Source: Ligustrum vulgare (Eukaryota; Streptophyta; Magnoliopsida; Lamiales; Oleaceae). From it: a stretch of 64,000 nucleotides of DNA. A program made the translations under genes and the position numbers. Below are positions 1 through 64,000 of the stretch, piece after piece (the first letter of the stretch is position 1; every line of letters starts with the position of its first letter). Under the pieces are notes generated by a model. The model was not told the origin of the DNA and made no database searches. It saw only the letters and a list, made by a program, of their open reading frames with translations. The DNA is taken from the NCBI GenBank assembly GCA_963555705.1, contig OY743168.1, positions 24,248,139 through 24,312,138 on the forward strand, given 5' to 3'.

Positions 1-592
1 TGTTTTAAAAAACCATATCGAAATATGTGGTCTCTACAACACTTACTAATTCTTTGCTCTATTTTAAACAATTATTGCACGGAAAAGAAATTATCCCCAT
101 GTCATTTGCCAAAGACCAGACCACTCTTATAAAAATTGCAACTCCATTCCCAAATTCGATTGACTTGCCCCTATTCTGTTCAGTTTTATTCAACTCTTAT
201 CCATATTTATTTGTACCATGTTTTCAATGTAAAAAAAAATGTTCGTGTGATGTGAGTATATGCTAACCCCTTATCGCTCTAGTACTAATTCAAGGTACGT
301 TAATTGACCATTCAACATTGATTCGCCAATCATGAGTCATTTCAATTTTTTCCTTATTACTACTTTTGTGTCACGCATAAATTTCGGTAGCATCTCCCCA
401 ATATTCTCCTAAGTGCTAGCACTACGTTAAACATAGTCCACAATCGAAGCATATTTTAGGAGACGCTACTGAAATCTACGCAATGAGGCAGACGCAGGAA
501 AGAATATTCAATAACCCAACTCGTAACTCACTAATCAATGTTAAATTGTCCAACAATGGGACAATTAAAATATTAGTTTATAAACATCAAAC
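1..592. other. AT-rich intergenic DNA
   Basis: No convincing gene is seen. Short open frames in this stretch have no recognisable domain and no plausible codon pattern. The segment ends at the 10-bp direct repeat that flanks the next element. Confidence 0.5.
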
Positions 593-602
593 ATTCCTAA
601 AT

Positions 603-1476
603 AGTGATGACAACGGTTCAGTTCGGGGTTGGTTCGTCCAAACCATAACCGAACCACAAATTTTTTTGCCCATACCATAATCGCCTAAGTCTGGTCGGTG
701 TAGTTTCAGTTCGTGTCTCGGTTCAGTGCAATTCGGTGCAGTTAATAACCACTCACAAATTAATATTTGCAAGTCCAATTGAAAAAAAAGCTGTTTATTA
801 AAAAAAAAAAAAAAACAATACTAAGCAAATTTTGCAAACAATATCCAAATTCTCAAATTCAAATTCTGAATTTAGTAAATAATATTACGAGCATAACAAT
901 ATTAGTATATTACAGTACGATTATGCAAAGAAAAAATAAATTATTTTCCCGATCTTAATAATTGAGAACAACATATATCTTGTTTCTTGACTTTTATACT
1001 TCATTCTTCCCCTCAACAAGTATTGTTAACTGCATATGTCATTATTAATTTCTATTTGATAAAAGAAAAACTTACTGGGGCCGGTGTTTGTGTGTGGCAC
1101 ATGTGGAGAACTCTCATTTTCCGAAATGGAGAGTGATTAGGAGAGTGGAGATGAATGAATATTCAGATGACTATAGACCTAGGGTTAATGGATTTGGATT
1201 AGGTTTTGGTCATGTGGATTGGCTTAATTGACTTTTAAAATAGAGACTCTGATTTTAGGCTTTTATGTTTTAAATATAGCCAAAAATCAACTTTTTTAAT
1301 TGGATATTCGGTTCGATTCGGGGCATCGACACAATTACCATACCTGCCCCACCAAAAATTAGGTCATTAAATTTGCATACCATACCTGCCCCACTACCCC
1401 CATCGGTTCGATTTTTTTGCACCATTCAGTTCGGTTCACTACAGTTTTCGATTTGGAGGTTCAAATTGTCATCCCT
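603..1476. mobile_element. Non-coding element with GGTTCGGTT-rich ends and 10-bp target duplication
   Basis: The ends are short inverted repeats: AGTGATGACAA on the left, and AGGGATGACAA when the right end is read on the minus strand. The direct repeat attcctaaat lies immediately outside both ends (593-602 and 1477-1486). The interior is rich in cggttcggtt-like words at both ends and has no coding capacity. The same architecture is seen at 42404-42818, so both probably belong to one class of small plant elements. The superfamily is not assigned. Confidence 0.6.
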
Positions 1477-1806
1477 ATTCCTAAATTAGGAAGTGTGCAC
1501 TTAATAAACTAATCTTCAAACGGTATTCTAAGTTCAATGCAAATGTGATAAAGTGTAAAAATCGTAAAAAAATAGTTAAATATAAAGTATAATTAGATAA
1601 AAATAACATACCCAATAGCTAAAAAATTTCACTTTTCAACTCCGTCAACCAACAGCTTCAAGCCATAAACGACGTAGACAGTAGAAAACTAGAATAAAAG
1701 AGGATGAAATATATTTTTAATTATCATTTGAACACTCTATAAAATACAAAAATTTAGGTGTAAATATCTTATCAAAATCATAGAAAATATTTAGACTGAG
1801 AGTGTT

Positions 1807-2339
1807 CACTACTAAATTCTTAGCCGAGAAGCGTAATAGAGAGGAAAAATTGGAGAAAATGGTACATTTTATATGTTTTGAACACAAAAATGGGAGGAAA
1901 AACGACTGTCATGGCAATATATATATATATATATATAGTCAATTAGCGACAACAAAATGTCGTCACTAATTTCATGGCGGCAATTTTTCCGCTTTTTGTC
2001 TGAGCAATAGCGACAATAACATCGTCGCTAAATAGTAAATAATGGAACATTGCGTCACTAAATGATGAAGCAATAGCGACGACTCTTGGTCGTCTCTGTT
2101 GGTTCACCTTCAGCGATGACAAATAGTCGTCTCAATTGCAAAGGACAATAGCGACGACATATTCGTCGCTATTTCCAGCCAGAAAAGGCAGGAACATTTC
2201 CTACTTCCTGCATGTTGTTGCTATTTCCTTCACTTCACCTATTGAGATGACTCTTTGTCGTTGCAAAATATTGAAGTATTAGCAACGACGACTTGTGTCG
2301 TCGCTATTTTCGTAGTAATCGCTCAAGTTTCTTGTAGTG
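1807..2339 (-). mobile_element. Non-autonomous CACTA-type element, right end clear
   Basis: Read on the minus strand from 2339, the sequence begins CACTACAAGAAACTTGAGCG, a typical CACTA (En/Spm) terminus. Behind it are many subterminal copies of AGCGACGA and its complement TCGTCGCT. These run back to about 1935, next to an (AT)n tract at 1917-1937. The opposite end is uncertain: CACTACTAAATTC at 1807 is a degenerate match, and the flanking trinucleotides (gtt and gta) do not form a perfect duplication. There is no coding content. Confidence 0.6.
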
Positions 2340-3660
2340 GTAATAGTGAGTTTTTAGAGATTGTGAGGTTAAAAAATATGGGAATTTTTTGAATTTACAT
2401 GCATATTATTTTATTGATAAAATATGTAGTTGAATAAATGTTTGTTTAATTGTAAAATAACTTATTTTTAAATTTTTTTTTTTGAATAATTTTTAATTTT
2501 TTAATTGATACTGGTTCGACTCGGTCGGACGTTTTGACCCTTAACCAACCTTTTTCGGTTCGAATCGGTTTTCAGTTTTCTAAACACTGGTTTAAAAACG
2601 TGTTTTTTAATGTTTTCTAAGTAAAATGTATGTTTGAAAAGTAGAAAGAAAATTTTTGTAGTTAAAAAATGATTTGGAGAATTGTGTTTTAAAAAATATG
2701 GTTAAGAATATGTTGGCCAAAAAGAGGCCTATTCGTTTATTTTGTTTATCAGACGGATGCTGATTTATAATTTGTAATAATTACGTTAAATAATAATGTG
2801 GAACCTCCATTTGGTAACATTAAAGTAATTTATAAACTGATTTATTTATGATTTTGAGGTAAAATATGATGTTGAAAAATGAAGAAAAAAAAATTTGAAT
2901 GATTAAAAAGTAATTTAAGAAATTGTGTGGTTTATATACCAAACTTGAGATCCTATAAAGATCACTCCTAAAATAGATACTGCAGAGAAATCATGATTTA
3001 TCTTCTGTACTCCTCCCGTGTCATCTTTTCAGGCTCATTCTCCAGCTCCCTGCTCAATAGGGTGGCGTTGATTAAGAACTGTTGAATTAAGAAAAATACT
3101 TAAAAAATGCTGTAAGAAGAGATGAATTATGATTCGCCTCATAAAGTATGATTTGCATATAATTAATGGTAAATTTTTTATGTTTATAAAGAAAAATGTG
3201 ATATTTTTTTGATAAAATATATGGTTGATAAGTGATTTGAAAAAAAAAATATATGTAATCTTGTGTTTGTTAAAAATTTAACATTTAAAAACTTATTTTT
3301 TATGTTTTTAAGGAGAAATATGTAGTTGAAAATTGGAAGGAAAAAAATGTGCGATTAAAAAATGATATTGACAATTGTGTTATTTAAAAACATACTTTTT
3401 TAAAATTTGCCAAATAGAGGCTGAGAGAAATATATTATTTAAAAACTTGTTTATATACAAATTTACCAACTAGAGGCTAAAAAAAAAGGTACAAACGCCT
3501 CCGTTTTATAACTGGTTTATAAGCCATACAAATTTTCAAATTACTTTTTAATCATTCAATTTTTTTCTTTCTACTTTTCAATCACATATTTTACCTCAAA
3601 ATTATAAATAAATCAATTTATAAACCATTATAGTGTTACCAAAAGGAGTGGTGTTTTGCA
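2340..3660. repeat. Cluster of dispersed AT-rich repeats
   Basis: Several diverged copies of one repeat occur here, at about 2570-2700, 2805-2945, 3270-3420 and 3500-3655. Its hallmarks are a word like TTTATAAACTGGTTTATAA, a block like AAATTACTTTTTAATCA, and CACATATTTTACCTCAAAA, in either orientation. Related copies lie near 6650-6775, 8500-8580, 9185-9300, 9410-9490 and 47590-47745. The lengths and AT-rich composition suggest an old MITE family. No gene is seen. Confidence 0.5.
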
Positions 3661-3893
3661 GGTCCGTTCGGTTGTGTATTAATTTGCCAAATTAATATAC
3701 TAAAAGACAAAAAAGACAACAAATTTAATTTACACAATTTCTCAAATCAATTTTTAATCATCCATATTTTCTCTTTCCAATTACACAATTTTCCTAACCA
3801 ATTTTTAACTCTACATCTTACCTAAAAAATACAAATAAGTCCAACACAAAATTTAATTTGGTTCATATTCCAATCGAACAGGGCCTTCTGAAT
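3661..3893. mobile_element. MITE with GGTCCGTTCGG-type inverted ends
   Basis: The left end reads ggtccgttcggttg. The right end, read on the minus strand, is GGCCCTGTTCGATTGG. Together they give an imperfect terminal inverted repeat around about 230 bp of AT-rich DNA without an ORF. The exact target duplication was not resolved. The element lies roughly 650 bp upstream of the WUS start codon. Confidence 0.45.
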
Positions 3894-4002
3894 ACTGATA
3901 ACAAAGAACCAAATCTCCATTAAAACAAAGTTGAAATAAAAAATAATTCATTCATTCATATATAACCTCTCTTCTTTGCTACTAATCATAATCATAACTT
4001 TT

Positions 4003-4292
4003 GCCCCCATGACACATCTCCAAGTGGTAAAGGAGGTACGGTATTGGGCTGGCACTCGCCGTGTGCTCGGTTCGAAACCCGCCAAGAGCAGCCAGGAGCA
4101 GCCAATTTATTGGTGATGTAAAGGCGTGGCGGTAGAACCTTGTGGCTTGTGACTCAGTTACCCTGAAAGGGGCCTTGTCATAAGTACCACCCTGACCATG
4201 GAAGAGGCATAACCTGGATTTACTTTCCTAAACCAAGGCCTTGGACGAGGTTGGTTCGGGCCATCAGGATGTGGGAAACATCTTTTTTTTTT
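4003..4292 (+). mobile_element. tRNA-derived SINE in the WUS upstream region
   Basis: An element of about 290 bp is flanked by a perfect 16-bp direct repeat, cataatcataactttt, at 3987-4002 and 4293-4308. The 5' part looks like a tRNA-derived RNA polymerase III promoter. It has an A-box-like stretch (ccaagtggtaaagga, near 4020) and a strong B-box, ggttcgaaaccc (4069-4080). The body is unrelated to tRNA and ends in a run of ten T (4283-4292). Long TSD, internal promoter and homopolymer tail together fit a SINE mobilised by a LINE. It ends about 245 bp upstream of the WUS ATG, so it may affect WUS regulation or serve as an insertion marker. Confidence 0.88.
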
Positions 4293-4536
4293 CATAATCA
4301 TAACTTTTTGTTGCCTTTTGATCCAAGCAAAGAGTAGAAATTCTTCCTTTATAGTTGTCCCTTTCAACTTCTGTCCTTCACTCCAGATATCTCTCTGATA
4401 TGATATCCTCTTCTTTCTATCTCTATCGCCCTCCATGTGCCTACCCCTACGCTCACCCCTCTCCTTTTATAATTCAGCATTTCACTCTTTCACCGTTTCA
4501 CCTACCTTCTTCTTCTCTGAAAGGCGAAAAGCCATT

Positions 4537-5925
4537 ATGGAAACTCAACAAAATCATCATCATCATCAACAGCAGCAGCAGCAGCAGCAGCAAGGAAATG
4601 AAGATGGGGGGAACAAAAGCAGTAATTTTGTATCCAGGCAAAGCAGTACGAGGTGGACACCCACCACTGAGCAAATAAGAATCTTGAAAGAACTTTACTA
4701 CAACAATGGAGTTAGGTCTCCAACTGCTGAGCAGATACAGAAGATCTCTGCCAAGTTGAGGCAGTACGGCAAGATTGAAGGCAAAAACGTTTTTTACTGG
4801 TTTCAGAACCATAAAGCTCGTGAGAGGCAGAAGAAACGCTTCACTAGTGCTGCTACTCCTGCCTCTGATGATGTCCCCATGCACAACAGATCACCTGCTG
4901 CTGGTGTTTGGAAATACCATCAAGATCATCTTTTCCCTAACAATCTTTCTGCTGCTGCTGGTCTATATTTCAATTTCTCAAGATCCCACCATCTCTTATA
5001 TTAGATGCTCATATAGTGATTAGGGTTCTTGCATGACATCAAGGTTTTTAAGGGTTTTCTAATTTGGTGTATTTTATGTTCAGGTTTTCCATCTTCATCA
5101 AGTTCTTCTCCTGGTGTGCTGAATATTGGCCCTGTGGGATACCCTGGCTATGGATCTGTAGCCATGGAGAATAGTTTTAGAGTTAGTACACTGATCTTTA
5201 ACCTGTTTATCACATATTGATAAAGAGTATACATTTGTTTATGGAAAATAAAAATGAAAAGGAGTCTTTTCTTTCCCAAATAGAGGAAGAAATTACCATG
5301 AAGAAGAAAACCCCTAAATTTATTGGTGCAAAGAAGCCTTAAGAAGAACACGCATACAGGAAGAAATATTACGTTTTTTTTTTTCTCTAGAAAATGAACC
5401 TTGATGGTGATTTTTCAGTGTATTGAATTCAAGTTTTCAGGGTTAATTACTATGAAAACTCGTTTACAATTAATGTGCAGTTTATAGAAATATACAAGTT
5501 TTGACCAACAGTACAGGTCTCTCTCTCTTTAATTCCATTCCATTTCTTGAATTCAAATAATCTAGGACTGTTCCATATCTCCAAGTGTTGATGGCAATGG
5601 ATCTGGTATGAGTCAAAACTTTGAACGGATCGGAGTCGACCCATATTCTTCCGGAGGAGGCTACCACCCATTTCTTGAAAAAAGAAAGTATGTCGATTAT
5701 GGAACCCTGGAAAATGGACAGCATGAGGAAGAACAAGTCCCAGAATTTGAAACTCTCCCTCTTTTCCCCATACAAGCTGAACACGCTTTCAAGCAAGAAA
5801 CTAACTTGTACAATGGCTGGCATTATGATCCGAGAGCCGGAGATAACAACATCGGCTCGTCTCGGGCTTCCGGCCTCGAGCTCACCCTCAAATCCTACTC
5901 TGAAAGATTGTTTAATTCTCCATGA
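4537..5925 (+). CDS. WUS: WUSCHEL homeodomain transcription factor, three exons
   Basis: Proposed exons are 4537-4960, 5084-5181 and 5566-5925, giving 293 residues; Arabidopsis WUS has 292. The protein starts METQQ, followed by His (7-10) and Gln (11-19) runs. The WUS-type homeodomain is at about 38-102 and includes [15 protein letters not shown]. An acidic patch lies near 228-236, the WUS box TLPLFP at 237-242 and an EAR-like LELTL at 278-282. WUS is the nuclear regulator that maintains shoot stem cells, mainly by repression through the WUS box and EAR motif. Exon joins preserve the frame. Exon 3 opens with DCSIS, like the conserved MEQDCSM-type region. The 4537 ATG has A at -3 and G at +4. 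An in-frame ATG at 4435 would add 34 unconserved residues in poor context. An alternative intron 1 donor at 4904 is also in phase and would give 274 residues; both donors are weak beyond GT. Confidence 0.93.
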
Positions 5926-7200
5926 AATGTTACGAAGGATTCTATCTTGCTTTATTTTTCACTTTTTAGTTTCTATAATGTTTAGCTAATGCAAAGGGTG
6001 TTCTCTAAATCAACTTTTAATATTATATATTGCAAGGTTTGATTGGAGTAATCAATTTCAGTTTATCACTTCTCTGTCTGTCTGTCTCTTGAGTGTGTGA
6101 AATCAACTTGATGTCTCCTGCCTCATTTACTTCATTTTGGTAAGCAAAATAAAATGCGACAAAAATTGGCGAGAATAAAAAAATTGAACTACTCATATAA
6201 TTAATGTTGTATTTTGGTTGATTATGCCTATGTTATTTAACACAATCATTATAATTAATAGATCAATTTATAAATGACCCAATTTTTTAAATTACTTTTT
6301 AATTAAATATAAATAAACTAATTTATAATTGCTACAATATTACAGAACTGAGTCTATATTATTAATGAACAATTTGTTTAAATTTTTATACATTCGTTTA
6401 TGAGTATCTAATGTCCTGAAAATCTAAAATTTACTGGATAAAAGGTTGAACGCCAACCTTAATTAGGCGCCCCATTCGTTCATGAAGATTGATAGATAAT
6501 GTAAATCGCATGTTATGTTCCAATATGAGTATTATGGGTTTTGGTCTTTTGGAGGTCTAAAATGTAGAAAGTGATCACAGACTATTTTATCTGTGATCAA
6601 TTCCTTACCATTAGGGTTTCCTGGCGTCGTAACTTGAGATTTAGTATCCGTTTAGTAAACTTGTTTATAAATAAATTTATAAATAATACATTTTTTCAAA
6701 TTAATTTTAATTACACCCATTTTCCAAAATCACTTCTCAACCACATATTTTACCTCAAAAATATCATTTTTTTAATATTTATAATCAATTTTTTTATTTT
6801 TATTTTTTATTTTTATCAAACAAAGCCAGGCCCTATCAATTTAAGGTTTCAATGTAAGATATCATAAATTTGTATGGACGATCGACAATCTCTATTCAAT
6901 TAACACGAGTATACAGTATACTCGGTGATCCTTTGCTCCATATTAAGCCTATGATTGAAAATTTGATTTTTAGTAAATTTTGATAAAAGTTGATGTAATA
7001 TGTGGTTAAAAAGTTATAGGTCCCACAAAATATGTAGTCGTAATTAATTGTTGACTTTAATTATATTAAAATTCGAATTGAAATCAACACCATTCAGGGG
7101 TAAAGTTTCATAAGTCTATACAACTTAGCATGATAGACAATCGATTAATTAACACGAGTACTCGATGATCATTTGCTCTGTACGTCTTCGGCTATCCTAC
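5926..7200. other. WUS downstream intergenic region
   Basis: This is AT-rich DNA with no supported gene. It contains one copy of the dispersed AT-rich repeat (about 6650-6775). It also has a 45-60 bp imperfect direct repeat, at about 6875-6930 and 7130-7178, sharing the words attaacacgagta and tgatcnttttgctc-like sequence. A polyadenylation signal for WUS was not assigned with confidence. Confidence 0.4.
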
Positions 7201-7204
7201 AGAA

Positions 7205-7440
7205 GACGAGAGCCCCCAGACATAGTTCAGTGGTTGAAGGTGAGAGTAAGGAATCTCAGCTGAGCTGACAGCTACATGGTGAAGTTCGAATCCTACCTTT
7301 GATATGATGAGGCTCCTTGCAAGGACAGTTAAACAATAAGCACTCAACCTTACTCTAATGGGGCACATCTCGCGACTTACATTTTACACTAATCCCCAAG
7401 ACAGAAGTGGTGGAGGCGTCTAAGATTAACGTTTAACCTT
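7205..7440 (+). mobile_element. Second tRNA-derived SINE-like element
   Basis: A tRNA-like head is visible. An A-box-like tagttcagtggttgaagg lies at about 7223-7240 and a B-box gttcgaatcc at 7284-7293, within about 73 bp, the length of a tRNA. The following 140 bp has no ORF. It differs in sequence from the SINE at 4003. No target duplication was found, so the ends are approximate. It is not a functional tRNA, because no acceptor-stem pairing is apparent. Confidence 0.5.
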
Positions 7441-7443
7441 TAA

Positions 7444-7989
7444 GAGCAACTCCAATAGTGGTGTAAAATAGCCCCAATTAGTGATTTACGACCCCAAATT
7501 CGTCGAAATAATCTCCAAGGCAGAGTGTAAATGAGATGTAAATAAGATTTCTGGCCAAAGATCTAAAAAAAGATCCTCAATTGCATCTTGTTTTACACCT
7601 CCACATGTAACAAAATTCACCTAAATTTAGCTATTAATCCATAAAATTTTGATGTGAGATATATAATTTAAATTTATTATATTAATTTACATTACAATTT
7701 GAATTTTTATATTAATTAGCACCTTTTAATTTTTAAATATTTTTATTTTTTTGACCAAAATTTGAATTTTTTAGGTAGATTTGTTCGTAATATTTATATA
7801 TACACAAATAAAAAAAATAGATTAACATAAAATTTGCTAGCTAAAAAATTATACAAAAATTAAATTTAAATCTTATAATTTGTATCTGACTATTGGAGTA
7901 AAATTTTAATATAAATTTATTAAAATTTATTAAAATATAAAAATGATTTTTTGAGGGGTGTAAATTAAACATCACGATTGGAGTTACTC
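7444..7989. mobile_element. MITE with GAGCAACTCCAAT inverted ends
   Basis: The left end is gagcaactccaatagtgg. The right end, read on the minus strand, is GAGTAACTCCAATCGTGA, an imperfect terminal inverted repeat. The interior is AT-rich and non-coding. The ends resemble the GAGCATCTCCAA-type MITEs usually placed with PIF/Harbinger elements. The target duplication is not clear. Confidence 0.5.
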
Positions 7990-10302
7990 ACAGAGAAGAC
8001 ATGAAATTGATTTACAAAATACCAACCCCAAAATTATTATTAATCCACTAATAAGCACAAAGCACATGAATGATTAGGCATCTGATTATTACAAGGCTGA
8101 AGCACGTGGCAGTAGTCTTCTCAGACAGAGATTTAGGTTGGTCCCATATCATAGGTGAAGCTTAGGTTGAAATACCCGAAGTTTAGGAGGCAGACAAAGT
8201 TGTTATATTATTATAATATAGGGCCCCAAATCATTGCGGTGTTGAAAATTAGAAACTACACTGCAAAGTTAGAATTTCTTGAATGACACACAGCCGTTAT
8301 TTTGAAAGAGTGTGTTTCGAATTGTAGTCATTCCCCTTCCCAATATGCTTATAATAGACCATAGAGCCATAGACTACCAATTATTCGTGCGTTAGATATC
8401 GAAATATGGGTGAAAATAAAATAAATTTATGACAATTGAGTTTCTAAAAATTAACACTGTATTCGGTGGTTCAATTAAATCAAAGTTTAAACTCTGAATT
8501 AAATTACATAATTTCTTAAATTATTTTTTAATCATAAATATTTTTTTTTCTTTAATTTTTAACCACATATTTTTCCTCGAAATTTTTTTTTTCCTCTTTT
8601 TTGTTTAAATAGCCGTCAAACACAGTGTAAAATTTTAATATGTTTTGATTGATTTAATTTTTTAGTAGAAAAAATGGAGAATTTTTCAATTTTTATTGTT
8701 TGATTAACATTATTTTTTATGAAAAATAAAATAAAATATAGTTACTTTAATAAAAAATATTTTTTTTTCCACATATTTATACTTAATAATAATAATGTTA
8801 ATTTTTGAAAATAAATAAATCAATTAACAACAACAAAAAGGATCAAACGTGAAGAAAATGGTAAAAGATTTTTCATGAAAAATAAACCATCATCTCCATG
8901 GAAAACAAATTTTTCAAAATCAAGGAAAATATTGGATTTCGAGATAAGTTGGAAAACGAATTTCATGAAAAATTTAGGCAATCAAACAGTGCAAAAGTTG
9001 AAAAATCACCTTGAAAATACATTTTTCATGAAAAAATTTGGGTTATCAAACGCAGCCTAAATATAAAAGTAGACTGGGTATCCGATTTTTCTTCATGCAT
9101 TATTTTTCTTTTCTTATTTTCAATCATATATTTTTCAATACCATTTTTTCTTCTCTTATCAAGTATTTCTAAATAAAAATAAATTGATTTATAAACTACA
9201 TTATTTCTTAAATTACTTTTTAATCACAAACATTTTCTCTTTTCAATTTTCAACCACTACTTTTTACCTCAAAATCATAAATAAACCAGTTTGTAAAACC
9301 AATAGTACTATGAAATAGATGCTTAATTTTTAATTACACATTATTAAAAAAATCACTATTCAAAACAAATTGCCTCAAATAAATAATGGGTCTCAAACAA
9401 ACATTATAAACAACACATTTTCCAAAATCACTTTTAACCATACGTTTCTTCAAATTATTTTTTAACCACATATTTTATATCGAAAACAACATATGTTTTA
9501 TTCAATTAAAAAGCAATTTTTAGTGGGAGAATTTTCAAAATGTCCACGTCAAACATGTCATTCAAGACATTACCCTAACTTACTTTTTGTTCACCACTAT
9601 AAGTTTTATTACATCAAAAGACAAAAATATTCTTCATTCAAAAATTTCAGGAGACAAAAATCTCCAAAATTTGAATTTCAAATTAAAGGCCGGACTATAA
9701 TCTGTCAATAGATGATCTGTTAAGCCTGTGAACAGACCAATAACAGGCTGGGGATCTGTTAACATACTCAATTGACGGTTTGCTGAGACCCTTCGAGACA
9801 AAATCGACTGGGTCGAAAAATTGATCTTGAACAATTTTCATATTCTACTTCAATAGGAAAAAAAAAATGCAGAGACAAGTAGCAACCATTAATATAAGAT
9901 AAATAAGAAAATAGAAAGGAGATGAAAAGCATTTAATTTCATCATCGTCCAAAATGGGGTAAAATGGATATTGTGAATATTTTTTAATTTGTATTTTATA
10001 GATAAAAAAGGTGGTATAAGAGTATTTTGAAAATGTGGCCGGGTCACCTGCATATTGTCCACTAATTCCTCAATTTTTAGCATATTTTGATACTTCATTC
10101 ATACCATAAAGATAAACTCAGTTTTCTTTTAGTGCGTTCTAAGTTATAGAACACTTTTCTTATTAAAAAAATATATATATTTTTTGTCATGTTTGCATAT
10201 AATATACATTGTCATCAATAAATATATATATATAGAGCGTCTCCAAGGACTCTTTATACTTAAAGCTAAACAAAATATATATTTTGTTTCATTGCTATAT
10301 TA
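7990..10302. other. AT-rich repeat-bearing intergenic DNA
   Basis: No gene is supported. The stretch contains diverged copies of the dispersed AT-rich repeat (about 8500-8580, 9185-9300, 9410-9490). A MITE-like segment at about 8650-9060 has gaaaaattt and tttttcatg words similar to 41860-42240. At 10235-10270 there is a partial copy of the left end of the next MITE. Confidence 0.4.
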
Positions 10303-10725
10303 GAGCGTCTCCAATGGACTCTTTATATTTAAAGAGCATATTATAAATACTAGATATCATCTTTAAATTTAAAGAACAAAATTTTTTACAAGCTCTAAAA
10401 AATTCTTTATTTTTGGTTCTTTATTTTACTTTTTCATAAAAAAATTTACTGTCTTTCTTTATTTTTAGTTACTAATTATTTTTTAAAAAGTGAATAAACA
10501 ATGATATCAAATATATAATAAAAAAAGTTAATGTAGGAATATTGAAAATTGGAACTTTTTGAATGCATTTAATAATAGAGAGTGAGTTTGGTTCTCCAAT
10601 TTGGAGAGTCAAACGCACCCTCAAAATTAAAATGTTAAATTATAGAGTTTATTGAAGTGAAATTTTAAAAATTGACCCCCAAAATTAAGAATATCTCAAG
10701 TTTAGAGAGTCTATTGAAGATGCTC
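10303..10725. mobile_element. PIF/Harbinger-like MITE with TTA target duplication
   Basis: Terminal inverted repeats GAGCGTCTCCAATGGACTC (left) and GAGCATCTTCAATAGACTC (right end read on minus) bound 423 bp of AT-rich DNA. The trinucleotide TTA flanks both sides (10300-10302 and 10726-10728), the target duplication expected for PIF/Harbinger. There is no coding capacity. Confidence 0.75.
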
Positions 10726-10728
10726 TTA

Positions 10729-11404
10729 GTATTCTTAGCTTTATCAAACATACCATCCATCCTTGTACCAAGGGAAAAATACACAAACTACGTGTTTACA
10801 AAATCACATTTTAAATGTAAAGAAATAAGTTTAATATATATATATATAATATTCCCCCGCCCGCCCGCCCCACCTCCACCGTCGCCACCGCCACCACCAC
10901 TGCCACATCTTCTATGCACCATCACAATCACCCACCATTTTTGACGTATTGTCACCACCACGCACAACCACCACCACCACAACAATTACCATCATCTCCG
11001 ACGCACCACCACAGTGCCCTTTGAATATCATCTTGCTTCGCCACCCACTCTTTCAACAAAAAATAAACAAACTCAACCAATTAAATCATAAAAAAAAATG
11101 CTGTCTATTTTCAGAATTGAGAATCCAGAAGAAGAAGAAGATCTGAACTATTAAGTGTGACCAATTCTTTTAGATCCGTTACCGGTTGAAATTGAAATGT
11201 GACCAATGAAAATGACTTTTGAACATCAACATATAAATTGTGATATGTAACCTTAAAGTGCAACATGTGAACTGTTATTTATAATCTGCAATATATAAGC
11301 TGTGACGTAACCTTAAAATGCGATATGTGACCTGAAGTATGAATCATGACCCGTGACTGTGACCTGAACTATTAAATGCTTGAATATATGTCCTATTAAA
11401 ATTG
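10729..11404. repeat. CCACC-rich tract and TGTGACC-type degenerate repeats
   Basis: At about 10855-11010 there is a C-rich, purine-poor tract of ccgccc, ccaccacc and cgccacc words; open frames in it are low complexity. From about 11155 the words tgtgacc, tgtgaacc and cgatatgtgacc recur at short, irregular spacing. The same type of array resumes at 20744, on the far side of the LTR element, so the element inserted into this repeat. Confidence 0.5.
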
Positions 11405-11409
11405 ATACA

Positions 11410-14400
11410 TATAGCGACTCAGAATTTTTATACAATAAATAATTATTTTAATATTTAGAAAATTGTGTCGCTACTATTTCATTTATTATTTTGAAGTTAA
11501 CGCCGCGACGGATTCGTCTAGCCAAGTCAAGAAATATCGAATTCGTTCGATTTTAAATTAAAATCCGAATTTCTAAAATTATATTATTTTAACTATTTAT
11601 TCAAAGTATTATTTTCAAAATGTATTTTTCAGTCAAAAATATATCTGTTTTAAAAACGTTTCTTGATCAAAGATAGTTAAATTTTTAGTTGATTTCATCC
11701 CCCATGTTTTCTCCTCCTTTCTTTTCTCTTTACACCAAATCCATATCATATTAAACCAAATTATAATTATTCCATTCAATGATTTTATTCCCCACTAACT
11801 CCACCACCCGTATGTATTCATTATGTTGCAAGAACATAATGATTATATTCTCCATTATCATCTATTTCACCACCACTCCATTATACATGACACCACTCCA
11901 TTATACATGATGAAAGCTGCAACCACCAGCGCTACTGCAATTCTCATCTGCACCAACATCAATCTGCCTCATCACACCACCTCCGTTAATCAGTCCTCAT
12001 CACCAACCACTGTTTCATCACTACCCAAACCACCTGCACAACCCTTCAACCAAGCTACTGATCAGCCACCACCACCACTGCAGTATTACCACAACCGGCA
12101 CCATTTCAACCACCAAACCATTCTCAGTAAAAGCACCACAGCCACTGCAGTCCCCTTCCGCAGCCAGAACCGAACAACCACCAACACCGAGCTTCAAATC
12201 GCCACTGCCCATTTCACCTTCACCCAAATCAAACTCCCCAAAACCCAAAATATTACCAAGAACTCTAACCCAGTTACCTACCTCTACCGTCGACCATTTA
12301 TGGTCGGATTCTCCACCGGAAGTCCCGACCTGCAGCCCCGGTTTCACCTCGAATCAGCACCCAAGCCCTAAAATCAGAAACCTTGCTTTGGCCACCACTT
12401 ACCGCAACCTGCGCCGGCTACTTCGCCGGCGAATCACCGGCAGTGTCACTCGTTCGTTCCTCGCCTGATTTCACTGATGAAATCGCAGAGAGAGTGCTGA
12501 GTGAAGAGAGAGTGAGAACGAGAGAAAGAGAAGTGAGAATGGTAGAGAGAGAGAGTAAATCTGAGTATATAATTAATTTCGGAAATTTGCATTTTGGTCC
12601 CTGAAGTTTTAAAGTTATTTCAAATCAGTCCCTATGTTTTAAAAAAAGGTTTTATTTCAGTCCTTTCATCTTTTAAACTTATCAATTTCAGCCCTTAAGT
12701 TTTAAATGATTTTATTCAGCCTTCATTTTTAAAATATATTATTTCAACCCTATTGTTTTGAGTTTCCGACTCAACTATCAAAAGTATTCATTTTAATCCC
12801 TCAACTTTCAAAATATCTATTTTAGTCCCTGAACTTTCAAAAGTATTCATTTTAGTCCCTCAACTTTCAAAACATCAATTTTAGTCCTCAAATTATAATT
12901 TATCATTTTGAACTATATATTCGATATACTAAAGTGACTTATTGGCTAAGACGAAGCGTACGGAGAATTTAAAGAAATTGAAGTCATTCCCGCTCAACTT
13001 TGCACTCGTCGGATTTGAGGTAGACTCGCACTTATTAATTGATTTAAATTATGATTTCATATAAATGTCATGTGACTTGTGAAAGTCAATTTTTATGAAA
13101 AGAAAGTATGTTTTTATGACAAGTAAGTATGTTTTTATGAAAGATAAATATACCTTATATTTTTATGAAAAGTAAGTATGTTTTTATGAAAAGAAAATAT
13201 ACTTTATGTTTTTACGAAAAGTAAGTATACCCTATGCTTCACGAAAATGTTTTTTTGGATCATTGCTATGAAATCAATCTACCAAGATTGTTTTGGGTCC
13301 CATATGATAAGTTATGATATGTTAAGGGGACCGGAGTTTTAGTAGCGCTACACATAAGAATTCTTGCCACCTAAGTTCGGTAACATTCTTGTGTCTCCTA
13401 TGTTTATGAGGATTTGCCACGAAGTTCGGTAAAATTCCCATGTTTCCATATGTTTATGAGGATTTGCCACCTAAGTTCGGTAAAATTCCTGTCGCATATG
13501 TTTATGAGGATTTCGATCCTATCTTATGTTATGATGCAATTGATCCCTATGAATTTCAGAAAATTATGCTTGGTATACTTACTACATAAGAATTCTTACC
13601 ACCTAAGTTCGGTAAAATTCTTATGTTTATGAGGATTTCGATTTTATCCTATGTTATGATGAAAACTTACTGTTATTATGATTTTACTACATAAGAATTC
13701 TTACCACCTAAGTTCGGTAAAATTCTTATGTTTATGAGGATTTCAATCCTATCTTATGTTATGCTTTCAAAAGAAATTATGCTTGGCATAATTAAAATGT
13801 TTTTATAAGTATATGGTTTTCAAAGAACTGTTTTCAAAGAGAGGTTTTCAAAGAGCATATGATTTGCAAAATATGTCCCGTGCTGTAATGCACATTATGA
13901 GTTTTATCAAGAGCTGTTTTATAAAGAAGCTCTATCAATGCCCGTTTTATAAAGAGCCGGGATTTATGTGTTTAATCATCTTATAAATTAAATTAATTTG
14001 CGATGAGTCTACTGAGTATTTCCCCAATGAAATACTCACCCTACTTTTTAACAGTTTTGCAGATTTCGGAGACGGTGGCGAGCGATGAATGATGGTGGCA
14101 ATAATCGTTGAACGGTTGAAAGTTTGACGTTAATGATTTCCGTATTTTCCAAACAATCGAATAATTTAGAGAAGTTCATTTATTTGAGAAATTATGATAT
14201 TGGCAATTTCTTTACAATATTAATGGTTCGATTTACTATTTCAAATGGTTTCATAAATGTTTTCAATTTTAGCGGCCATTACAGTTTATTTAATGTTGCC
14301 AAAAATGAATTTCAATTATTTCTTCCGCAAAAATATTATTCGAAAAATTTAGACAGAAAATGACGTAGTGAATCGGGTATACGGAACTCGGGGCGCTACA
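11410..14400 (+). repeat. 5' LTR of the cargo retroelement
   Basis: This 2991-bp repeat begins TATAGCGACTC and ends GGGGCGCTACA, so its tips (TATAGCG/CGCTACA) are nearly inverted. Inside are a CACCACC-rich block (about 11860-12100), a block of ttttagtccctcaactttc words (about 12590-12900), and tandem cctaagttcggtaaaattc units (about 13345-13745). A 182-codon frame at 11823-12371 is low complexity and is not considered a gene. Confidence 0.95.
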
Positions 14401-14403
14401 AGT

Positions 14404-14415
14404 TGGTATCAGAGC
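14404..14415 (+). other. Primer binding site, tRNA-iMet type
   Basis: The sequence tggtatcagagc lies three bases after the end of the 5' LTR. It is the standard plant LTR-retrotransposon primer binding site complementary to the 3' end of initiator methionine tRNA. It fixes the element's orientation as plus and shows that reverse-transcription signals are preserved. Confidence 0.93.
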
Positions 14416-15360
14416 TAGTCTGCGTTTCTGTAGACTGGAAAAATTTTCAAAAAGAATTTTCAAGAAATATTTCCATTATAAAATTTTATTGATGAAGATT
14501 GCCACTGCCATCATTCGTTCCACCAACTCCGAGGTAAAGAAGTTTATGATGTTTAAAGTTATTTCAGTATTTCGAATACTCATTTTATTGATTTATGAGA
14601 AAGAATGAAGAGTATTTCGGATACTTATGATTTATGAGAAATAAGAATGTATTTCTTCGAAAATAATGATGTTGTTATGCTTTGTCATAACTTATATGCT
14701 TTAATGTATGATTATGAGAAATTTTTTTAAAGAAAACGAGTGTTGAGCATAATGGGAATAATATGACTTTATTGAGAATTAAGTAATGGATATTATGTTG
14801 AGTTAATTTATTATGCCTCTATGTTGAAGAGAAATTTATTATGAAGTTTGGCTTTGTGAATAAATTTTGGGAATATGATTTATGGCATATATTTATAAGT
14901 ATGAGTAACTTTTGAGCCAATTAAGGTATGAAAGGAAGTAATATTGTGATATTGAAAAATATGATTTGAAATTTCTATGTTGAGGAATTATGAATTGAAT
15001 TATGGGATATTTTGATGATATTGAAGTGTTGGAATCGTTTTCAATATTTTTAGATCGTTGTGATCAAATGTGGAGTTATTTATTATTGTGAGTTATGAAG
15101 TATGCTTATGGTTTGGATAAGTCCAAATTACAAGGGAGACTCTATCCAGAATTTTATCATTTGGAATTAAGAGCATAATATGATAAGCATCTACTAAAGG
15201 AATTAAGTTTAGACATGCAAGTTCATTTACATCAAACGAGATTTAGTAGATGATAACAGAGATTTTATTATTTTCTCATAAGGAGAACACACAAGAGTCA
15301 CACTGGAAAGGAAATACATGAAACACATGAAAGCATAAGAGAAAAACATGGAAGGATCCT
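14416..15360. other. Internal non-coding leader of the cargo element
   Basis: AT-rich DNA lies between the PBS and the LOG 3' flank. No gag-like frame is seen. An open frame at 15227-15502 on the minus strand overlaps the imperfect tandem repeats and has no recognisable domain. Confidence 0.5.
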
Positions 15361-15364
15361 CAGA

Positions 15365-15600
15365 ATGAGAGATGTGTTTCCGGAGTAGCCGTATCCTACC
15401 ACCTCTGATCTTTTGAGGAAATAAAGAAACCTTCAAAGAGGTGTGTTTCGAGAGTAAGAATACTCCGTAATCTACCACCTGGAATCTTTGAAGTACACAC
15501 AAGATTTAAACATTAAGGAAATCCTAGTAAATGGAGGGGTGTCTCGAGAGTGAGAATACTCCGTACTCTACCCCCACCTATTCTAAGATTCAAAGAGTTA
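15365..15600. repeat. Three imperfect tandem units at the LOG 3' side
   Basis: Three copies of an element of about 60-80 bp are seen near 15370-15435, 15440-15500 and 15534-15600. Each has gtgttt(c)gaga or gtgtttccgg, then aatactccgtan(t)ctacc, and ends in a tctttgaag/attcaaag-like word. They start just beyond the LOG stop codon (15590), partly overlap it, and would lie in the 3' UTR of a minus-strand LOG transcript. Confidence 0.6.
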
Positions 15601-16243
15601 AGTTTACATTAACCGGACTCCATTTTCGCTTGATTCCCCTTCCTTGCGACCAATCTATCTTAACCCCTGCTGGATCTTGTATTGAGATATATGACTGCAG
15701 CTTATCCAGTAGTTCATCAATAGTAGGAGCAGAAATAAGAAGCCTTCTGGAAAATGGAGAGATGAATCCCTGTTCCACAGCATAATCAAGAAAGGTTAAC
15801 AAACCATCAAAGAAATTGTTAACATTCAGAAGCCCAATAGGTTTAGTATGGAGATCTAGTTGAGCCCACGAGGTAATGTTAAAAATTTCTTCTAAGGTAC
15901 CAAAACCTCCGGGCAGGGCAATAAAGGCATCAGAACCATATAGCATACAAGTTATGCGTTCATGGATGGATAAAGTTTGAACTTCATGCCCTCGTGTTTT
16001 GCCTGCAACATCTACCAAAGGGACAGGTATAACACCGATTACTTTTGATTTCTCTGCAAGAGCAGATTGGGAAACACAACCCATTAGACCACTGCTACCA
16101 CCCCCATACACAAGAGTGATACCTTTTTCCCCCAGTTTCTTTCCAAGATCTACAGCCGCTTCTAGATAACCGAAGCCTTTCCCTACTTTTGATCCACAAA
16201 ATACACAAATAGTTTTGATCTGTCGAAGTTTTGGTGCTTCCAT
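15590..16243 (-). CDS. LOG-family cytokinin riboside 5'-monophosphate phosphoribohydrolase, intronless
   Basis: The intact frame encodes 217 residues, the usual size of plant LONELY GUY (LOG) proteins. LOG enzymes release active free-base cytokinins from riboside monophosphates in the cytosol in one step. Visible motifs are CGS at 16-18, VYGGGSSGLMG at 45-55, HER at 94-96, and the signature PGGFGTLEE at 111-119 with its catalytic Glu (119) and the Arg of HER (96). The residue after that Arg is Ile rather than the usual Lys. The rest aligns along its length with plant LOGs (SWAQL, GLLNV, EQGFISP, SAPT), but looks clearly diverged. Plant LOG genes normally have several introns; this copy has none, so a retrocopied or virus-like origin is inferred. 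It lies antisense inside the LTR element, with its own TATA-like box 75 bp upstream. Substrate and activity are untested. Confidence 0.9.
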   Translation of the reverse strand: MEAPKLRQIKTICVFCGSKVGKGFGYLEAAVDLGKKLGEKGITLVYGGGSSGLMGCVSQSALAEKSKVIGVIPVPLVDVAGKTRGHEVQTLSIHERITCMLYGSDAFIALPGGFGTLEEIFNITSWAQLDLHTKPIGLLNVNNFFDGLLTFLDYAVEQGFISPFSRRLLISAPTIDELLDKLQSYISIQDPAGVKIDWSQGRGIKRKWSPVNVNLTL

Positions 16244-16317
16244 CTTTGATAGTAAAGAAGGGAAAACTTACGAAGAAGATGTGATTTTGGGATGCCTGAA
16301 CTATGAAATATGTTTGG

Positions 16318-16327
16318 CTATTTAAAG
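16318..16327 (-). promoter_or_regulatory. TATA-like box of the LOG cargo gene
   Basis: On the minus strand the sequence reads CTTTAAATAG, about 75 bp upstream of the LOG ATG. This spacing suits a transcript with a 40-45 nt leader. The same CTATTTAAA core (read on plus) occurs before the neighbouring cargo gene. Confidence 0.5.
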
Positions 16328-16328
16328 C

Positions 16329-16331
16329 CGG

Positions 16332-16362
<31 letters not shown>

Positions 16363-16570
16363 ACTGTTTTTGATTGATTCTGAAAAAGTAAAGATTTACT
16401 TTTGACAAAATCAGCCCACTTTTGAATATTTTTATCGTATCGAGGCTGTCACCTTTCGGCGATTTAATATTTATTTCCAGCTTTATCAAACCTCGAGAAA
16501 GGAAAATATATTTATTTCCAGCTTTATCAAACCTCGAGAAAAGAAATATATATTTTATTTCCAAAACGCG
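16329..16570. repeat. Poly(A) run and 40-bp tandem repeats between the cargo genes
   Basis: A run of about 29 A lies at 16331-16359 (poly-T on the cargo strand). It is followed at about 16465-16560 by two near-identical units containing tttatttccagctttatc and aacctcgagaaa, with a third partial unit. The tract lies in the 370-bp spacer between the 3' end of the zinc-finger gene and the LOG promoter. It could be a relic of a polyadenylated insertion or simple slippage. Confidence 0.6.
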
Positions 16571-16610
16571 TGAAAGAAAGCAGCAAAATATTTTAAAAAA
16601 AAGATTTACC

Positions 16611-17162
16611 TTATATCATTGCTGAACTGCCAGAAGCCTCATTTTGTAAAACAGACTGGCAAACAGGATCTTTCGATATTATATTTTGGAGACTATAACG
16701 ATTTTTGTCCTCGTTAAACTGAGCGTATAAGGAGAGAAGTTCACGTTGTACATAACCACTTGGGTGCGTCTCAAGAGTCAGTCGAATATCATCCAAAGAC
16801 TCCTTACTCAGTCCACCCTTTATGAATTCGATTTTATCATCCCGATTAGTAGAAGAATATCCTACTGATTTGCAACGTGTATTACAGTTCCAACGAGCAC
16901 ATTTGTAGCAACCACCCAGTCTTTTTGCTCTTCGTTTCTTTGCGAACGTGCTTTTGCCTAAACCAGGCATATGTTTTGGAAATGTTGATGGTAATTCACC
17001 AGATAGTCGAACCTTTGCTTCTATCAACCAGCGAACATCTTCTGGAATATCATGAGCCATTAGCAACCTCAATCTTTCGAGCCTTATTTTATAGATCTTT
17101 CTCAGATCATTCATAGGAAGACTGGAATAATACTTGCGAATGTTAGAAAGAATGATATCCAT
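16611..17162 (-). CDS. Basic zinc-finger protein resembling Betaflexiviridae nucleic-acid-binding proteins
   Basis: The intact frame encodes 183 residues from the ATG at 17162; an in-frame TTG five codons earlier is ignored. Residues 1-60 are helical-looking and unassigned. A Gly-Lys-Ser followed by a dense Arg/Lys stretch lies at about 69-81, leading directly into a Cys-x2-Cys-x4-Cys-x3-Cys cluster (C85, C88, C93, C97). An Asp-Lys-Ile-x-Phe-Ile segment follows shortly after. This order (basic motif, compact Cys cluster, then a hydrophobic FI/FV segment) is what small cysteine-rich proteins of carlaviruses and vitiviruses show; some of those bind nucleic acid and suppress RNA silencing. The similarity is from recognition, not a search, and the N- and C-terminal parts are longer than in those viruses. 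It lies antisense in the LTR element, upstream of and co-oriented with the LOG gene. The function here is unknown. Confidence 0.65.
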   Translation of the reverse strand: MDIILSNIRKYYSSLPMNDLRKIYKIRLERLRLLMAHDIPEDVRWLIEAKVRLSGELPSTFPKHMPGLGKSTFAKKRRAKRLGGCYKCARWNCNTRCKSVGYSSTNRDDKIEFIKGGLSKESLDDIRLTLETHPSGYVQRELLSLYAQFNEDKNRYSLQNIISKDPVCQSVLQNEASGSSAMI

Positions 17163-17194
17163 TGTTTGATGATTCAACCTCTTCCCAGCATGAA

Positions 17195-17205
17195 CTATTT
17201 AAAAG
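17195..17205 (-). promoter_or_regulatory. TATA-like box of the zinc-finger cargo gene
   Basis: The plus-strand word ctatttaaaag lies only about 33 bp upstream of the ATG at 17162. If used, the transcript would have a very short leader, or translation might start at the downstream in-frame Met17. It shares its CTATTTAAA core with the box upstream of LOG. Confidence 0.45.
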
Positions 17206-17734
17206 CGCAAAGGATCTGAGTGAATCCGCGTGATGTTGTGACCAGCAAGAAAGCGCAGGATTATTTTAATGAAAAGAGGAGACAAGAAGTAATGCGCTGT
17301 TAAATTTTATCGATAAAGGAGATTTGATTGGAGATTTGGAATATTTTCTTGGATTATGGGTACTGATATTTTGTTTTAATAATGATAATCTTGGTATAGT
17401 GTGATGATACGTGAAAAGTAAAATGAGTACCGTATTGAATCAGAATTCATACGTATATACAAGTGAAAGAAATACTTTGCAGGAAATGTGGTGACATTTA
17501 AGTGTAGAATCTTAGTTTTGGGAGATATTTATTTACTGAATTTTGAGTTACAAATGTTGGAAAGATAAGTTGATGATTTTATGTTGATATGTTTGGGTAT
17601 ATTACGTAGAGAAAATATTCAGGTAATTCTTTGATTATTTTGAGAATATTCGATAATAAGAAGAAGAGATTTTGATTAAGTATTCAGAAATGATAAGATC
17701 AAGTAAGTTTAATTTCGAGGACGAAATTATTTTT
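17206..17734. other. Non-coding 3' interior of the cargo element
   Basis: AT-rich DNA lies between the zinc-finger gene promoter and the polypurine tract. No remnant of integrase or chromodomain coding sequence was recognised. The last 40 bases (aatttcgaggacgaaattat) resemble the conserved untranslated end of Tekay-like elements. Confidence 0.5.
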
Positions 17735-17747
17735 AAGGAGGTAAGAT
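17735..17747 (+). other. Polypurine tract
   Basis: The sequence aaggaggtaagat directly precedes the 3' LTR. This is the position and composition expected for the plus-strand primer of reverse transcription. Confidence 0.8.
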
Positions 17748-20738
17748 TATAGCGACTCAGAATTTTTATACAATAAATAATTATTTTAATATTTAGAAAA
17801 TTGTGTCGCTACTATTTCATTTATTATTTTGAAGTTAACGCCGCGACGGATTCGTCTAGCCAAGTCAAGAAATATCGAATTCGTTCGATTTTAAATTAAA
17901 ATCCGAATTTCTAAAATTATATTATTTTAACTATTTATTCAAAGTATTATTTTCAAAATGTATTTTTCAGTCAAAAATATATCTGTTTTAAAAACGTTTC
18001 TTGATCAAAGATAGTTAAATTTTTAGTTGATTTCATCCCCCATGTTTTCTCCTCCTTTCTTTTCTCTTTACACCAAATCCATATCATATTAAACCAAATT
18101 ATAATTATTCCATTCAATGATTTTATTCCCCACTAACTCCACCACCCGTATGTATTCATTATGTTGCAAGAACATAATGATTATATTCTCCATTATCATC
18201 TATTTCACCACCACTCCATTATACATGACACCACTCCATTATACATGATGAAAGCTGCAACCACCAGCGCTACTGCAATTCTCATCTGCACCAACATCAA
18301 TCTGCCTCATCACACCACCTCCGTTAATCAGTCCTCATCACCAACCACTGTTTCATCACTACCCAAACCACCTGCACAACCCTTCAACCAAGCTACTGAT
18401 CAGCCACCACCACCACTGCAGTATTACCACAACCGGCACCATTTCAACCACCAAACCATTCTCAGTAAAAGCACCACAGCCACTGCAGTCCCCTTCCGCA
18501 GCCAGAACCGAACAACCACCAACACCGAGCTTCAAATCGCCACTGCCCATTTCACCTTCACCCAAATCAAACTCCCCAAAACCCAAAATATTACCAAGAA
18601 CTCTAACCCAGTTACCTACCTCTACCGTCGACCATTTATGGTCGGATTCTCCACCGGAAGTCCCGACCTGCAGCCCCGGTTTCACCTCGAATCAGCACCC
18701 AAGCCCTAAAATCAGAAACCTTGCTTTGGCCACCACTTACCGCAACCTGCGCCGGCTACTTCGCCGGCGAATCACCGGCAGTGTCACTCGTTCGTTCCTC
18801 GCCTGATTTCACTGATGAAATCGCAGAGAGAGTGCTGAGTGAAGAGAGAGTGAGAACGAGAGAAAGAGAAGTGAGAATGGTAGAGAGAGAGAGTAAATCT
18901 GAGTATATAATTAATTTCGGAAATTTGCATTTTGGTCCCTGAAGTTTTAAAGTTATTTCAAATCAGTCCCTATGTTTTAAAAAAAGGTTTTATTTCAGTC
19001 CTTTCATCTTTTAAACTTATCAATTTCAGCCCTTAAGTTTTAAATGATTTTATTCAGCCTTCATTTTTAAAATATATTATTTCAACCCTATTGTTTTGAG
19101 TTTCCGACTCAACTATCAAAAGTATTCATTTTAATCCCTCAACTTTCAAAATATCTATTTTAGTCCCTGAACTTTCAAAAGTATTCATTTTAGTCCCTCA
19201 ACTTTCAAAACATCAATTTTAGTCCTCAAATTATAATTTATCATTTTGAACTATATATTCGATATACTAAAGTGACTTATTGGCTAAGACGAAGCGTACG
19301 GAGAATTTAAAGAAATTGAAGTCATTCCCGCTCAACTTTGCACTCGTCGGATTTGAGGTAGACTCGCACTTATTAATTGATTTAAATTATGATTTCATAT
19401 AAATGTCATGTGACTTGTGAAAGTCAATTTTTATGAAAAGAAAGTATGTTTTTATGACAAGTAAGTATGTTTTTATGAAAGATAAATATACCTTATATTT
19501 TTATGAAAAGTAAGTATGTTTTTATGAAAAGAAAATATACTTTATGTTTTTACGAAAAGTAAGTATACCCTATGCTTCACGAAAATGTTTTTTTGGATCA
19601 TTGCTATGAAATCAATCTACCAAGATTGTTTTGGGTCCCATATGATAAGTTATGATATGTTAAGGGGACCGGAGTTTTAGTAGCGCTACACATAAGAATT
19701 CTTGCCACCTAAGTTCGGTAACATTCTTGTGTCTCCTATGTTTATGAGGATTTGCCACGAAGTTCGGTAAAATTCCTATGTTTCCATATGTTTATGAGGA
19801 TTTGCCACCTAAGTTCGGTAAAATTCCTGTCGCATATGTTTATGAGGATTTCGATCCTATCTTATGTTATGATGCAATTGATCCCTATGAATTTCAGAAA
19901 ATTATGCTTGGTATACTTACTACATAAGAATTCTTACCACCTAAGTTCGGTAAAATTCTTATGTTTATGAGGATTTCGATTTTATCCTATGTTATGATGA
20001 AAACTTACTGTTATTATGATTTTACTACATAAGAATTCTTACCACCTAAGTTCGGTAAAATTCTTATGTTTATGAGGATTTCAATCCTATCTTATGTTAT
20101 GCTTTCAAAAGAAATTATGCTTGGCATAATTAAAATGTTTTTATAAGTATATGGTTTTCAAAGAACTGTTTTCAAAGAGAGGTTTTCAAAGAGCATATGA
20201 TTTGCAAAATATGTCCCGTGCTGTAATGCACATTATGAGTTTTATCAAGAGCTGTTTTATAAAGAAGCTCTATCAATGCCCGTTTTATAAAGAGCCGGGA
20301 TTTATGTGTTTAATCATCTTATAAATTAAATTAATTTGCGATGAGTCTACTGAGTATTTCCCCCATGAAATACTCACCCTACTTTTTAACAGTTTTGCAG
20401 ATTTCGGAGACGGTGGCGAGCGATGAATGATGGTGGCAATAATCGTTGAACGGTTGAAAGTTTGACGTTAATGATTTCCGTATTTTCCAAACAATCGAAT
20501 AATTTAGAGAAGTTCATTTATTTGAGAAATTATGATATTGGCAATTTCTTTACAATATTAATGGTTCGATTTACTATTTCAAATGGTTTCATAAATGTTT
20601 TCAATTTTAGCGGCCATTACAGTTTATTTAATGTTGCCAAAAATGAATTTCAATTATTTCTTCCGCAAAAATATTATTCGAAAAATTTAGACAGAAAATG
20701 ACGTAGTGAATCGGGTATACGGAACTCGGGGCGCTACA
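17748..20738 (+). repeat. 3' LTR of the cargo retroelement
   Basis: This 2991-bp copy of 11410-14400 differs by eye at only two positions: one C/T near 13440/19778 and one A/C near 14029/20363. It ends GGGGCGCTACA, followed by the TSD ATACA. Confidence 0.95.
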
Positions 20739-20743
20739 ATACA

Positions 20744-22752
20744 TGACCAAAGGGTTTTATGACTTGTGACCTTTTACGTGTGACCTCCAACATATAGAAT
20801 GTGACATGTGACCTTAAAATGCGATATGTGATCTGAAGTATGAATTGTGACCCGTGAACTACGCTATTCAGTGTGATTAGTTTTCTTGGATATGTGTCCT
20901 GCTAATATTGACAACCAAAGGGTTTTATGACATGTGACCTATTTAGTGTGACTTACAAAGGGGTTTTATCACTTGTGATTTATGACTTATGTGTGAACTG
21001 TTACATGTGACTTGCAACCCATTAACTATGACACATGAGCTCAAAGTACGAAATATGACTAGTTTTCTTGGATTTGTGTCCACAATCCAATTGCAGCCAC
21101 AGTCGGTTCTTGACCACCACTGGTCACAACCTCCTCCTTCACACCAAACCAACATCGCTACCTCCTCAAGCGTGCACACCTCCAACTCCAACCAGCCAAC
21201 ACTAGCTCCATTCCCACCACAGCAAATAACCACCGCAACCTTTGCATACCACCGTTTCCACCGCAGCCCGCACCCAACCTAAAATTGCTGCTAGCCCCAA
21301 CCAACATCACCGTCATCCCTCACCATAACTAACCATTGTATTGGCAAGTTGTGCCGCTAATCCATAGTATCAGTAAGAAGATGACCTTCGAAGAAGATAC
21401 CGCGAAGAAGATGATCGTCGTATCAGCCACAAAGACGATGACACTCAGTTCCGACCATCGATCTTACAATCAACACCGTGAAGATGGGTTTGGGCTTGGG
21501 TGGTCGATGTGAAGATGTTGACCAGAAGATTCAAGTTGTCGCTATGGTTCGGATGCAAGCCGATGGCCGTCTTCCTCAGTTGCAGTGGCGCAACTACAAC
21601 TGCAAGAGCCTCGGTTGGCCATTTCTCAGATGGCCAAGAACGAGGGCGAGGGTAATTACATTATATTATTTATTAAAATGAATTGACACCTGACAATTAA
21701 AAACTTAAAAACTTGTTTTTTGAATTGTTAAATATATAAACATGCTATAGTGTGATTATCACTTGTCCCAATCTCTTACCGGGGATGTACCAATTTGTTA
21801 TGGTGTAATTACCACTTGTCCCAATCTCTCACTTTTCAATCCCTATTATTTCGTTGAAAAGGAAAATCTCAAAGAAGAGTTTACAAGAAGAATAGAGTCA
21901 TGTTCACTGACTCAACAGAGCGTACAATTATTGCTTTAACACGTTGCATATATACACATATCCAGAACAAATATTTCCTTCGCATATCAGCAAATTGAGC
22001 CATCTAACTGACAAGTGGGCCAATGATGTGGACTTGACCTATGGAGTATAAGATTTGATTTATCAAAACTAACGCCGTGATTTTCAAATATCGAAGGGAT
22101 TAACAGACTTAGAATTATAATTCATCTAAGGTAGATCAGCATACAAGTACTAGCTCGTCTCTCCCTCGAGAAAGAGTAATTCTTTGCCTTAATTACTTTA
22201 TTTATAAACATTTTATGTCTCGTTGTCTCAAGATCTTTTATATCATGTATAAGTTTGTCGAAAATAAGTTGATCATTTTGAAAAAAAAAAAAAAATATTC
22301 AATTAAGCCTTTATTCATACGTTGTAGAAACAGAAAAGGTCCCAGTCAACAAGATTTTATGTGGATATTTTTCTTCATTTGGATTGACATTTTTGCACAC
22401 TTGTAGGGTTCTTATGAACACTAATGCAAAATGAGGACAGTGAAGGGCATGCATGGGATGGAGCCTGCACGTGTAAACAAAGAATAAATTGATGAATGAG
22501 GAAATTCTGAACAATGCTTCTTTTCTCAGTGCGTGGATTTATGGAGATTTTCATTTTAGTTTTTGTGGGATTCAATGATGAAATCTTTCAAACTTTTTAA
22601 GGGTTTCAGTACGTAATGTCTTCTACAAGTAAAAAGTGAACCATCACATTGTGTCTTTTTCTTTTTTCACTCTTTTAACTTGGTCAGTTTAATCAACTGT
22701 TTGTCTGGTGCAGTGTTGTATTAATTCATGAATTATGGTTTATGTATAAATG
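20744..22752. other. Resumed TGTGACC repeat array, CCACC-rich tract and intergenic DNA
   Basis: From 20744 to about 21060 there are three spaced copies of accaaagggttttatgac followed by tgtgacc words. This is the same repeat type as left of the LTR element. A C-rich tract follows (about 21100-21260). The rest, to 22752, has no supported gene; short frames lack domains. Confidence 0.45.
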
Positions 22753-23843
22753 GGGTTAATCTTACAAAATACCAACAAAATTTCAAATATATTATCATAT
22801 AAACTCTACTCAACTTTCAAGTGGTTACTTAAAATGCCATTCCGTTGAGTTTCTTAATCAAAAAATTAGCTCAAAAGCCTCTAACCTTTGTCTAAATTAA
22901 CAAAACTTGTCATTTTATTTAAAATAACCACTTTGTTCTTAATTTTAAATATAACGATTTGCAATTGGATTCTAAATTTTGCAAAAGTGCAATTGAATCC
23001 GTCTATACTTTATTTTTTTATATCTAATTGTCTAAAATTAGCAGTTTGTTTATTTTATTTGTTTTTAATTAAGATTTTATTGATTAAATGGATAATATAC
23101 ATATAGGTTTTTATTTATTTATTTATTTTTTTGTATAATCTATGAATTATTATGAACTAAATTAAACTAATATTAATTTGTTTGGAATAGTCTTTTTGAA
23201 AATTATTTTCACCAAAAAATTATTTTTGAACACACATTTTAAAGGAACACATAACATTTGCGTACTTTTCAAGTGTATATATATATATCATTTTTGAAGA
23301 GATTTATTCAAGTTCTTCAAAAATCTATTCTTACAAAAAATTTATTCCAACAAATATTAATTTAATTTATTTCATAATAATTTTAGATTATACAAACAAA
23401 TTTATATGTATATTATTCAGTTGGTCAATAAAATCCTAATGGAAAAAAAACTAATATACCAATTTTAATTAATTTAATATAAAAAAAAATTATGAACACA
23501 CTCAATTGCACTTTTGCAAAGGTTATGAATCAATTGTAAGATTTTTTTTTTTTTTTTTTTTAAGATTAAGAATATATTTGTCATTTAAATAAAAAGGACC
23601 ATTTTTGTTAATTTCGAAAAAAAAAATTGGGGGCTTTTGCACCAAAATGAAACGTTAAGGATCATTTGAGCGATTTCGCGAAACATTAGGATTGTTTGTG
23701 CCAGTATTTTGGAAAGAAAGTTAACATAATGAAACTTTGAGTATTCATTTAGAATCTGAGAGGCAGTTAGTGTAATGATAATACTTTAGTGATATATTTG
23801 AAATGTCGCTGAAACATGAGTGATATTTTGTGAAATTAACCTC
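22753..23843. mobile_element. Foldback element with long inverted arms
   Basis: The ends GGGTTAATCTTACAAAATA and, read on minus, GAGGTTAATTTCACAAAATA start inverted arms of several hundred bases meeting near 23260. Matching inner words include ttgcaaaagtgcaattgaa (about 22980) against its complement near 23510, and aatattaatttgtttggaat (23170) against its complement near 23350. The termini resemble MULE-type (Mutator-like) foldback elements. No clear 9-bp duplication was found and there is no coding content. Confidence 0.7.
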
Positions 23844-24045
23844 AAATTTGTGCATGTATCTTAGGATGGATGTGGCTAGGTGAATAAAGATGCATAGATT
23901 GATTCATGTTTTAAATCAACGTATAAAGATCCTTCCATAATAGTGATACGATTTTGATACTATAAAGTAGAAGAGAAATCATGAGTAGATGTCTACAATT
24001 AGAATGGCGTTGTCTATATGTTTATGTTTATGTTTATGTATGTAG

Positions 24046-24048
<3 letters not shown>

Positions 24049-24097
<49 letters not shown>
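24049..24097. repeat. (TA)n microsatellite
   Basis: About 24 uninterrupted TA units lie immediately upstream of the CACTA-like 5' region. Confidence 0.9.
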
Positions 24098-24100
<3 letters not shown>

Positions 24101-24583
24101 TATTGTATATTTATTATGTATATAATTTAATTTATGTGTTAATTGGTTTAAATGAACTTTTTATCAGTTTCGTTTGAATGTTAATTTTAGATTGTTGATT
24201 TTGAGTTAGTAGATGGATATATTGTGATTTTTGAATTGTTATATTTTTAATGAAATTTTAGAATATAATTTTTTATAATATACAATTCATAATAGACATT
24301 TGATGTTGAGGAGTTGAGAATTGATGTCGAATTAATTTTGAAGTAGTTGATGATGTTGGAGTTTGACTGGAGTTGGGGTTGAGTTTTGGATATGCTGAGG
24401 TTGAATGTTTCGATTTTATTGTGATATTTTGATTTCCCCTACAGGTTGACTAAGTTCAATTTATAGGGGAGATTCTGTCAAAATTTTAGTAGGATTTTAT
24501 AAATAAAAAATGAAATTTATAATTTAAAGTAATTTCATTTATTTTAATACATTATGAATTTCTTGATATATAGGTCGTTAGAT

Positions 24584-25089
24584 ATGGATCGAAGTTGGAT
24601 GTATGGGAGATGTAATACACTAGAAGATGTGAAAAATGTTGAAGAATTTATAAATTGTGCTGAGGAAAACAAAATAAAGAAAGGGAAAAAAATGATTTTA
24701 TGTCCCTATTGTGATTGTAAGAATTTGATAAAGTTTCGTAACTCTGAGCAAGTGAAGAGCCATTTGATTTGTCGTGGATTTAAGAATGGTTATACGAGGT
24801 GGATATGACATGGTGAGAGTATACTTCCTAGGACCAACACCGGTGACAATGAGAGTTTGAACAATAGTGATGAGACTAATGTGGAGAATGACGAGAAGGA
24901 TGTGAATAATGATCAGATAAATGAAATGATGCGTGATATACAACAAGATTTCATTTAACAGCTCCATATATTCAATAACCTGTTCAATGATTCTGAAAAG
25001 CCTTTTTTGCTAGTTGTAATAAATTCACAAGATTGTCTGTTGTGTTCAACTTGTATAACTTGAAAGCAAAGAATATGTGGAGTGATAGG
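24584..25089 (+). pseudogene. CACTA transposase N-terminus (transposase-associated domain)
   Basis: The frame opens MDRSWMYGRC after a likely intron acceptor (tatatag at 24567-24573). It continues with a Cys cluster of the form CPYCDCKN and a YTRWI segment, the hallmarks of the transposase-associated domain that begins En/Spm-type TNP2 proteins. A TGA at 24806-24808 replaces the codon expected after YTRWI; the same frame then continues readably (HGESILPR). The Tat retroelement interrupts it at 25089/25090. It is not functional. Confidence 0.8.
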
Positions 25090-25760
25090 TGTTGACCACA
25101 AAATCCGGATGGACCTTGGACCAACACGTCTCAGCTCCTCCATCTTGAACACGTGGATCTCCTGCGCACTGTGACAAACAATCAGTTTGCAAAGGGGGCC
25201 GAGGTGGCTCCCGTTTACACTCCGATGCCTAAGTCAGTACTCATTTTGGGCAAATATATATTGGGTGCGGGAAATATAAATGTGTAGAAGAGAGAAAAGG
25301 GAGTGAGAGCAGTATAGAGTTCAGAGTGAGAAAATGCTAACCCCCAACCTGGAGACAATTGTGCTTCATTTATAGAGGAACTTTTTGTCTTGGATTACGA
25401 CACGTGGCATACTTTACACTTGTCATCACCCTAGCTTATGGATGTGACAAACTTGCTTTTCAACCGTAATCATTGCTACATTTCGTAGGGGATGGGCGCC
25501 TGTCACGTCTGGGTAAAGGCAGTGTCCCATCACTGACTCCATCTCTCTCTTCTGGTCAACGCCATAAAGCGCCCCGGCTGAGTATAAAACACATAGGCTG
25601 GGCGTTAACCAGGTCGGCTAAAGAGGTTTCCTTGATATACCACCTCGGCATTCATCTCAAGATGATATTCCAGGCCTCAGCTGTGGGTCAAGGTCCGTTG
25701 GGCCACTATTGGGCCTTAGCTGGTGGATCACTGTACCTTTCTTTGGGCCCTGAATCAACA
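25090..25760 (-). repeat. 3' LTR of the Tat element (plus-strand left copy)
   Basis: This 671-bp LTR has TGTTGA...TCAACA termini. Next to it on the inside (25761 onward, read on minus) is a short purine-rich stretch, GAGGGACTAG, as the candidate polypurine tract. Confidence 0.93.
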
Positions 25761-26468
25761 CTAGTCCCTCAAATCCGAAGGGATCATTCATGGTCGTGTA
25801 GGATTTGCTATGATTTTATAGCCGACCTTCCGCCTCGGGTTTCCGTTCCCTGATGGCCAGGATCATGTCAGCGCGTTTCCTAGGCGGCGCACTCAATTCG
25901 GATGGGTTATTGGTATTTATTTCCAAGAAATATACGCATGAAATGGGAGGGGGGGTATCATTTCACCGCGCGTGGCATTCACCGTGGTAGCTGAACGGTT
26001 TTGTCTCTCCCTTTGACGGCTGGCGCTTTGATTAACCCATTTTCCAAGGAGCATGGGTTACCCATATTAATCATGCGGTTCACAAAAATCAAGGAATTTA
26101 GATTGTTGGGATTCCTATAAATCCTTCTTCATTTCATTATTTCACCTTTTACCACTTTCTAAAAGCCTTTTGCAGCAATACCTTGGCGAAAGCTTGCTCC
26201 GTTTCCTTCTTTCCTGCAAGTTTCAAATCTTCTCCTCAAGGGCTTTCTACCCAGCGTTTGCCTTTACTGTTCCACAGTTTCTTTACCGGCGAGTTCTCCA
26301 TTTCCAGTGCACAGTTTCGCGCATTTGTCACCTGAAGGTAAACCTCTTGGTCTCTGTACATGCGAAACTTTTCTATTTTCAGTTTCTCATTGTGGGTTTG
26401 AAAAATTTTGTTTTCGCACCTTGTTTTTCTTTCGTTGAGTCTGACCCACCTTTAAAACAAAAAGAAAA

Positions 26469-29257
26469 ATGGAAAGAGTTGGGGGAACGGGTTCACAGGA
26501 AATGTTAGCAATGGCGGTTCCCGTCAGAGGTTTCTGTCTCATCTCTTTATCGGTTTTTAGTTCCCGCTTCTTTAGGGAGCAGATTAAGAGGAGGAATAGG
26601 AAAACTAGCGGTATAATTTATTTGAGTGATTCTGACAGCGAAGAAGAGAGAAACCAGAACTACATGGCCCATTTGTCATCCGAAGAGGAATCCGCACTAA
26701 GAGAACTTCGAAGCAAACGTGATAGAGACATGGGGAGAGAGGGAGCAACGGGTTCTTCTTCTGGCCCACAAGATCTTGATTTGGGTAACAGGGCCCCTTT
26801 CCGGGCACATAGAGAAGAGCTGGGGCTCTCAGGGGAGGAAATAGCCCAGGTCGAAAATTGGGTGGACCAGGTAAATAAGCTATCAGGATATCATGTGGAC
26901 CCCGATTCAAACCCGGATTTGTGGGAGTGCAGCGTGGTTGCTACCAAAATTCGAGGAGTTGATCTGGCTTGTGCCTCGGCGAAGTTCAGGATGCCAGAAG
27001 GGGTCCGTTTAGTGCATCCTACACCTTCTTGTCGACCATGCAGTCCTCCTCCAGGCCAAGCAGCTATATGTTACGACGCTTTATCCTGTGGGATGAGGTT
27101 ACCTCTGCATCCTTTCTTCAGGGCCTTGCTTAGGAGCTACAACTTGTGCCCCTACCAGTTGGCACCCAACTTTTGGACACAGGCCATGGGCGCTTGGCTG
27201 GTGTGGCAAGAGGTCAACCCCGATTATCCTATCTCACTACACATTATTCATACCTTGTACACTCTGAAGAAATCGGTGAGAAGGGAGAGGGACGTTAGAC
27301 CAGATGTGAAGGACTGGTATTACTTGTCTCCTAGGGGCTCATATCCTCCCGTCATTACTGGCCAACCTACTTCTATAAAGAATTGGAGGAATCAATGGTT
27401 CTGGGTAGCTGGGGAGTGGCAGAATTCGCCTGTGGACCCAAGTCCAGAAATTTCAGTTCCCCGAACTCTTTCCCCTCCTAGTGAGTCTTGTGTTCGCTTT
27501 AGTGTCCTTAAGCGTCCTGTATCACTTGTTTTTTTTTATTTTATTTTATACACCTCTCTCCATTGCTTACTAACGTGTCACCGGTTTCTGGAAGGGGACA
27601 CTTTTGCTCGCCTCCTCCCTGACGCAGACCTAGCGGCAGTGAGGCGTTTGTTTGCTTACAAGGGCACCTTCCAAGGGGTCATTCAGCAAAACAAGCTATT
27701 TGTTAAACACGGTCTTATGCGAGCCATGAGTAAGTCCGTTTCTTTATTGCTATTTCATTTTATGCTTTGTCTGCTTGCAGCCTCATTTTTCTTGCTTTCT
27801 TGTTAGGTTCCAAGGATTTTCCAAAGATTTCTCTAAAGGGGCTTATGGCTACGAAGATCCCCCCTGCACTCCGTCATGGCAGTGAAATTGAGAGAAAACA
27901 GAAGGTGGTATTGGCCAACCTGCAAGTTGGGGTGGCAAAAGAGGTGTCCGAGGCGTCTACGGCCCAACTTCAGGGGCCTTTACCAGCTCTACTGCCACCG
28001 CCTACCCTGCTTCCTGTGGGTCCCCAGCAACCTAGCATAGAAAAGGGGACTGATCCTAAGGAAGTCCTTCCAAAGGGGAAGGGGAAAAGGTCAGATAGGG
28101 GCGGATCTAAGAGGGGCAAGGAGGCTAAGGGTGCCTCGGTTCCTCCTCCCTTGTCCGAGGACACGTTTGAGCCTGCCCCTGAAGAGGAGCCTGCCCCTCT
28201 GAAGAGACTCAGAAGAGGTAAGGGCAACGAATCCACCTCTGCGCCTCCGCCTCCCATGCTAGAAGACTTGGGGGATGAGCCCTCTGTATCCATTCCGGGT
28301 TTGGCCTATGAAATGACACCGGAGGGAGCAGAAGAGCTCAAGCACATCAAAACCAGCATTCTCCCCAGGGAGGTCACCTTCAGCCCTTCGCTGTTTGACT
28401 CTCCCAGTCCTCCTCCAGCCCGGACTGCCTTTATACCCGAGCAATTTTGGGCGGAAGGCTGGTCCGCCTTCTCTTCTAGTGCCAGTCCGTCTCAGAAGCT
28501 GCTCGCCGCCAAGGCCATGAATGCCAGGGCGTTGTCCCTTATCGACGAGGTGGAATCGTCCGTGGATGAGGCGCAGCGGGACAAGAAGAATGCTGAAACT
28601 GCTCTCCGGCATGCGGACAACATGCTAAAGGAGATAAATGATTTGAAGACCCAGTTGGCCATAGCCTGGAAGTCTTCCTCCGAGGAGAGGACCAATGCCA
28701 AGCGGCTCCAGGAGGATAATGATAAGTTGAAACACGACCTCCTGGCCTCTGAGTCTGACGTGGCAACATTGTGCAAGAAACTGGATGATTCTAATCGCGC
28801 ACAATCCATCGCCACTGAGGCTCTGACTGCCGCTAACGCAGCTAAGTCCAGGCTGGAAGCCGAGGTGGCAGCGGCGAATGAAGAATTGGGGAGGGAGCGG
28901 GAGGCCAAGGCAAAGGTGGAGGAGGACCTTGCCTCTTTGGAAAAACATATGCAAGACAGGATTACTGAGGTTCTAGAGCAGACCGTCATGACACGGGTGG
29001 AGAATGCTTTAAGTACCCGAGTGTCCGAGGCTGTCCAGACCTTCAAGGACACTTTTGAAGAGACCCCAGAGTACGAGGCGATGCAAAGGGTCTTTGGGAA
29101 CTTAGGGGCCAGGATGGCTTTGGGGGACGTGAAGGAAGCTTATCCGGCTTTGGACCTGTCCTCCATTGAAGCATTGTACCCTGAGCCTCAGAGTACTCCT
29201 GCGGATCCCCTGGATGCATCTGACAAGGGCTTTTCAGAAGATGTTCCTCCCCAATAA
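26469..29257 (+). CDS. Antisense extra ORF of the Tat element (putative gypsy-type transposon domain plus coiled coil)
   Basis: The first part (26469 to about 27480) contains a conserved domain known from antisense ORFs of plant gypsy elements. It includes LPLHPFFRALLRSYNL, QLAPNFW, and a WYYLSPRG...W..QWFWV region, matching the family annotated as putative gypsy-type transposon (PF04195-like). The C-terminal part is Pro/Lys-rich (about 27970-28450), followed by a long Ala/Glu/Lys coiled coil (about 28490-29000). Intron 2 is well supported: donor gtaagt at 27730, acceptor ttgttag ending at 27806, with the join in frame. A first intron with donor gtgagt at 27481 and branch-point-like ttactaac is suggested, but the acceptor at 27596 shifts the frame, so the exact model is unresolved. 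The role in the retrotransposon is unknown. Confidence 0.7.
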
Positions 29258-30159
29258 CCCCCTTTTATATTTATCTTGTCGTTGGACCTTTTGTTTTCTC
29301 TTTTTTCTTTGTAAGTGCTCCGGCACCGGATATTTGTAAATGTAACATTCATTCAATTTGTAATGACTTATTCATATTTTTCCTGTAAACGTAACATTTC
29401 GAACTGTTTACGCATAAATGCTTCCAAGCGCGGACGCCTTTGCGATTGTAAATGTCTTGTATGATGTAAAATGTACTTGATTTGAAGCACCTCGGACAGA
29501 CACAACCTAGTTCGGCCGGAGGGACCCCTGTGCCTTTTGTAAATGTCTGTAAATGTCTAGTCCCTTAGATTTAACGAGCTTGGTGCGTTCACGCTTGCTG
29601 GTTAAATATGATGTCGACCAACTTTTGCGCGATTTTTAACTTACATTTAGTAACACCCCTTACAACTTTGTATGAACTTCTGTTTGAAGCGTGCCTATTT
29701 TCAATCTATAATTTTGACGACGTGCGCTTATGCTTTTATAACAGAAATAATATAGGGACTTTTACGGCTGAATTCACAGTATTTAGTACGCATAGGTCTT
29801 GTGAGTGTTTCGCTTAAGTGTATATATGAAAGTATCAACCATTTTGCGGAAACATTTAGTATCTCGCGCGAAAGAGCACCCCTTATGTACGAACTAATCT
29901 ATCGTTTTTAGAACTTTGGTTCATATGACAATGTCTGAGGAAGTTACGTCTGAATTTGTATGGAATTATTTTGCCAACACACCCCATTTTTTACGCAGTG
30001 ATCGCCGTGTGGGCTTTATAAGAGTCCCTTGTTTTCACCAGTTTCATGCATGGCGAATACGTATGGCTAATTAGTATTTGGTGCAATCCTCATCACAATT
30101 AACTAGCGATTTCATACAATCATGCGACAACACCGTGTCTCATTGAAGTAGAATTTGAC
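29258..30159. other. Spacer between antisense ORF and integrase end
   Basis: Non-coding DNA separates the two convergent coding units of the Tat element. It contains repeated tgtaaatgt words (about 29335-29560), which could serve as 3' ends for both. No other structure is evident. Confidence 0.5.
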
Positions 30160-33100
30160 TTATTGAAAATAGTGACGAAGGTGATCTGTGTTCCAAGGAT
30201 TACACAAGGGTACCCCGGATAAATCTTCAATTATGTATGTACGAGGTACCACCTCGGCTGTGATCTTGTAAGGGCCTTCCCAGTTGGGACCCAAAGTCCC
30301 TACTCCCGGTTCCTGAGTTGAAGGAAGAACCTTTTTTAGGACTAGGTCCCCAATATTAAAGCGTCGCCCTTTCACCCTTTTATTGTAGTACCGGGCCATC
30401 TTTTCCTGGTATCTGGCCATCACCACTTGAGAATCGTTCCGTTTCTCCATGAGGAAATCCAAACCGGCCCTTTGTACTTCTTCATTTCTCACTTCGTCGT
30501 AATGGATTTGACGAAGCGAAGGGATCCCAATTTCAATGGGGCATACCGCCTCGGCTCCATAGGCCAGCGAGAAGGGTGTTTCACCAGTAGCGGTGTGCGA
30601 GGTGGTTCGAAGCGCCCATAACACATGTGGTAGCTCGTCTACCCACGCGCCCTTTCTGAATTCCAACTTCCTTTTCAGGGTATTTTTTATGGTTTTGTTC
30701 ACCGCTTCGACCTGCCCGTTGGCTTGCGGGTGGTGCGGAGATGAGAACAGCTTCCTGATTCTCAAATCGTCACACAACTCATCCACGCTTCTGTTTTTGA
30801 ACTGTTTTGCATTATCACTAACCAGCGAATGTGGTATTCCGAACCGGCATATGATATTTTTCCAAATGAATTTGGTGGTGTTGGCCTCGGTGATCTTCAT
30901 CAAAGGTTCCGCTTCGACCCACTTGGTGAAGTAGTCAATCGCTACTATCTGGAAGCAATTGTTACCAGCTCCTCTGGGCATAGGACCAATAATGTCAACC
31001 CCCCACTTTGCAAAGGGCCAAGGGCTAGTCACCACAGTTAGCTCGTGGTGCGGCTGATGCGGTATGGTCGCGTGTCTTTGGCATTTATCACATTTTCGCA
31101 CAAAGTCATGGGAATCCTTTCGCATAGTAGGCCAAAAATACCCCTGTTTGAGGGCTTTTCGAGCTAGCGATAAAGCCCCGGCATGGTTGCTGCATATGCC
31201 CTCATGGATTTCTTTCATTACATACTGCCCTTCCTCTAGCCCCACACATCTCAGCAAAGGAGAGGTGTAACTCCGCTTATAAAGTAAGTCGTACAGGAGC
31301 ACGAAGTTCGCAGAGTATTTCTGCAATTTCCGGGCTGCTTCGGGCTCGTTCGGAACTGTCTGATGCTTTAAATAGACGATTAGGGGGTTCATCCAGGATC
31401 CCTCTTCTTCAATCGCCAGGATTTCCGGTCCCGACTCAATAGAAGAGGTCATCATGTGCTCTACAGGGATCAGATTGTGGAGCTCCGAATCACTGCTGCT
31501 TGCCAGTTTTGCCAAAGCATCAGCGTTGGAATTTTCTGTTCTGGGGATGTGCTGTAACTCCATTTTTCCGAAGTGCATAGCTAAATCTTTTACTTTCTTC
31601 AAGTAAGCGACCATAGAAGGTTCTTTGGTAGAAAATTGCCCATTGAACTGGCTTACAACAAGCTACGAATCGCTGTTCGCCACCACGGACTTAATTTTCA
31701 ACGCTTTTGCAAGTCTTAGCCCAGCCAATAGCGCCTCGTACTCAGCAATATTGTTGGAGGCTTTGAATCCAAAGCGGATTGCACTGTGTAATTTAAACCC
31801 TTCTGGGCTTACTAACAGTATTCCTGCGCCGGATCGTACATCAGTCGAGGACCCGTCAACGAACAATTTCCACTTATGTCCATCATGTTGGCTGTCCTCG
31901 GTGTTGTCTACCATTTCGACCTCAGGTGGATGGGTGAATTCAACTACAAAGTCTGCCAACGCCTGACCCTTTACGGCGGTCCGAGGCGCATAATGTAGGT
32001 CGAACTGGCTGATTTCTATCGCCCATTTCAGTAACCTCCCAGAAACGTCTGGTTTTTGCAACACTTGTCTCATGGGAAAGTTGGTGAGCACTTGTATGGA
32101 GTGTGACTGAAAGTAAGGACGAAGCTTACGAGAGGCTGTGATCAATGAGAGAGCAAGTTTTTCCATATCTGGGTAGCGCGTCTCGGCGTCCAGCATGGCT
32201 TTGCTTACATAATATACTGGCAACTGGTTCCCATCCTCCTCTCGGATTAGCACCGAGCTAACAGCCTCTTTGGATACAGCCAAATATAGGTAGAGAGGCT
32301 TGCCAGATTTTGGTTTTGATAGTAATGGGGGGCGGCCTAAAGAGGCTTTCAGGTCGGAAAACGCCTGTTCGCATTCTGGTGTCCATTGGAATTGCTTTCC
32401 CCCCTTCAGGACCTTGAAAAATGGCAAGCATTTGTCAGTGGATTTTGAGACGAACCGGTTTAAGGCCGCGATCCTCCCCGTTAAGCTTTGCACTTCTTTT
32501 GGGTTTCGAGGCGACTGCATGTTTAACAAAGCATTGATTTTGTCCGGATTGGCTTCGATTCCCCACTTATTCACCATGAATCCGAGGAATTTCCCAGATG
32601 CTACCCCGAAAGCACACTTTGCCGGATTGAGTTTCATCCGATATCTTCTCAAAACATCAAATGCTTCTAACAAATGGAGGATATGATCAGCGGCGACCAT
32701 GCTTTTGACTAACATGTCGTCAACGTACACCTCCATAGTGTTCCCCAATTGTTTCGAGAACATGCGGTTTACCAGCCTCTGATATGTAGCTCCCACAATC
32801 TTCAAGCCAAATGGCATAGCTCTGTAGCAATAGAGCCCTCTATCTGTGATAAATGAAGTATGCTCTTCATCCGATTCGAACATAGGAATCTGATTGTACC
32901 CGGAATATGCATCCATGAAGCTTAGCAACTCGTGTCCCGCTGTGGAGTCGACCAGTTGATCAATCCGGGGCAATGGAAAGCTATCTTTGGGACATGCCTG
33001 GTTCAAGTTGGAAAAATCAATGCACACCCGCAATTTCCCATTGTGTTTTGGTACTAAAACAGGGTTTGATACCCACTTCGGATATCGAGACTCTCTTATG

Positions 33101-35301
33101 AAGCCATTTTTCAATAGCTTTGCGACCTCGTCTTTCAAGGCCTCATACTTGTCCGAACTCATGGGTCTTCTCTTTTGCCTGTGCCCTGGACTTCGAGGAT
33201 CCAGCTGGAGCCTGTGGCAGGCCTCCTTAGGATCAATCCCAATCATGTCACCATGCTTCCACGCGAATACATCGAGGTTTTGAAGTAGGAAGTCCTTCAA
33301 TTGACTCTTGTATTCTGTTGGCGAGTCCAGTCCGATCTGTAATTCTTTGATTGGATCAAGTGGGTCTACGCCGAAGCATTCCAACTTTTCGGCCGGGGTG
33401 GGGCAATTGTCACCTGCCATCCTTGGGTCTAGATCTGCTAGATCCTCTTCTAGGGTCATCGTGACATCCTTATTTTCAGATGGCCCTTCATCCAATCTTT
33501 CAGGGTCTGGGGCAGCCTCGGCCATAGGTACATCACTGATCATGTTCAGGCTCCGATCCTGAAACTTTCGGATCACATTTGTGTAGCAAGCCCGGGATTC
33601 TGTTTGGCTTCCCCTCACAGTTACAACGCCATGCTCCGTAGGGAACTTCATGCAAATGTATTTGGTATGCGTTACAGCCCCCAAGTCAATGAGACCATGC
33701 CTCCCAATTGAGCCATGATAGGAGGAGATTTTGTCAACCACCAAGAATTCCATAGGGATTCTGGAGAGGGTCGGGGCTTGCCCTACTTCAGTCATAAGGG
33801 TTATGGACCCTCTGGGGGTTATGCTGTCCCCGGTGAATCCGTATATCGGATCAGGGACCGGAATGAGGGGAGTGCTGATCCCCATCTTATCAAAAGTTAC
33901 CCCGTAAATCACATTTACCGAGGCACCATCATCAACCATCATCCGTGATAGCCCATTTCGAGCCACCACCACCCTAATAACCAATGCGTCGTTGTGTGGG
34001 AAGTGCACTCCAACGGCGTCGTCTTGTGTGAAGCTGATAGGTTCCGTCCGAGGCACCCCCACAGGATGGGAGTGGATATGATAATTCACGTTGGCGGGCT
34101 GCTTGGCCTCTCTTATATACCTCTTTTGGGAGTTGCTTGTGCTCCCACCTGGGTGGGGGCCTCCCAGTATTGTGTCGATTTCACGGATGGGCAGGTCGGC
34201 CACAGGCATAGGTGGTTCCCGTGTGTCTTTGGCATGTGCCGAGGCGGTGTCTTGGCCCTTATTCCTGTCTCTTTGACGATTATCAATTCTTTCCTTAGTT
34301 GAGTTCTTCCACGGAGCTCTCCTATGAGCTCGGTTGAACTTCTGGCAACCAGATTTTTGTATCCGCCCTGTGTCAGGGGGAAAATCACCTCTACTTCTCC
34401 CCTGTGCCTTTTGGTCGACTAGCAGGTGGATTTCTCTGCAATCCTCTGTTGCGTGACCGTAATACCTGTGGTAGGCGCGGTAAGCCCCAATCATGGGCTG
34501 TTTTCCACTTCGGCCGCTTTCCACTCTCCCTTGAGCCGTGTGAGGATTTTGAGAAGGGGTGTTAGAGTGTAAGTGAGGGATAGCCTCCGTGATTTCTGCT
34601 GCAAAGCTAGATCCCGTCCCCGGGAATGGCCGAGGTGCGCCACTTCGGTTACCGCCAATCCTATCCTTGTTTCCTCCCTTTTTGGGGTTCGCTTCATTGT
34701 GATACCCAAGGTTGTATCTCCCTTGAGGGTGATTATCTCTGGCCCTAGCCATTTCCTCTGATACAATCTCTTCCTTCATCAGGTCTACCAGGGTATTGTA
34801 ATCTCTTGGTTTCCTGCTCCGGACATCCCTCCAAAACATGCTGGTCATATCTAGCCCTCCTTTTAGGGCGGAGAACATCTCCGCTTCTGTGATATTTTCG
34901 CAGATATGCATTTCTTCAGTGAATCTAGCTAGGTAACTTTTCAGAGATTCGTCCTTACCCTGCCTCAGATCCTGAAGGCGTTGGAGTGGGAGTTGACCAG
35001 GCCTGGAAGAAACAAAGCCATTCTTAAAAGCAGTTTTCATATCCCTCCAACTGTGGATGCTGCCAAGAGGGAGTTTTTTATACCATCGTATGGCACTTCC
35101 CTCAAGGGTTAAAGCAAAAGCTTTACATTTCAGTGCCGGGGTGGCCCCGGCTATTTCCATGCTGGCGCGGTAATTTAACAGGTGATCATCAGGATCACCT
35201 CGGCCAGAATACTTTGTTATTTCCGGCATTTCAAAGTCATGGGGGACGGGGCACCTACGGAGGCCCTGTGTGAAGGGACTAACTTCCTCTTCGTCATCCA
35301 A
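30160..35301 (-). pseudogene. Tat gag C-terminus, protease, RT, dual RNase H and integrase
   Basis: The minus-strand frame covers retrotransposon gag (FALTLEGSAIRWYKKLP region), then a protease site (MVDDGAS). The reverse transcriptase has YVDDML and is followed by a first RNase H. A second RNase H (FVDGSS...NNIAEYEALLAGL...NSDS) comes next, then integrase with a HHCC finger, VDIIGPM, VSDNAKQF and GQVEAVNKT, the D-D-E residues all present. A single TAG at 31663-31665 interrupts the second RNase H right after NSDS, where CAG (Gln) is expected; the same frame continues to 30160. Apart from that stop and the gag frameshifts, the polyprotein is open. Confidence 0.93.
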
Positions 35302-36130
35302 TTCGTACGACGGCAGCTCGCTGTTCTCGTCATGACCGGAATACTCCGGATCACGGTATTGGCCATAGCGTACTCCTGCCCTTGCGGTGGTGGAACGCGG
35401 CCGTAGTTTGACCTTTCATGGCTCTGTAACTCATTGCGAGTATTAGTCCGAATTGCTTCGGCTCTTCTTTCTTGCCTACTCCTAGGCTCATGTGCTGATG
35501 CCATCCTTTCTCCCCCATACCTCGTTGGTTCCTGTACATTTGACCCTGTGATAAGGCTTCTTCAGCGTGTCGCTCGCGCCTATTTCTAGGCTCTGCGGCA
35601 TTGTGCCGACCTGGGTCCGTTTGTCCCCGTCGTTGTCCCCTGAATAACCATCCTATTCGGCTAAAAACACTGCCGGAATTTGCGGGAGAAGCCTCCCTGC
35701 GTCCAGCTGGTGGTGGGTTTTGTTCCTCATGTGTTTCATGTTCTGGGTCTCGCTCGTAGAAAGGTTCGGATTCCACTTCGGCGTATGCCTGCGGGTCCTG
35801 ATAATAATAAGATACAGTGGCCGCCTCAGATGGTGAATAATGTGGCTGTGAGTATTGCTGAGGCATCGCAGGTTCGTTCACAGCATACCCTCTGGCCATA
35901 AAGGCATTCATTGCAGCAGTTTGTTCTATTTGCTGCCTCTGCATCTCCAGCATTTGGGCCGCCATGAGTGTCATGTCTCGCATCATGCGGCGATTTCGGC
36001 GTCGACGAGGTGGATTAGGTTGTTCCACCTCCTCGTTGGCGTTTTCATGGAGTTCTTGAGGAACTTCGTCCTTGCTGTTTCGGCCACTTCTTCCCCTACG
36101 GGGGTTAACATCACCATCACTTTCATTCAT
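35302..36130 (-). pseudogene. Tat gag N-terminal region with frameshifts
   Basis: The frame starting MNESDGDVNPRRGRSGRN is basic, with a Met/Gln-rich helix (about residues 50-80) typical of Tat gag leaders. Near 35510 the likely reading moves to another frame (MASAHEPRSRQERR), and near 35350 to the frame used by the main polyprotein. At least two indels therefore separate this part from the rest of gag. Confidence 0.75.
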
Positions 36131-36199
36131 GTTTCAAAAGAATTTCTGGTCTTATCTTGCTTTTCAAGGATAGATAGGCCGTTGTCTTGTTACTTCAAA

Positions 36200-36490
36200 C
36201 CTTTTTCAAGGGTGTTTAAACTTATGTTTCAAAGTTCTTTACCTTTTTCAAGGGTGTTTAAACTTATGTTTCAAAGTTCTTTACCTTTTTTCAAGGGTGT
36301 TTAAACTTATGTTTCAAAGCTCCTACCTTTTACAAGGCCAACCAGCTTATCTTTCAAAGCTCCTACCTTTTTCAAGGCCAATCAGCTTATCTTTCAAAGC
36401 TCCTACCTTTTTCAAGGCCAATCAGCTTATCTTTCAAAGCTCCTACCTTTTTCAAGGCCAATCACCTTATCTTTCAAAGCTCTTTGCAGT
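36200..36490. repeat. Tandem 40-45 bp repeats in the Tat leader
   Basis: About seven units lie between the PBS and the gag start. Three contain aagggtgtttaaactta and four contain aaggccaatcagctta; all end in tttcaaag followed by ctcctacctt or ttctttacctt. They are diverging tandem copies of one unit, not CRISPR repeats, because there are no variable spacers. Confidence 0.85.
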
Positions 36491-36586
36491 TATCCGCTCT
36501 ATTGTAAGAGGTGATTTGTCCTTTTTTCAGGACTGCTTTTCCATGTGTGGCTTTTTATCATGTATTTTCGTGGTTAGCAGTATGGT

Positions 36587-36604
36587 TTCCCACAGACGGC
36601 GCCA
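36587..36604 (-). other. Tat primer binding site
   Basis: Three bases inside the 5' LTR, the minus strand reads TGGCGCCGTCTGTGGGAA. The first nine bases match the usual tRNA-Asp-type primer site and the remainder diverges, so the tRNA assignment is tentative. Position and TGG start support PBS function. Confidence 0.75.
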
Positions 36605-36607
36605 AAA

Positions 36608-37278
36608 TGTTGACCACAAAATCCGGATGGACCTTGGACCAACACGTCTCAGCTCCTCCCTCTTGAACACGTGGATCTCCTGCGCACTGTGACAAACAAT
36701 CAGTTTGCAAAGGGGGCCGAGGTGGCTCCCGTTTGCACTCCGATGCCTAAGTCAGTACTCATTTTGGGCAAATATATATTGGGTGCGGGAAATATAAATG
36801 TGTAGAAGAGAGAAAAGGGAGTGAGAGCAGTATAGAGTTCAGAGTGAGAAAATGCTAACCCCCAACCTGGAGACAATTGTACTTCATTTATAGAGGAACT
36901 TTTTGTCTTGGATTACGACACGTGGCATACTTTACACTTGTCATCACCCTAGCTTATGGATGTGACAAACTTGCTTTTCAACCGTAATCATTGCTACATT
37001 TCGTAGGGGATGGGCGCCTGTCACATCTGGGTAAAGGCAGTGTCCCATCACTGACTCCATCTCTCTCTTCTGGTCAACGCCATAAAGCGCCCCGGCTGAG
37101 TATAAAGCACATAGGCTGGGCGTTAACCAGGTCGGCTAAAGAGGTTTCCTTGACATACCACCTCGGCATTCATCTCAAGGTGATATTCCAGGCCTCAGCT
37201 GTGGGTCAAGGTCCGTTGGGCCACTATTGGACCTTAGCTGGTGGATCACTGTACCTTTCTTTGGGCCCGGAATCAACA
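36608..37278 (-). repeat. 5' LTR of the Tat element (plus-strand right copy)
   Basis: This 671-bp copy of 25090-25760 has about nine substitutions by eye and no length change. It is followed by the TSD ATAGG. Confidence 0.93.
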
Positions 37279-37545
37279 ATAGGAGTTTCAAGGAATTGTT
37301 GGAACTTTTACGACAAATGCTTTCGGAGGATAACGAGCTTTCTAGTTTAATTTACGAGGCAAAAAAAATGTTGTGCCTGATGGGTATGTAGATCGAGAGG
37401 ATACATGCATGTGCAAATGATTGTGTATTGTATCGAAATGAGTATAAGGACTTGCATCTGTGTCCAAAGTGTGGGGCATCGATGTATAAGTGAAAGCAAG
37501 AAAATGATAATTGTGAGGATTCTGCCAAAACTCTTGTATAAATGT
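37279..37545 (+). pseudogene. CACTA TNP2 transposase fragment
   Basis: Sequence after the retroelement insertion encodes FKELLELLRQMLSEDNELS, then KKMLCLMG and a HACANDCVLYRNEYKDLHLC segment followed by CPKCGASMYK. These are the conserved Cys-rich core of En/Spm TNP2 transposases. In-frame stops (after LCLMGM and after SMYK) show decay. Confidence 0.8.
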
Positions 37546-37569
37546 TATAATCACTCATATTTATTGAAA

Positions 37570-38040
37570 TTTTAGGGCTCTTAAAACATTTTGGATATAT
37601 GGTGGCAAGAGGGGTATAAGCAATGTAAATTGAAAACAAATTGCGGTATGTCAATTTAAAAGTTACTACAAACTTCTAAATAATTAGTTCTATCTCTCTT
37701 TGTACACACACACACACACACACATACACACACACACTAATAATATTATTAATAGTTTTAATGTAAAAATTTCAGTATCCTCATCAACCCGGAAGTTCTG
37801 AATGTGGTTGTTATGTTATGAAAAACATGTATGAGAGTCACACAATATTTTCAATTGACTTCTTAGATAAGGTATTATAAATATTGAATATTACGAATTG
37901 TTTAATAATAGATTTATTAGTTATTAAGAAATAACTAATAATTTATCTTAACTATTTGTAGGTATTTTATCAAGATTCTTACTCAATGGAGGAGATTAGA
38001 AATTTATGGACTAAATACTTCTATGAATCTTGTATGTAAC
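37570..38040 (+). pseudogene. Ulp1-type (C48) protease remnant of the CACTA element
   Basis: A fragment reading ALKTFWIYGGKRG is followed, after AT-rich possible intron DNA and a (CA)n tract at 37704-37738, by YPHQPGSSECGCYVMKNMYE. That contains the Cys of the Ulp1-like catalytic site. After a second possible intron comes YSMEEIRNLWTKYFYE. This order matches the C-terminal Ulp1-like protein of some plant CACTA elements. The sequence between TNP2 and this fragment is deleted. Confidence 0.7.
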
Positions 38041-38224
38041 TTCTCATTTTTTATGTTAATATATATGTGAACATTTGTGATAACTATCATTAGTATTAAT
38101 GTAAATTGACTTATATAATTTTATTATGCATTTGTGATGATTATTTGTTGGTTGTTGATAGTTAAATTTGACGATGGGATTGAATATAAAATAATAAACA
38201 AGATTTTTGGATTAAAAAATTAGA

Positions 38225-38483
38225 ATATGCATCGGTTGTACACTAAAACCGACGCATATAGTCATACTATATGCATCGTTGTTGTTGTTGTTGTTGTATT
38301 TTTTTTTGTGCACTATATGCGTCGGTTTTGTATACAACTGATGCATATAGGACTACTTTTTGTGTCGAAAAGCAATCAATACATATTCCCTTTACCATGT
38401 ACGTCTGTGTCAAATGCGTCACTTCCACAACCGACGAGTATTGTCTTTTACAACCGATGCAAATGACTGAAACTATACTAGTG
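38225..38483 (+). repeat. CACTA right subterminal repeats and terminus
   Basis: Repeated gcatcggttg and accgacgcat words in both orientations surround a (gtt)n tract and end at ...actatactagtg. This is the right terminal inverted repeat of the CACTA element. It directly abuts Athila-like gag sequence. Confidence 0.75.
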
Positions 38484-38819
38484 TTACTTGCTACTTTCAC
38501 CTTACCTTTCTCTTCCGTTATTTCAAATGCTCCTTCACACACCTCAACCTGCTCTTCTTCTTTATCGGCTTCCTAATCCTTTCGGTGGGGAATATCTTGA
38601 CATGGATTTCAGGTAGTTGAATCCCTCCCTCTTCATGTTGTAATGGCTTGAATTGTTCCTTGGGATTCACTTTTGTATTACTGGGCAAGGTATCTGATGA
38701 TATGTTTGCTAAAATTTGAGCCATCTATCCCACTCGCTTCTCCAAATTTTTAATTGACACTTGTTGATTTTGAAGAGTAGATTCTGTCCTTCTAATGAAT
38801 TGATCCTCCTTACGCATAT

Positions 38820-39720
38820 TGATGCAAACCACGTAGCAATTGTAGCTACGCAACCCACAAGTTATTGGAATCGACCCAAGAACGCGAAAGAATCACGATT
38901 TAGAGATTGATTCAAATTAATTGAACCAAGCAACCAATACAATCAATTGATATGTTGACCTCTTGATCACAATGAAAATAAATCTCACCCAAGATTTGAG
39001 CAAACAAGAATTAAACTCGCAAGTTCGAATTTTATTCAATGAAGAATAAGGATTGTGAAAGCAATTTGCCTCTCAATATTAATATCAAAGTTATGTCCTG
39101 AATAATGAAAATTACATCCCTATAAATAGGGTCAGAAACTAGGTTAAAAAGTTCTAATTAAACAAGGAAACAACTACCTAAAAATAAGGAAATAAAAATA
39201 ACCTAAAATTCACGCGTATTCGATTTTACGGCCGTGACTGATTTTCTTACGGCCGTAACCTTCCTTCTGATTCACTCTTACGGCCGTAACATATAACTTA
39301 CGGCCGTAAGTCCAAAAACGTACAATTCCAATTTTAAGCAGCAACTCCTTTACGGCCGTGATATTAATCTTTACGGCAGTGATACTCAATCTTTACGGCC
39401 GTGATTGTTTATGTCTCGCAAAATCAATTTCAGCAGAAAGTTTGTTACGACCATGAGGATTTGTATGTTACGGCCGTAACATTGAAATTTCACTACTTTC
39501 TTCGACGCAATGAATAAGGTTGATCTACTCATCGTTTTGGCTCGGTCCCAACATGGAACTTGCTTCTTTCGATGACACGAACAATGTTTTGGTCATTGTT
39601 TCTTGAACTAACTTGTCCATTGCTTCCTTGGCCCTCTTTGTCTGCAATCGAGTCATCGGCCCTCCTCGGATCTTCAACGGATCTTTGTGCGGGCTTGTAT
39701 CCGTGGTCTGGATCACATCA
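38820..39720 (-). mobile_element. 901-bp solo LTR (or TRIM-like insertion) with TSD CATAT
   Basis: The insertion begins TGATGCAAACC and ends GGATCACATCA (TG...CA) and is flanked by CATAT at 38815-38819 and 39721-39725. Removing it joins the Athila gag reading KTEQYM to MRKEDQF. At its minus-strand start is a short frame, including GGPMTRLQTKRAKEAMDKL, resembling the C-terminal end of some gypsy polyproteins that read into the 3' LTR. Its interior holds the TTACGGCCGTAA-type palindrome cluster. Confidence 0.82.
39226..39482. repeat. Cluster of TACGGCCGTA palindromes
   Basis: About nine copies of ttacggccgtaa, or close variants such as tttacggccgtgat, lie within 260 bp at irregular spacings of 20-50 bp (first near 39228, last near 39469). 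Two copies are mutated (acggcagtg near 39375, acgaccatg near 39444). The motif is a 10-12 bp perfect palindrome inside the solo LTR. Confidence 0.85.
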
Positions 39721-41567
39721 CATATACTGCTCAGTCTTCACCATGAACCTTCCAAACATATCCTCAAGCGAAGGTTTCTTCTCTTCATGTTGATACTGAG
39801 GTATCTGTGGTCCAGCGCTGTTCTGATTGTCCCTCCATGAGAAATTTGGATGATTTCGCCATCCCGAATTATATGTATTTGAATATAAGTTATTTTGTGG
39901 ACACTGATCCCCTTGAAAGAAATCTACCTGTTCCTACTGCTGTGTCAAAATGGGATAGTCCGAAGTGTTGTGATTTACACCACATTCCTCATAGCTTAGT
40001 TTTGAACTTTTCGCTAAATCTCCATATACTGCCATACTTTCCACTTTTTTCATCAATGAGTCATTTTTTGTAGATAAAGAAATATAGGTGTCTATTTCAT
40101 ATACTCCTACTAGTTTCCTTTTAATTGCTCGGTTAGATGCTCACGTAACGTTCGCGTTTCCTATCCTATCAAATAATTTCAATGCTCCATCAATAATTTT
40201 GGTAGAAAATGAACCAATGGATGATGAGTCTACCATACTTTTACATTGAGGGAGGAGTCATGCATAGAAATATTGTATTTTAGCGCCCCTAGTAATTCCC
40301 TGATTAGGACATTTTCTGAGCATATTTTTAAATCTGTTCCATGCCTCATCAAATGTTTTCAAGTCTTGTTGCTGAAATATGGATATGTAATGTCTGAGAC
40401 TGAGCTTGGAAATCTTGACCGGTGGAAAGAATTTGGTGCAGTATTTTTGGACTAAGTCATTCCAAGTAATGATGCTTGCAGTGGGACGAGAATCCAACAA
40501 ATCCAGATCTTGTAAAGAATGTGAAAATAAATAGATTCTGATAGCATCATTTGATATTCCCTGATACTGGAAGTGCTGACACATCTCCATAAATCTGGAA
40601 ATATGTGTATGAAGATTTTCATCTAGTTTGCCATAGAACCGATGCCTGTTTTGGAATAGGTTAATGAAATTGGTCTTCAACTGAAAATTATATTGACCAA
40701 AAGGTAGATAAACTATGTTTGACTGGTTTTGAATAGTTTGAGGTGTCATGAAGTTGTCCACAAGCATGTTCCCTTCATCACCCCTCGTACTACTTGATTA
40801 TTTCCTGCATGTTTCGCTGTTTTTGGTATTTTTGTTTTTCTGCTTCCGTTGCTGCTCTTAACTTGCGATGAAATGTGGACTCGATTTCCCGATCAATTTT
40901 TGTAAGATCACTATGCCTCGCACTTTGCATACATTCATTCAAACTTCCATTGCTTGAAGAGGACTCCAGAATATTTCAGTTTTTCATCACTTTATCCGGC
41001 GTTGAAAAACTTGTCACACACGTTCTAAATCGAATCATCTTGCTGTATTCCTAGTTTAGGGATCTTTTATTGTTTTGTTGCAATGTCTATGGGGTGTGTA
41101 TGATATCTAATAGTGATTATCTCTCATGTGTAGGAAATGTACTACCAAAAATTATTAAGACCCTTACAAGGAAAGATAAGGAAAAAGTCAAGCCATCCAA
41201 AGGCGTTAAAGAGAGAACGCCTCAGATGATGACAATAAGTCTTTGAACACGAGAAGTACTTGACCCATCTTCTATATATTTTCTTTATTCGTTACATCTA
41301 TTTATCATACATTGGAGGCAAGGAATTTTTTTAATTTGGAGGTGGGTATCCATTTCATTCGCTATTTGTGCATTCATTATTATTAGTATTTTACCCGTGC
41401 GATGCACTGCATCATGTCGAAACATATAATGGCAACTTCAATATATATATTTTTAATTATATGTCAAACATGTGTATAATGAAATAGATAGAAAAATAAT
41501 AAAATGAAATTGTAACTAATGGAGTTGCAATGTTTCCACTATAAATTTTGAAAAACTTCTATATAAA

Positions 41568-41840
41568 CTACATTCGTGTTGAGTTTGTTCTATTTCCATC
41601 TTTGTCGCAAATGATCATCTTCAAACCATTGCAATTCATCAATACAGAGACTGCAAAGTACAACTGTCCATGGCTGAAAACCGATTTCTTTAAATAAAGA
41701 CCAACCTTGAAAAGTGATTTCCCTTGACTCTTGTAAATATTCATAGCATACGAATCTACCAACTGAAATTGTTGCCTCTTGAACTTGAAAGACAATCTTG
41801 CATGTGTTTGATTGAAAATATGAAAAATGGATGGTAAGGA
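41568..41840 (-). pseudogene. Helitron helicase (PIF1-like) C-terminal fragment
   Basis: The minus-strand frame encodes FKFKRQQFQLVDSYAMNIYK, SQGKSLFKVGLYLKKSVFSH and GQLYFAVSVLMNCNGLKM, ending in ICDKDGN. This is the last conserved part of the PIF1-like helicase domain of plant RepHel proteins (motif VI region, SQG...GQLYVA-S type). The family's usual SR after the final Ala is changed. It is separated from the next upstream helicase fragment by about 430 bp of inserted MITE-like DNA. Confidence 0.8.
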
Positions 41841-42269
41841 AATCTTTTCTAGGAATTGATTTACCTGGAAATTATTTTCTTGAGAAATGTCAATTGGAAG
41901 TGTCGGATGAAAAAGTAGGAAATTTTCCTAAATTTCTTGTTTGATTGATATTACTTTTCATTGCAAATAAAACAAAATTTAGCTATTTTAATTAAAAAAA
42001 TTATTATTATTTTTTATTTTTCACTCATTTTTACTTGATAATAATAATCAAACGTGACGAAATATATGTTTTCCACCCGAAGAAAATGTTTTCTCACCAA
42101 ATAGGTGAGAAAATATTTTCAAGGAAAATGAGTTAAGCGTGTTTTAATTGGTTTTACATTGGAAAATATTTTTAAAGGTAAATTTTTCAATCAAAGTCCA
42201 AACAAATACAAAAGGGGAAAAATATCTTTCATGATTTGACATTTTCTAGGTAATTGACGTGAATCAGAC

Positions 42270-42900
42270 ACATCCTAAATTGTGATAGTGCATCCTCGAA
42301 CTAAAAAAATTGTATCTTGCAAGATTGCTATCGAGAAATTTTGCTTCAACAACGTAATTTTCAAGTTTTGTAACAATTAATCTCGTACCATTACACATCC
42401 CTAGGGATTGCAAAATGGCTCGTAAGCTCGAGCCGCTAGGGCTTCGCTCGGCTTGCGACTCAAAGTCTCGAGCCGAGATTTTTTTCAGGGACAAGCTTTA
42501 ACTAGGCTCGGCTCGAGCCTAAAAAAGTCCTTCCAAAAAGCTCGAGCATTGAAATTCAATCACAAGCTCGGCTCGACTCGTTGTATATAAATATATTTTC
42601 AATAAAAAAATTTATGGATTTTATTATAAAAACAAAATAAAATTTGAAAGCTCGAGACTTGGCTCTGCTTGGCCCGTCTCGGCTCGAAAAAGCTCGAGTC
42701 GAGCCTTATTTTCTAGGATGAGCTTTGGCTCGGCCCGACTCGGGCAAAAAAAAACTCGACCCCTAAAAGCTCGAGCCGTGATCTTCGGCTCGCGAGCCGG
42801 CTCGGCTCATTGACATCCTTACACATCCCTACAAAGTGATCAACATTTCGCAACAATATAAAGATATAATCATTACATAATAAATTTGAAAATATTTTTT
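42270..42900 (-). pseudogene. Helitron helicase fragment split by a small element
   Basis: On the minus strand, ILLRNVDHFVGMC ends at about 42819. After the insertion the frame resumes as GMCNGTRLIVTKLENYVVEAK down to about 42290. Together these correspond to the RN(I/V)-GLCNGTRL region of PIF1-like Helitron helicases. The inserted element at 42404-42818 duplicated 13 bp of this coding sequence. Confidence 0.75.
42404..42818. mobile_element. GGCTCGAGCC-rich element with 13-bp target duplication
   Basis: It is flanked by ttacacatcccta at 42391-42403 and 42819-42831. The ends are GGGATTGCAAAATGGCTCG and, read on minus, GGATGTCAATGAGCCGAGC. The interior is dominated by gctcgagcc and ctcggctcg words. 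Size, ends and long TSD parallel the element at 603-1476. Confidence 0.78.
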
Positions 42901-44386
42901 GTTTGTACTCACAAAAAATGAGAAAACTTTTGCAACAAAAATTACATGAACTATATAATTTAAAAATAAATAACAAGAAATTAATAAACATAAAAAATTT
43001 AATAAACCTAGGAAAATGTAGTAGGGGTCCAATGTACAGTATAAACAATATGTAATATACAAATGCAAAATTTATAATTCGTTCAAAATTAAAATTTCTA
43101 ATTACAAAAGGATACAAAGTAGAAACAATGATAAAAAAATAATATAAAAAAATTAAGTGGAAAAGTTGTAAATTAAAACAACATAAAGATTTAATTATTA
43201 AATAATAAGTTTGAAATTTTTTTTTTAACTTACAAAAAAGAAAAAAAAAAAAAAGTATAAACAACATGTAATATATAAATGCAAAATTTATAATTCGTTC
43301 AAAATTATAACTTCTAATTACAAAAGGATACAAAGTAGAAATAATGATTAAAAATAATATGAAAAAATTAAGTGAAAAAGTTGTAAATTAAAATAACATA
43401 AAGATTTAATTATTAAATAATAAATTTAAATTTTTTTTTTTTTTTTTTACTTACAAAAAAAAAAAGAAAAATAATTTTAAAAATATCTATTCAATATTTC
43501 TACAAAAATTACTTTAACTATTTAATTCAAAAAATAAATAATAAAAAATATTTTAAAAAGTAAAAAATTTAATAAGTCTAGGTAAACATAGTAGTGGTTC
43601 GAATACAATTCAAATGTAAACTTAAATAGTCAACACAAAAATTAACCATATGGTTAACCATATTGTAATCAAACATTTATTAATCAAATAAATATTAATC
43701 AAATAGTTAACAATATTGTATTAACACATTGTGTCATACTGAACCAATAAATATTAACTAAATAGTTAATTATATTGTAGTCAAACATTTATTAACCAAA
43801 TCTAGTTAACATAAAGATTTAATCATTACATAATAAGCCCCTGATTGATATTTATTAAAAAGAAAATAAAATATTTTTGTTATAGTATTCAATTTTAATA
43901 ACACATTTCAATATTAAAGTATTCTACACAAAAATTCATTTTTTTTTTTAAAAATTTTCAACCATACAAAATAATATCAATCACTATTCAATTCAAAACA
44001 TTTTTAAATAATGCACATCAAGTTTGGAAATAATTTTAATTTTTACTTTAAAAAAATAAAATGGAGAATAATTTTAAAAATATACATCTAGAAATGTGTT
44101 GATACAAAAATTACTTTAACTATTTAATTTAAAAATTTAATAAACGTAGGTAAATATATATAATAGTGGTTTGAAAATAATACAAATACAACTTAAATAG
44201 TCAAGCATTCATTGACCAAATAAATATTTGTCAAATAATTAATCATATTGTAGTCAAACATTAATTAATAAAATTGTATTCTCACTATGTGTTCAAATTG
44301 AACCACTAAATATTAAGCAAATAGTTATACTACATTTTGTTCACAACATGTGTTCACACCAAACCACATCCTTACTTTTATATATA

Positions 44387-45437
44387 CTAGTATTTTCATC
44401 CGTGCGTTGCATGGTCATCATGTCTTCTCATATAATTACGACTACAATATTTTTTATTTTTTATTTTTTATTTTTAAACAAACATATGTATAATGATATA
44501 AATAGAGTGAATACAACAGAGTAAATATTTCTACTTATTTGTGTTATATTGTTTGTCCATACGCTCCCGCATACAAAAAAAAGGCCCCCCGATTTTCACA
44601 ATTAAATGTAGGATCACCAAAATCCAAGTACTCTACAACATTCGTATAAGAATTAGATAAGAAAAGTACACCACTATATTGTAAATGGATAAAAAATACT
44701 GTCGCATGAGAGAAATAATTTGAAGAAGTTCATAGTTTAAACAATGATAAACGAATGCATAGTTTTTAGATGGAAAATAATAAATCATATATAGAAAAAT
44801 CATTTATATATGGAATTTAATTAATATGATTTAAAAAAAATTGTAAAATATAAAAATTAAAAATTATTGTATTGTAATATTTGAATAGTAAAAAAAATGA
44901 CAAATAAAGTATCAAATGAATAATAGTCTATAACAATTACTACCCAATTATTCCAAAAAAAAAAATTATTCGAGGATTATACCTCATGTTGGATTACCAA
45001 ACACTAGTACAGAAACAGGAATACGCGTCGGTTGGAAAACGGAATACGCGTCGGTTGTAGCAGCGACGTCTATGATGCAGACGCGTAAAGTCTCGACTTT
45101 AGGCGTCGGTTCTAAATTTAGAATCGACGCCTAAAGTCAAAAAAAAAAAAAAAAAAAAAAAAAAACTTTGGCGTCGGTTCTAATCTAAAGTCTTTTTTTT
45201 TTTTTTTTTTGACTTTAGGCGTCGGTTGTAATATTACAACTGACGACTAGAGTCTTTTTTTTTTTTTTTTTTTGCGGGGGAAGCATCACATTTCTTTCAT
45301 CCATTCCGCTGCATTAGAAATTCAATAATTCAAATATTGCAATTTATCCATCTAATAACTAAAAATCAACAATACAAAATTAAATCAATAACTAGTTGAA
45401 ACACCTATACATATATACAAACACATCTATAATATAA

Positions 45438-45508
<71 letters not shown>

Positions 45509-46860
45509 AACATATATACATTTATATACATTATATATAATACATATATATACATATTATTTACATACATTATATATATACATATAGATAAAAACACATG
45601 TATATAAAGAGAGAGGTGGATCTCTTACGAGATGGTGGAGGCGCGCGGTGGTGGCAGAGGTGCGAGTCCGGTGATTCGGGGAGAGGAAGAAATAAAGAGC
45701 GAGGGGAGGAATGTGGTGATGAACGTTGTCGGGAAATGGAGGAATGGTGGTGGTGGCGGCGGCGACATAGTGCGATGGTTCGGGTGAGAGAAAAATTAAA
45801 GAGAGAGGTGGGAAGAGATCGAGTAGTGAAAAAAATATAGATGATCTGCGCTTTTTGCGTATAAGTAAATAAAGGAATACGCGTCGGTTCTTCAAGAAGC
45901 AGGAAACCGGAGAATGGGCGTCGGTTGTAATATTACAACCGACGCCTAAAGTCATTTTTTTAGGCGTCAGTTGTAATATTACATCTGACGCCTAAAGTTT
46001 TTTTTTTTGTTCCTAAAGAATACGCGAAGAACCGACGCGTATTCTTTAGGTTTAAACTTTACACGTCGGTTGTAATATTACAATCGACGCCCATTTTTCG
46101 ATTATATTTACAAAAATGCCACCGTCCTTTTATAGGCATCGATTTTACTAAAAACTGACGTATATTCCTCGTTTTTTTTTTGGTGATTTCTGTACTAGTG
46201 AAAATTCAAGTACTCTGCAACATTCGTATAAGAAGATAAGAAAAGTACATCATTATATTCTAAATGATAAACGAATGTATAGTTTTTAGATGGAAAATAA
46301 TAAGTCATATATAGAAAAATCATTTATATATGGAATTTAATCCATATGATTTAAAAAAAATTGTAAACTATAAAAATTAAAAATTATTGTATTGTAATAT
46401 TTGAATAAAAAAAATGATAAAGAAAGTATCAAATAAATAATAGTCTATAACAATTATTACCCAATTACTCTAAAAAAATTTATTCGAGGATTGTACCTTA
46501 TACTGTTGATTAAATAATATTATCACGTCAAGTATGAATCATTAAAAAAAAATTTAAATGGATAAAAAACACATTCGCATGAGAAAAATAAATAAAAAGA
46601 TAATAAAAAAGTAATTTTAAGAATTTCATATTTTAATGTAATAAATGGATAAAAAACACATTCGCATGAGAAAAATAAATAAGAAGATAATAAAAAAGTA
46701 ATTTTAGGAATTTCATATTTTAAACAACAATAAACTAATGCATAATTTTTCAAAACTACCATTGATTATCATAAAAATAATAAATGCCATTAATTTACTA
46801 CATGTGTTTACACTAAACCACTTATTCACAACATGTGTTCACACCAAACCACTTCCTTAC

Positions 46861-46903
<43 letters not shown>

Positions 46904-46926
46904 GCGCGCGCGCACACACACACACA
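44387..46926 (-). mobile_element. Helitron copy B (non-autonomous) carrying a CACTA insertion
   Basis: The minus-strand 3' end is CTAG at 44390-44387 followed by T, preceded by an imperfect hairpin ATGCAACGCACGGAT. The 5' side, near 46860-46910, is an AT/CG/CA microsatellite and then AAAAGTAAGGAAGTGGTTTG. The body shares a repeat of about 300 bp (caagtactctgcaacattcg onward) with copies at 44620, 46201 and 48580. No helicase is present. Confidence 0.6.
45002..46200. mobile_element. Non-autonomous CACTA element, intact ends
   Basis: Both termini are CACTAGTACAGAAA (right end on the minus strand), with AAA flanking at 44999-45001 and 46201-46203. Subterminal GCGTCGGTTG and its complement recur at both sides and form long hairpins around poly-A and poly-T runs. 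The centre has a long (TA)n (45439-45504) and a GC-rich stretch (about 45605-45830) with only low-complexity frames. The related unoccupied sequence ggattaccaaaattcaag at about 48574 shows the pre-insertion state. Confidence 0.9.
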
Positions 46927-48075
46927 CTAGTGTTATACCCGTGCGATGCACGATTATTTGTTACTCACATATATCAAATTTATATGTTAACATATGAAAT
47001 TGATATTTAATTAAAAATAAAAAATGAAGAAAGACAATTAATTAAAAAAATGTACAATTACACATGCTTATATTTTAAAGGTTGTATGTTTACTGTTCTA
47101 GGAAATTTACGCTTAGACTTTTATTAAAATGAGAAGGAAAAGAAAAATAGATTGACGAATTTAAAAAAATTATAATTGATTTTCATATGTTAACATATGA
47201 AGTGAATATTTAATTAAGAATGAGAAACGAAGGAAAAAAATTAATTACAAAAAAATTACATTTAAACATACCTTAATTTTTTTTAACGGTTTGTATTTTT
47301 ACCTTCTAGGAATTTTTTTTAAACATTGTAATTTAAATTGACTTAAAACTTAAAGTGAAAAAACAAAATTACATTTAAATAGAATTTGTAATTAGTAAAA
47401 AAATAGATATATCTATTATATAAGCTCAAAATTTTATTAAAATGAAAAGGAAGGAAAAAATAGATCCATGAACGCTCTTATTTTATTCTCTTTCATTTTC
47501 TATTTTTGAAATAAAAATATTTATTTAATAATTAATAAAAAGTTGAAGAGAAAAAGGCCATAAAAATAGAGAAAATAAAAAAAGAGTAATTTGGTTTATA
47601 AACGGGTTTATTTATGATTTTGAGTAAAAAATAGTGGTTAAAAATTAGACAAAGAAAATGTGGGTGGTTAAAAAGTAGTTTGAAAAATTGTGTAGTTTAT
47701 AAACTGGTTTATAAATTAATTTATTTTATTTACCAAGCGGCATCCTAAACGAAATGCGGAGGTAATACAAATTGTTTTTATATATATTGTATGTAAATAT
47801 ATATATGTAATAATATCTATGCATGTATAATGTATGTAAATAATATGTATATATATGTATTATATATAATGTATATAAATGTATATATGTCTATATATAT
47901 ATATATATATGGGTAGTTATATTATAGATGTGTTTGTATATATGTATGGGTGTTTCAACTAGTTATTGATTTAATTTTGTATTGTTGATTTTTAGTTATT
48001 AGATGGATAAATTGCAATATTTGAATTATTGAATTTCTATTGCAGCGGAATGGATGAAAAAAATGTGATGCTCCC

Positions 48076-48108
<33 letters not shown>

Positions 48109-49221
48109 CTTTAGGCATCGGTTGTAATATTACAACCGACGCCTAAAGTCAAAAAAAAAAAAAAAAAAAAAAAAAAAGACTTTAGGCGTCGGTTCTACAT
48201 TTAGAACCGACGGTTCTACATTTAGAACCGACGCCCAAAGTTAATTTTTTTTTTGACTTTAGGCGTCGGTTCTAAATTTAGAACCGACGCCCAAAACTGA
48301 CTTTGGGCGTCGGTTTACAACCGACGCCTAAAGTCGAGACTTTACGCGTCTGCGTCATAGACGTCGCCGCTACAACCGACGCGTATTCCGTTTTCCAACC
48401 GACGCGTATTCTTGTTTCTGTACTAGTGATAGATATAGATTGTAATATTTAAATAGTAAAAAAAAAAAAAAAAGAAAAAAACAAATAAAGTATCAAATGA
48501 ATAATAATCTATATCAATTACTACCCAATTACTCCAAAAATATTTGTTCGAAGATTACACCTTATGTTGTTGGATTACCAAAATTCAAGTACTCTGCAAC
48601 ATGCGTATACGAATTAGATAAGAAAAGTACATCATTATATTGTAAATGAATATAAAATACTGTAGTATACGAGAAATAATTTGAAGAAGTTCATAGTGTA
48701 AACAATGATAAACGAATGCATAATTTTTAGATGGAAAATAATAAGTCATATATAGAAAAATCATTTATATGTGGAATTTAATCCATATGATTTATAAAAA
48801 AAATCGTAAACTATAAAAATTAAAAATTATTGTATTGTAATATTTGAATAGTAAAAAAAATGACAAATAAAGTATCAAATGAATAATAGTCTATAACAAT
48901 TACTACCCAATTACTCCAAAAATATTTATTCGAGGATTATATCTTATGTTGTTAATTGGTCACGTCAAGCATGAATAAAAAAAAAAAACTGTAAATTGAT
49001 TAAAAAAAAAAAAAAAACACATTCGCATGAGAAAAATAAATAAGAAGATAATAAAAAATTAATTTTAAGAATTTCATATTTTAAACAACAATAAACTAAT
49101 GCATAGTTTTTCAAAACCACCATTGATTATCATAAAAATAATAAATGCCATTAATTTACAACATGTGTTTACACTAAATCACTTATTCACAACATATGTT
49201 CACACCAAACCACTTCTTTAC

Positions 49222-49258
<37 letters not shown>
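46927..49258 (-). mobile_element. Helitron copy A (non-autonomous)
   Basis: The minus-strand 3' end has hairpin CGTGCATCGCACG followed by GGTATAACA and CTAG at 46930-46927, then T. The 5' side near 49258 begins TCTATATCTATA (5'-TC) and leads into AAAAGTAAAGAAGTGGTTTG. It shares body repeats with copy B and contains a truncated CACTA copy. A dispersed AT-rich repeat lies at 47590-47745. Confidence 0.6.
47790..48428. mobile_element. Truncated CACTA copy, inverted relative to 45002-46200
   Basis: The right end reads CACTAGTACAGAAACAAG on the minus strand at 48428. It continues inward with the same GCGTCGGTTG subterminal array, poly-A hairpins and AT-rich interior as 45002-45600. The match fades near 47790, so the half corresponding to 45600-46200 is missing. 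Confidence 0.8.
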
Positions 49259-49259
<1 letters not shown>

Positions 49260-50605
49260 TATAGATATAGATTTACGTATTCATTCAATTTTTGGGGGTG
49301 GATCATTGTTATTTATGCGTTCATTCGATTTTCTGGATTTATTAAAAAGAATATGCGAAAAATTTTCAATTAACTTGCTTGCTATTTTTGATATAGTCCA
49401 GATTAAGTTTTTACTTTAGGAAGAAAACTGGACATCATTTAAACTTGAGTTTTCATTGAACTATTTATCCATGTTAGACTTGACGAATCTAAGCACATAG
49501 CCTATTTCAAATTATTACTTGTGTAGGAATATACTTTGCATATGTGGGGCATTTTAATTATGTAATCCGACATAGGATTGAACTTATGATTTTTAACCTT
49601 ACGTCTATAGATCAACCTTGAAAGTAGATTCAAACTTCCTTGATAGCAATTTGAGGGTGTAAAGATTAGTATAGGTACGCATAAACGTTTGAGGGTCTGA
49701 ATTTTCTGAACAATACCTTTGGTTGAAGGGGTTATAGTCAATTAGTATAAGTCGGCACTAACTACATAATAATAGTCTTATTCTTCTTTTCGTAGCCTTG
49801 GTGACTCGAGCAATTAAACTTTTAAGGGATTTTAAAACCTGATACCCTAAGTTCATTTGAGTTAGGAGTTATCAGCTTAACACTCGCTACATGGATCACT
49901 TAGAAAGTTTAAGGTAGAGATGCCTTACACATAAGATGCAATAACATCTTTTACTTTTCTTTGGAGTCTTGATGACTCAAGTAATTAAATCTTTAAGGGT
50001 TCTGAAAATCTGGTGCCCTGAAGTCATTTGACTTGGGAGTCATCGACCCAAAACCTGCTACTGTGTCATCTAGAAAGCTTGATGAGAAAAGTATTGCACG
50101 GAAGATGAGAAAGAAAAATGTGTGTGTGTGTGTGTGTGTAATAAAGTGTTTGGTATAAACTTTAAGGCCAAAACTTTGGAGACTTGGGGTGTGAAATCAG
50201 AAACTAATTACTATCAAACTATTTGTGCAGACTAGGAGGGAATCTCGGGATTGGGGAGAAAAGTATGAGGAAATGATCATACATGAGAGACACAAGGAAT
50301 CATTGTTTGACCACATGAGATCCTGGTTTGCACATTATAGGCTACGCTTTGTTAAATATATTTTTATCTGAGCATGCATTTGGGATTGACTATTCACACA
50401 TACATGAGAAGTTGAGCATCGGATAAGTGGAAACAATTTTGTTGTGTTACTTAGAATTTTTTTGCTAAAGTTTATTTTTTATTCGAACCTAATGCATATA
50501 GTAAAGAAGTAAACAGTTGAATCATTTTTGTTGTTGAGTTTTGTTTTTGAAGTTAGATTTTAGTTTTTATTTTGTTCGAGTACAAATAATGTTCTACTTT
50601 TGGGG
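49259..50605. other. Probable retrotransposon 3' non-coding remnant with an imperfect tandem duplication
   Basis: No coding domain is seen. Two imperfect copies of a unit of about 180 bp occur at about 49796-49965 and 49970-50095. Both contain gactcgag/gactcaagtaattaaa, tttaaggg, and acttgggagtcat-like words. A (TG)n tract lies at about 50120-50140. Immediately before 50606 is a T/G-rich run (cttttgggg), in the position of a polypurine tract. Confidence 0.4.
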
Positions 50606-51860
50606 TGTTTGATAAGTGCATTTTATATATTTATTAGATACTAAAACTAGAAATTATATCGTCATTTATGTTAGTTTATTTAAGTTGGCATTTTCTATTT
50701 TTCTACATGTTTGTAATTTAAGTGAATTTAATTTAATTACTAAATACGTGTGTTTAATAATTTATTAAGTTTAATTAAATTACTTGATTATTTCTTGGAT
50801 TTAATATTGTATTTATCTCCTATATGTTTGTGATAATGATTTAATATTTGGAGATAATGTTTATTACTTATTATTCTTGATATTTATCTCTTATATGTTT
50901 GTGATAATGACTTAATATTTGAAGATAATGTTTGTTACTTATCTTTTATGATAAGGATCAAGAGTTTTGATAGTGTTTTACTTGGCTTAAAATTCTATCT
51001 TTATGATCACTTATTATTTTTTATAAGTATTTTGACAATATTTTATACTAGTTAAAATATTCCTATTGGCCGAAAATCTTGAATTAATTCTTGGTGTCCA
51101 AGTTTGTGTTTATCACTTGATTGGTAAGTGTTTCACTTATGGTAAGATCCTTTTGTTTCATAACTAATATTGATTATCTTTACTTATGGTAAGAATCTTT
51201 AATTTATGATTATCTTACCTTATCTCTATTAACTTGTAATTATCATTGATTTATTACATGTAATAGAGATCTTACACAATTAGGAGTCTTGGAAGACAAG
51301 CAACTCGTGTGCTATATATATGGAGAAAGATGAGACGTTTTTCTCTTAAGTCATTGAAGGCAATAATTTCGTATGGTGCTAAAAATACACGGCTTCTTCA
51401 GCATCTTGACTTTCGTTTCTCCGGGAGGAGATTTTCAATCACTAGGAGGAGAAAAGACTTACAGCCAGAAGATCAAACAGGAGGTTTGGATCGAGATCGA
51501 ATGAGAGTTCGGATTTATTGAAGATTGTTGCAGTTTCAAAGAAAGTTATTGAAGAGTGGTGGGACGCTAGCTCATATTACACGCCATAGAAGAATCAGTG
51601 AGTGATTTATTTCTTGGGTGTTTGATAAGTATATTTGTAAATTTATCCTGTAACTTAGATTGATCTGTGTAAAAACTTTTCTTATATAGTGATTGATTTT
51701 TGTCCGCAGGTGGGCACGTGAGTTTTCCCTATTAGGGGTTTTTCCATGTAAAGGTAAAAAATTGTGTTCCCGTCTCTTTACAATTCTATATCGCTTATAC
51801 TGTTCTGTTCACGTTTTATAATCCAGACGAATCTACGCTAACAAGATTCATCTGGTCCTC
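50606..51860 (+). repeat. LTR-like sequence, boundaries uncertain
   Basis: TGTTTGATAAGTGCATTTTA at 50606 follows a G-rich tract, as an LTR start would. A TATA box (gctatatatatgga, about 51310-51323) and a downstream region with tgtttgataagtatatttg, gtccgcaggtgggcacg and agacgaatc words resemble the R/U5 part of plant LTRs. No partner LTR or target duplication was found, so it may be a solo or composite LTR. The open frame at 51309-51521 lies inside it and is not considered a gene. Confidence 0.4.
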
Positions 51861-52960
51861 CGCTAAAATAAAACTTCACGTTTCACTCTTAATCTGTAAC
51901 TGCCTAGACAAATCTGCAACAGTCAGTTGTGTCTTAGTTAAGAATTAGACAACTTTAAATTTTCAGATTAGAAATTAGAAGAACTCAGAAATTAAAGGAT
52001 TTAATTGGAGAAATCAAGAGATGGAGGACTTAATTAAAGAAGTCCATACTTCAAAGGGCTGGATTATGCTAATCAGAAGAAGAAAGACGTAATTACAATT
52101 ATAGGGAATGACCAACTTGTATAGAAACAAAGTCAAAACATTGAAGGAAGAAAGATGAACCAAGTGATCGCGCCTTGTAAAGGCATGCGACCTCCAATGC
52201 AACAATGTCAATGAACAATATCTAACACTTTTCTACATAAATGGCCAAAATGTGCTTTTGTGCACAATTAATGCTTGAAGATGGTTATCACAATGTCTAC
52301 ATCTAGACATTGACAAAGCATATCATAAATTTTATTATCTCTCATCACTCAATACATTTGTCTCTCTTTCTTTTTCTTAAAAACTAAAAATAATTTGTCA
52401 CATTTGCACAATGATCATTTTTGCTATATTGGAGAAGTTTTTTGATATAATGTTATTGTCTTTTGCCACATATATATACATGGTAGACATTATTGCATTG
52501 GTGAAACTCTTATTTTGTATGTCTTCAATGTTTATTGACTCCTACATATCTAGAATAGAATTGACGAGTTTATAAATGGGTGGTTATATTGCCACTTCCA
52601 CTACATTCTAAATTCACCACATTTTAAATATACTTTGAATAAATGCACCACCTCAATTTGACTAATATAACCTTACCCAATTAAATCTTATATACCACCT
52701 GTGTTTCACCACAATTGGAAAATCGTGAGAGAATTAATGTGGTATTCAGCAGCAAATGTTCTTGTTTATTGACAAACAACATGTAATTATTTTTTAAAAA
52801 AAATTATTAAATTATTTATCTTTTGGCACCATGAAACTCTTTCAATTGATTTATTAAAAATTATTTTGATTTTGTTCTTGTGAAATCTCCTGTTAAGGGG
52901 AAAGAGTAACACACACACACATTTGTGGTGGAAAAGAATTATTTATGTAAAATACTCGGT
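51861..52960. other. AT-rich intergenic DNA
   Basis: No gene, clear terminal repeat or structured RNA is seen. A short (AC)n is at about 52911-52921. The region precedes the LINE ORF1 remnant and may include its 5' UTR. Confidence 0.4.
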
Positions 52961-52969
52961 CCCAAAATT

Positions 52970-54268
52970 GTGAATAAAGAAGGACCTAAATCTGTTCTCT
53001 GACTCATATGGCGTACTTCTCATAGTTTTCAAGTAGAATCTAAAGGTGGGAGTAACATTTTTTTATTTCGTTTTTGGAGTATTGAGGATCGTAACCAAAT
53101 TTACTTAGGTGGACCTTGACTCTTTAACAAGCAAGTAATTTCTTTGGTTAAACCTTCAGTAGCAGATGATATTACTTCGATTGACTTTTCAAAGGTATCC
53201 TTTTGGATTCATATACTGAATGTGCCATTTGCACGTACTACTGAATCTTGTGTATGTACTTGGGGGTGCTTCTCTTGGTGAAGTGGAAGGATGTGACATG
53301 AGTGGACCTATCCCAAGAATTATGGTTCAGGTGAATATTTTGAAACCACTTCGTAAATGCCTCAAAATTGCCCTTGAAGGAGTGGCTGGTGATTTTTTAC
53401 TCCCATTACAGCATGAAAAATTGCCAGACTTCTGCTTTCGAGGTGGAATTATTGGGCATAAAATCTATTAATGTAATATGGTTGCCAGTGATCCAGCTTC
53501 TGGTACGAGTGAATATTTTTATAATGATTCTCTCCGTGCAGTAATTCCTATTCCAAGCGTTCAAATTCAAGAATATCCTCATCACCCTGACCTATAGAAC
53601 ATGCTGCGCGATCTAATCAGAGAAGTGATGGTATCTATGAAACCCGCATCTCATCACAGGATAATGATGCCAAATCTAACTCCTCTAAAGCTTCTTCTTC
53701 GCAAACCTCTGCTAGAAATCAATCTTCAATGCATTATCATGATACTCAGAAAGATCAAGCATCAAGTAAATGTGAATCTCTTGAATTGGATCCTGGTCCA
53801 AACACTACCCATACTCCGGCGGTGAACCAAAATCCTACCAAAATTCCGGGTCCTTTAGCAATGGATAAATTTGAGTTGGTATTTGCTGAAAGAGCTGAGT
53901 TGGAACAAAAGCCTTCTACTAGCCAAATTTCAAAAAAATGGTGCAGGAAAAATAATATTGCACAAAAGGCCAATGAAGAGTTCCACAGCCAAATGTCACC
54001 TGACAAGAACTATCGGGGTCGAAGTGGAGGTTTAGCGTCCTTTTGGTATGATTCTCTTTCTATTTGTGAGGAGGTAATGGGGAGGGAGGCCGAACCCAAA
54101 GTAGTATTATCTCCTTCCAATAAAAGGCAGGCGACGAGGTTGGGGCTGGGAGAGAGGTGAAAAAACGGAAGGGTGGTAGTGACGATGGTGCTTGTGAGAA
54201 TTTAATTAATGATATCACAACAGCGGACTCCACACTGTGAGGCCTCCGAGCTCAATAAGTTGCTTGAG
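52970..54268 (+). pseudogene. LINE (L1-type) ORF1 remnant
   Basis: Fragments in different frames encode FLFRFWSIEDRNQIYLGGP, then ISLVKPSVADDITSIDFSKV and SFWIHILNVPF. Next come LGEVEGCDMSG, LRKCLKIALEGVA and KLPDFCFRGGIIGHKIY. This is the DUF4283 plus zinc-knuckle architecture of plant L1 ORF1; the second Cys of the knuckle is Gly here. A charged C-terminal part runs to about 54160. Several stops (for example after YLGGP) and frame changes show decay. The ORF2 start (about 54220-54268, LNKLLE) is cut by the copia insertion and continues at 61489. Confidence 0.75.
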
Positions 54269-55779
54269 TTGGACCTGCAATGCAACAAATGTAAGGGTTA
54301 ATTCAATTAAAGTCAAGAAAAATTACACTAAGGGGGTTTATTTAATTAGGATTTGGAAGGAAATTTAAAGACTTTGATGGAATTTAAAAGTTTAGGGGTA
54401 TTCAATCTAGATTTTTTTAAATACATTAAAATCTTGAGTTATTCAATCTAGATTTTAATAGACTCTTAAAATGTCTTTTAAAGTCATGGTGTATTGTATA
54501 AAGACTTTTTAAAGTCTTTAAAAGTCCCGTGTTATTCAAATTATTAATGACTTTTAAAGACTCCTACGAAATCCTCTATGTACTAACTTCTAAACATAAA
54601 GTACAACCACAAAATCTCTTTATTTGTCTCTCATTAACCTCCAAGATTTTGAAAGACTTTTATAAAAAAAAAATTCTTTTAAATTGTAATTTTATTTATT
54701 CTATATTTTTCTTCTTTCATATTATTTTTAGAAATCTTAAACATTTGACTAAACAAATCATTATTTCTCTTCTCTTCAACTTTTTGTATTTTTTTATTTT
54801 AAATATTTTTTCTTTATATTTGGACTCTCTTTTTTTTCATCGTTTTTTTCGATTTTTTTATGAAAATAAATCTAACTAAAATTCCATAAGATCTTATAGA
54901 AAAATAATAAATAAATTGTGTCAAAACAAATAATAATAAGTAAAGTGATTCAAGAATTTTCTCTAGAAATTTTTTTATGAACATAGTACAATTTTTATGT
55001 CGATATCAAATGCGATTTTATTTTCCCCCCATTTTTTTAATCACAAATGTTTCTGTCTTAAAACTATTTATATTTCTCACGTTTTTTTTTTAATTTACTT
55101 TACATATAATTATTATTAACAATTCATATTCACATCATACGAAAATTAATCTATTAGCGTTTATTGGCTTAGAAAATCATTCCAACCACCACAAGTGCAA
55201 CACCACAATTTGGAGGTTTGTACAACCACTAAGGAAGTACGGGTAATCACAAACCGAAACCGATCACTGAGAAAGGACAGCCCACGAAGGTCACGAAAGG
55301 AAGCAGCCGTGTGTCACGAAGAAGCACAAGAAGAGAGGCTGAATACTTAAGCAAATGAACACGAAGAAGGCACACTGAACGCATAGCTGGGCTTGGTTAT
55401 TTATAGGTGAAGAGTCATATGCCATAGATGAAACCAAACAGAATGGAGGAGAGTAAGGAACGGGATGATACTTATCAAAATCAAGATAAGGATTATCTTG
55501 ATAATTAACCAATCGAGAATAATGAGATAAAAGATATTGATAAACTTTGTTCGGTTTTTATCTCCTTTTTTTTCCAACGTTATCTCCAAAGTCGGGTATC
55601 GAGCACCAATCCCAATTGGGTTGACTCCCTCAAAATACCCGACCAAGTGGGCTACAAACAATTGTGGTGTGGACTTAACTGATCTTCAATATTGGCTTAT
55701 AAAAGCCTGAAGTTAAAACGGGCCTCGATTTTTCATCATCGCCAAAGGGGTTTAATTTTTGGTAACACATTACCTAACA
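54269..55779 (-). repeat. 3' LTR of the copia element with internal foreign sequence
   Basis: It matches 60782-61488, except that about 54332-55163 has no counterpart and replaces about 60 bp of LTR. The extra segment is AT-rich, starts gggggtttatttaattagg, and contains inverted aaagactttt/aaaagtcttt words. It looks like a MITE or rearranged insertion, but clear ends are lacking. The candidate polypurine tract on the minus strand (AAGGTGGAGG, about 55783-55792) borders the LTR. Confidence 0.8.
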
Positions 55780-55860
55780 AACCTCCACCTTGTTACCAAA
55801 CTAACCTGTAAGCTTAAAAAGAAAAAACTTAACAAGAAAAAATTGTAGCACAAAAGAAAC

Positions 55861-58800
55861 TTACATACCTGTACCAATATTTAGAAGACTAAGACAGCTT
55901 CTAAATTTTACCAAAGGAAGCACCTTAGTGCCCATATCTGCAGGGTTGTATTCTGAAAGAACTTTCTCAAGTTTTACCAGTTCTTGAGAAACCATAACTC
56001 TAATAAAATGTAATCTGACATCAATATGTTTATTACGTTCATGAAAGACAGGGTTTTTACACAGATGAATAGCAGATTGACTATCAGAATATACTGTCAC
56101 ATTTCCATCAAGAACACATAGTTCATTTAATAGACCTTTAAACCACAAAAACTCTTTAAAGGCTTCAGTAGCAGCAATATATTCAGATTCAGTAGTGGAT
56201 AATGCAACAACGTGCTGTAGCTGTGATTTCCAACTAACACATGAATTACACAAAGTAAACACATAGGAAGAAGTTGATTTCCTATCATCTCTATCACCAG
56301 CATAATCAGCATCAGTAAATCCTTTCAATTTTAATCCTTCAGTACTAAACTTATATACCAATCCAACATTACAAGTTTCTTTCAAATATCTAAACAACCA
56401 TTTTAAAGCTTCCCAATGATTGGGACCAGGATTAGACATGTACATGCTAAGTGTACTAACAGCAAAAGCTAAGTCAGGTCTAGTACACACCATTAAATAC
56501 ATCACAGATCCAATGGCATTAGAATATGGAATTTTCTTCATATATTCTTCTTCTTCTTCTTCATTAGCAGGTGATTGTTCCTTTGATAAGACAAAATGAT
56601 TGGCTAAAGGCAAAGTAACTGGTTTACAATCAATCATGCCAAATTTTCTCAAAATTCTCATAATATACGGAGTCTAATGCAGAAATAGAATTGAATTTGA
56701 CCTATCTCTTTCAATTTCCATGCCTAAGATTCTTTTAGCATTACCTAAGTCTTTCATGTCAAATTCATTACCCAACGTGGTTTTTATTTCATTCAAGAAT
56801 TTCAAGTTAGGGCCAACAAGCAACATATCATCAACATATAATAATAAGAACACACAGTTATTATTAGCACTCCCCTATTGATAATACAAGCAATGATCAA
56901 ATTCACTCCTTTTAAAACCAATGGTTTGCACAAAAGAATCAAAACGTTTGTACCATTGTCTAGGAGATTGTTTTAAACCATAAAGAGAGCGTTTAAGAAA
57001 ACACACATTATTAGGTTTTAGTTTATTTTCAAAACATTTTGGTTGATCCATAAAAATCTCTTCATCAAGTTCACCATGCAAAAAAGCAGTTTTAACATCA
57101 AGTTGTTCAAGTTTCCAATTAAAATGTGCAACTAATGCAAGCATAGTCCTAATAGTGGTATACTTAACAACAGGAGAAAAGATTTCATTATAGTCTACCC
57201 CTTCCTTTTGTGTGTAACCTTTAGCCACGAGTCTAGCCTTAAACATTAAAGGCTCCCCCAAAGTATTTCCCTCCTTAACTCTAAAAACCCATTTGCACCC
57301 AACAATAGACTTGTTTTTAGGTCTTGGGACTAACTCCCATGTTTGATTTTTATCGAGGAAACTCATCTCTTCATTCATCGCTTTCACCCAATTCTCAGCT
57401 TGTTTACTCTCTAAAGCTTCTTCAAAAGTATTTGGCTCCCTATCAACTAATTCTTGATAACTAGCATAAGCTAACTCAAAATCAGACTCTAACCTTTGAG
57501 GCACCCTATGTGTTCTCCTAACTCGGTCTCTAGCTAACTGATAATCAGATAAAGGGTTTTGTTCTACTTGATGTTCCTCTACAACCTCATCACTCCCAAC
57601 ATTTTCATCGTGATTGTTTTCTACCTCTAGATTTTGACGCTCCACCTTAATTTGTGTAGTGGGGATTTCAACACTCACAGTCTCTAAATCCTCTTTGGAT
57701 TCGCCACTAGTGTTTTCTTTCTGTTTTTCTCTCACAATGTCATTCTCTAACTTTAGACACGGCATCTCAGTTTCATTAAATGTAACATCACGACTTATGA
57801 TGATTTTAACTCCAGTTTGACTTCTATCCCAAAGCCTATATACCTTAACTCCTTCAGGATACCCTAAGAAAACACATTTCCTAGCTCTAGGTTCTAGTTT
57901 CCCCTCATTTTGATGAGAGAAAGCAGCACAACCAAAAGTTCTCAACAAAGTATAGTCAGCACATTTACCATACCATTTTTCATGCGGAGTATCACCATTT
58001 AATGCACTAGAAGGTGTCAAATTAATCAGATAACATGCAGTAACAACAGCTTCACCCCAAAAATATTTAGGAATACCAGAACTCAACATCATACATCTAA
58101 CTTTATCAAGTATAGTACGATTCATACATCCAGCAACCCCATTTTGTTGGGACGTATATGGAACAGTTTTATGTCTAGTAATTCCACTTTCCTTACACAT
58201 ATCATCAAAATCATTATTACAAAATTCAAGGCCATTATCAGTTCTCAGATATTTTATCTTCTTGCCAGTTTGGTTTTCAACTTGCAATTTCCAAATTTTA
58301 AATTTCTTAAAGGTCTCAGTTTTATCTTTCAACAGATAAACCCACACTTTTTGAGAAAAATCATCAATTATGGATAAAAAAATATCTATTACCACCCATC
58401 GTAGGATGAGTGGCTGGCCCCCACAAATCAGAATGAATATATTCTAAAACTCTTGTAGTTTATGCACAAAAGATGAGAAAGATAACTTATGATGTTTACC
58501 AAGCACACAGTGATCACATAATGGCATGTTAGATACACAATCTTTTCCAAATACGCCTTTTTCATTAAGCAATTTAAGTCCTTTAATGCTTACATGAGCT
58601 AATGTATTGTGCCACTTGTGTGTTTCATCAGTGTTGGAAAAATTAATAGAGGAATTAATCACTTCAGCAATTGTCACATAAATACCATTTCTTCTGATAC
58701 CTTTACACGTGACCATGACACCCTTAGTCATTTTTAACATGTTGTTTCCAATTTTACCCGAAAAACCCTCTGATTCTAAAGCTCCTACTGAAATAAGATT

Positions 58801-58990
58801 TCTAGCCATTTCAAGAATATATCTGACTCCACATAATTTGAGCACATAGCCAGTATCAAATTTTAAAGTGATATCACCAATCCCAGCAATTTTATAAGCA
58901 TGGTTATTACAGAGAATAGCATGACCACTTTCAGATTCTTGCATATTTTCAAACCAATTCTTATGAGATGAAACATGAAATGATGCACCA
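55861..58990 (-). pseudogene. Copia pol: protease, integrase, reverse transcriptase, RNase H
   Basis: Protease ILDSGASFH is near 58985, then the GAG-pre-integrase HKWHNTLAHVS...CDHCVLGKHHKLSF. Integrase follows from FLSIIDDFSQKVWV, with the RTDNGLEF motif; its third catalytic position reads QQNGVAGCMN where GVAER is usual, so the Glu is lost (codon at 58129-58131). RT has QLDVKTAFLHG and LYVDDMLL. RNase H has GFTDADYAGD...STTESEYIA. Stops interrupt one common frame after EF (58444-58446), after YYQ (56872-56874) and after FLH (56675 region). A pair of compensating frameshifts lies between about 58383 and 58465. It is clearly inactive. Confidence 0.92.
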
Positions 58991-59001
58991 GAATCAAGTA
59001 T

Positions 59002-59898
59002 TTATTCATGCAAGTGGGATTTCACAGTCATATTCACTTCAGTAGGTTCAGAATTCAATAACACATAGACTTCACAAAGTTCATTGTCAGGTGAAGTAAC
59101 AACATTTGCCTCATCACGTTTTTCTCTTTGCTTATTTTTCTCAATATAACAATCTTTAATAAAATGTCCAAGTTTACCACACCCATAGCATTTTCTACCT
59201 TTTGTTTTACCTTTTGACCTGGACCGACTTCTACCTTTCTTTTTACTACTAGATGCATGTCCACTTTGATTATCATATGTCCTAGATTGAGACCTACCTC
59301 TCATCATATGGACCTCACCACTTTTTCTTTCAATTTTCTCAGCCTTTAACTCCAATTCTTTACTCCTTAACGACTCGATGACAATTTCGGTAGTTAAAGT
59401 CTCTCTCCCGTATTTAATGGCACTTTTATCCTCTTTATAAATATCAGGAACAACATTTAACAAAATAACAGCTTTATATTCTTCAGGAACTTTTTCACCA
59501 CAATTAGTGATATCTTGCACAAGTTTATTGAAGACATCTAAACTGTCATCTAAGTCTTTGGAAGGATCAATTTTAAAACTGAAAAAACTTTCAAGCAGAA
59601 AAAGTTTATTAGGAGTAGACTTTAACACATAAAGTTCCTCCAATTTATCCCAAAGTTCTTTAGTGGAGTCTAATTTACCAACTTTTCGTAAAACAGCATC
59701 AGACAAATGTAAAATTATAGAAGTGTATGCCAAGTCATCTAGGTCCTTTCTCTCTTCCTCAGTCAAATTTAAAGAAAAAGTGTTATCAATAGCCTTTGAA
59801 ACTTTTTGTTGAACAAGAATACCTTTCATCTTTTGTTGCCAGATTGAAAAATCCCCCTTACTGTTAAAGACCCCCATCTCAAAATGATGCGCAGACAT
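59002..59898 (-). pseudogene. Copia gag with zinc knuckle
   Basis: The ATG at 59898 starts MSAHHFEMGVFNSKGDFSIW. A UBN2-type gag domain follows (IILHLSDAVLRKVGKLDSTK, ELWDKLEELYVLKS), then a Ser/Arg/Lys-rich stretch and the CCHC knuckle CYGCGKLGHFIKDC. The frame ends at a TAA (59002-59004), after which the same frame reads directly into the protease ILDSGAS. Gag and pol were therefore one polyprotein, now split by this stop. Confidence 0.88.
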
Positions 59899-60769
59899 TT
59901 TACCAAAAAAAAAATGCACAGAACACAAATTCAAGATTATAAAAGACCAAAGGATACACAGATTACACAAAGTAACCAAGAACAATATTCCTATGGTTTC
60001 ACAAATATACGCTATTCTAGAACCCCAGGATTCCGTGAGAATCAAGTTCTCAGGTCAAGGGAAGAAACTAGAATAGGAGTCTGGGACAAAGTCTAGGTAA
60101 ATAAGAGATAACTAAAAAACGATAGATTTCAACAATCAAAGAATATGACAATAATTTCACACAGAAATTTAAAGAACTCAGATAATGCACGTAGTCCTAG
60201 GTTCTAAGCAATGGATACCAAGCAATGGCAGCCCCCAATCCTATTGACCACCCCACACGATGGTCTGCTAGTGCGGAAAAATTAAATGAGTTCCAGCCAA
60301 TTTACCAGAGTGGAGTGTCCGTGTCCGTATATCGAGATATGCGAGTCCCTAGAGTTATTTTTTCAAACCCTAGGGTTCTGGAAGCTTTTAATCCAATTTC
60401 CACTTTAACACCACCAAGACAGTACTGGCCAAACTTAACTGCTGAAACAGGAAATCACAAAACTAACAGCACACAGTTGTTAGAAATAATAAAATAAAGA
60501 TTCTGAAAAAAAAAATTCGCCGGAAAATCACGCGTCGCCGCCGGACCGCCACGCGCCGCCACCGGACCGCCGCCGGAAAGTCACGCGCCACACACCCGGA
60601 ACCGCCTCGACCTGCTGAGTAAGGAGGTGGTCTCCATTTCACAATCCGACCACTGGTTTGGCCGGAATCGTGTATTTTCAGTTCGAGATTTTCGAACCTT
60701 ATCGCCTCTGTTCTTCAAGTTTTGATTTTCTGGTCCAAAAAATCCTTCACCAATCGCTTCGATACCAGT
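59899..60769. other. Copia 5' leader
   Basis: The non-coding leader between PBS and gag contains a strikingly GC-rich, CCGCC-repeating stretch at about 60515-60615, unlike the AT-rich surroundings, and a purine-rich part at about 60040-60180. No separate gene is supported. Confidence 0.5.
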
Positions 60770-61488
60770 TGTAGGCTTCAATTGGACCTGCAATGCAACA
60801 AATGCAAGGGTTAATTCAATTAAAGCCAAGAAAAATTACACTAAAATGAAAGAGGAAGAAATTAGGTTAGAAAATTTGATTTTTCCCCTTTTTGGTTTTG
60901 GCTCAGAAAATCATTCCAACCACCACAAGTGCAACACCAAAATTTGGAGGTTTGTACAACCACGAAGGAAGTAGGGGTAATCACAAACCGAAACCGATCA
61001 CTGAGAAAGGACAGCCCACGAAGGTCACGAAAGGAAGCAGCTGTGTGTCACGAAGAAGCACAAGAAGAGAGGCTGAATACTTAAGCAAATGAACACGAAG
61101 AAGGCACACTGAACGCATAGCTGGGCTCGGTTATTTATAGGTGAAGAGTCCTATGCCATAGATGAAACCAAACAGAATGGAGGAGAGTAAGGAACGGGAT
61201 GATACTTATCAAAATCAAGATAAGGATTTTCTTGATAATTAACCAATCGAGAATAATGAGATAAAAGATATTGATAAACTTTGTTCGGTTTTTATCTCCT
61301 TTTTTTTCCGACGTTATCTCCGAAGTCGGGTATCAAGCACCAATCCCAATTGGGTTGACTCCCTCAAAATACCCGACCAAGTGGGCTACAAACAATTGTG
61401 GTGTGGACTTAAAGCCTGAAGTTAAAACGGGCCTCGATTTTTCATCATCGCCAAAGAGGTTTAATTTTTGGTAACACATTACCTAACA
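60770..61488 (-). repeat. 5' LTR of the copia element
   Basis: This 719-bp LTR is tgtaggcttcaattggacc...cattacctaaca on plus. It is similar to 54269-55779 outside the foreign segment, with scattered substitutions and a short indel near 61410. Confidence 0.88.
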
Positions 61489-64000
61489 CATTCTCTTTCC
61501 CTGAACCTAGTCTTTTTGTCTATGAATAGGTTGGCTGGAATTAAGGCAGGCGGCTTCAAATTTAAGGTAGGAATGGAACAAGGTTTAGGGGTGGATAGTC
61601 GGGGGCGTAGTGGTGAACTCATGTTGCTTTGGAATAACGTTTGGGATGTGCACATCAAGAGTTATTCGTGTGGCCATATTGATGCGATGATAACCCAAGC
61701 AAATGGGACTCACTGGCAGTTTACTGGTTTTTATGGAGAGCCGAAGCCTGAGTGTCGACATTTCTCTTGGGAACTCCTTCGTAGATTAAAAGGACACAAT
61801 TCGAAAGCATGGCTGTGTGGAGGGGATTTTAATGAAATATTGTGTTACGCAGAAAAGTTGGAAGGATCGGTCAGAACTCGGGCAGGCATGGATAATTTTC
61901 GTAATGTGCTCCAAGAATGTGGTTTAAGCCAGTTACCTCTAATCGAACCCATTTATACTTGGAATAATAAGAGGAGGGTACTCAGAACATCCATGAGATA
62001 TTAGACCGATTCATTTGCAACCACCACTGGCAAGCTCTTTTTCCTCTTGCTCGCTTCGAGCACCTTGATTTTTCTACTTCGGATCACCGTCCCATTCTAA
62101 TACGGTTAGCGAGTCAGACAAAAAGGCACTTTGTTGGGTGTAGAAATCTGAATATTAGATTCAAACCTTTTTGGTTACAAGAAGAAGGGTATAATGATGT
62201 GGTCAAGAAGGCGCAGGAAGATGGGATATTCAGAAAGAATCCACAGCCATCTAAAGGAAATATTCGATCTCTATTGGGTGAGTGTGGTAGGGTGCTTAAA
62301 CAGTGGAACCGTTGTACTTTCGGCAACTGGCACAAGCAACTTAAAGACAAGCATCTGAAGTTGGTTGCCTTCTATGATTCTCCTTCAAGTCCGAACAGCA
62401 TGGATATTATTAAGCAATTGGAGAGAGACATCCACTATTTATTAGATTGGGAGGAAATCTATTGGAAGCAACTATCTCCTGCAGATTGGTTGCGTGGGGG
62501 AGATTGAAATACAAAATAATTTCATTCCAAGGCTTCCAGGCGTTGTCAAAAAAATGCCATTGAAAGGATTCAGGATAGTAACAGGACTTGGGTAACGGAG
62601 CCTGTGAGGATAGTTCATGTGGTAGATGATTACTTTTCCAACTTGTTTGCTAGTTCCAATCCCTCATAGGCCATGCTGGAAGACTAGACTCAAGGAGTAA
62701 TGAGGGCTCTATCAGAGGCTGACCAGGTTTGTCTAAACTCCCCCTTTACAGTTGAAGAAGTGGAGCAAGCTTTGAAAATGATGGGCGGTTTAAAGGCCCC
62801 AAGTCCCGATGGGTTTCATGATGTGTTCTATCAGCGTCACTGGTCTCTTCTAGGGAAATCAATCACACGAGTTTGCTTAGAGGTACTTAATGAAGGACGT
62901 CCCTTAAGCTTGGTAAATGACACAAATATTGTCCTGATTCCAAAGACGGCCACACCAGAATATATGAAGGATTTTCAACCCATAAGTCTGTGCAATGTTC
63001 TATACAAGCTGATCTCTAAAACTATCGCCAACAGACTCAAACAAGTTCTGCCTACACTTATCTCAGAAACTCAAAGTGCTTTTGTTCCAGGGAGGCTCAC
63101 ACAGATAATGCTATCATTACTTTCGAATGCTTTCACTCAATGGAAAAGGTATTGGGGTTCTCCCAAAAGTGGATTGGAATTTTATCATCGCAATGATAGA
63201 AAAGATGGGGTTCTCCCAAAAGTGGCAGGATCTGATTTTCTAGTGCATGAGTTTAGTAAGGTTTTCCTTTCTTATCAATGGGCACGCTCAGAGCCAGGTT
63301 GCCCCCCTCACGAGGTGTAAGGCAAGCCTGTCCGATATCTCTTATCTTTTTATCCTTTGCTGGAGGCTCTTTATGGACTATCACAGGTGGCAGAACGAGA
63401 AGGGCTCATTCAAGGATTACAATATTCCCGTGGTGGACGTCGTATAAGTCATATATTCTTTGCAGATGACTCTTTAATCTTTCTCCAGGCCTGATACTCC
63501 AAATGTGAGGCCCTCTTCATGTTTTACCAGTTTATGAGAGGGCATCTGGACAACATGTCAATTTTGAGAAAACTTCAGTTTTCTTTAGTTCATCTACTCC
63601 TAGCAAGTTAGAGAAGAGCTGAAAAATGCTATTGGTCTGGCTAATGAGGGTCTCCAATCTACTCACCTAGGGATTCCTATTAAGGTTGGGAGGAATCAAG
63701 GTCAAACTTTTGCACTCATTAAAGAGCAATTGTGGAAAAGGGTACAAGGGTGGAAGCCGGGGCTTTTTTCTGCTGACAGTAGAGAGGTGTTGATCAAAGC
63801 AGTTCTATAGGAAATCCCTACTTATCTTATGAGTCTTTTCAAATGACTGGCCTCCATTATTCAGGATATTCGATCTATTGTCCATAAGTTTTAGTGGAGA
63901 GAAGAGCGAGAGAATAGGAAATTTCTTAGGTCAGCTGGCGGAGATTATGTCAATCTAAAGCAGACGATGGTATGGGGTTTCATGATTTTGAAGCGTTTAA
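61489..64000 (+). pseudogene. LINE (L1-type) ORF2: endonuclease and reverse transcriptase, runs off the window
   Basis: The endonuclease part encodes LNLVFLSMNRLAGIKAGGFK, GRSGELMLLWN, GFYGEP and CGGDFNEIL to about 62000. After a frameshift it reads TSDHRPIL near 62080-62100. The linker includes WLRGGD followed by TGA (62505-62507). The RT part has LKAPSPDGFHDVFYQRHW, VLIPKTATPEYMKDFQPISL, CNVLYKLISKTIANRLK, SETQSAFVPGRL and the catalytic FADD at 63459-63470. Downstream fragments resemble the region after RT (THLGIPIKVGR, REVLIKAVL). At least four stops or shifts are visible. The continuation lies outside the window. Confidence 0.88.

Follow-up and report, generated by a model that had tools for sequence, protein, structure and literature searches.

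A young and abundant gag-pol-less LTR retroelement family in Ligustrum vulgare with two antisense genes that appear to be under purifying selection

Within a 64,000-nucleotide stretch of the Ligustrum vulgare genome (the window), an LTR retroelement unit at positions 11410-20738 was analyzed. The coding content of the 3347-bp interior between its LTRs consists of two antisense intronless genes, for a putative LOG-type enzyme and a basic zinc-finger-like protein (NABP). At the sequence level, the copies in the source genome show that the element is a very young and very abundant family that was recently inserted, and both genes appear to be held by purifying selection. We consider it fairly probable that this is a young amplified non-autonomous LTR family moved in trans, whose two-gene cassette is kept via its effects on host cells.

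Element architecture and encoded proteins

The paired LTRs, TSD, PBS and PPT that characterize an LTR retrotransposon were all located (Table 1), which bears out the first-pass annotation in describing the unit as mechanistically complete in cis. The PBS is of the initiator tRNA-Met type, and the first 16 bases of the interior are identical in 19 of 21 copies and one base off in each of L013 and L015. The unchanged non-coding stretch is leader on the plus strand and lies downstream of LOG on the minus strand; its neighbourhood is likewise poor in variants. Both antisense frames, which had been described as intact and provided with TATA-like boxes, are indeed open, and the TTTAAATAG box upstream of each was kept in every copy compared. 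A bacterial promoter scan was uninformative for plant DNA. The same annotation had seen no retroviral gene between PBS and PPT; in agreement with this, seven gag-pol sequences used as queries, six of them taken from gypsy and copia elements of the window and one from the plant contig L001, had no tblastn match in the element with an E-value below 0.25, and Pfam at E 0.1 gave no match in eight of the 30 other internal frames (at least 40 aa) or in two LTR frames.

Table 1. Features of the retroelement unit (positions in the window)
Feature	Position	Strand	Evidence or remark
TSD, left copy, ATACA	11405..11409	.	sequence comparison
5' LTR, 2991 bp, ends TATAGCG...CGCTACA	11410..14400	+	
Primer binding site (PBS) TTGGTATCAGAGC	14403..14415	+	
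Unchanged non-coding stretch, 158 nt	15059..15216	.	invariant across 21/21 interiors compared
LOG-type cytokinin riboside 5'-monophosphate phosphoribohydrolase (putative), 217 aa, intronless	15590..16243	-	Pfam, PDB match, AF2, Foldseek
TATA-like box TTTAAATAG, -83 nt from LOG ATG	16318..16326	-	21/21 copies
A28 tract (coding strand: T28), immediately upstream of LOG box	16332..16359	.	
NABP, basic zinc-finger-like, 183 aa, C-x2-C-x4-C-x3-C	16611..17162	-	Pfam PF05515 and PF01623, homologues
TATA-like box TTTAAATAG, -41 nt from NABP ATG	17195..17203	-	21/21 copies
Polypurine tract (PPT) AAGGAGGTAAGA, adjoins 3' LTR	17735..17746	+	spotted by eye
3' LTR, 2991 bp	17748..20738	+	2 differences vs 5' LTR (identity 2989/2991)
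TSD, right copy, ATACA	20739..20743	.	sequence comparison

The earlier assignment of the first gene as LOG-like agrees with the Pfam family (Lysine_decarbox, E 1.3e-33), a sequence match to PDB 2a33 (E 1.6e-57), the predicted fold (AF2 model with pLDDT 86.7; Foldseek against 2a33, TMt 0.95) and the presence of the PGGxGTxxE and GGGxxGLMG motifs, which relatives have in 107/120 and 98/120 cases, respectively. We infer that this gene encodes a LOG-type enzyme with a cytokinin-activating function. A C-terminal basic patch plus LxLxL (EAR-like) was found in 93/120 of the relatives' LOGs and in 0/120 host LOGs. The LOG of the window does not qualify as carrying an EAR motif, because the strict LxLxL is absent and its C-terminus, VNVNLTL, is degenerate; the tail region is disordered in its model.

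NABP, read from the ATG at 17162 that is common to relatives rather than from the TTG at 17177, exceeds the Pfam cut-offs of both Viral_NABP (PF05515; E 3.3e-7, 30.9 bits, cut-off 23) and Carla_C4 (PF01623; E 4.7e-6, 26.9 bits, cut-off 20.9). The L001 NABP clears only the first of the two profiles (cut-off 23). Among 120 NABP relatives, the cysteine pattern of Table 1 was present in 105 and a basic patch in 109, and none had the carlavirus spacing C-x2-C-x12-C-x4-C, which the relevant part of PMC8839810 gives for the zinc finger behind the basic patch of the carlavirus protein. The AF2 model of NABP (pLDDT 64, pTM 0.36) was too poor for use in a fold search. Given the match to carlavirus proteins, NABP may plausibly have a function in the nucleus or in silencing, but its Cys spacing differs from theirs.

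Relatives of NABP are present in both asterids and rosids, and homologues of LOG and NABP in other plants show about 50-70% protein identity. Three Orobanche gene models contain NABP and LOG as a fusion. Screening with the NABP pattern returned 49 stretches with 0 relatives in IMG/VR, and 41 stretches with one relative in GTDB genome contigs. This relative, L001, is a plant contaminant in which NABP lies downstream of an Athila-like integrase. Judged by these sequences, the gene pair or its members recur elsewhere, and once, in L001, within a retroelement. NABP and LOG matches were also noticed by eye on contigs of equal size (8723, 4511, 2128), a hint of linkage only; equal-size matches of 873, 905 and 1018 were dropped as unable to hold both genes, and those of 1558 and 1514 were not used.

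Copies and selection in the source genome

As the first-pass annotation had suggested, the source genome (1.385 Gb) was searched with the interior. Forty interior copies were scored (identity 96-100%, 38 covering at least 3339 of 3341 bases), all aligning across the same gag-pol-less interior, whose length is 3280-3385 bp in the 21 copies compared. A LOG 30-mer has 3558 exact occurrences genome-wide and the LTR-PBS junction 2004, with 0 for the reversed-pattern control of each. All of the 150 best-scored hits listed for the LOG protein, and likewise for NABP, are open and equal to the window protein (at least 150 copies each). In 46 copies read, which were chosen by similarity to the window and not randomly, each of the two frames is open in 45. 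Neither of the outcomes that the annotation had named against its proposal, a single-copy interior or gag-pol in other copies of the family, was seen among the forty scored copies.

All seven LTR pairs with both ends visible are 0 to 2 substitutions apart, and five element copies, including that of the window, have five different TSDs. Tandem arrays of the element are present. LTRs are more variable than the interior (mean 1.6% over 900 LTR bases vs 0.75% in non-coding interior; 20 copies vs the window). Only 25 of the first 100 LOG 30-mers on contig C1 have an exact junction within 2.5 kb, and many copies are therefore diverged or cut at the junction end. Up to 47.35 Mb of the same contig, 32 LTR-PBS junctions were found, with the LOG 30-mer at most 2.5 kb downstream in 25 and absent in seven. 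Probing of three of these seven with 401-bp pieces revealed a LOG variant (L058) and two different interiors (L056 and L057) that look non-coding where sampled, one of which runs into LTR sequence of the family after about 3.2 kb (L059); no autonomous gag-pol partner was seen at these three junctions.

In 26 copies picked on DNA, pN/pS was 0.026 for LOG and 0.24 for NABP, with 17 synonymous and 6 nonsynonymous distinct variants in the former and 13 of each in the latter. Compared with the mutation spectrum of the family's own non-coding sequence, replacements are depleted in both LOG (p = 1e-6) and NABP (p = 0.0034). When 20 copies were picked on LOG alone, NABP showed 28 synonymous and 20 nonsynonymous variants (p = 3.5e-7), and the same copies had 20 distinct LOG nucleotide sequences encoding one LOG protein. 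Mean pS between copies ranged from 0.012 to 0.055, varying with gene and set, and replacements were few; between the NABPs of the window and L001, dN was 0.28 and dS 1.34. Since the non-coding leader is as variant-poor as LOG (0.030 and 0.031 distinct variants per base, respectively; NABP 0.044), conservation per se is no argument here and only the synonymous/nonsynonymous split counts. This split suggests purifying selection on both open frames, the pattern that had been proposed as the mark of a maintained system. The virus-like package and the change in hormone and RNA-silencing state that the annotation had also envisaged go further than these data.

Candidate explanations for the retained genes

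According to the explanation that we favor, the gag-pol of another element would move the family in trans, and LOG and NABP would each be transcribed from the box in front of it, without need of the LTR. LOG could free active cytokinin and so yield more dividing, germ-line-competent cells, and NABP might enter the nucleus and dampen silencing or activate proliferation genes, by analogy with carlavirus cysteine-rich proteins. Copies in cells so altered would be inherited more often, so that the cargo would stay selected without any use in reverse transcription. Across the wider family, the LOG basic patch and LxLxL could recruit TOPLESS-type corepressors, a motif that is degenerate in the window copy. 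As trans-moved cargo should serve all copies alike, selection per copy would need cis-preference, cell-level linkage or host selection.

It is possible, though in our view unlikely, that an autonomous ancestor took up NABP and LOG as accessory genes, that both were selected there, and that they now hitch-hike passively in a gag-pol-less form that burst so recently that the frames have not yet decayed. The near-identity of the seven LTR pairs and the place of NABP behind the L001 integrase would fit such a history, as would the LOG-like extra ORFs that Athila-type elements reportedly have (Steinbauerova 2011). However, the copies differ at synonymous sites with few replacements and the 21 interiors all lack gag-pol; constraint thus seems to have been active while the gag-pol-less form diversified, unless interiors were repeatedly exchanged. 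Such exchange, by gene conversion or recombination, is invoked by an improbable explanation at the host level, in which some copies supply useful LOG or NABP functions and the rest are homogenised. The many identical proteins and the tandem arrays speak for it, and the greater variation of LTRs than of interiors is what interior exchange would yield, but thousands of copies far exceed the need of any host function, and conversion would also homogenise silent sites, whereas 20 LOG nucleotide sequences encode one protein. A regulatory role of the antisense transcripts on the element, with incidental coding potential, is very improbable: the relevant part of PMC7264820 does discuss that plant LTR elements are transcribed in antisense and that dsRNA may play a role in this, but the depletion is specific to replacements in both genes, homologues in other plants are conserved as proteins, and the predicted LOG fold is intact, all of which favors constraint on the proteins. 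A chance chimera or assembly artefact can be dismissed, given whole-interior copies on many contigs, five element copies with five different TSDs, the scored interiors, 30-mers, junctions and identical proteins counted above, and NABP-LOG fusions in another genus (Orobanche).

Beyond the favored explanation of a trans-moved family kept via its effects on host cells, we tentatively propose a split of labour, in which gag-pol elements copy and a numerous gag-pol-less partner carries a plant-acting module of a cytokinin-activating enzyme and a plant-virus-type nucleic-acid-binding protein. The LOG tail of many relatives would serve nuclear import and corepressor recruitment, and the module would drive cells to a dividing, silencing-poor state where new copies get inherited. 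If true, the module would correspond in plants to the accessory genes of viruses, with an age sufficient for its occurrence in asterids and rosids, and would be a case of selection on elements unable to copy themselves. The usual expectation for non-autonomous elements is that their coding content decays; where a family has thousands of copies and its sole genes are under purifying selection, the question of who gains can be tested from sequence alone. Such a family would also link retrotransposons with hormone activation and with a protein family of plant viruses, and could explain why transposons retain genes that act on the host.

Comparison with known systems

Similar to LARDs and other non-autonomous LTR elements, the element has LTRs, PBS and PPT without gag-pol and needs mobilisation in trans. 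LARD interiors are known as non-coding, and a LARD in the strict sense is ruled out by the two selected protein genes. Steinbauerova et al. reportedly described in 2011 a pair of Athila-like elements whose extra ORF is LOGL4-like, and PMC9289625 cites that study for the YgdH domain; Athila membership was rejected for the present element, which has no pol, and only its NABP relative in L001 follows an integrase.

The first-pass annotation had called the arrangement unusual, which does not hold for LOG domains or antisense ORFs in LTR elements as such, both already published (relevant parts of PMC9289625 and PMC7264820). LOG (YgdH) domains occur in several Ty3/gypsy consensuses of Citrus and Populus, likewise inside LTR retrotransposons; these were found via the reverse-transcriptase domain, unlike the gag-pol-less element here, and the YgdH section of PMC9289625 describes no NABP partner, LxLxL tail, antisense cassette or selection test. 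Antisense extra ORFs (aORF-3R) are given for Grande, RIRE2, Retand and PvRetro13 in the relevant part of PMC7264820, where gene23 of Grande is reported to have its own promoter. Their orientation is that of the genes here, but they sit behind pol and ahead of the 3' LTR in elements that have gag-pol, and are without clear homologues, whereas the antisense genes here are the sole genes and come from known families; with no pol in the element, assignment to this class was rejected. We found no report in the literature of NABP, the NABP-LOG pairing, the LOG tail or a family that lacks gag-pol and carries selected cargo; PMC9040795, PMC4029996 and PMC12440569 contributed nothing on LOG or NABP. 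In a major survey of plant LTR elements, extra ORFs were counted from 250 codons upward (relevant part of PMC6317226), a threshold exceeding both genes, and such cut-offs can conceal genes of this kind.

NABP shares with its carlavirus counterpart the profile match and a basic stretch directly before a four-Cys cluster, and differs in Cys spacing, greater length (183 aa, against 11 kDa for the C protein of the jasmine virus in the relevant part of PMC8839810) and location on a retroelement. Finally, Ty3/gypsy elements of orchids with an AlkB-like m6A demethylase also keep an extra enzyme gene over several subfamilies; as the relevant part of PMC9289625 describes them, they are about 25 kb long, Tat-related and equipped with gag-pol, and their enzyme activity was shown, whereas the LOG here is known from sequence.

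Structure and coding content of the element

The first-pass annotation described an LTR retroelement whose interior holds two genes in place of gag-pol, and its coordinates proved right: paired LTRs, TSD, PBS and purine run were all located. The LTRs, of 2991 bp each, differ at two positions, the TSD is ATACA, the PBS starts two bases past the 5' LTR, and the purine run adjoins the 3' LTR upstream. The two intact antisense frames that had been claimed were both found in the 3347-bp interior. One encodes a cytokinin riboside 5'-monophosphate phosphoribohydrolase-type protein (LOG) of 217 aa, which matches Pfam Lysine_decarbox (E 1.3e-33) and, in both sequence and fold, the solved Arabidopsis At2g37210 structure. 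The other, a basic Cys-cluster protein (NABP) of 183 aa from an ATG at 17162, has Viral_NABP and Carla_C4 matches that exceed the curated Pfam cut-offs. TATA-like boxes had also been proposed for both genes, and TTTAAATAG boxes lie upstream of both in 21/21 copies. In agreement with the claim that the interior has no retroviral gene, no gag-pol trace was detected in the element by Pfam, run on eight of 30 further interior frames as well as on two LTR frames, or by tblastn with seven gag-pol queries, all of which worked outside it (six found their own loci, and the seventh found a gypsy element of the window).

Features of the window
Feature	Position	Strand	Remark
WUSCHEL-type homeobox gene region	4399-5989	+	~5.4 kb upstream of element
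66-nt flanking repeat	11291-11356, 20792-20857		85% identical
Element	11410-20738		
5' LTR	11410-14400		
Invariant non-coding stretch	15059-15216		158 nt
LOG	15590-16243	-	
NABP	16611-17162	-	
3' LTR	17748-20738		
Ty3/gypsy element	30160-36133	-	gag and long pol frame; part aligns to L001 integrase (27.5%)
Ty1/copia-like element	55861-60054	-	by look of frames
LINE-like endonuclease/RT region	61465-63320	+	by look of frames

The invariant stretch has zero variants across 21 interiors and may serve in packaging or as a 3'-end signal. The flanking repeat may be one piece of a degenerate repeat that is local to the target site. From its translated homeodomain, we take the homeobox gene to be of the WUSCHEL type, a stem-cell regulator; its position next to a LOG-bearing element is probably due to chance.

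Copies, age and selection

Copies were surveyed in one genome, that of the source (1.385 Gb, 51 contigs). Searching it with the interior gave at least 40 copies of 96-100% identity (40 scored of 3897 first-look candidates), so the element is multi-copy rather than single-copy. Coverage is 3339 bases or more, out of 3341, in 38/40 scored interiors; the other two lack 63 bases near the end. The best 150 of 9447 LOG protein candidates and the best 150 of 8795 NABP candidates are all open and identical to those of the window. A total of 2004 exact 30-nt LTR-PBS junctions and 3558 exact LOG 30-mers were counted, with 0 hits for each reversed-pattern control. Only 25 of the first 100 LOG 30-mers listed on contig C1 have an exact junction within 2.5 kb; thus, many copies have diverged or been cut at that end.

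LTR pairs with both ends visible were obtained for seven among 21 copies; they are 0 to 2 substitutions apart, two pairs having a gap in addition. Matching TSDs, all different, were found in five of these seven, and the other two (L019 and L027) are members of tandem arrays. If each site changes at a rate of 7e-9 to 1.3e-8 per year, two differences in 2991 bp date the window copy to roughly 25,000-50,000 years. For L018, whose LTRs were compared in part, 3015 columns contain 23 mismatches and 5 gaps, unequal ends included; this copy may be older or rearranged.

Head-to-tail arrays with a period of ~6.1-7.1 kb occur at C14:29531753-29569302, C12:40051552-40067767, C10:6943084-6952994 and elsewhere, as if neighbours shared one LTR. 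A second subfamily (pieces L056, L057 and L059; elements at C1:9555507 and C1:29876929) has an identical LTR-PBS junction and another, non-coding-looking interior. Following the first of these elements for ~3.2 kb leads into LTR sequence of the family, and this element therefore likewise appears to lack gag-pol.

The proposed comparison of selection between copies was carried out on 46 copies picked by similarity to the window, not at random: 26 by interior DNA (the window, L010-L029 and L031-L035) and 20 by an identical LOG protein (L036-L055). LOG is open in 45/46 (L029 has an early stop), and NABP is open in 45/46 (the exception is L055). In the DNA-picked copies, LOG has a pN/pS of 0.026 and NABP one of 0.241, both averaged over non-independent pairs; distinct variants number 17 synonymous and 6 nonsynonymous in LOG and 13 of each in NABP. 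In the LOG-picked copies, where LOG is invariant by choice and NABP is free of picking, NABP has 28 synonymous and 20 nonsynonymous variants (ratio 0.167, likewise a pairwise average). As methylation of C may push up the silent count, we also ran a test controlled by the spectrum of 96 non-coding variants of the family (56 transitions; expected nonsynonymous fraction 0.75-0.76), counting a variant common to several copies once. The depletion of replacements in both genes survived this control (one-sided p: LOG (26) 1e-6; NABP (26) 0.0034; NABP (20) 3.5e-7). Distinct variants per base amount to 0.030 in the leader, 0.031 in LOG and 0.044 in NABP. Since the leader is as variant-poor as LOG and the 158-nt stretch is unchanged, it is solely the split between silent and replacement changes that argues for protein-level selection.

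Relatives of the two proteins

An LxLxL motif is present in the last 25 residues of 93 of the 120 nearest LOG relatives versus 0/120 host LOGs (found with Arabidopsis LOG3 as query), and a basic cluster accompanies it in 89/93. LxLxL behind a basic patch is the form that EAR motifs take. Tails of the KRKLDLTLRL type are found among the relatives. Outside the tail, LxLxL occurs in 3/120 relatives and 6/120 host LOGs. Many of the 27 relatives without the tail motif are shortened or one residue off. The tail of the window LOG, RKWSPVNVNLTL, is degenerate, as in its 93% identical relative P0121, and the region is disordered in the predicted model; P0124-P0126 have INLxLSL. PGGxGTxxE is conserved in 107/120 relatives and 108/120 host LOGs. 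In a tree of 77 relatives, including the window LOG, and 25 host LOGs from the sampled subfamilies, built without the tail ends, a 100/100 branch sets the host LOGs apart from all the others. Likeness, fusions and dispersed copies in some species suggest that these 120 proteins are encoded by elements. Two Xanthoceras gene models (P0122 and P0123) contain tandem LOG copies, perhaps merged neighbours.

The NABP search gave 349 relatives, of which 120 were listed, all with PF01623 by eye; sources include Orobanche, Striga, Populus, Xanthoceras and Acer, many lacking a species name. Three Orobanche gene models (P0017, P0018 and P0023) are NABP-LOG fusions with NABP first, and two of the three have the tail LxLxL. 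The sole DNA relative of NABP read outside the source genome is L001, a plant-type contig inside a bacterial MAG. This MAG is labelled Candidatus Nomurabacteria, and by content the plant retroelement DNA is public-genome contamination. L001 encodes an integrase of Ty3/gypsy type with Pfam matches to rve and Integrase_H2C2, which we take to be that of an Athila element. An intact NABP in sense follows ~200 bases past the integrase stop, and inspection by eye shows a TTTCTCTGCAG acceptor-like site ahead of it. This NABP therefore occupies the position of the env-like genes of Athila elements. No LOG-like frame was seen in the remaining 1 kb. Between the window and L001 NABP, dN is 0.28, dS 1.34 and pN/pS 0.375 (bootstrap 0.29-0.50).

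Possible propagation and comparison with known elements

Lacking its own gag-pol, the element must be copied in trans, and gag-pol supplied from elsewhere would do so. Judged by sequence, both of its proteins appear to point to cell state. LOG enzymes release active cytokinin in one step, and the window LOG, assigned to this family by sequence, would do so in the host cell. NABP, by its carlavirus likeness, would lower silencing or favour proliferation: PMC8839810 describes carlavirus cysteine-rich proteins as weak silencing suppressors and one of them as nuclear and tied to cell proliferation. A copy inducing division of its own cell, or less silencing there, would gain descendants along with that cell, which could keep the cargo under selection on a non-self-copying element. 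Alternatively, the selection signal may be inherited from an autonomous ancestor, or may reflect host-level use of the genes plus gene conversion.

A literature search covering few subscription papers found no carlavirus-like NABP in plant retroelements, NABP-LOG pair, LOG tail with basic patch and LxLxL, or gag-pol-less family with selected cargo. Steinbauerova 2011 reportedly found a LOGL4-like ORF in two Athila-like elements. That work is cited in the section of PMC9289625 on LOG/YgdH domains, which are reported there from Citrus and Populus LTR-element consensuses. Antisense extra ORFs of plant LTR elements have already been published (PMC7264820). A 2026 gene-capture review (PMC13317346) reports negative selection on captured LTR sequences in rice; on that account, selection on captured genes as such has a precedent.
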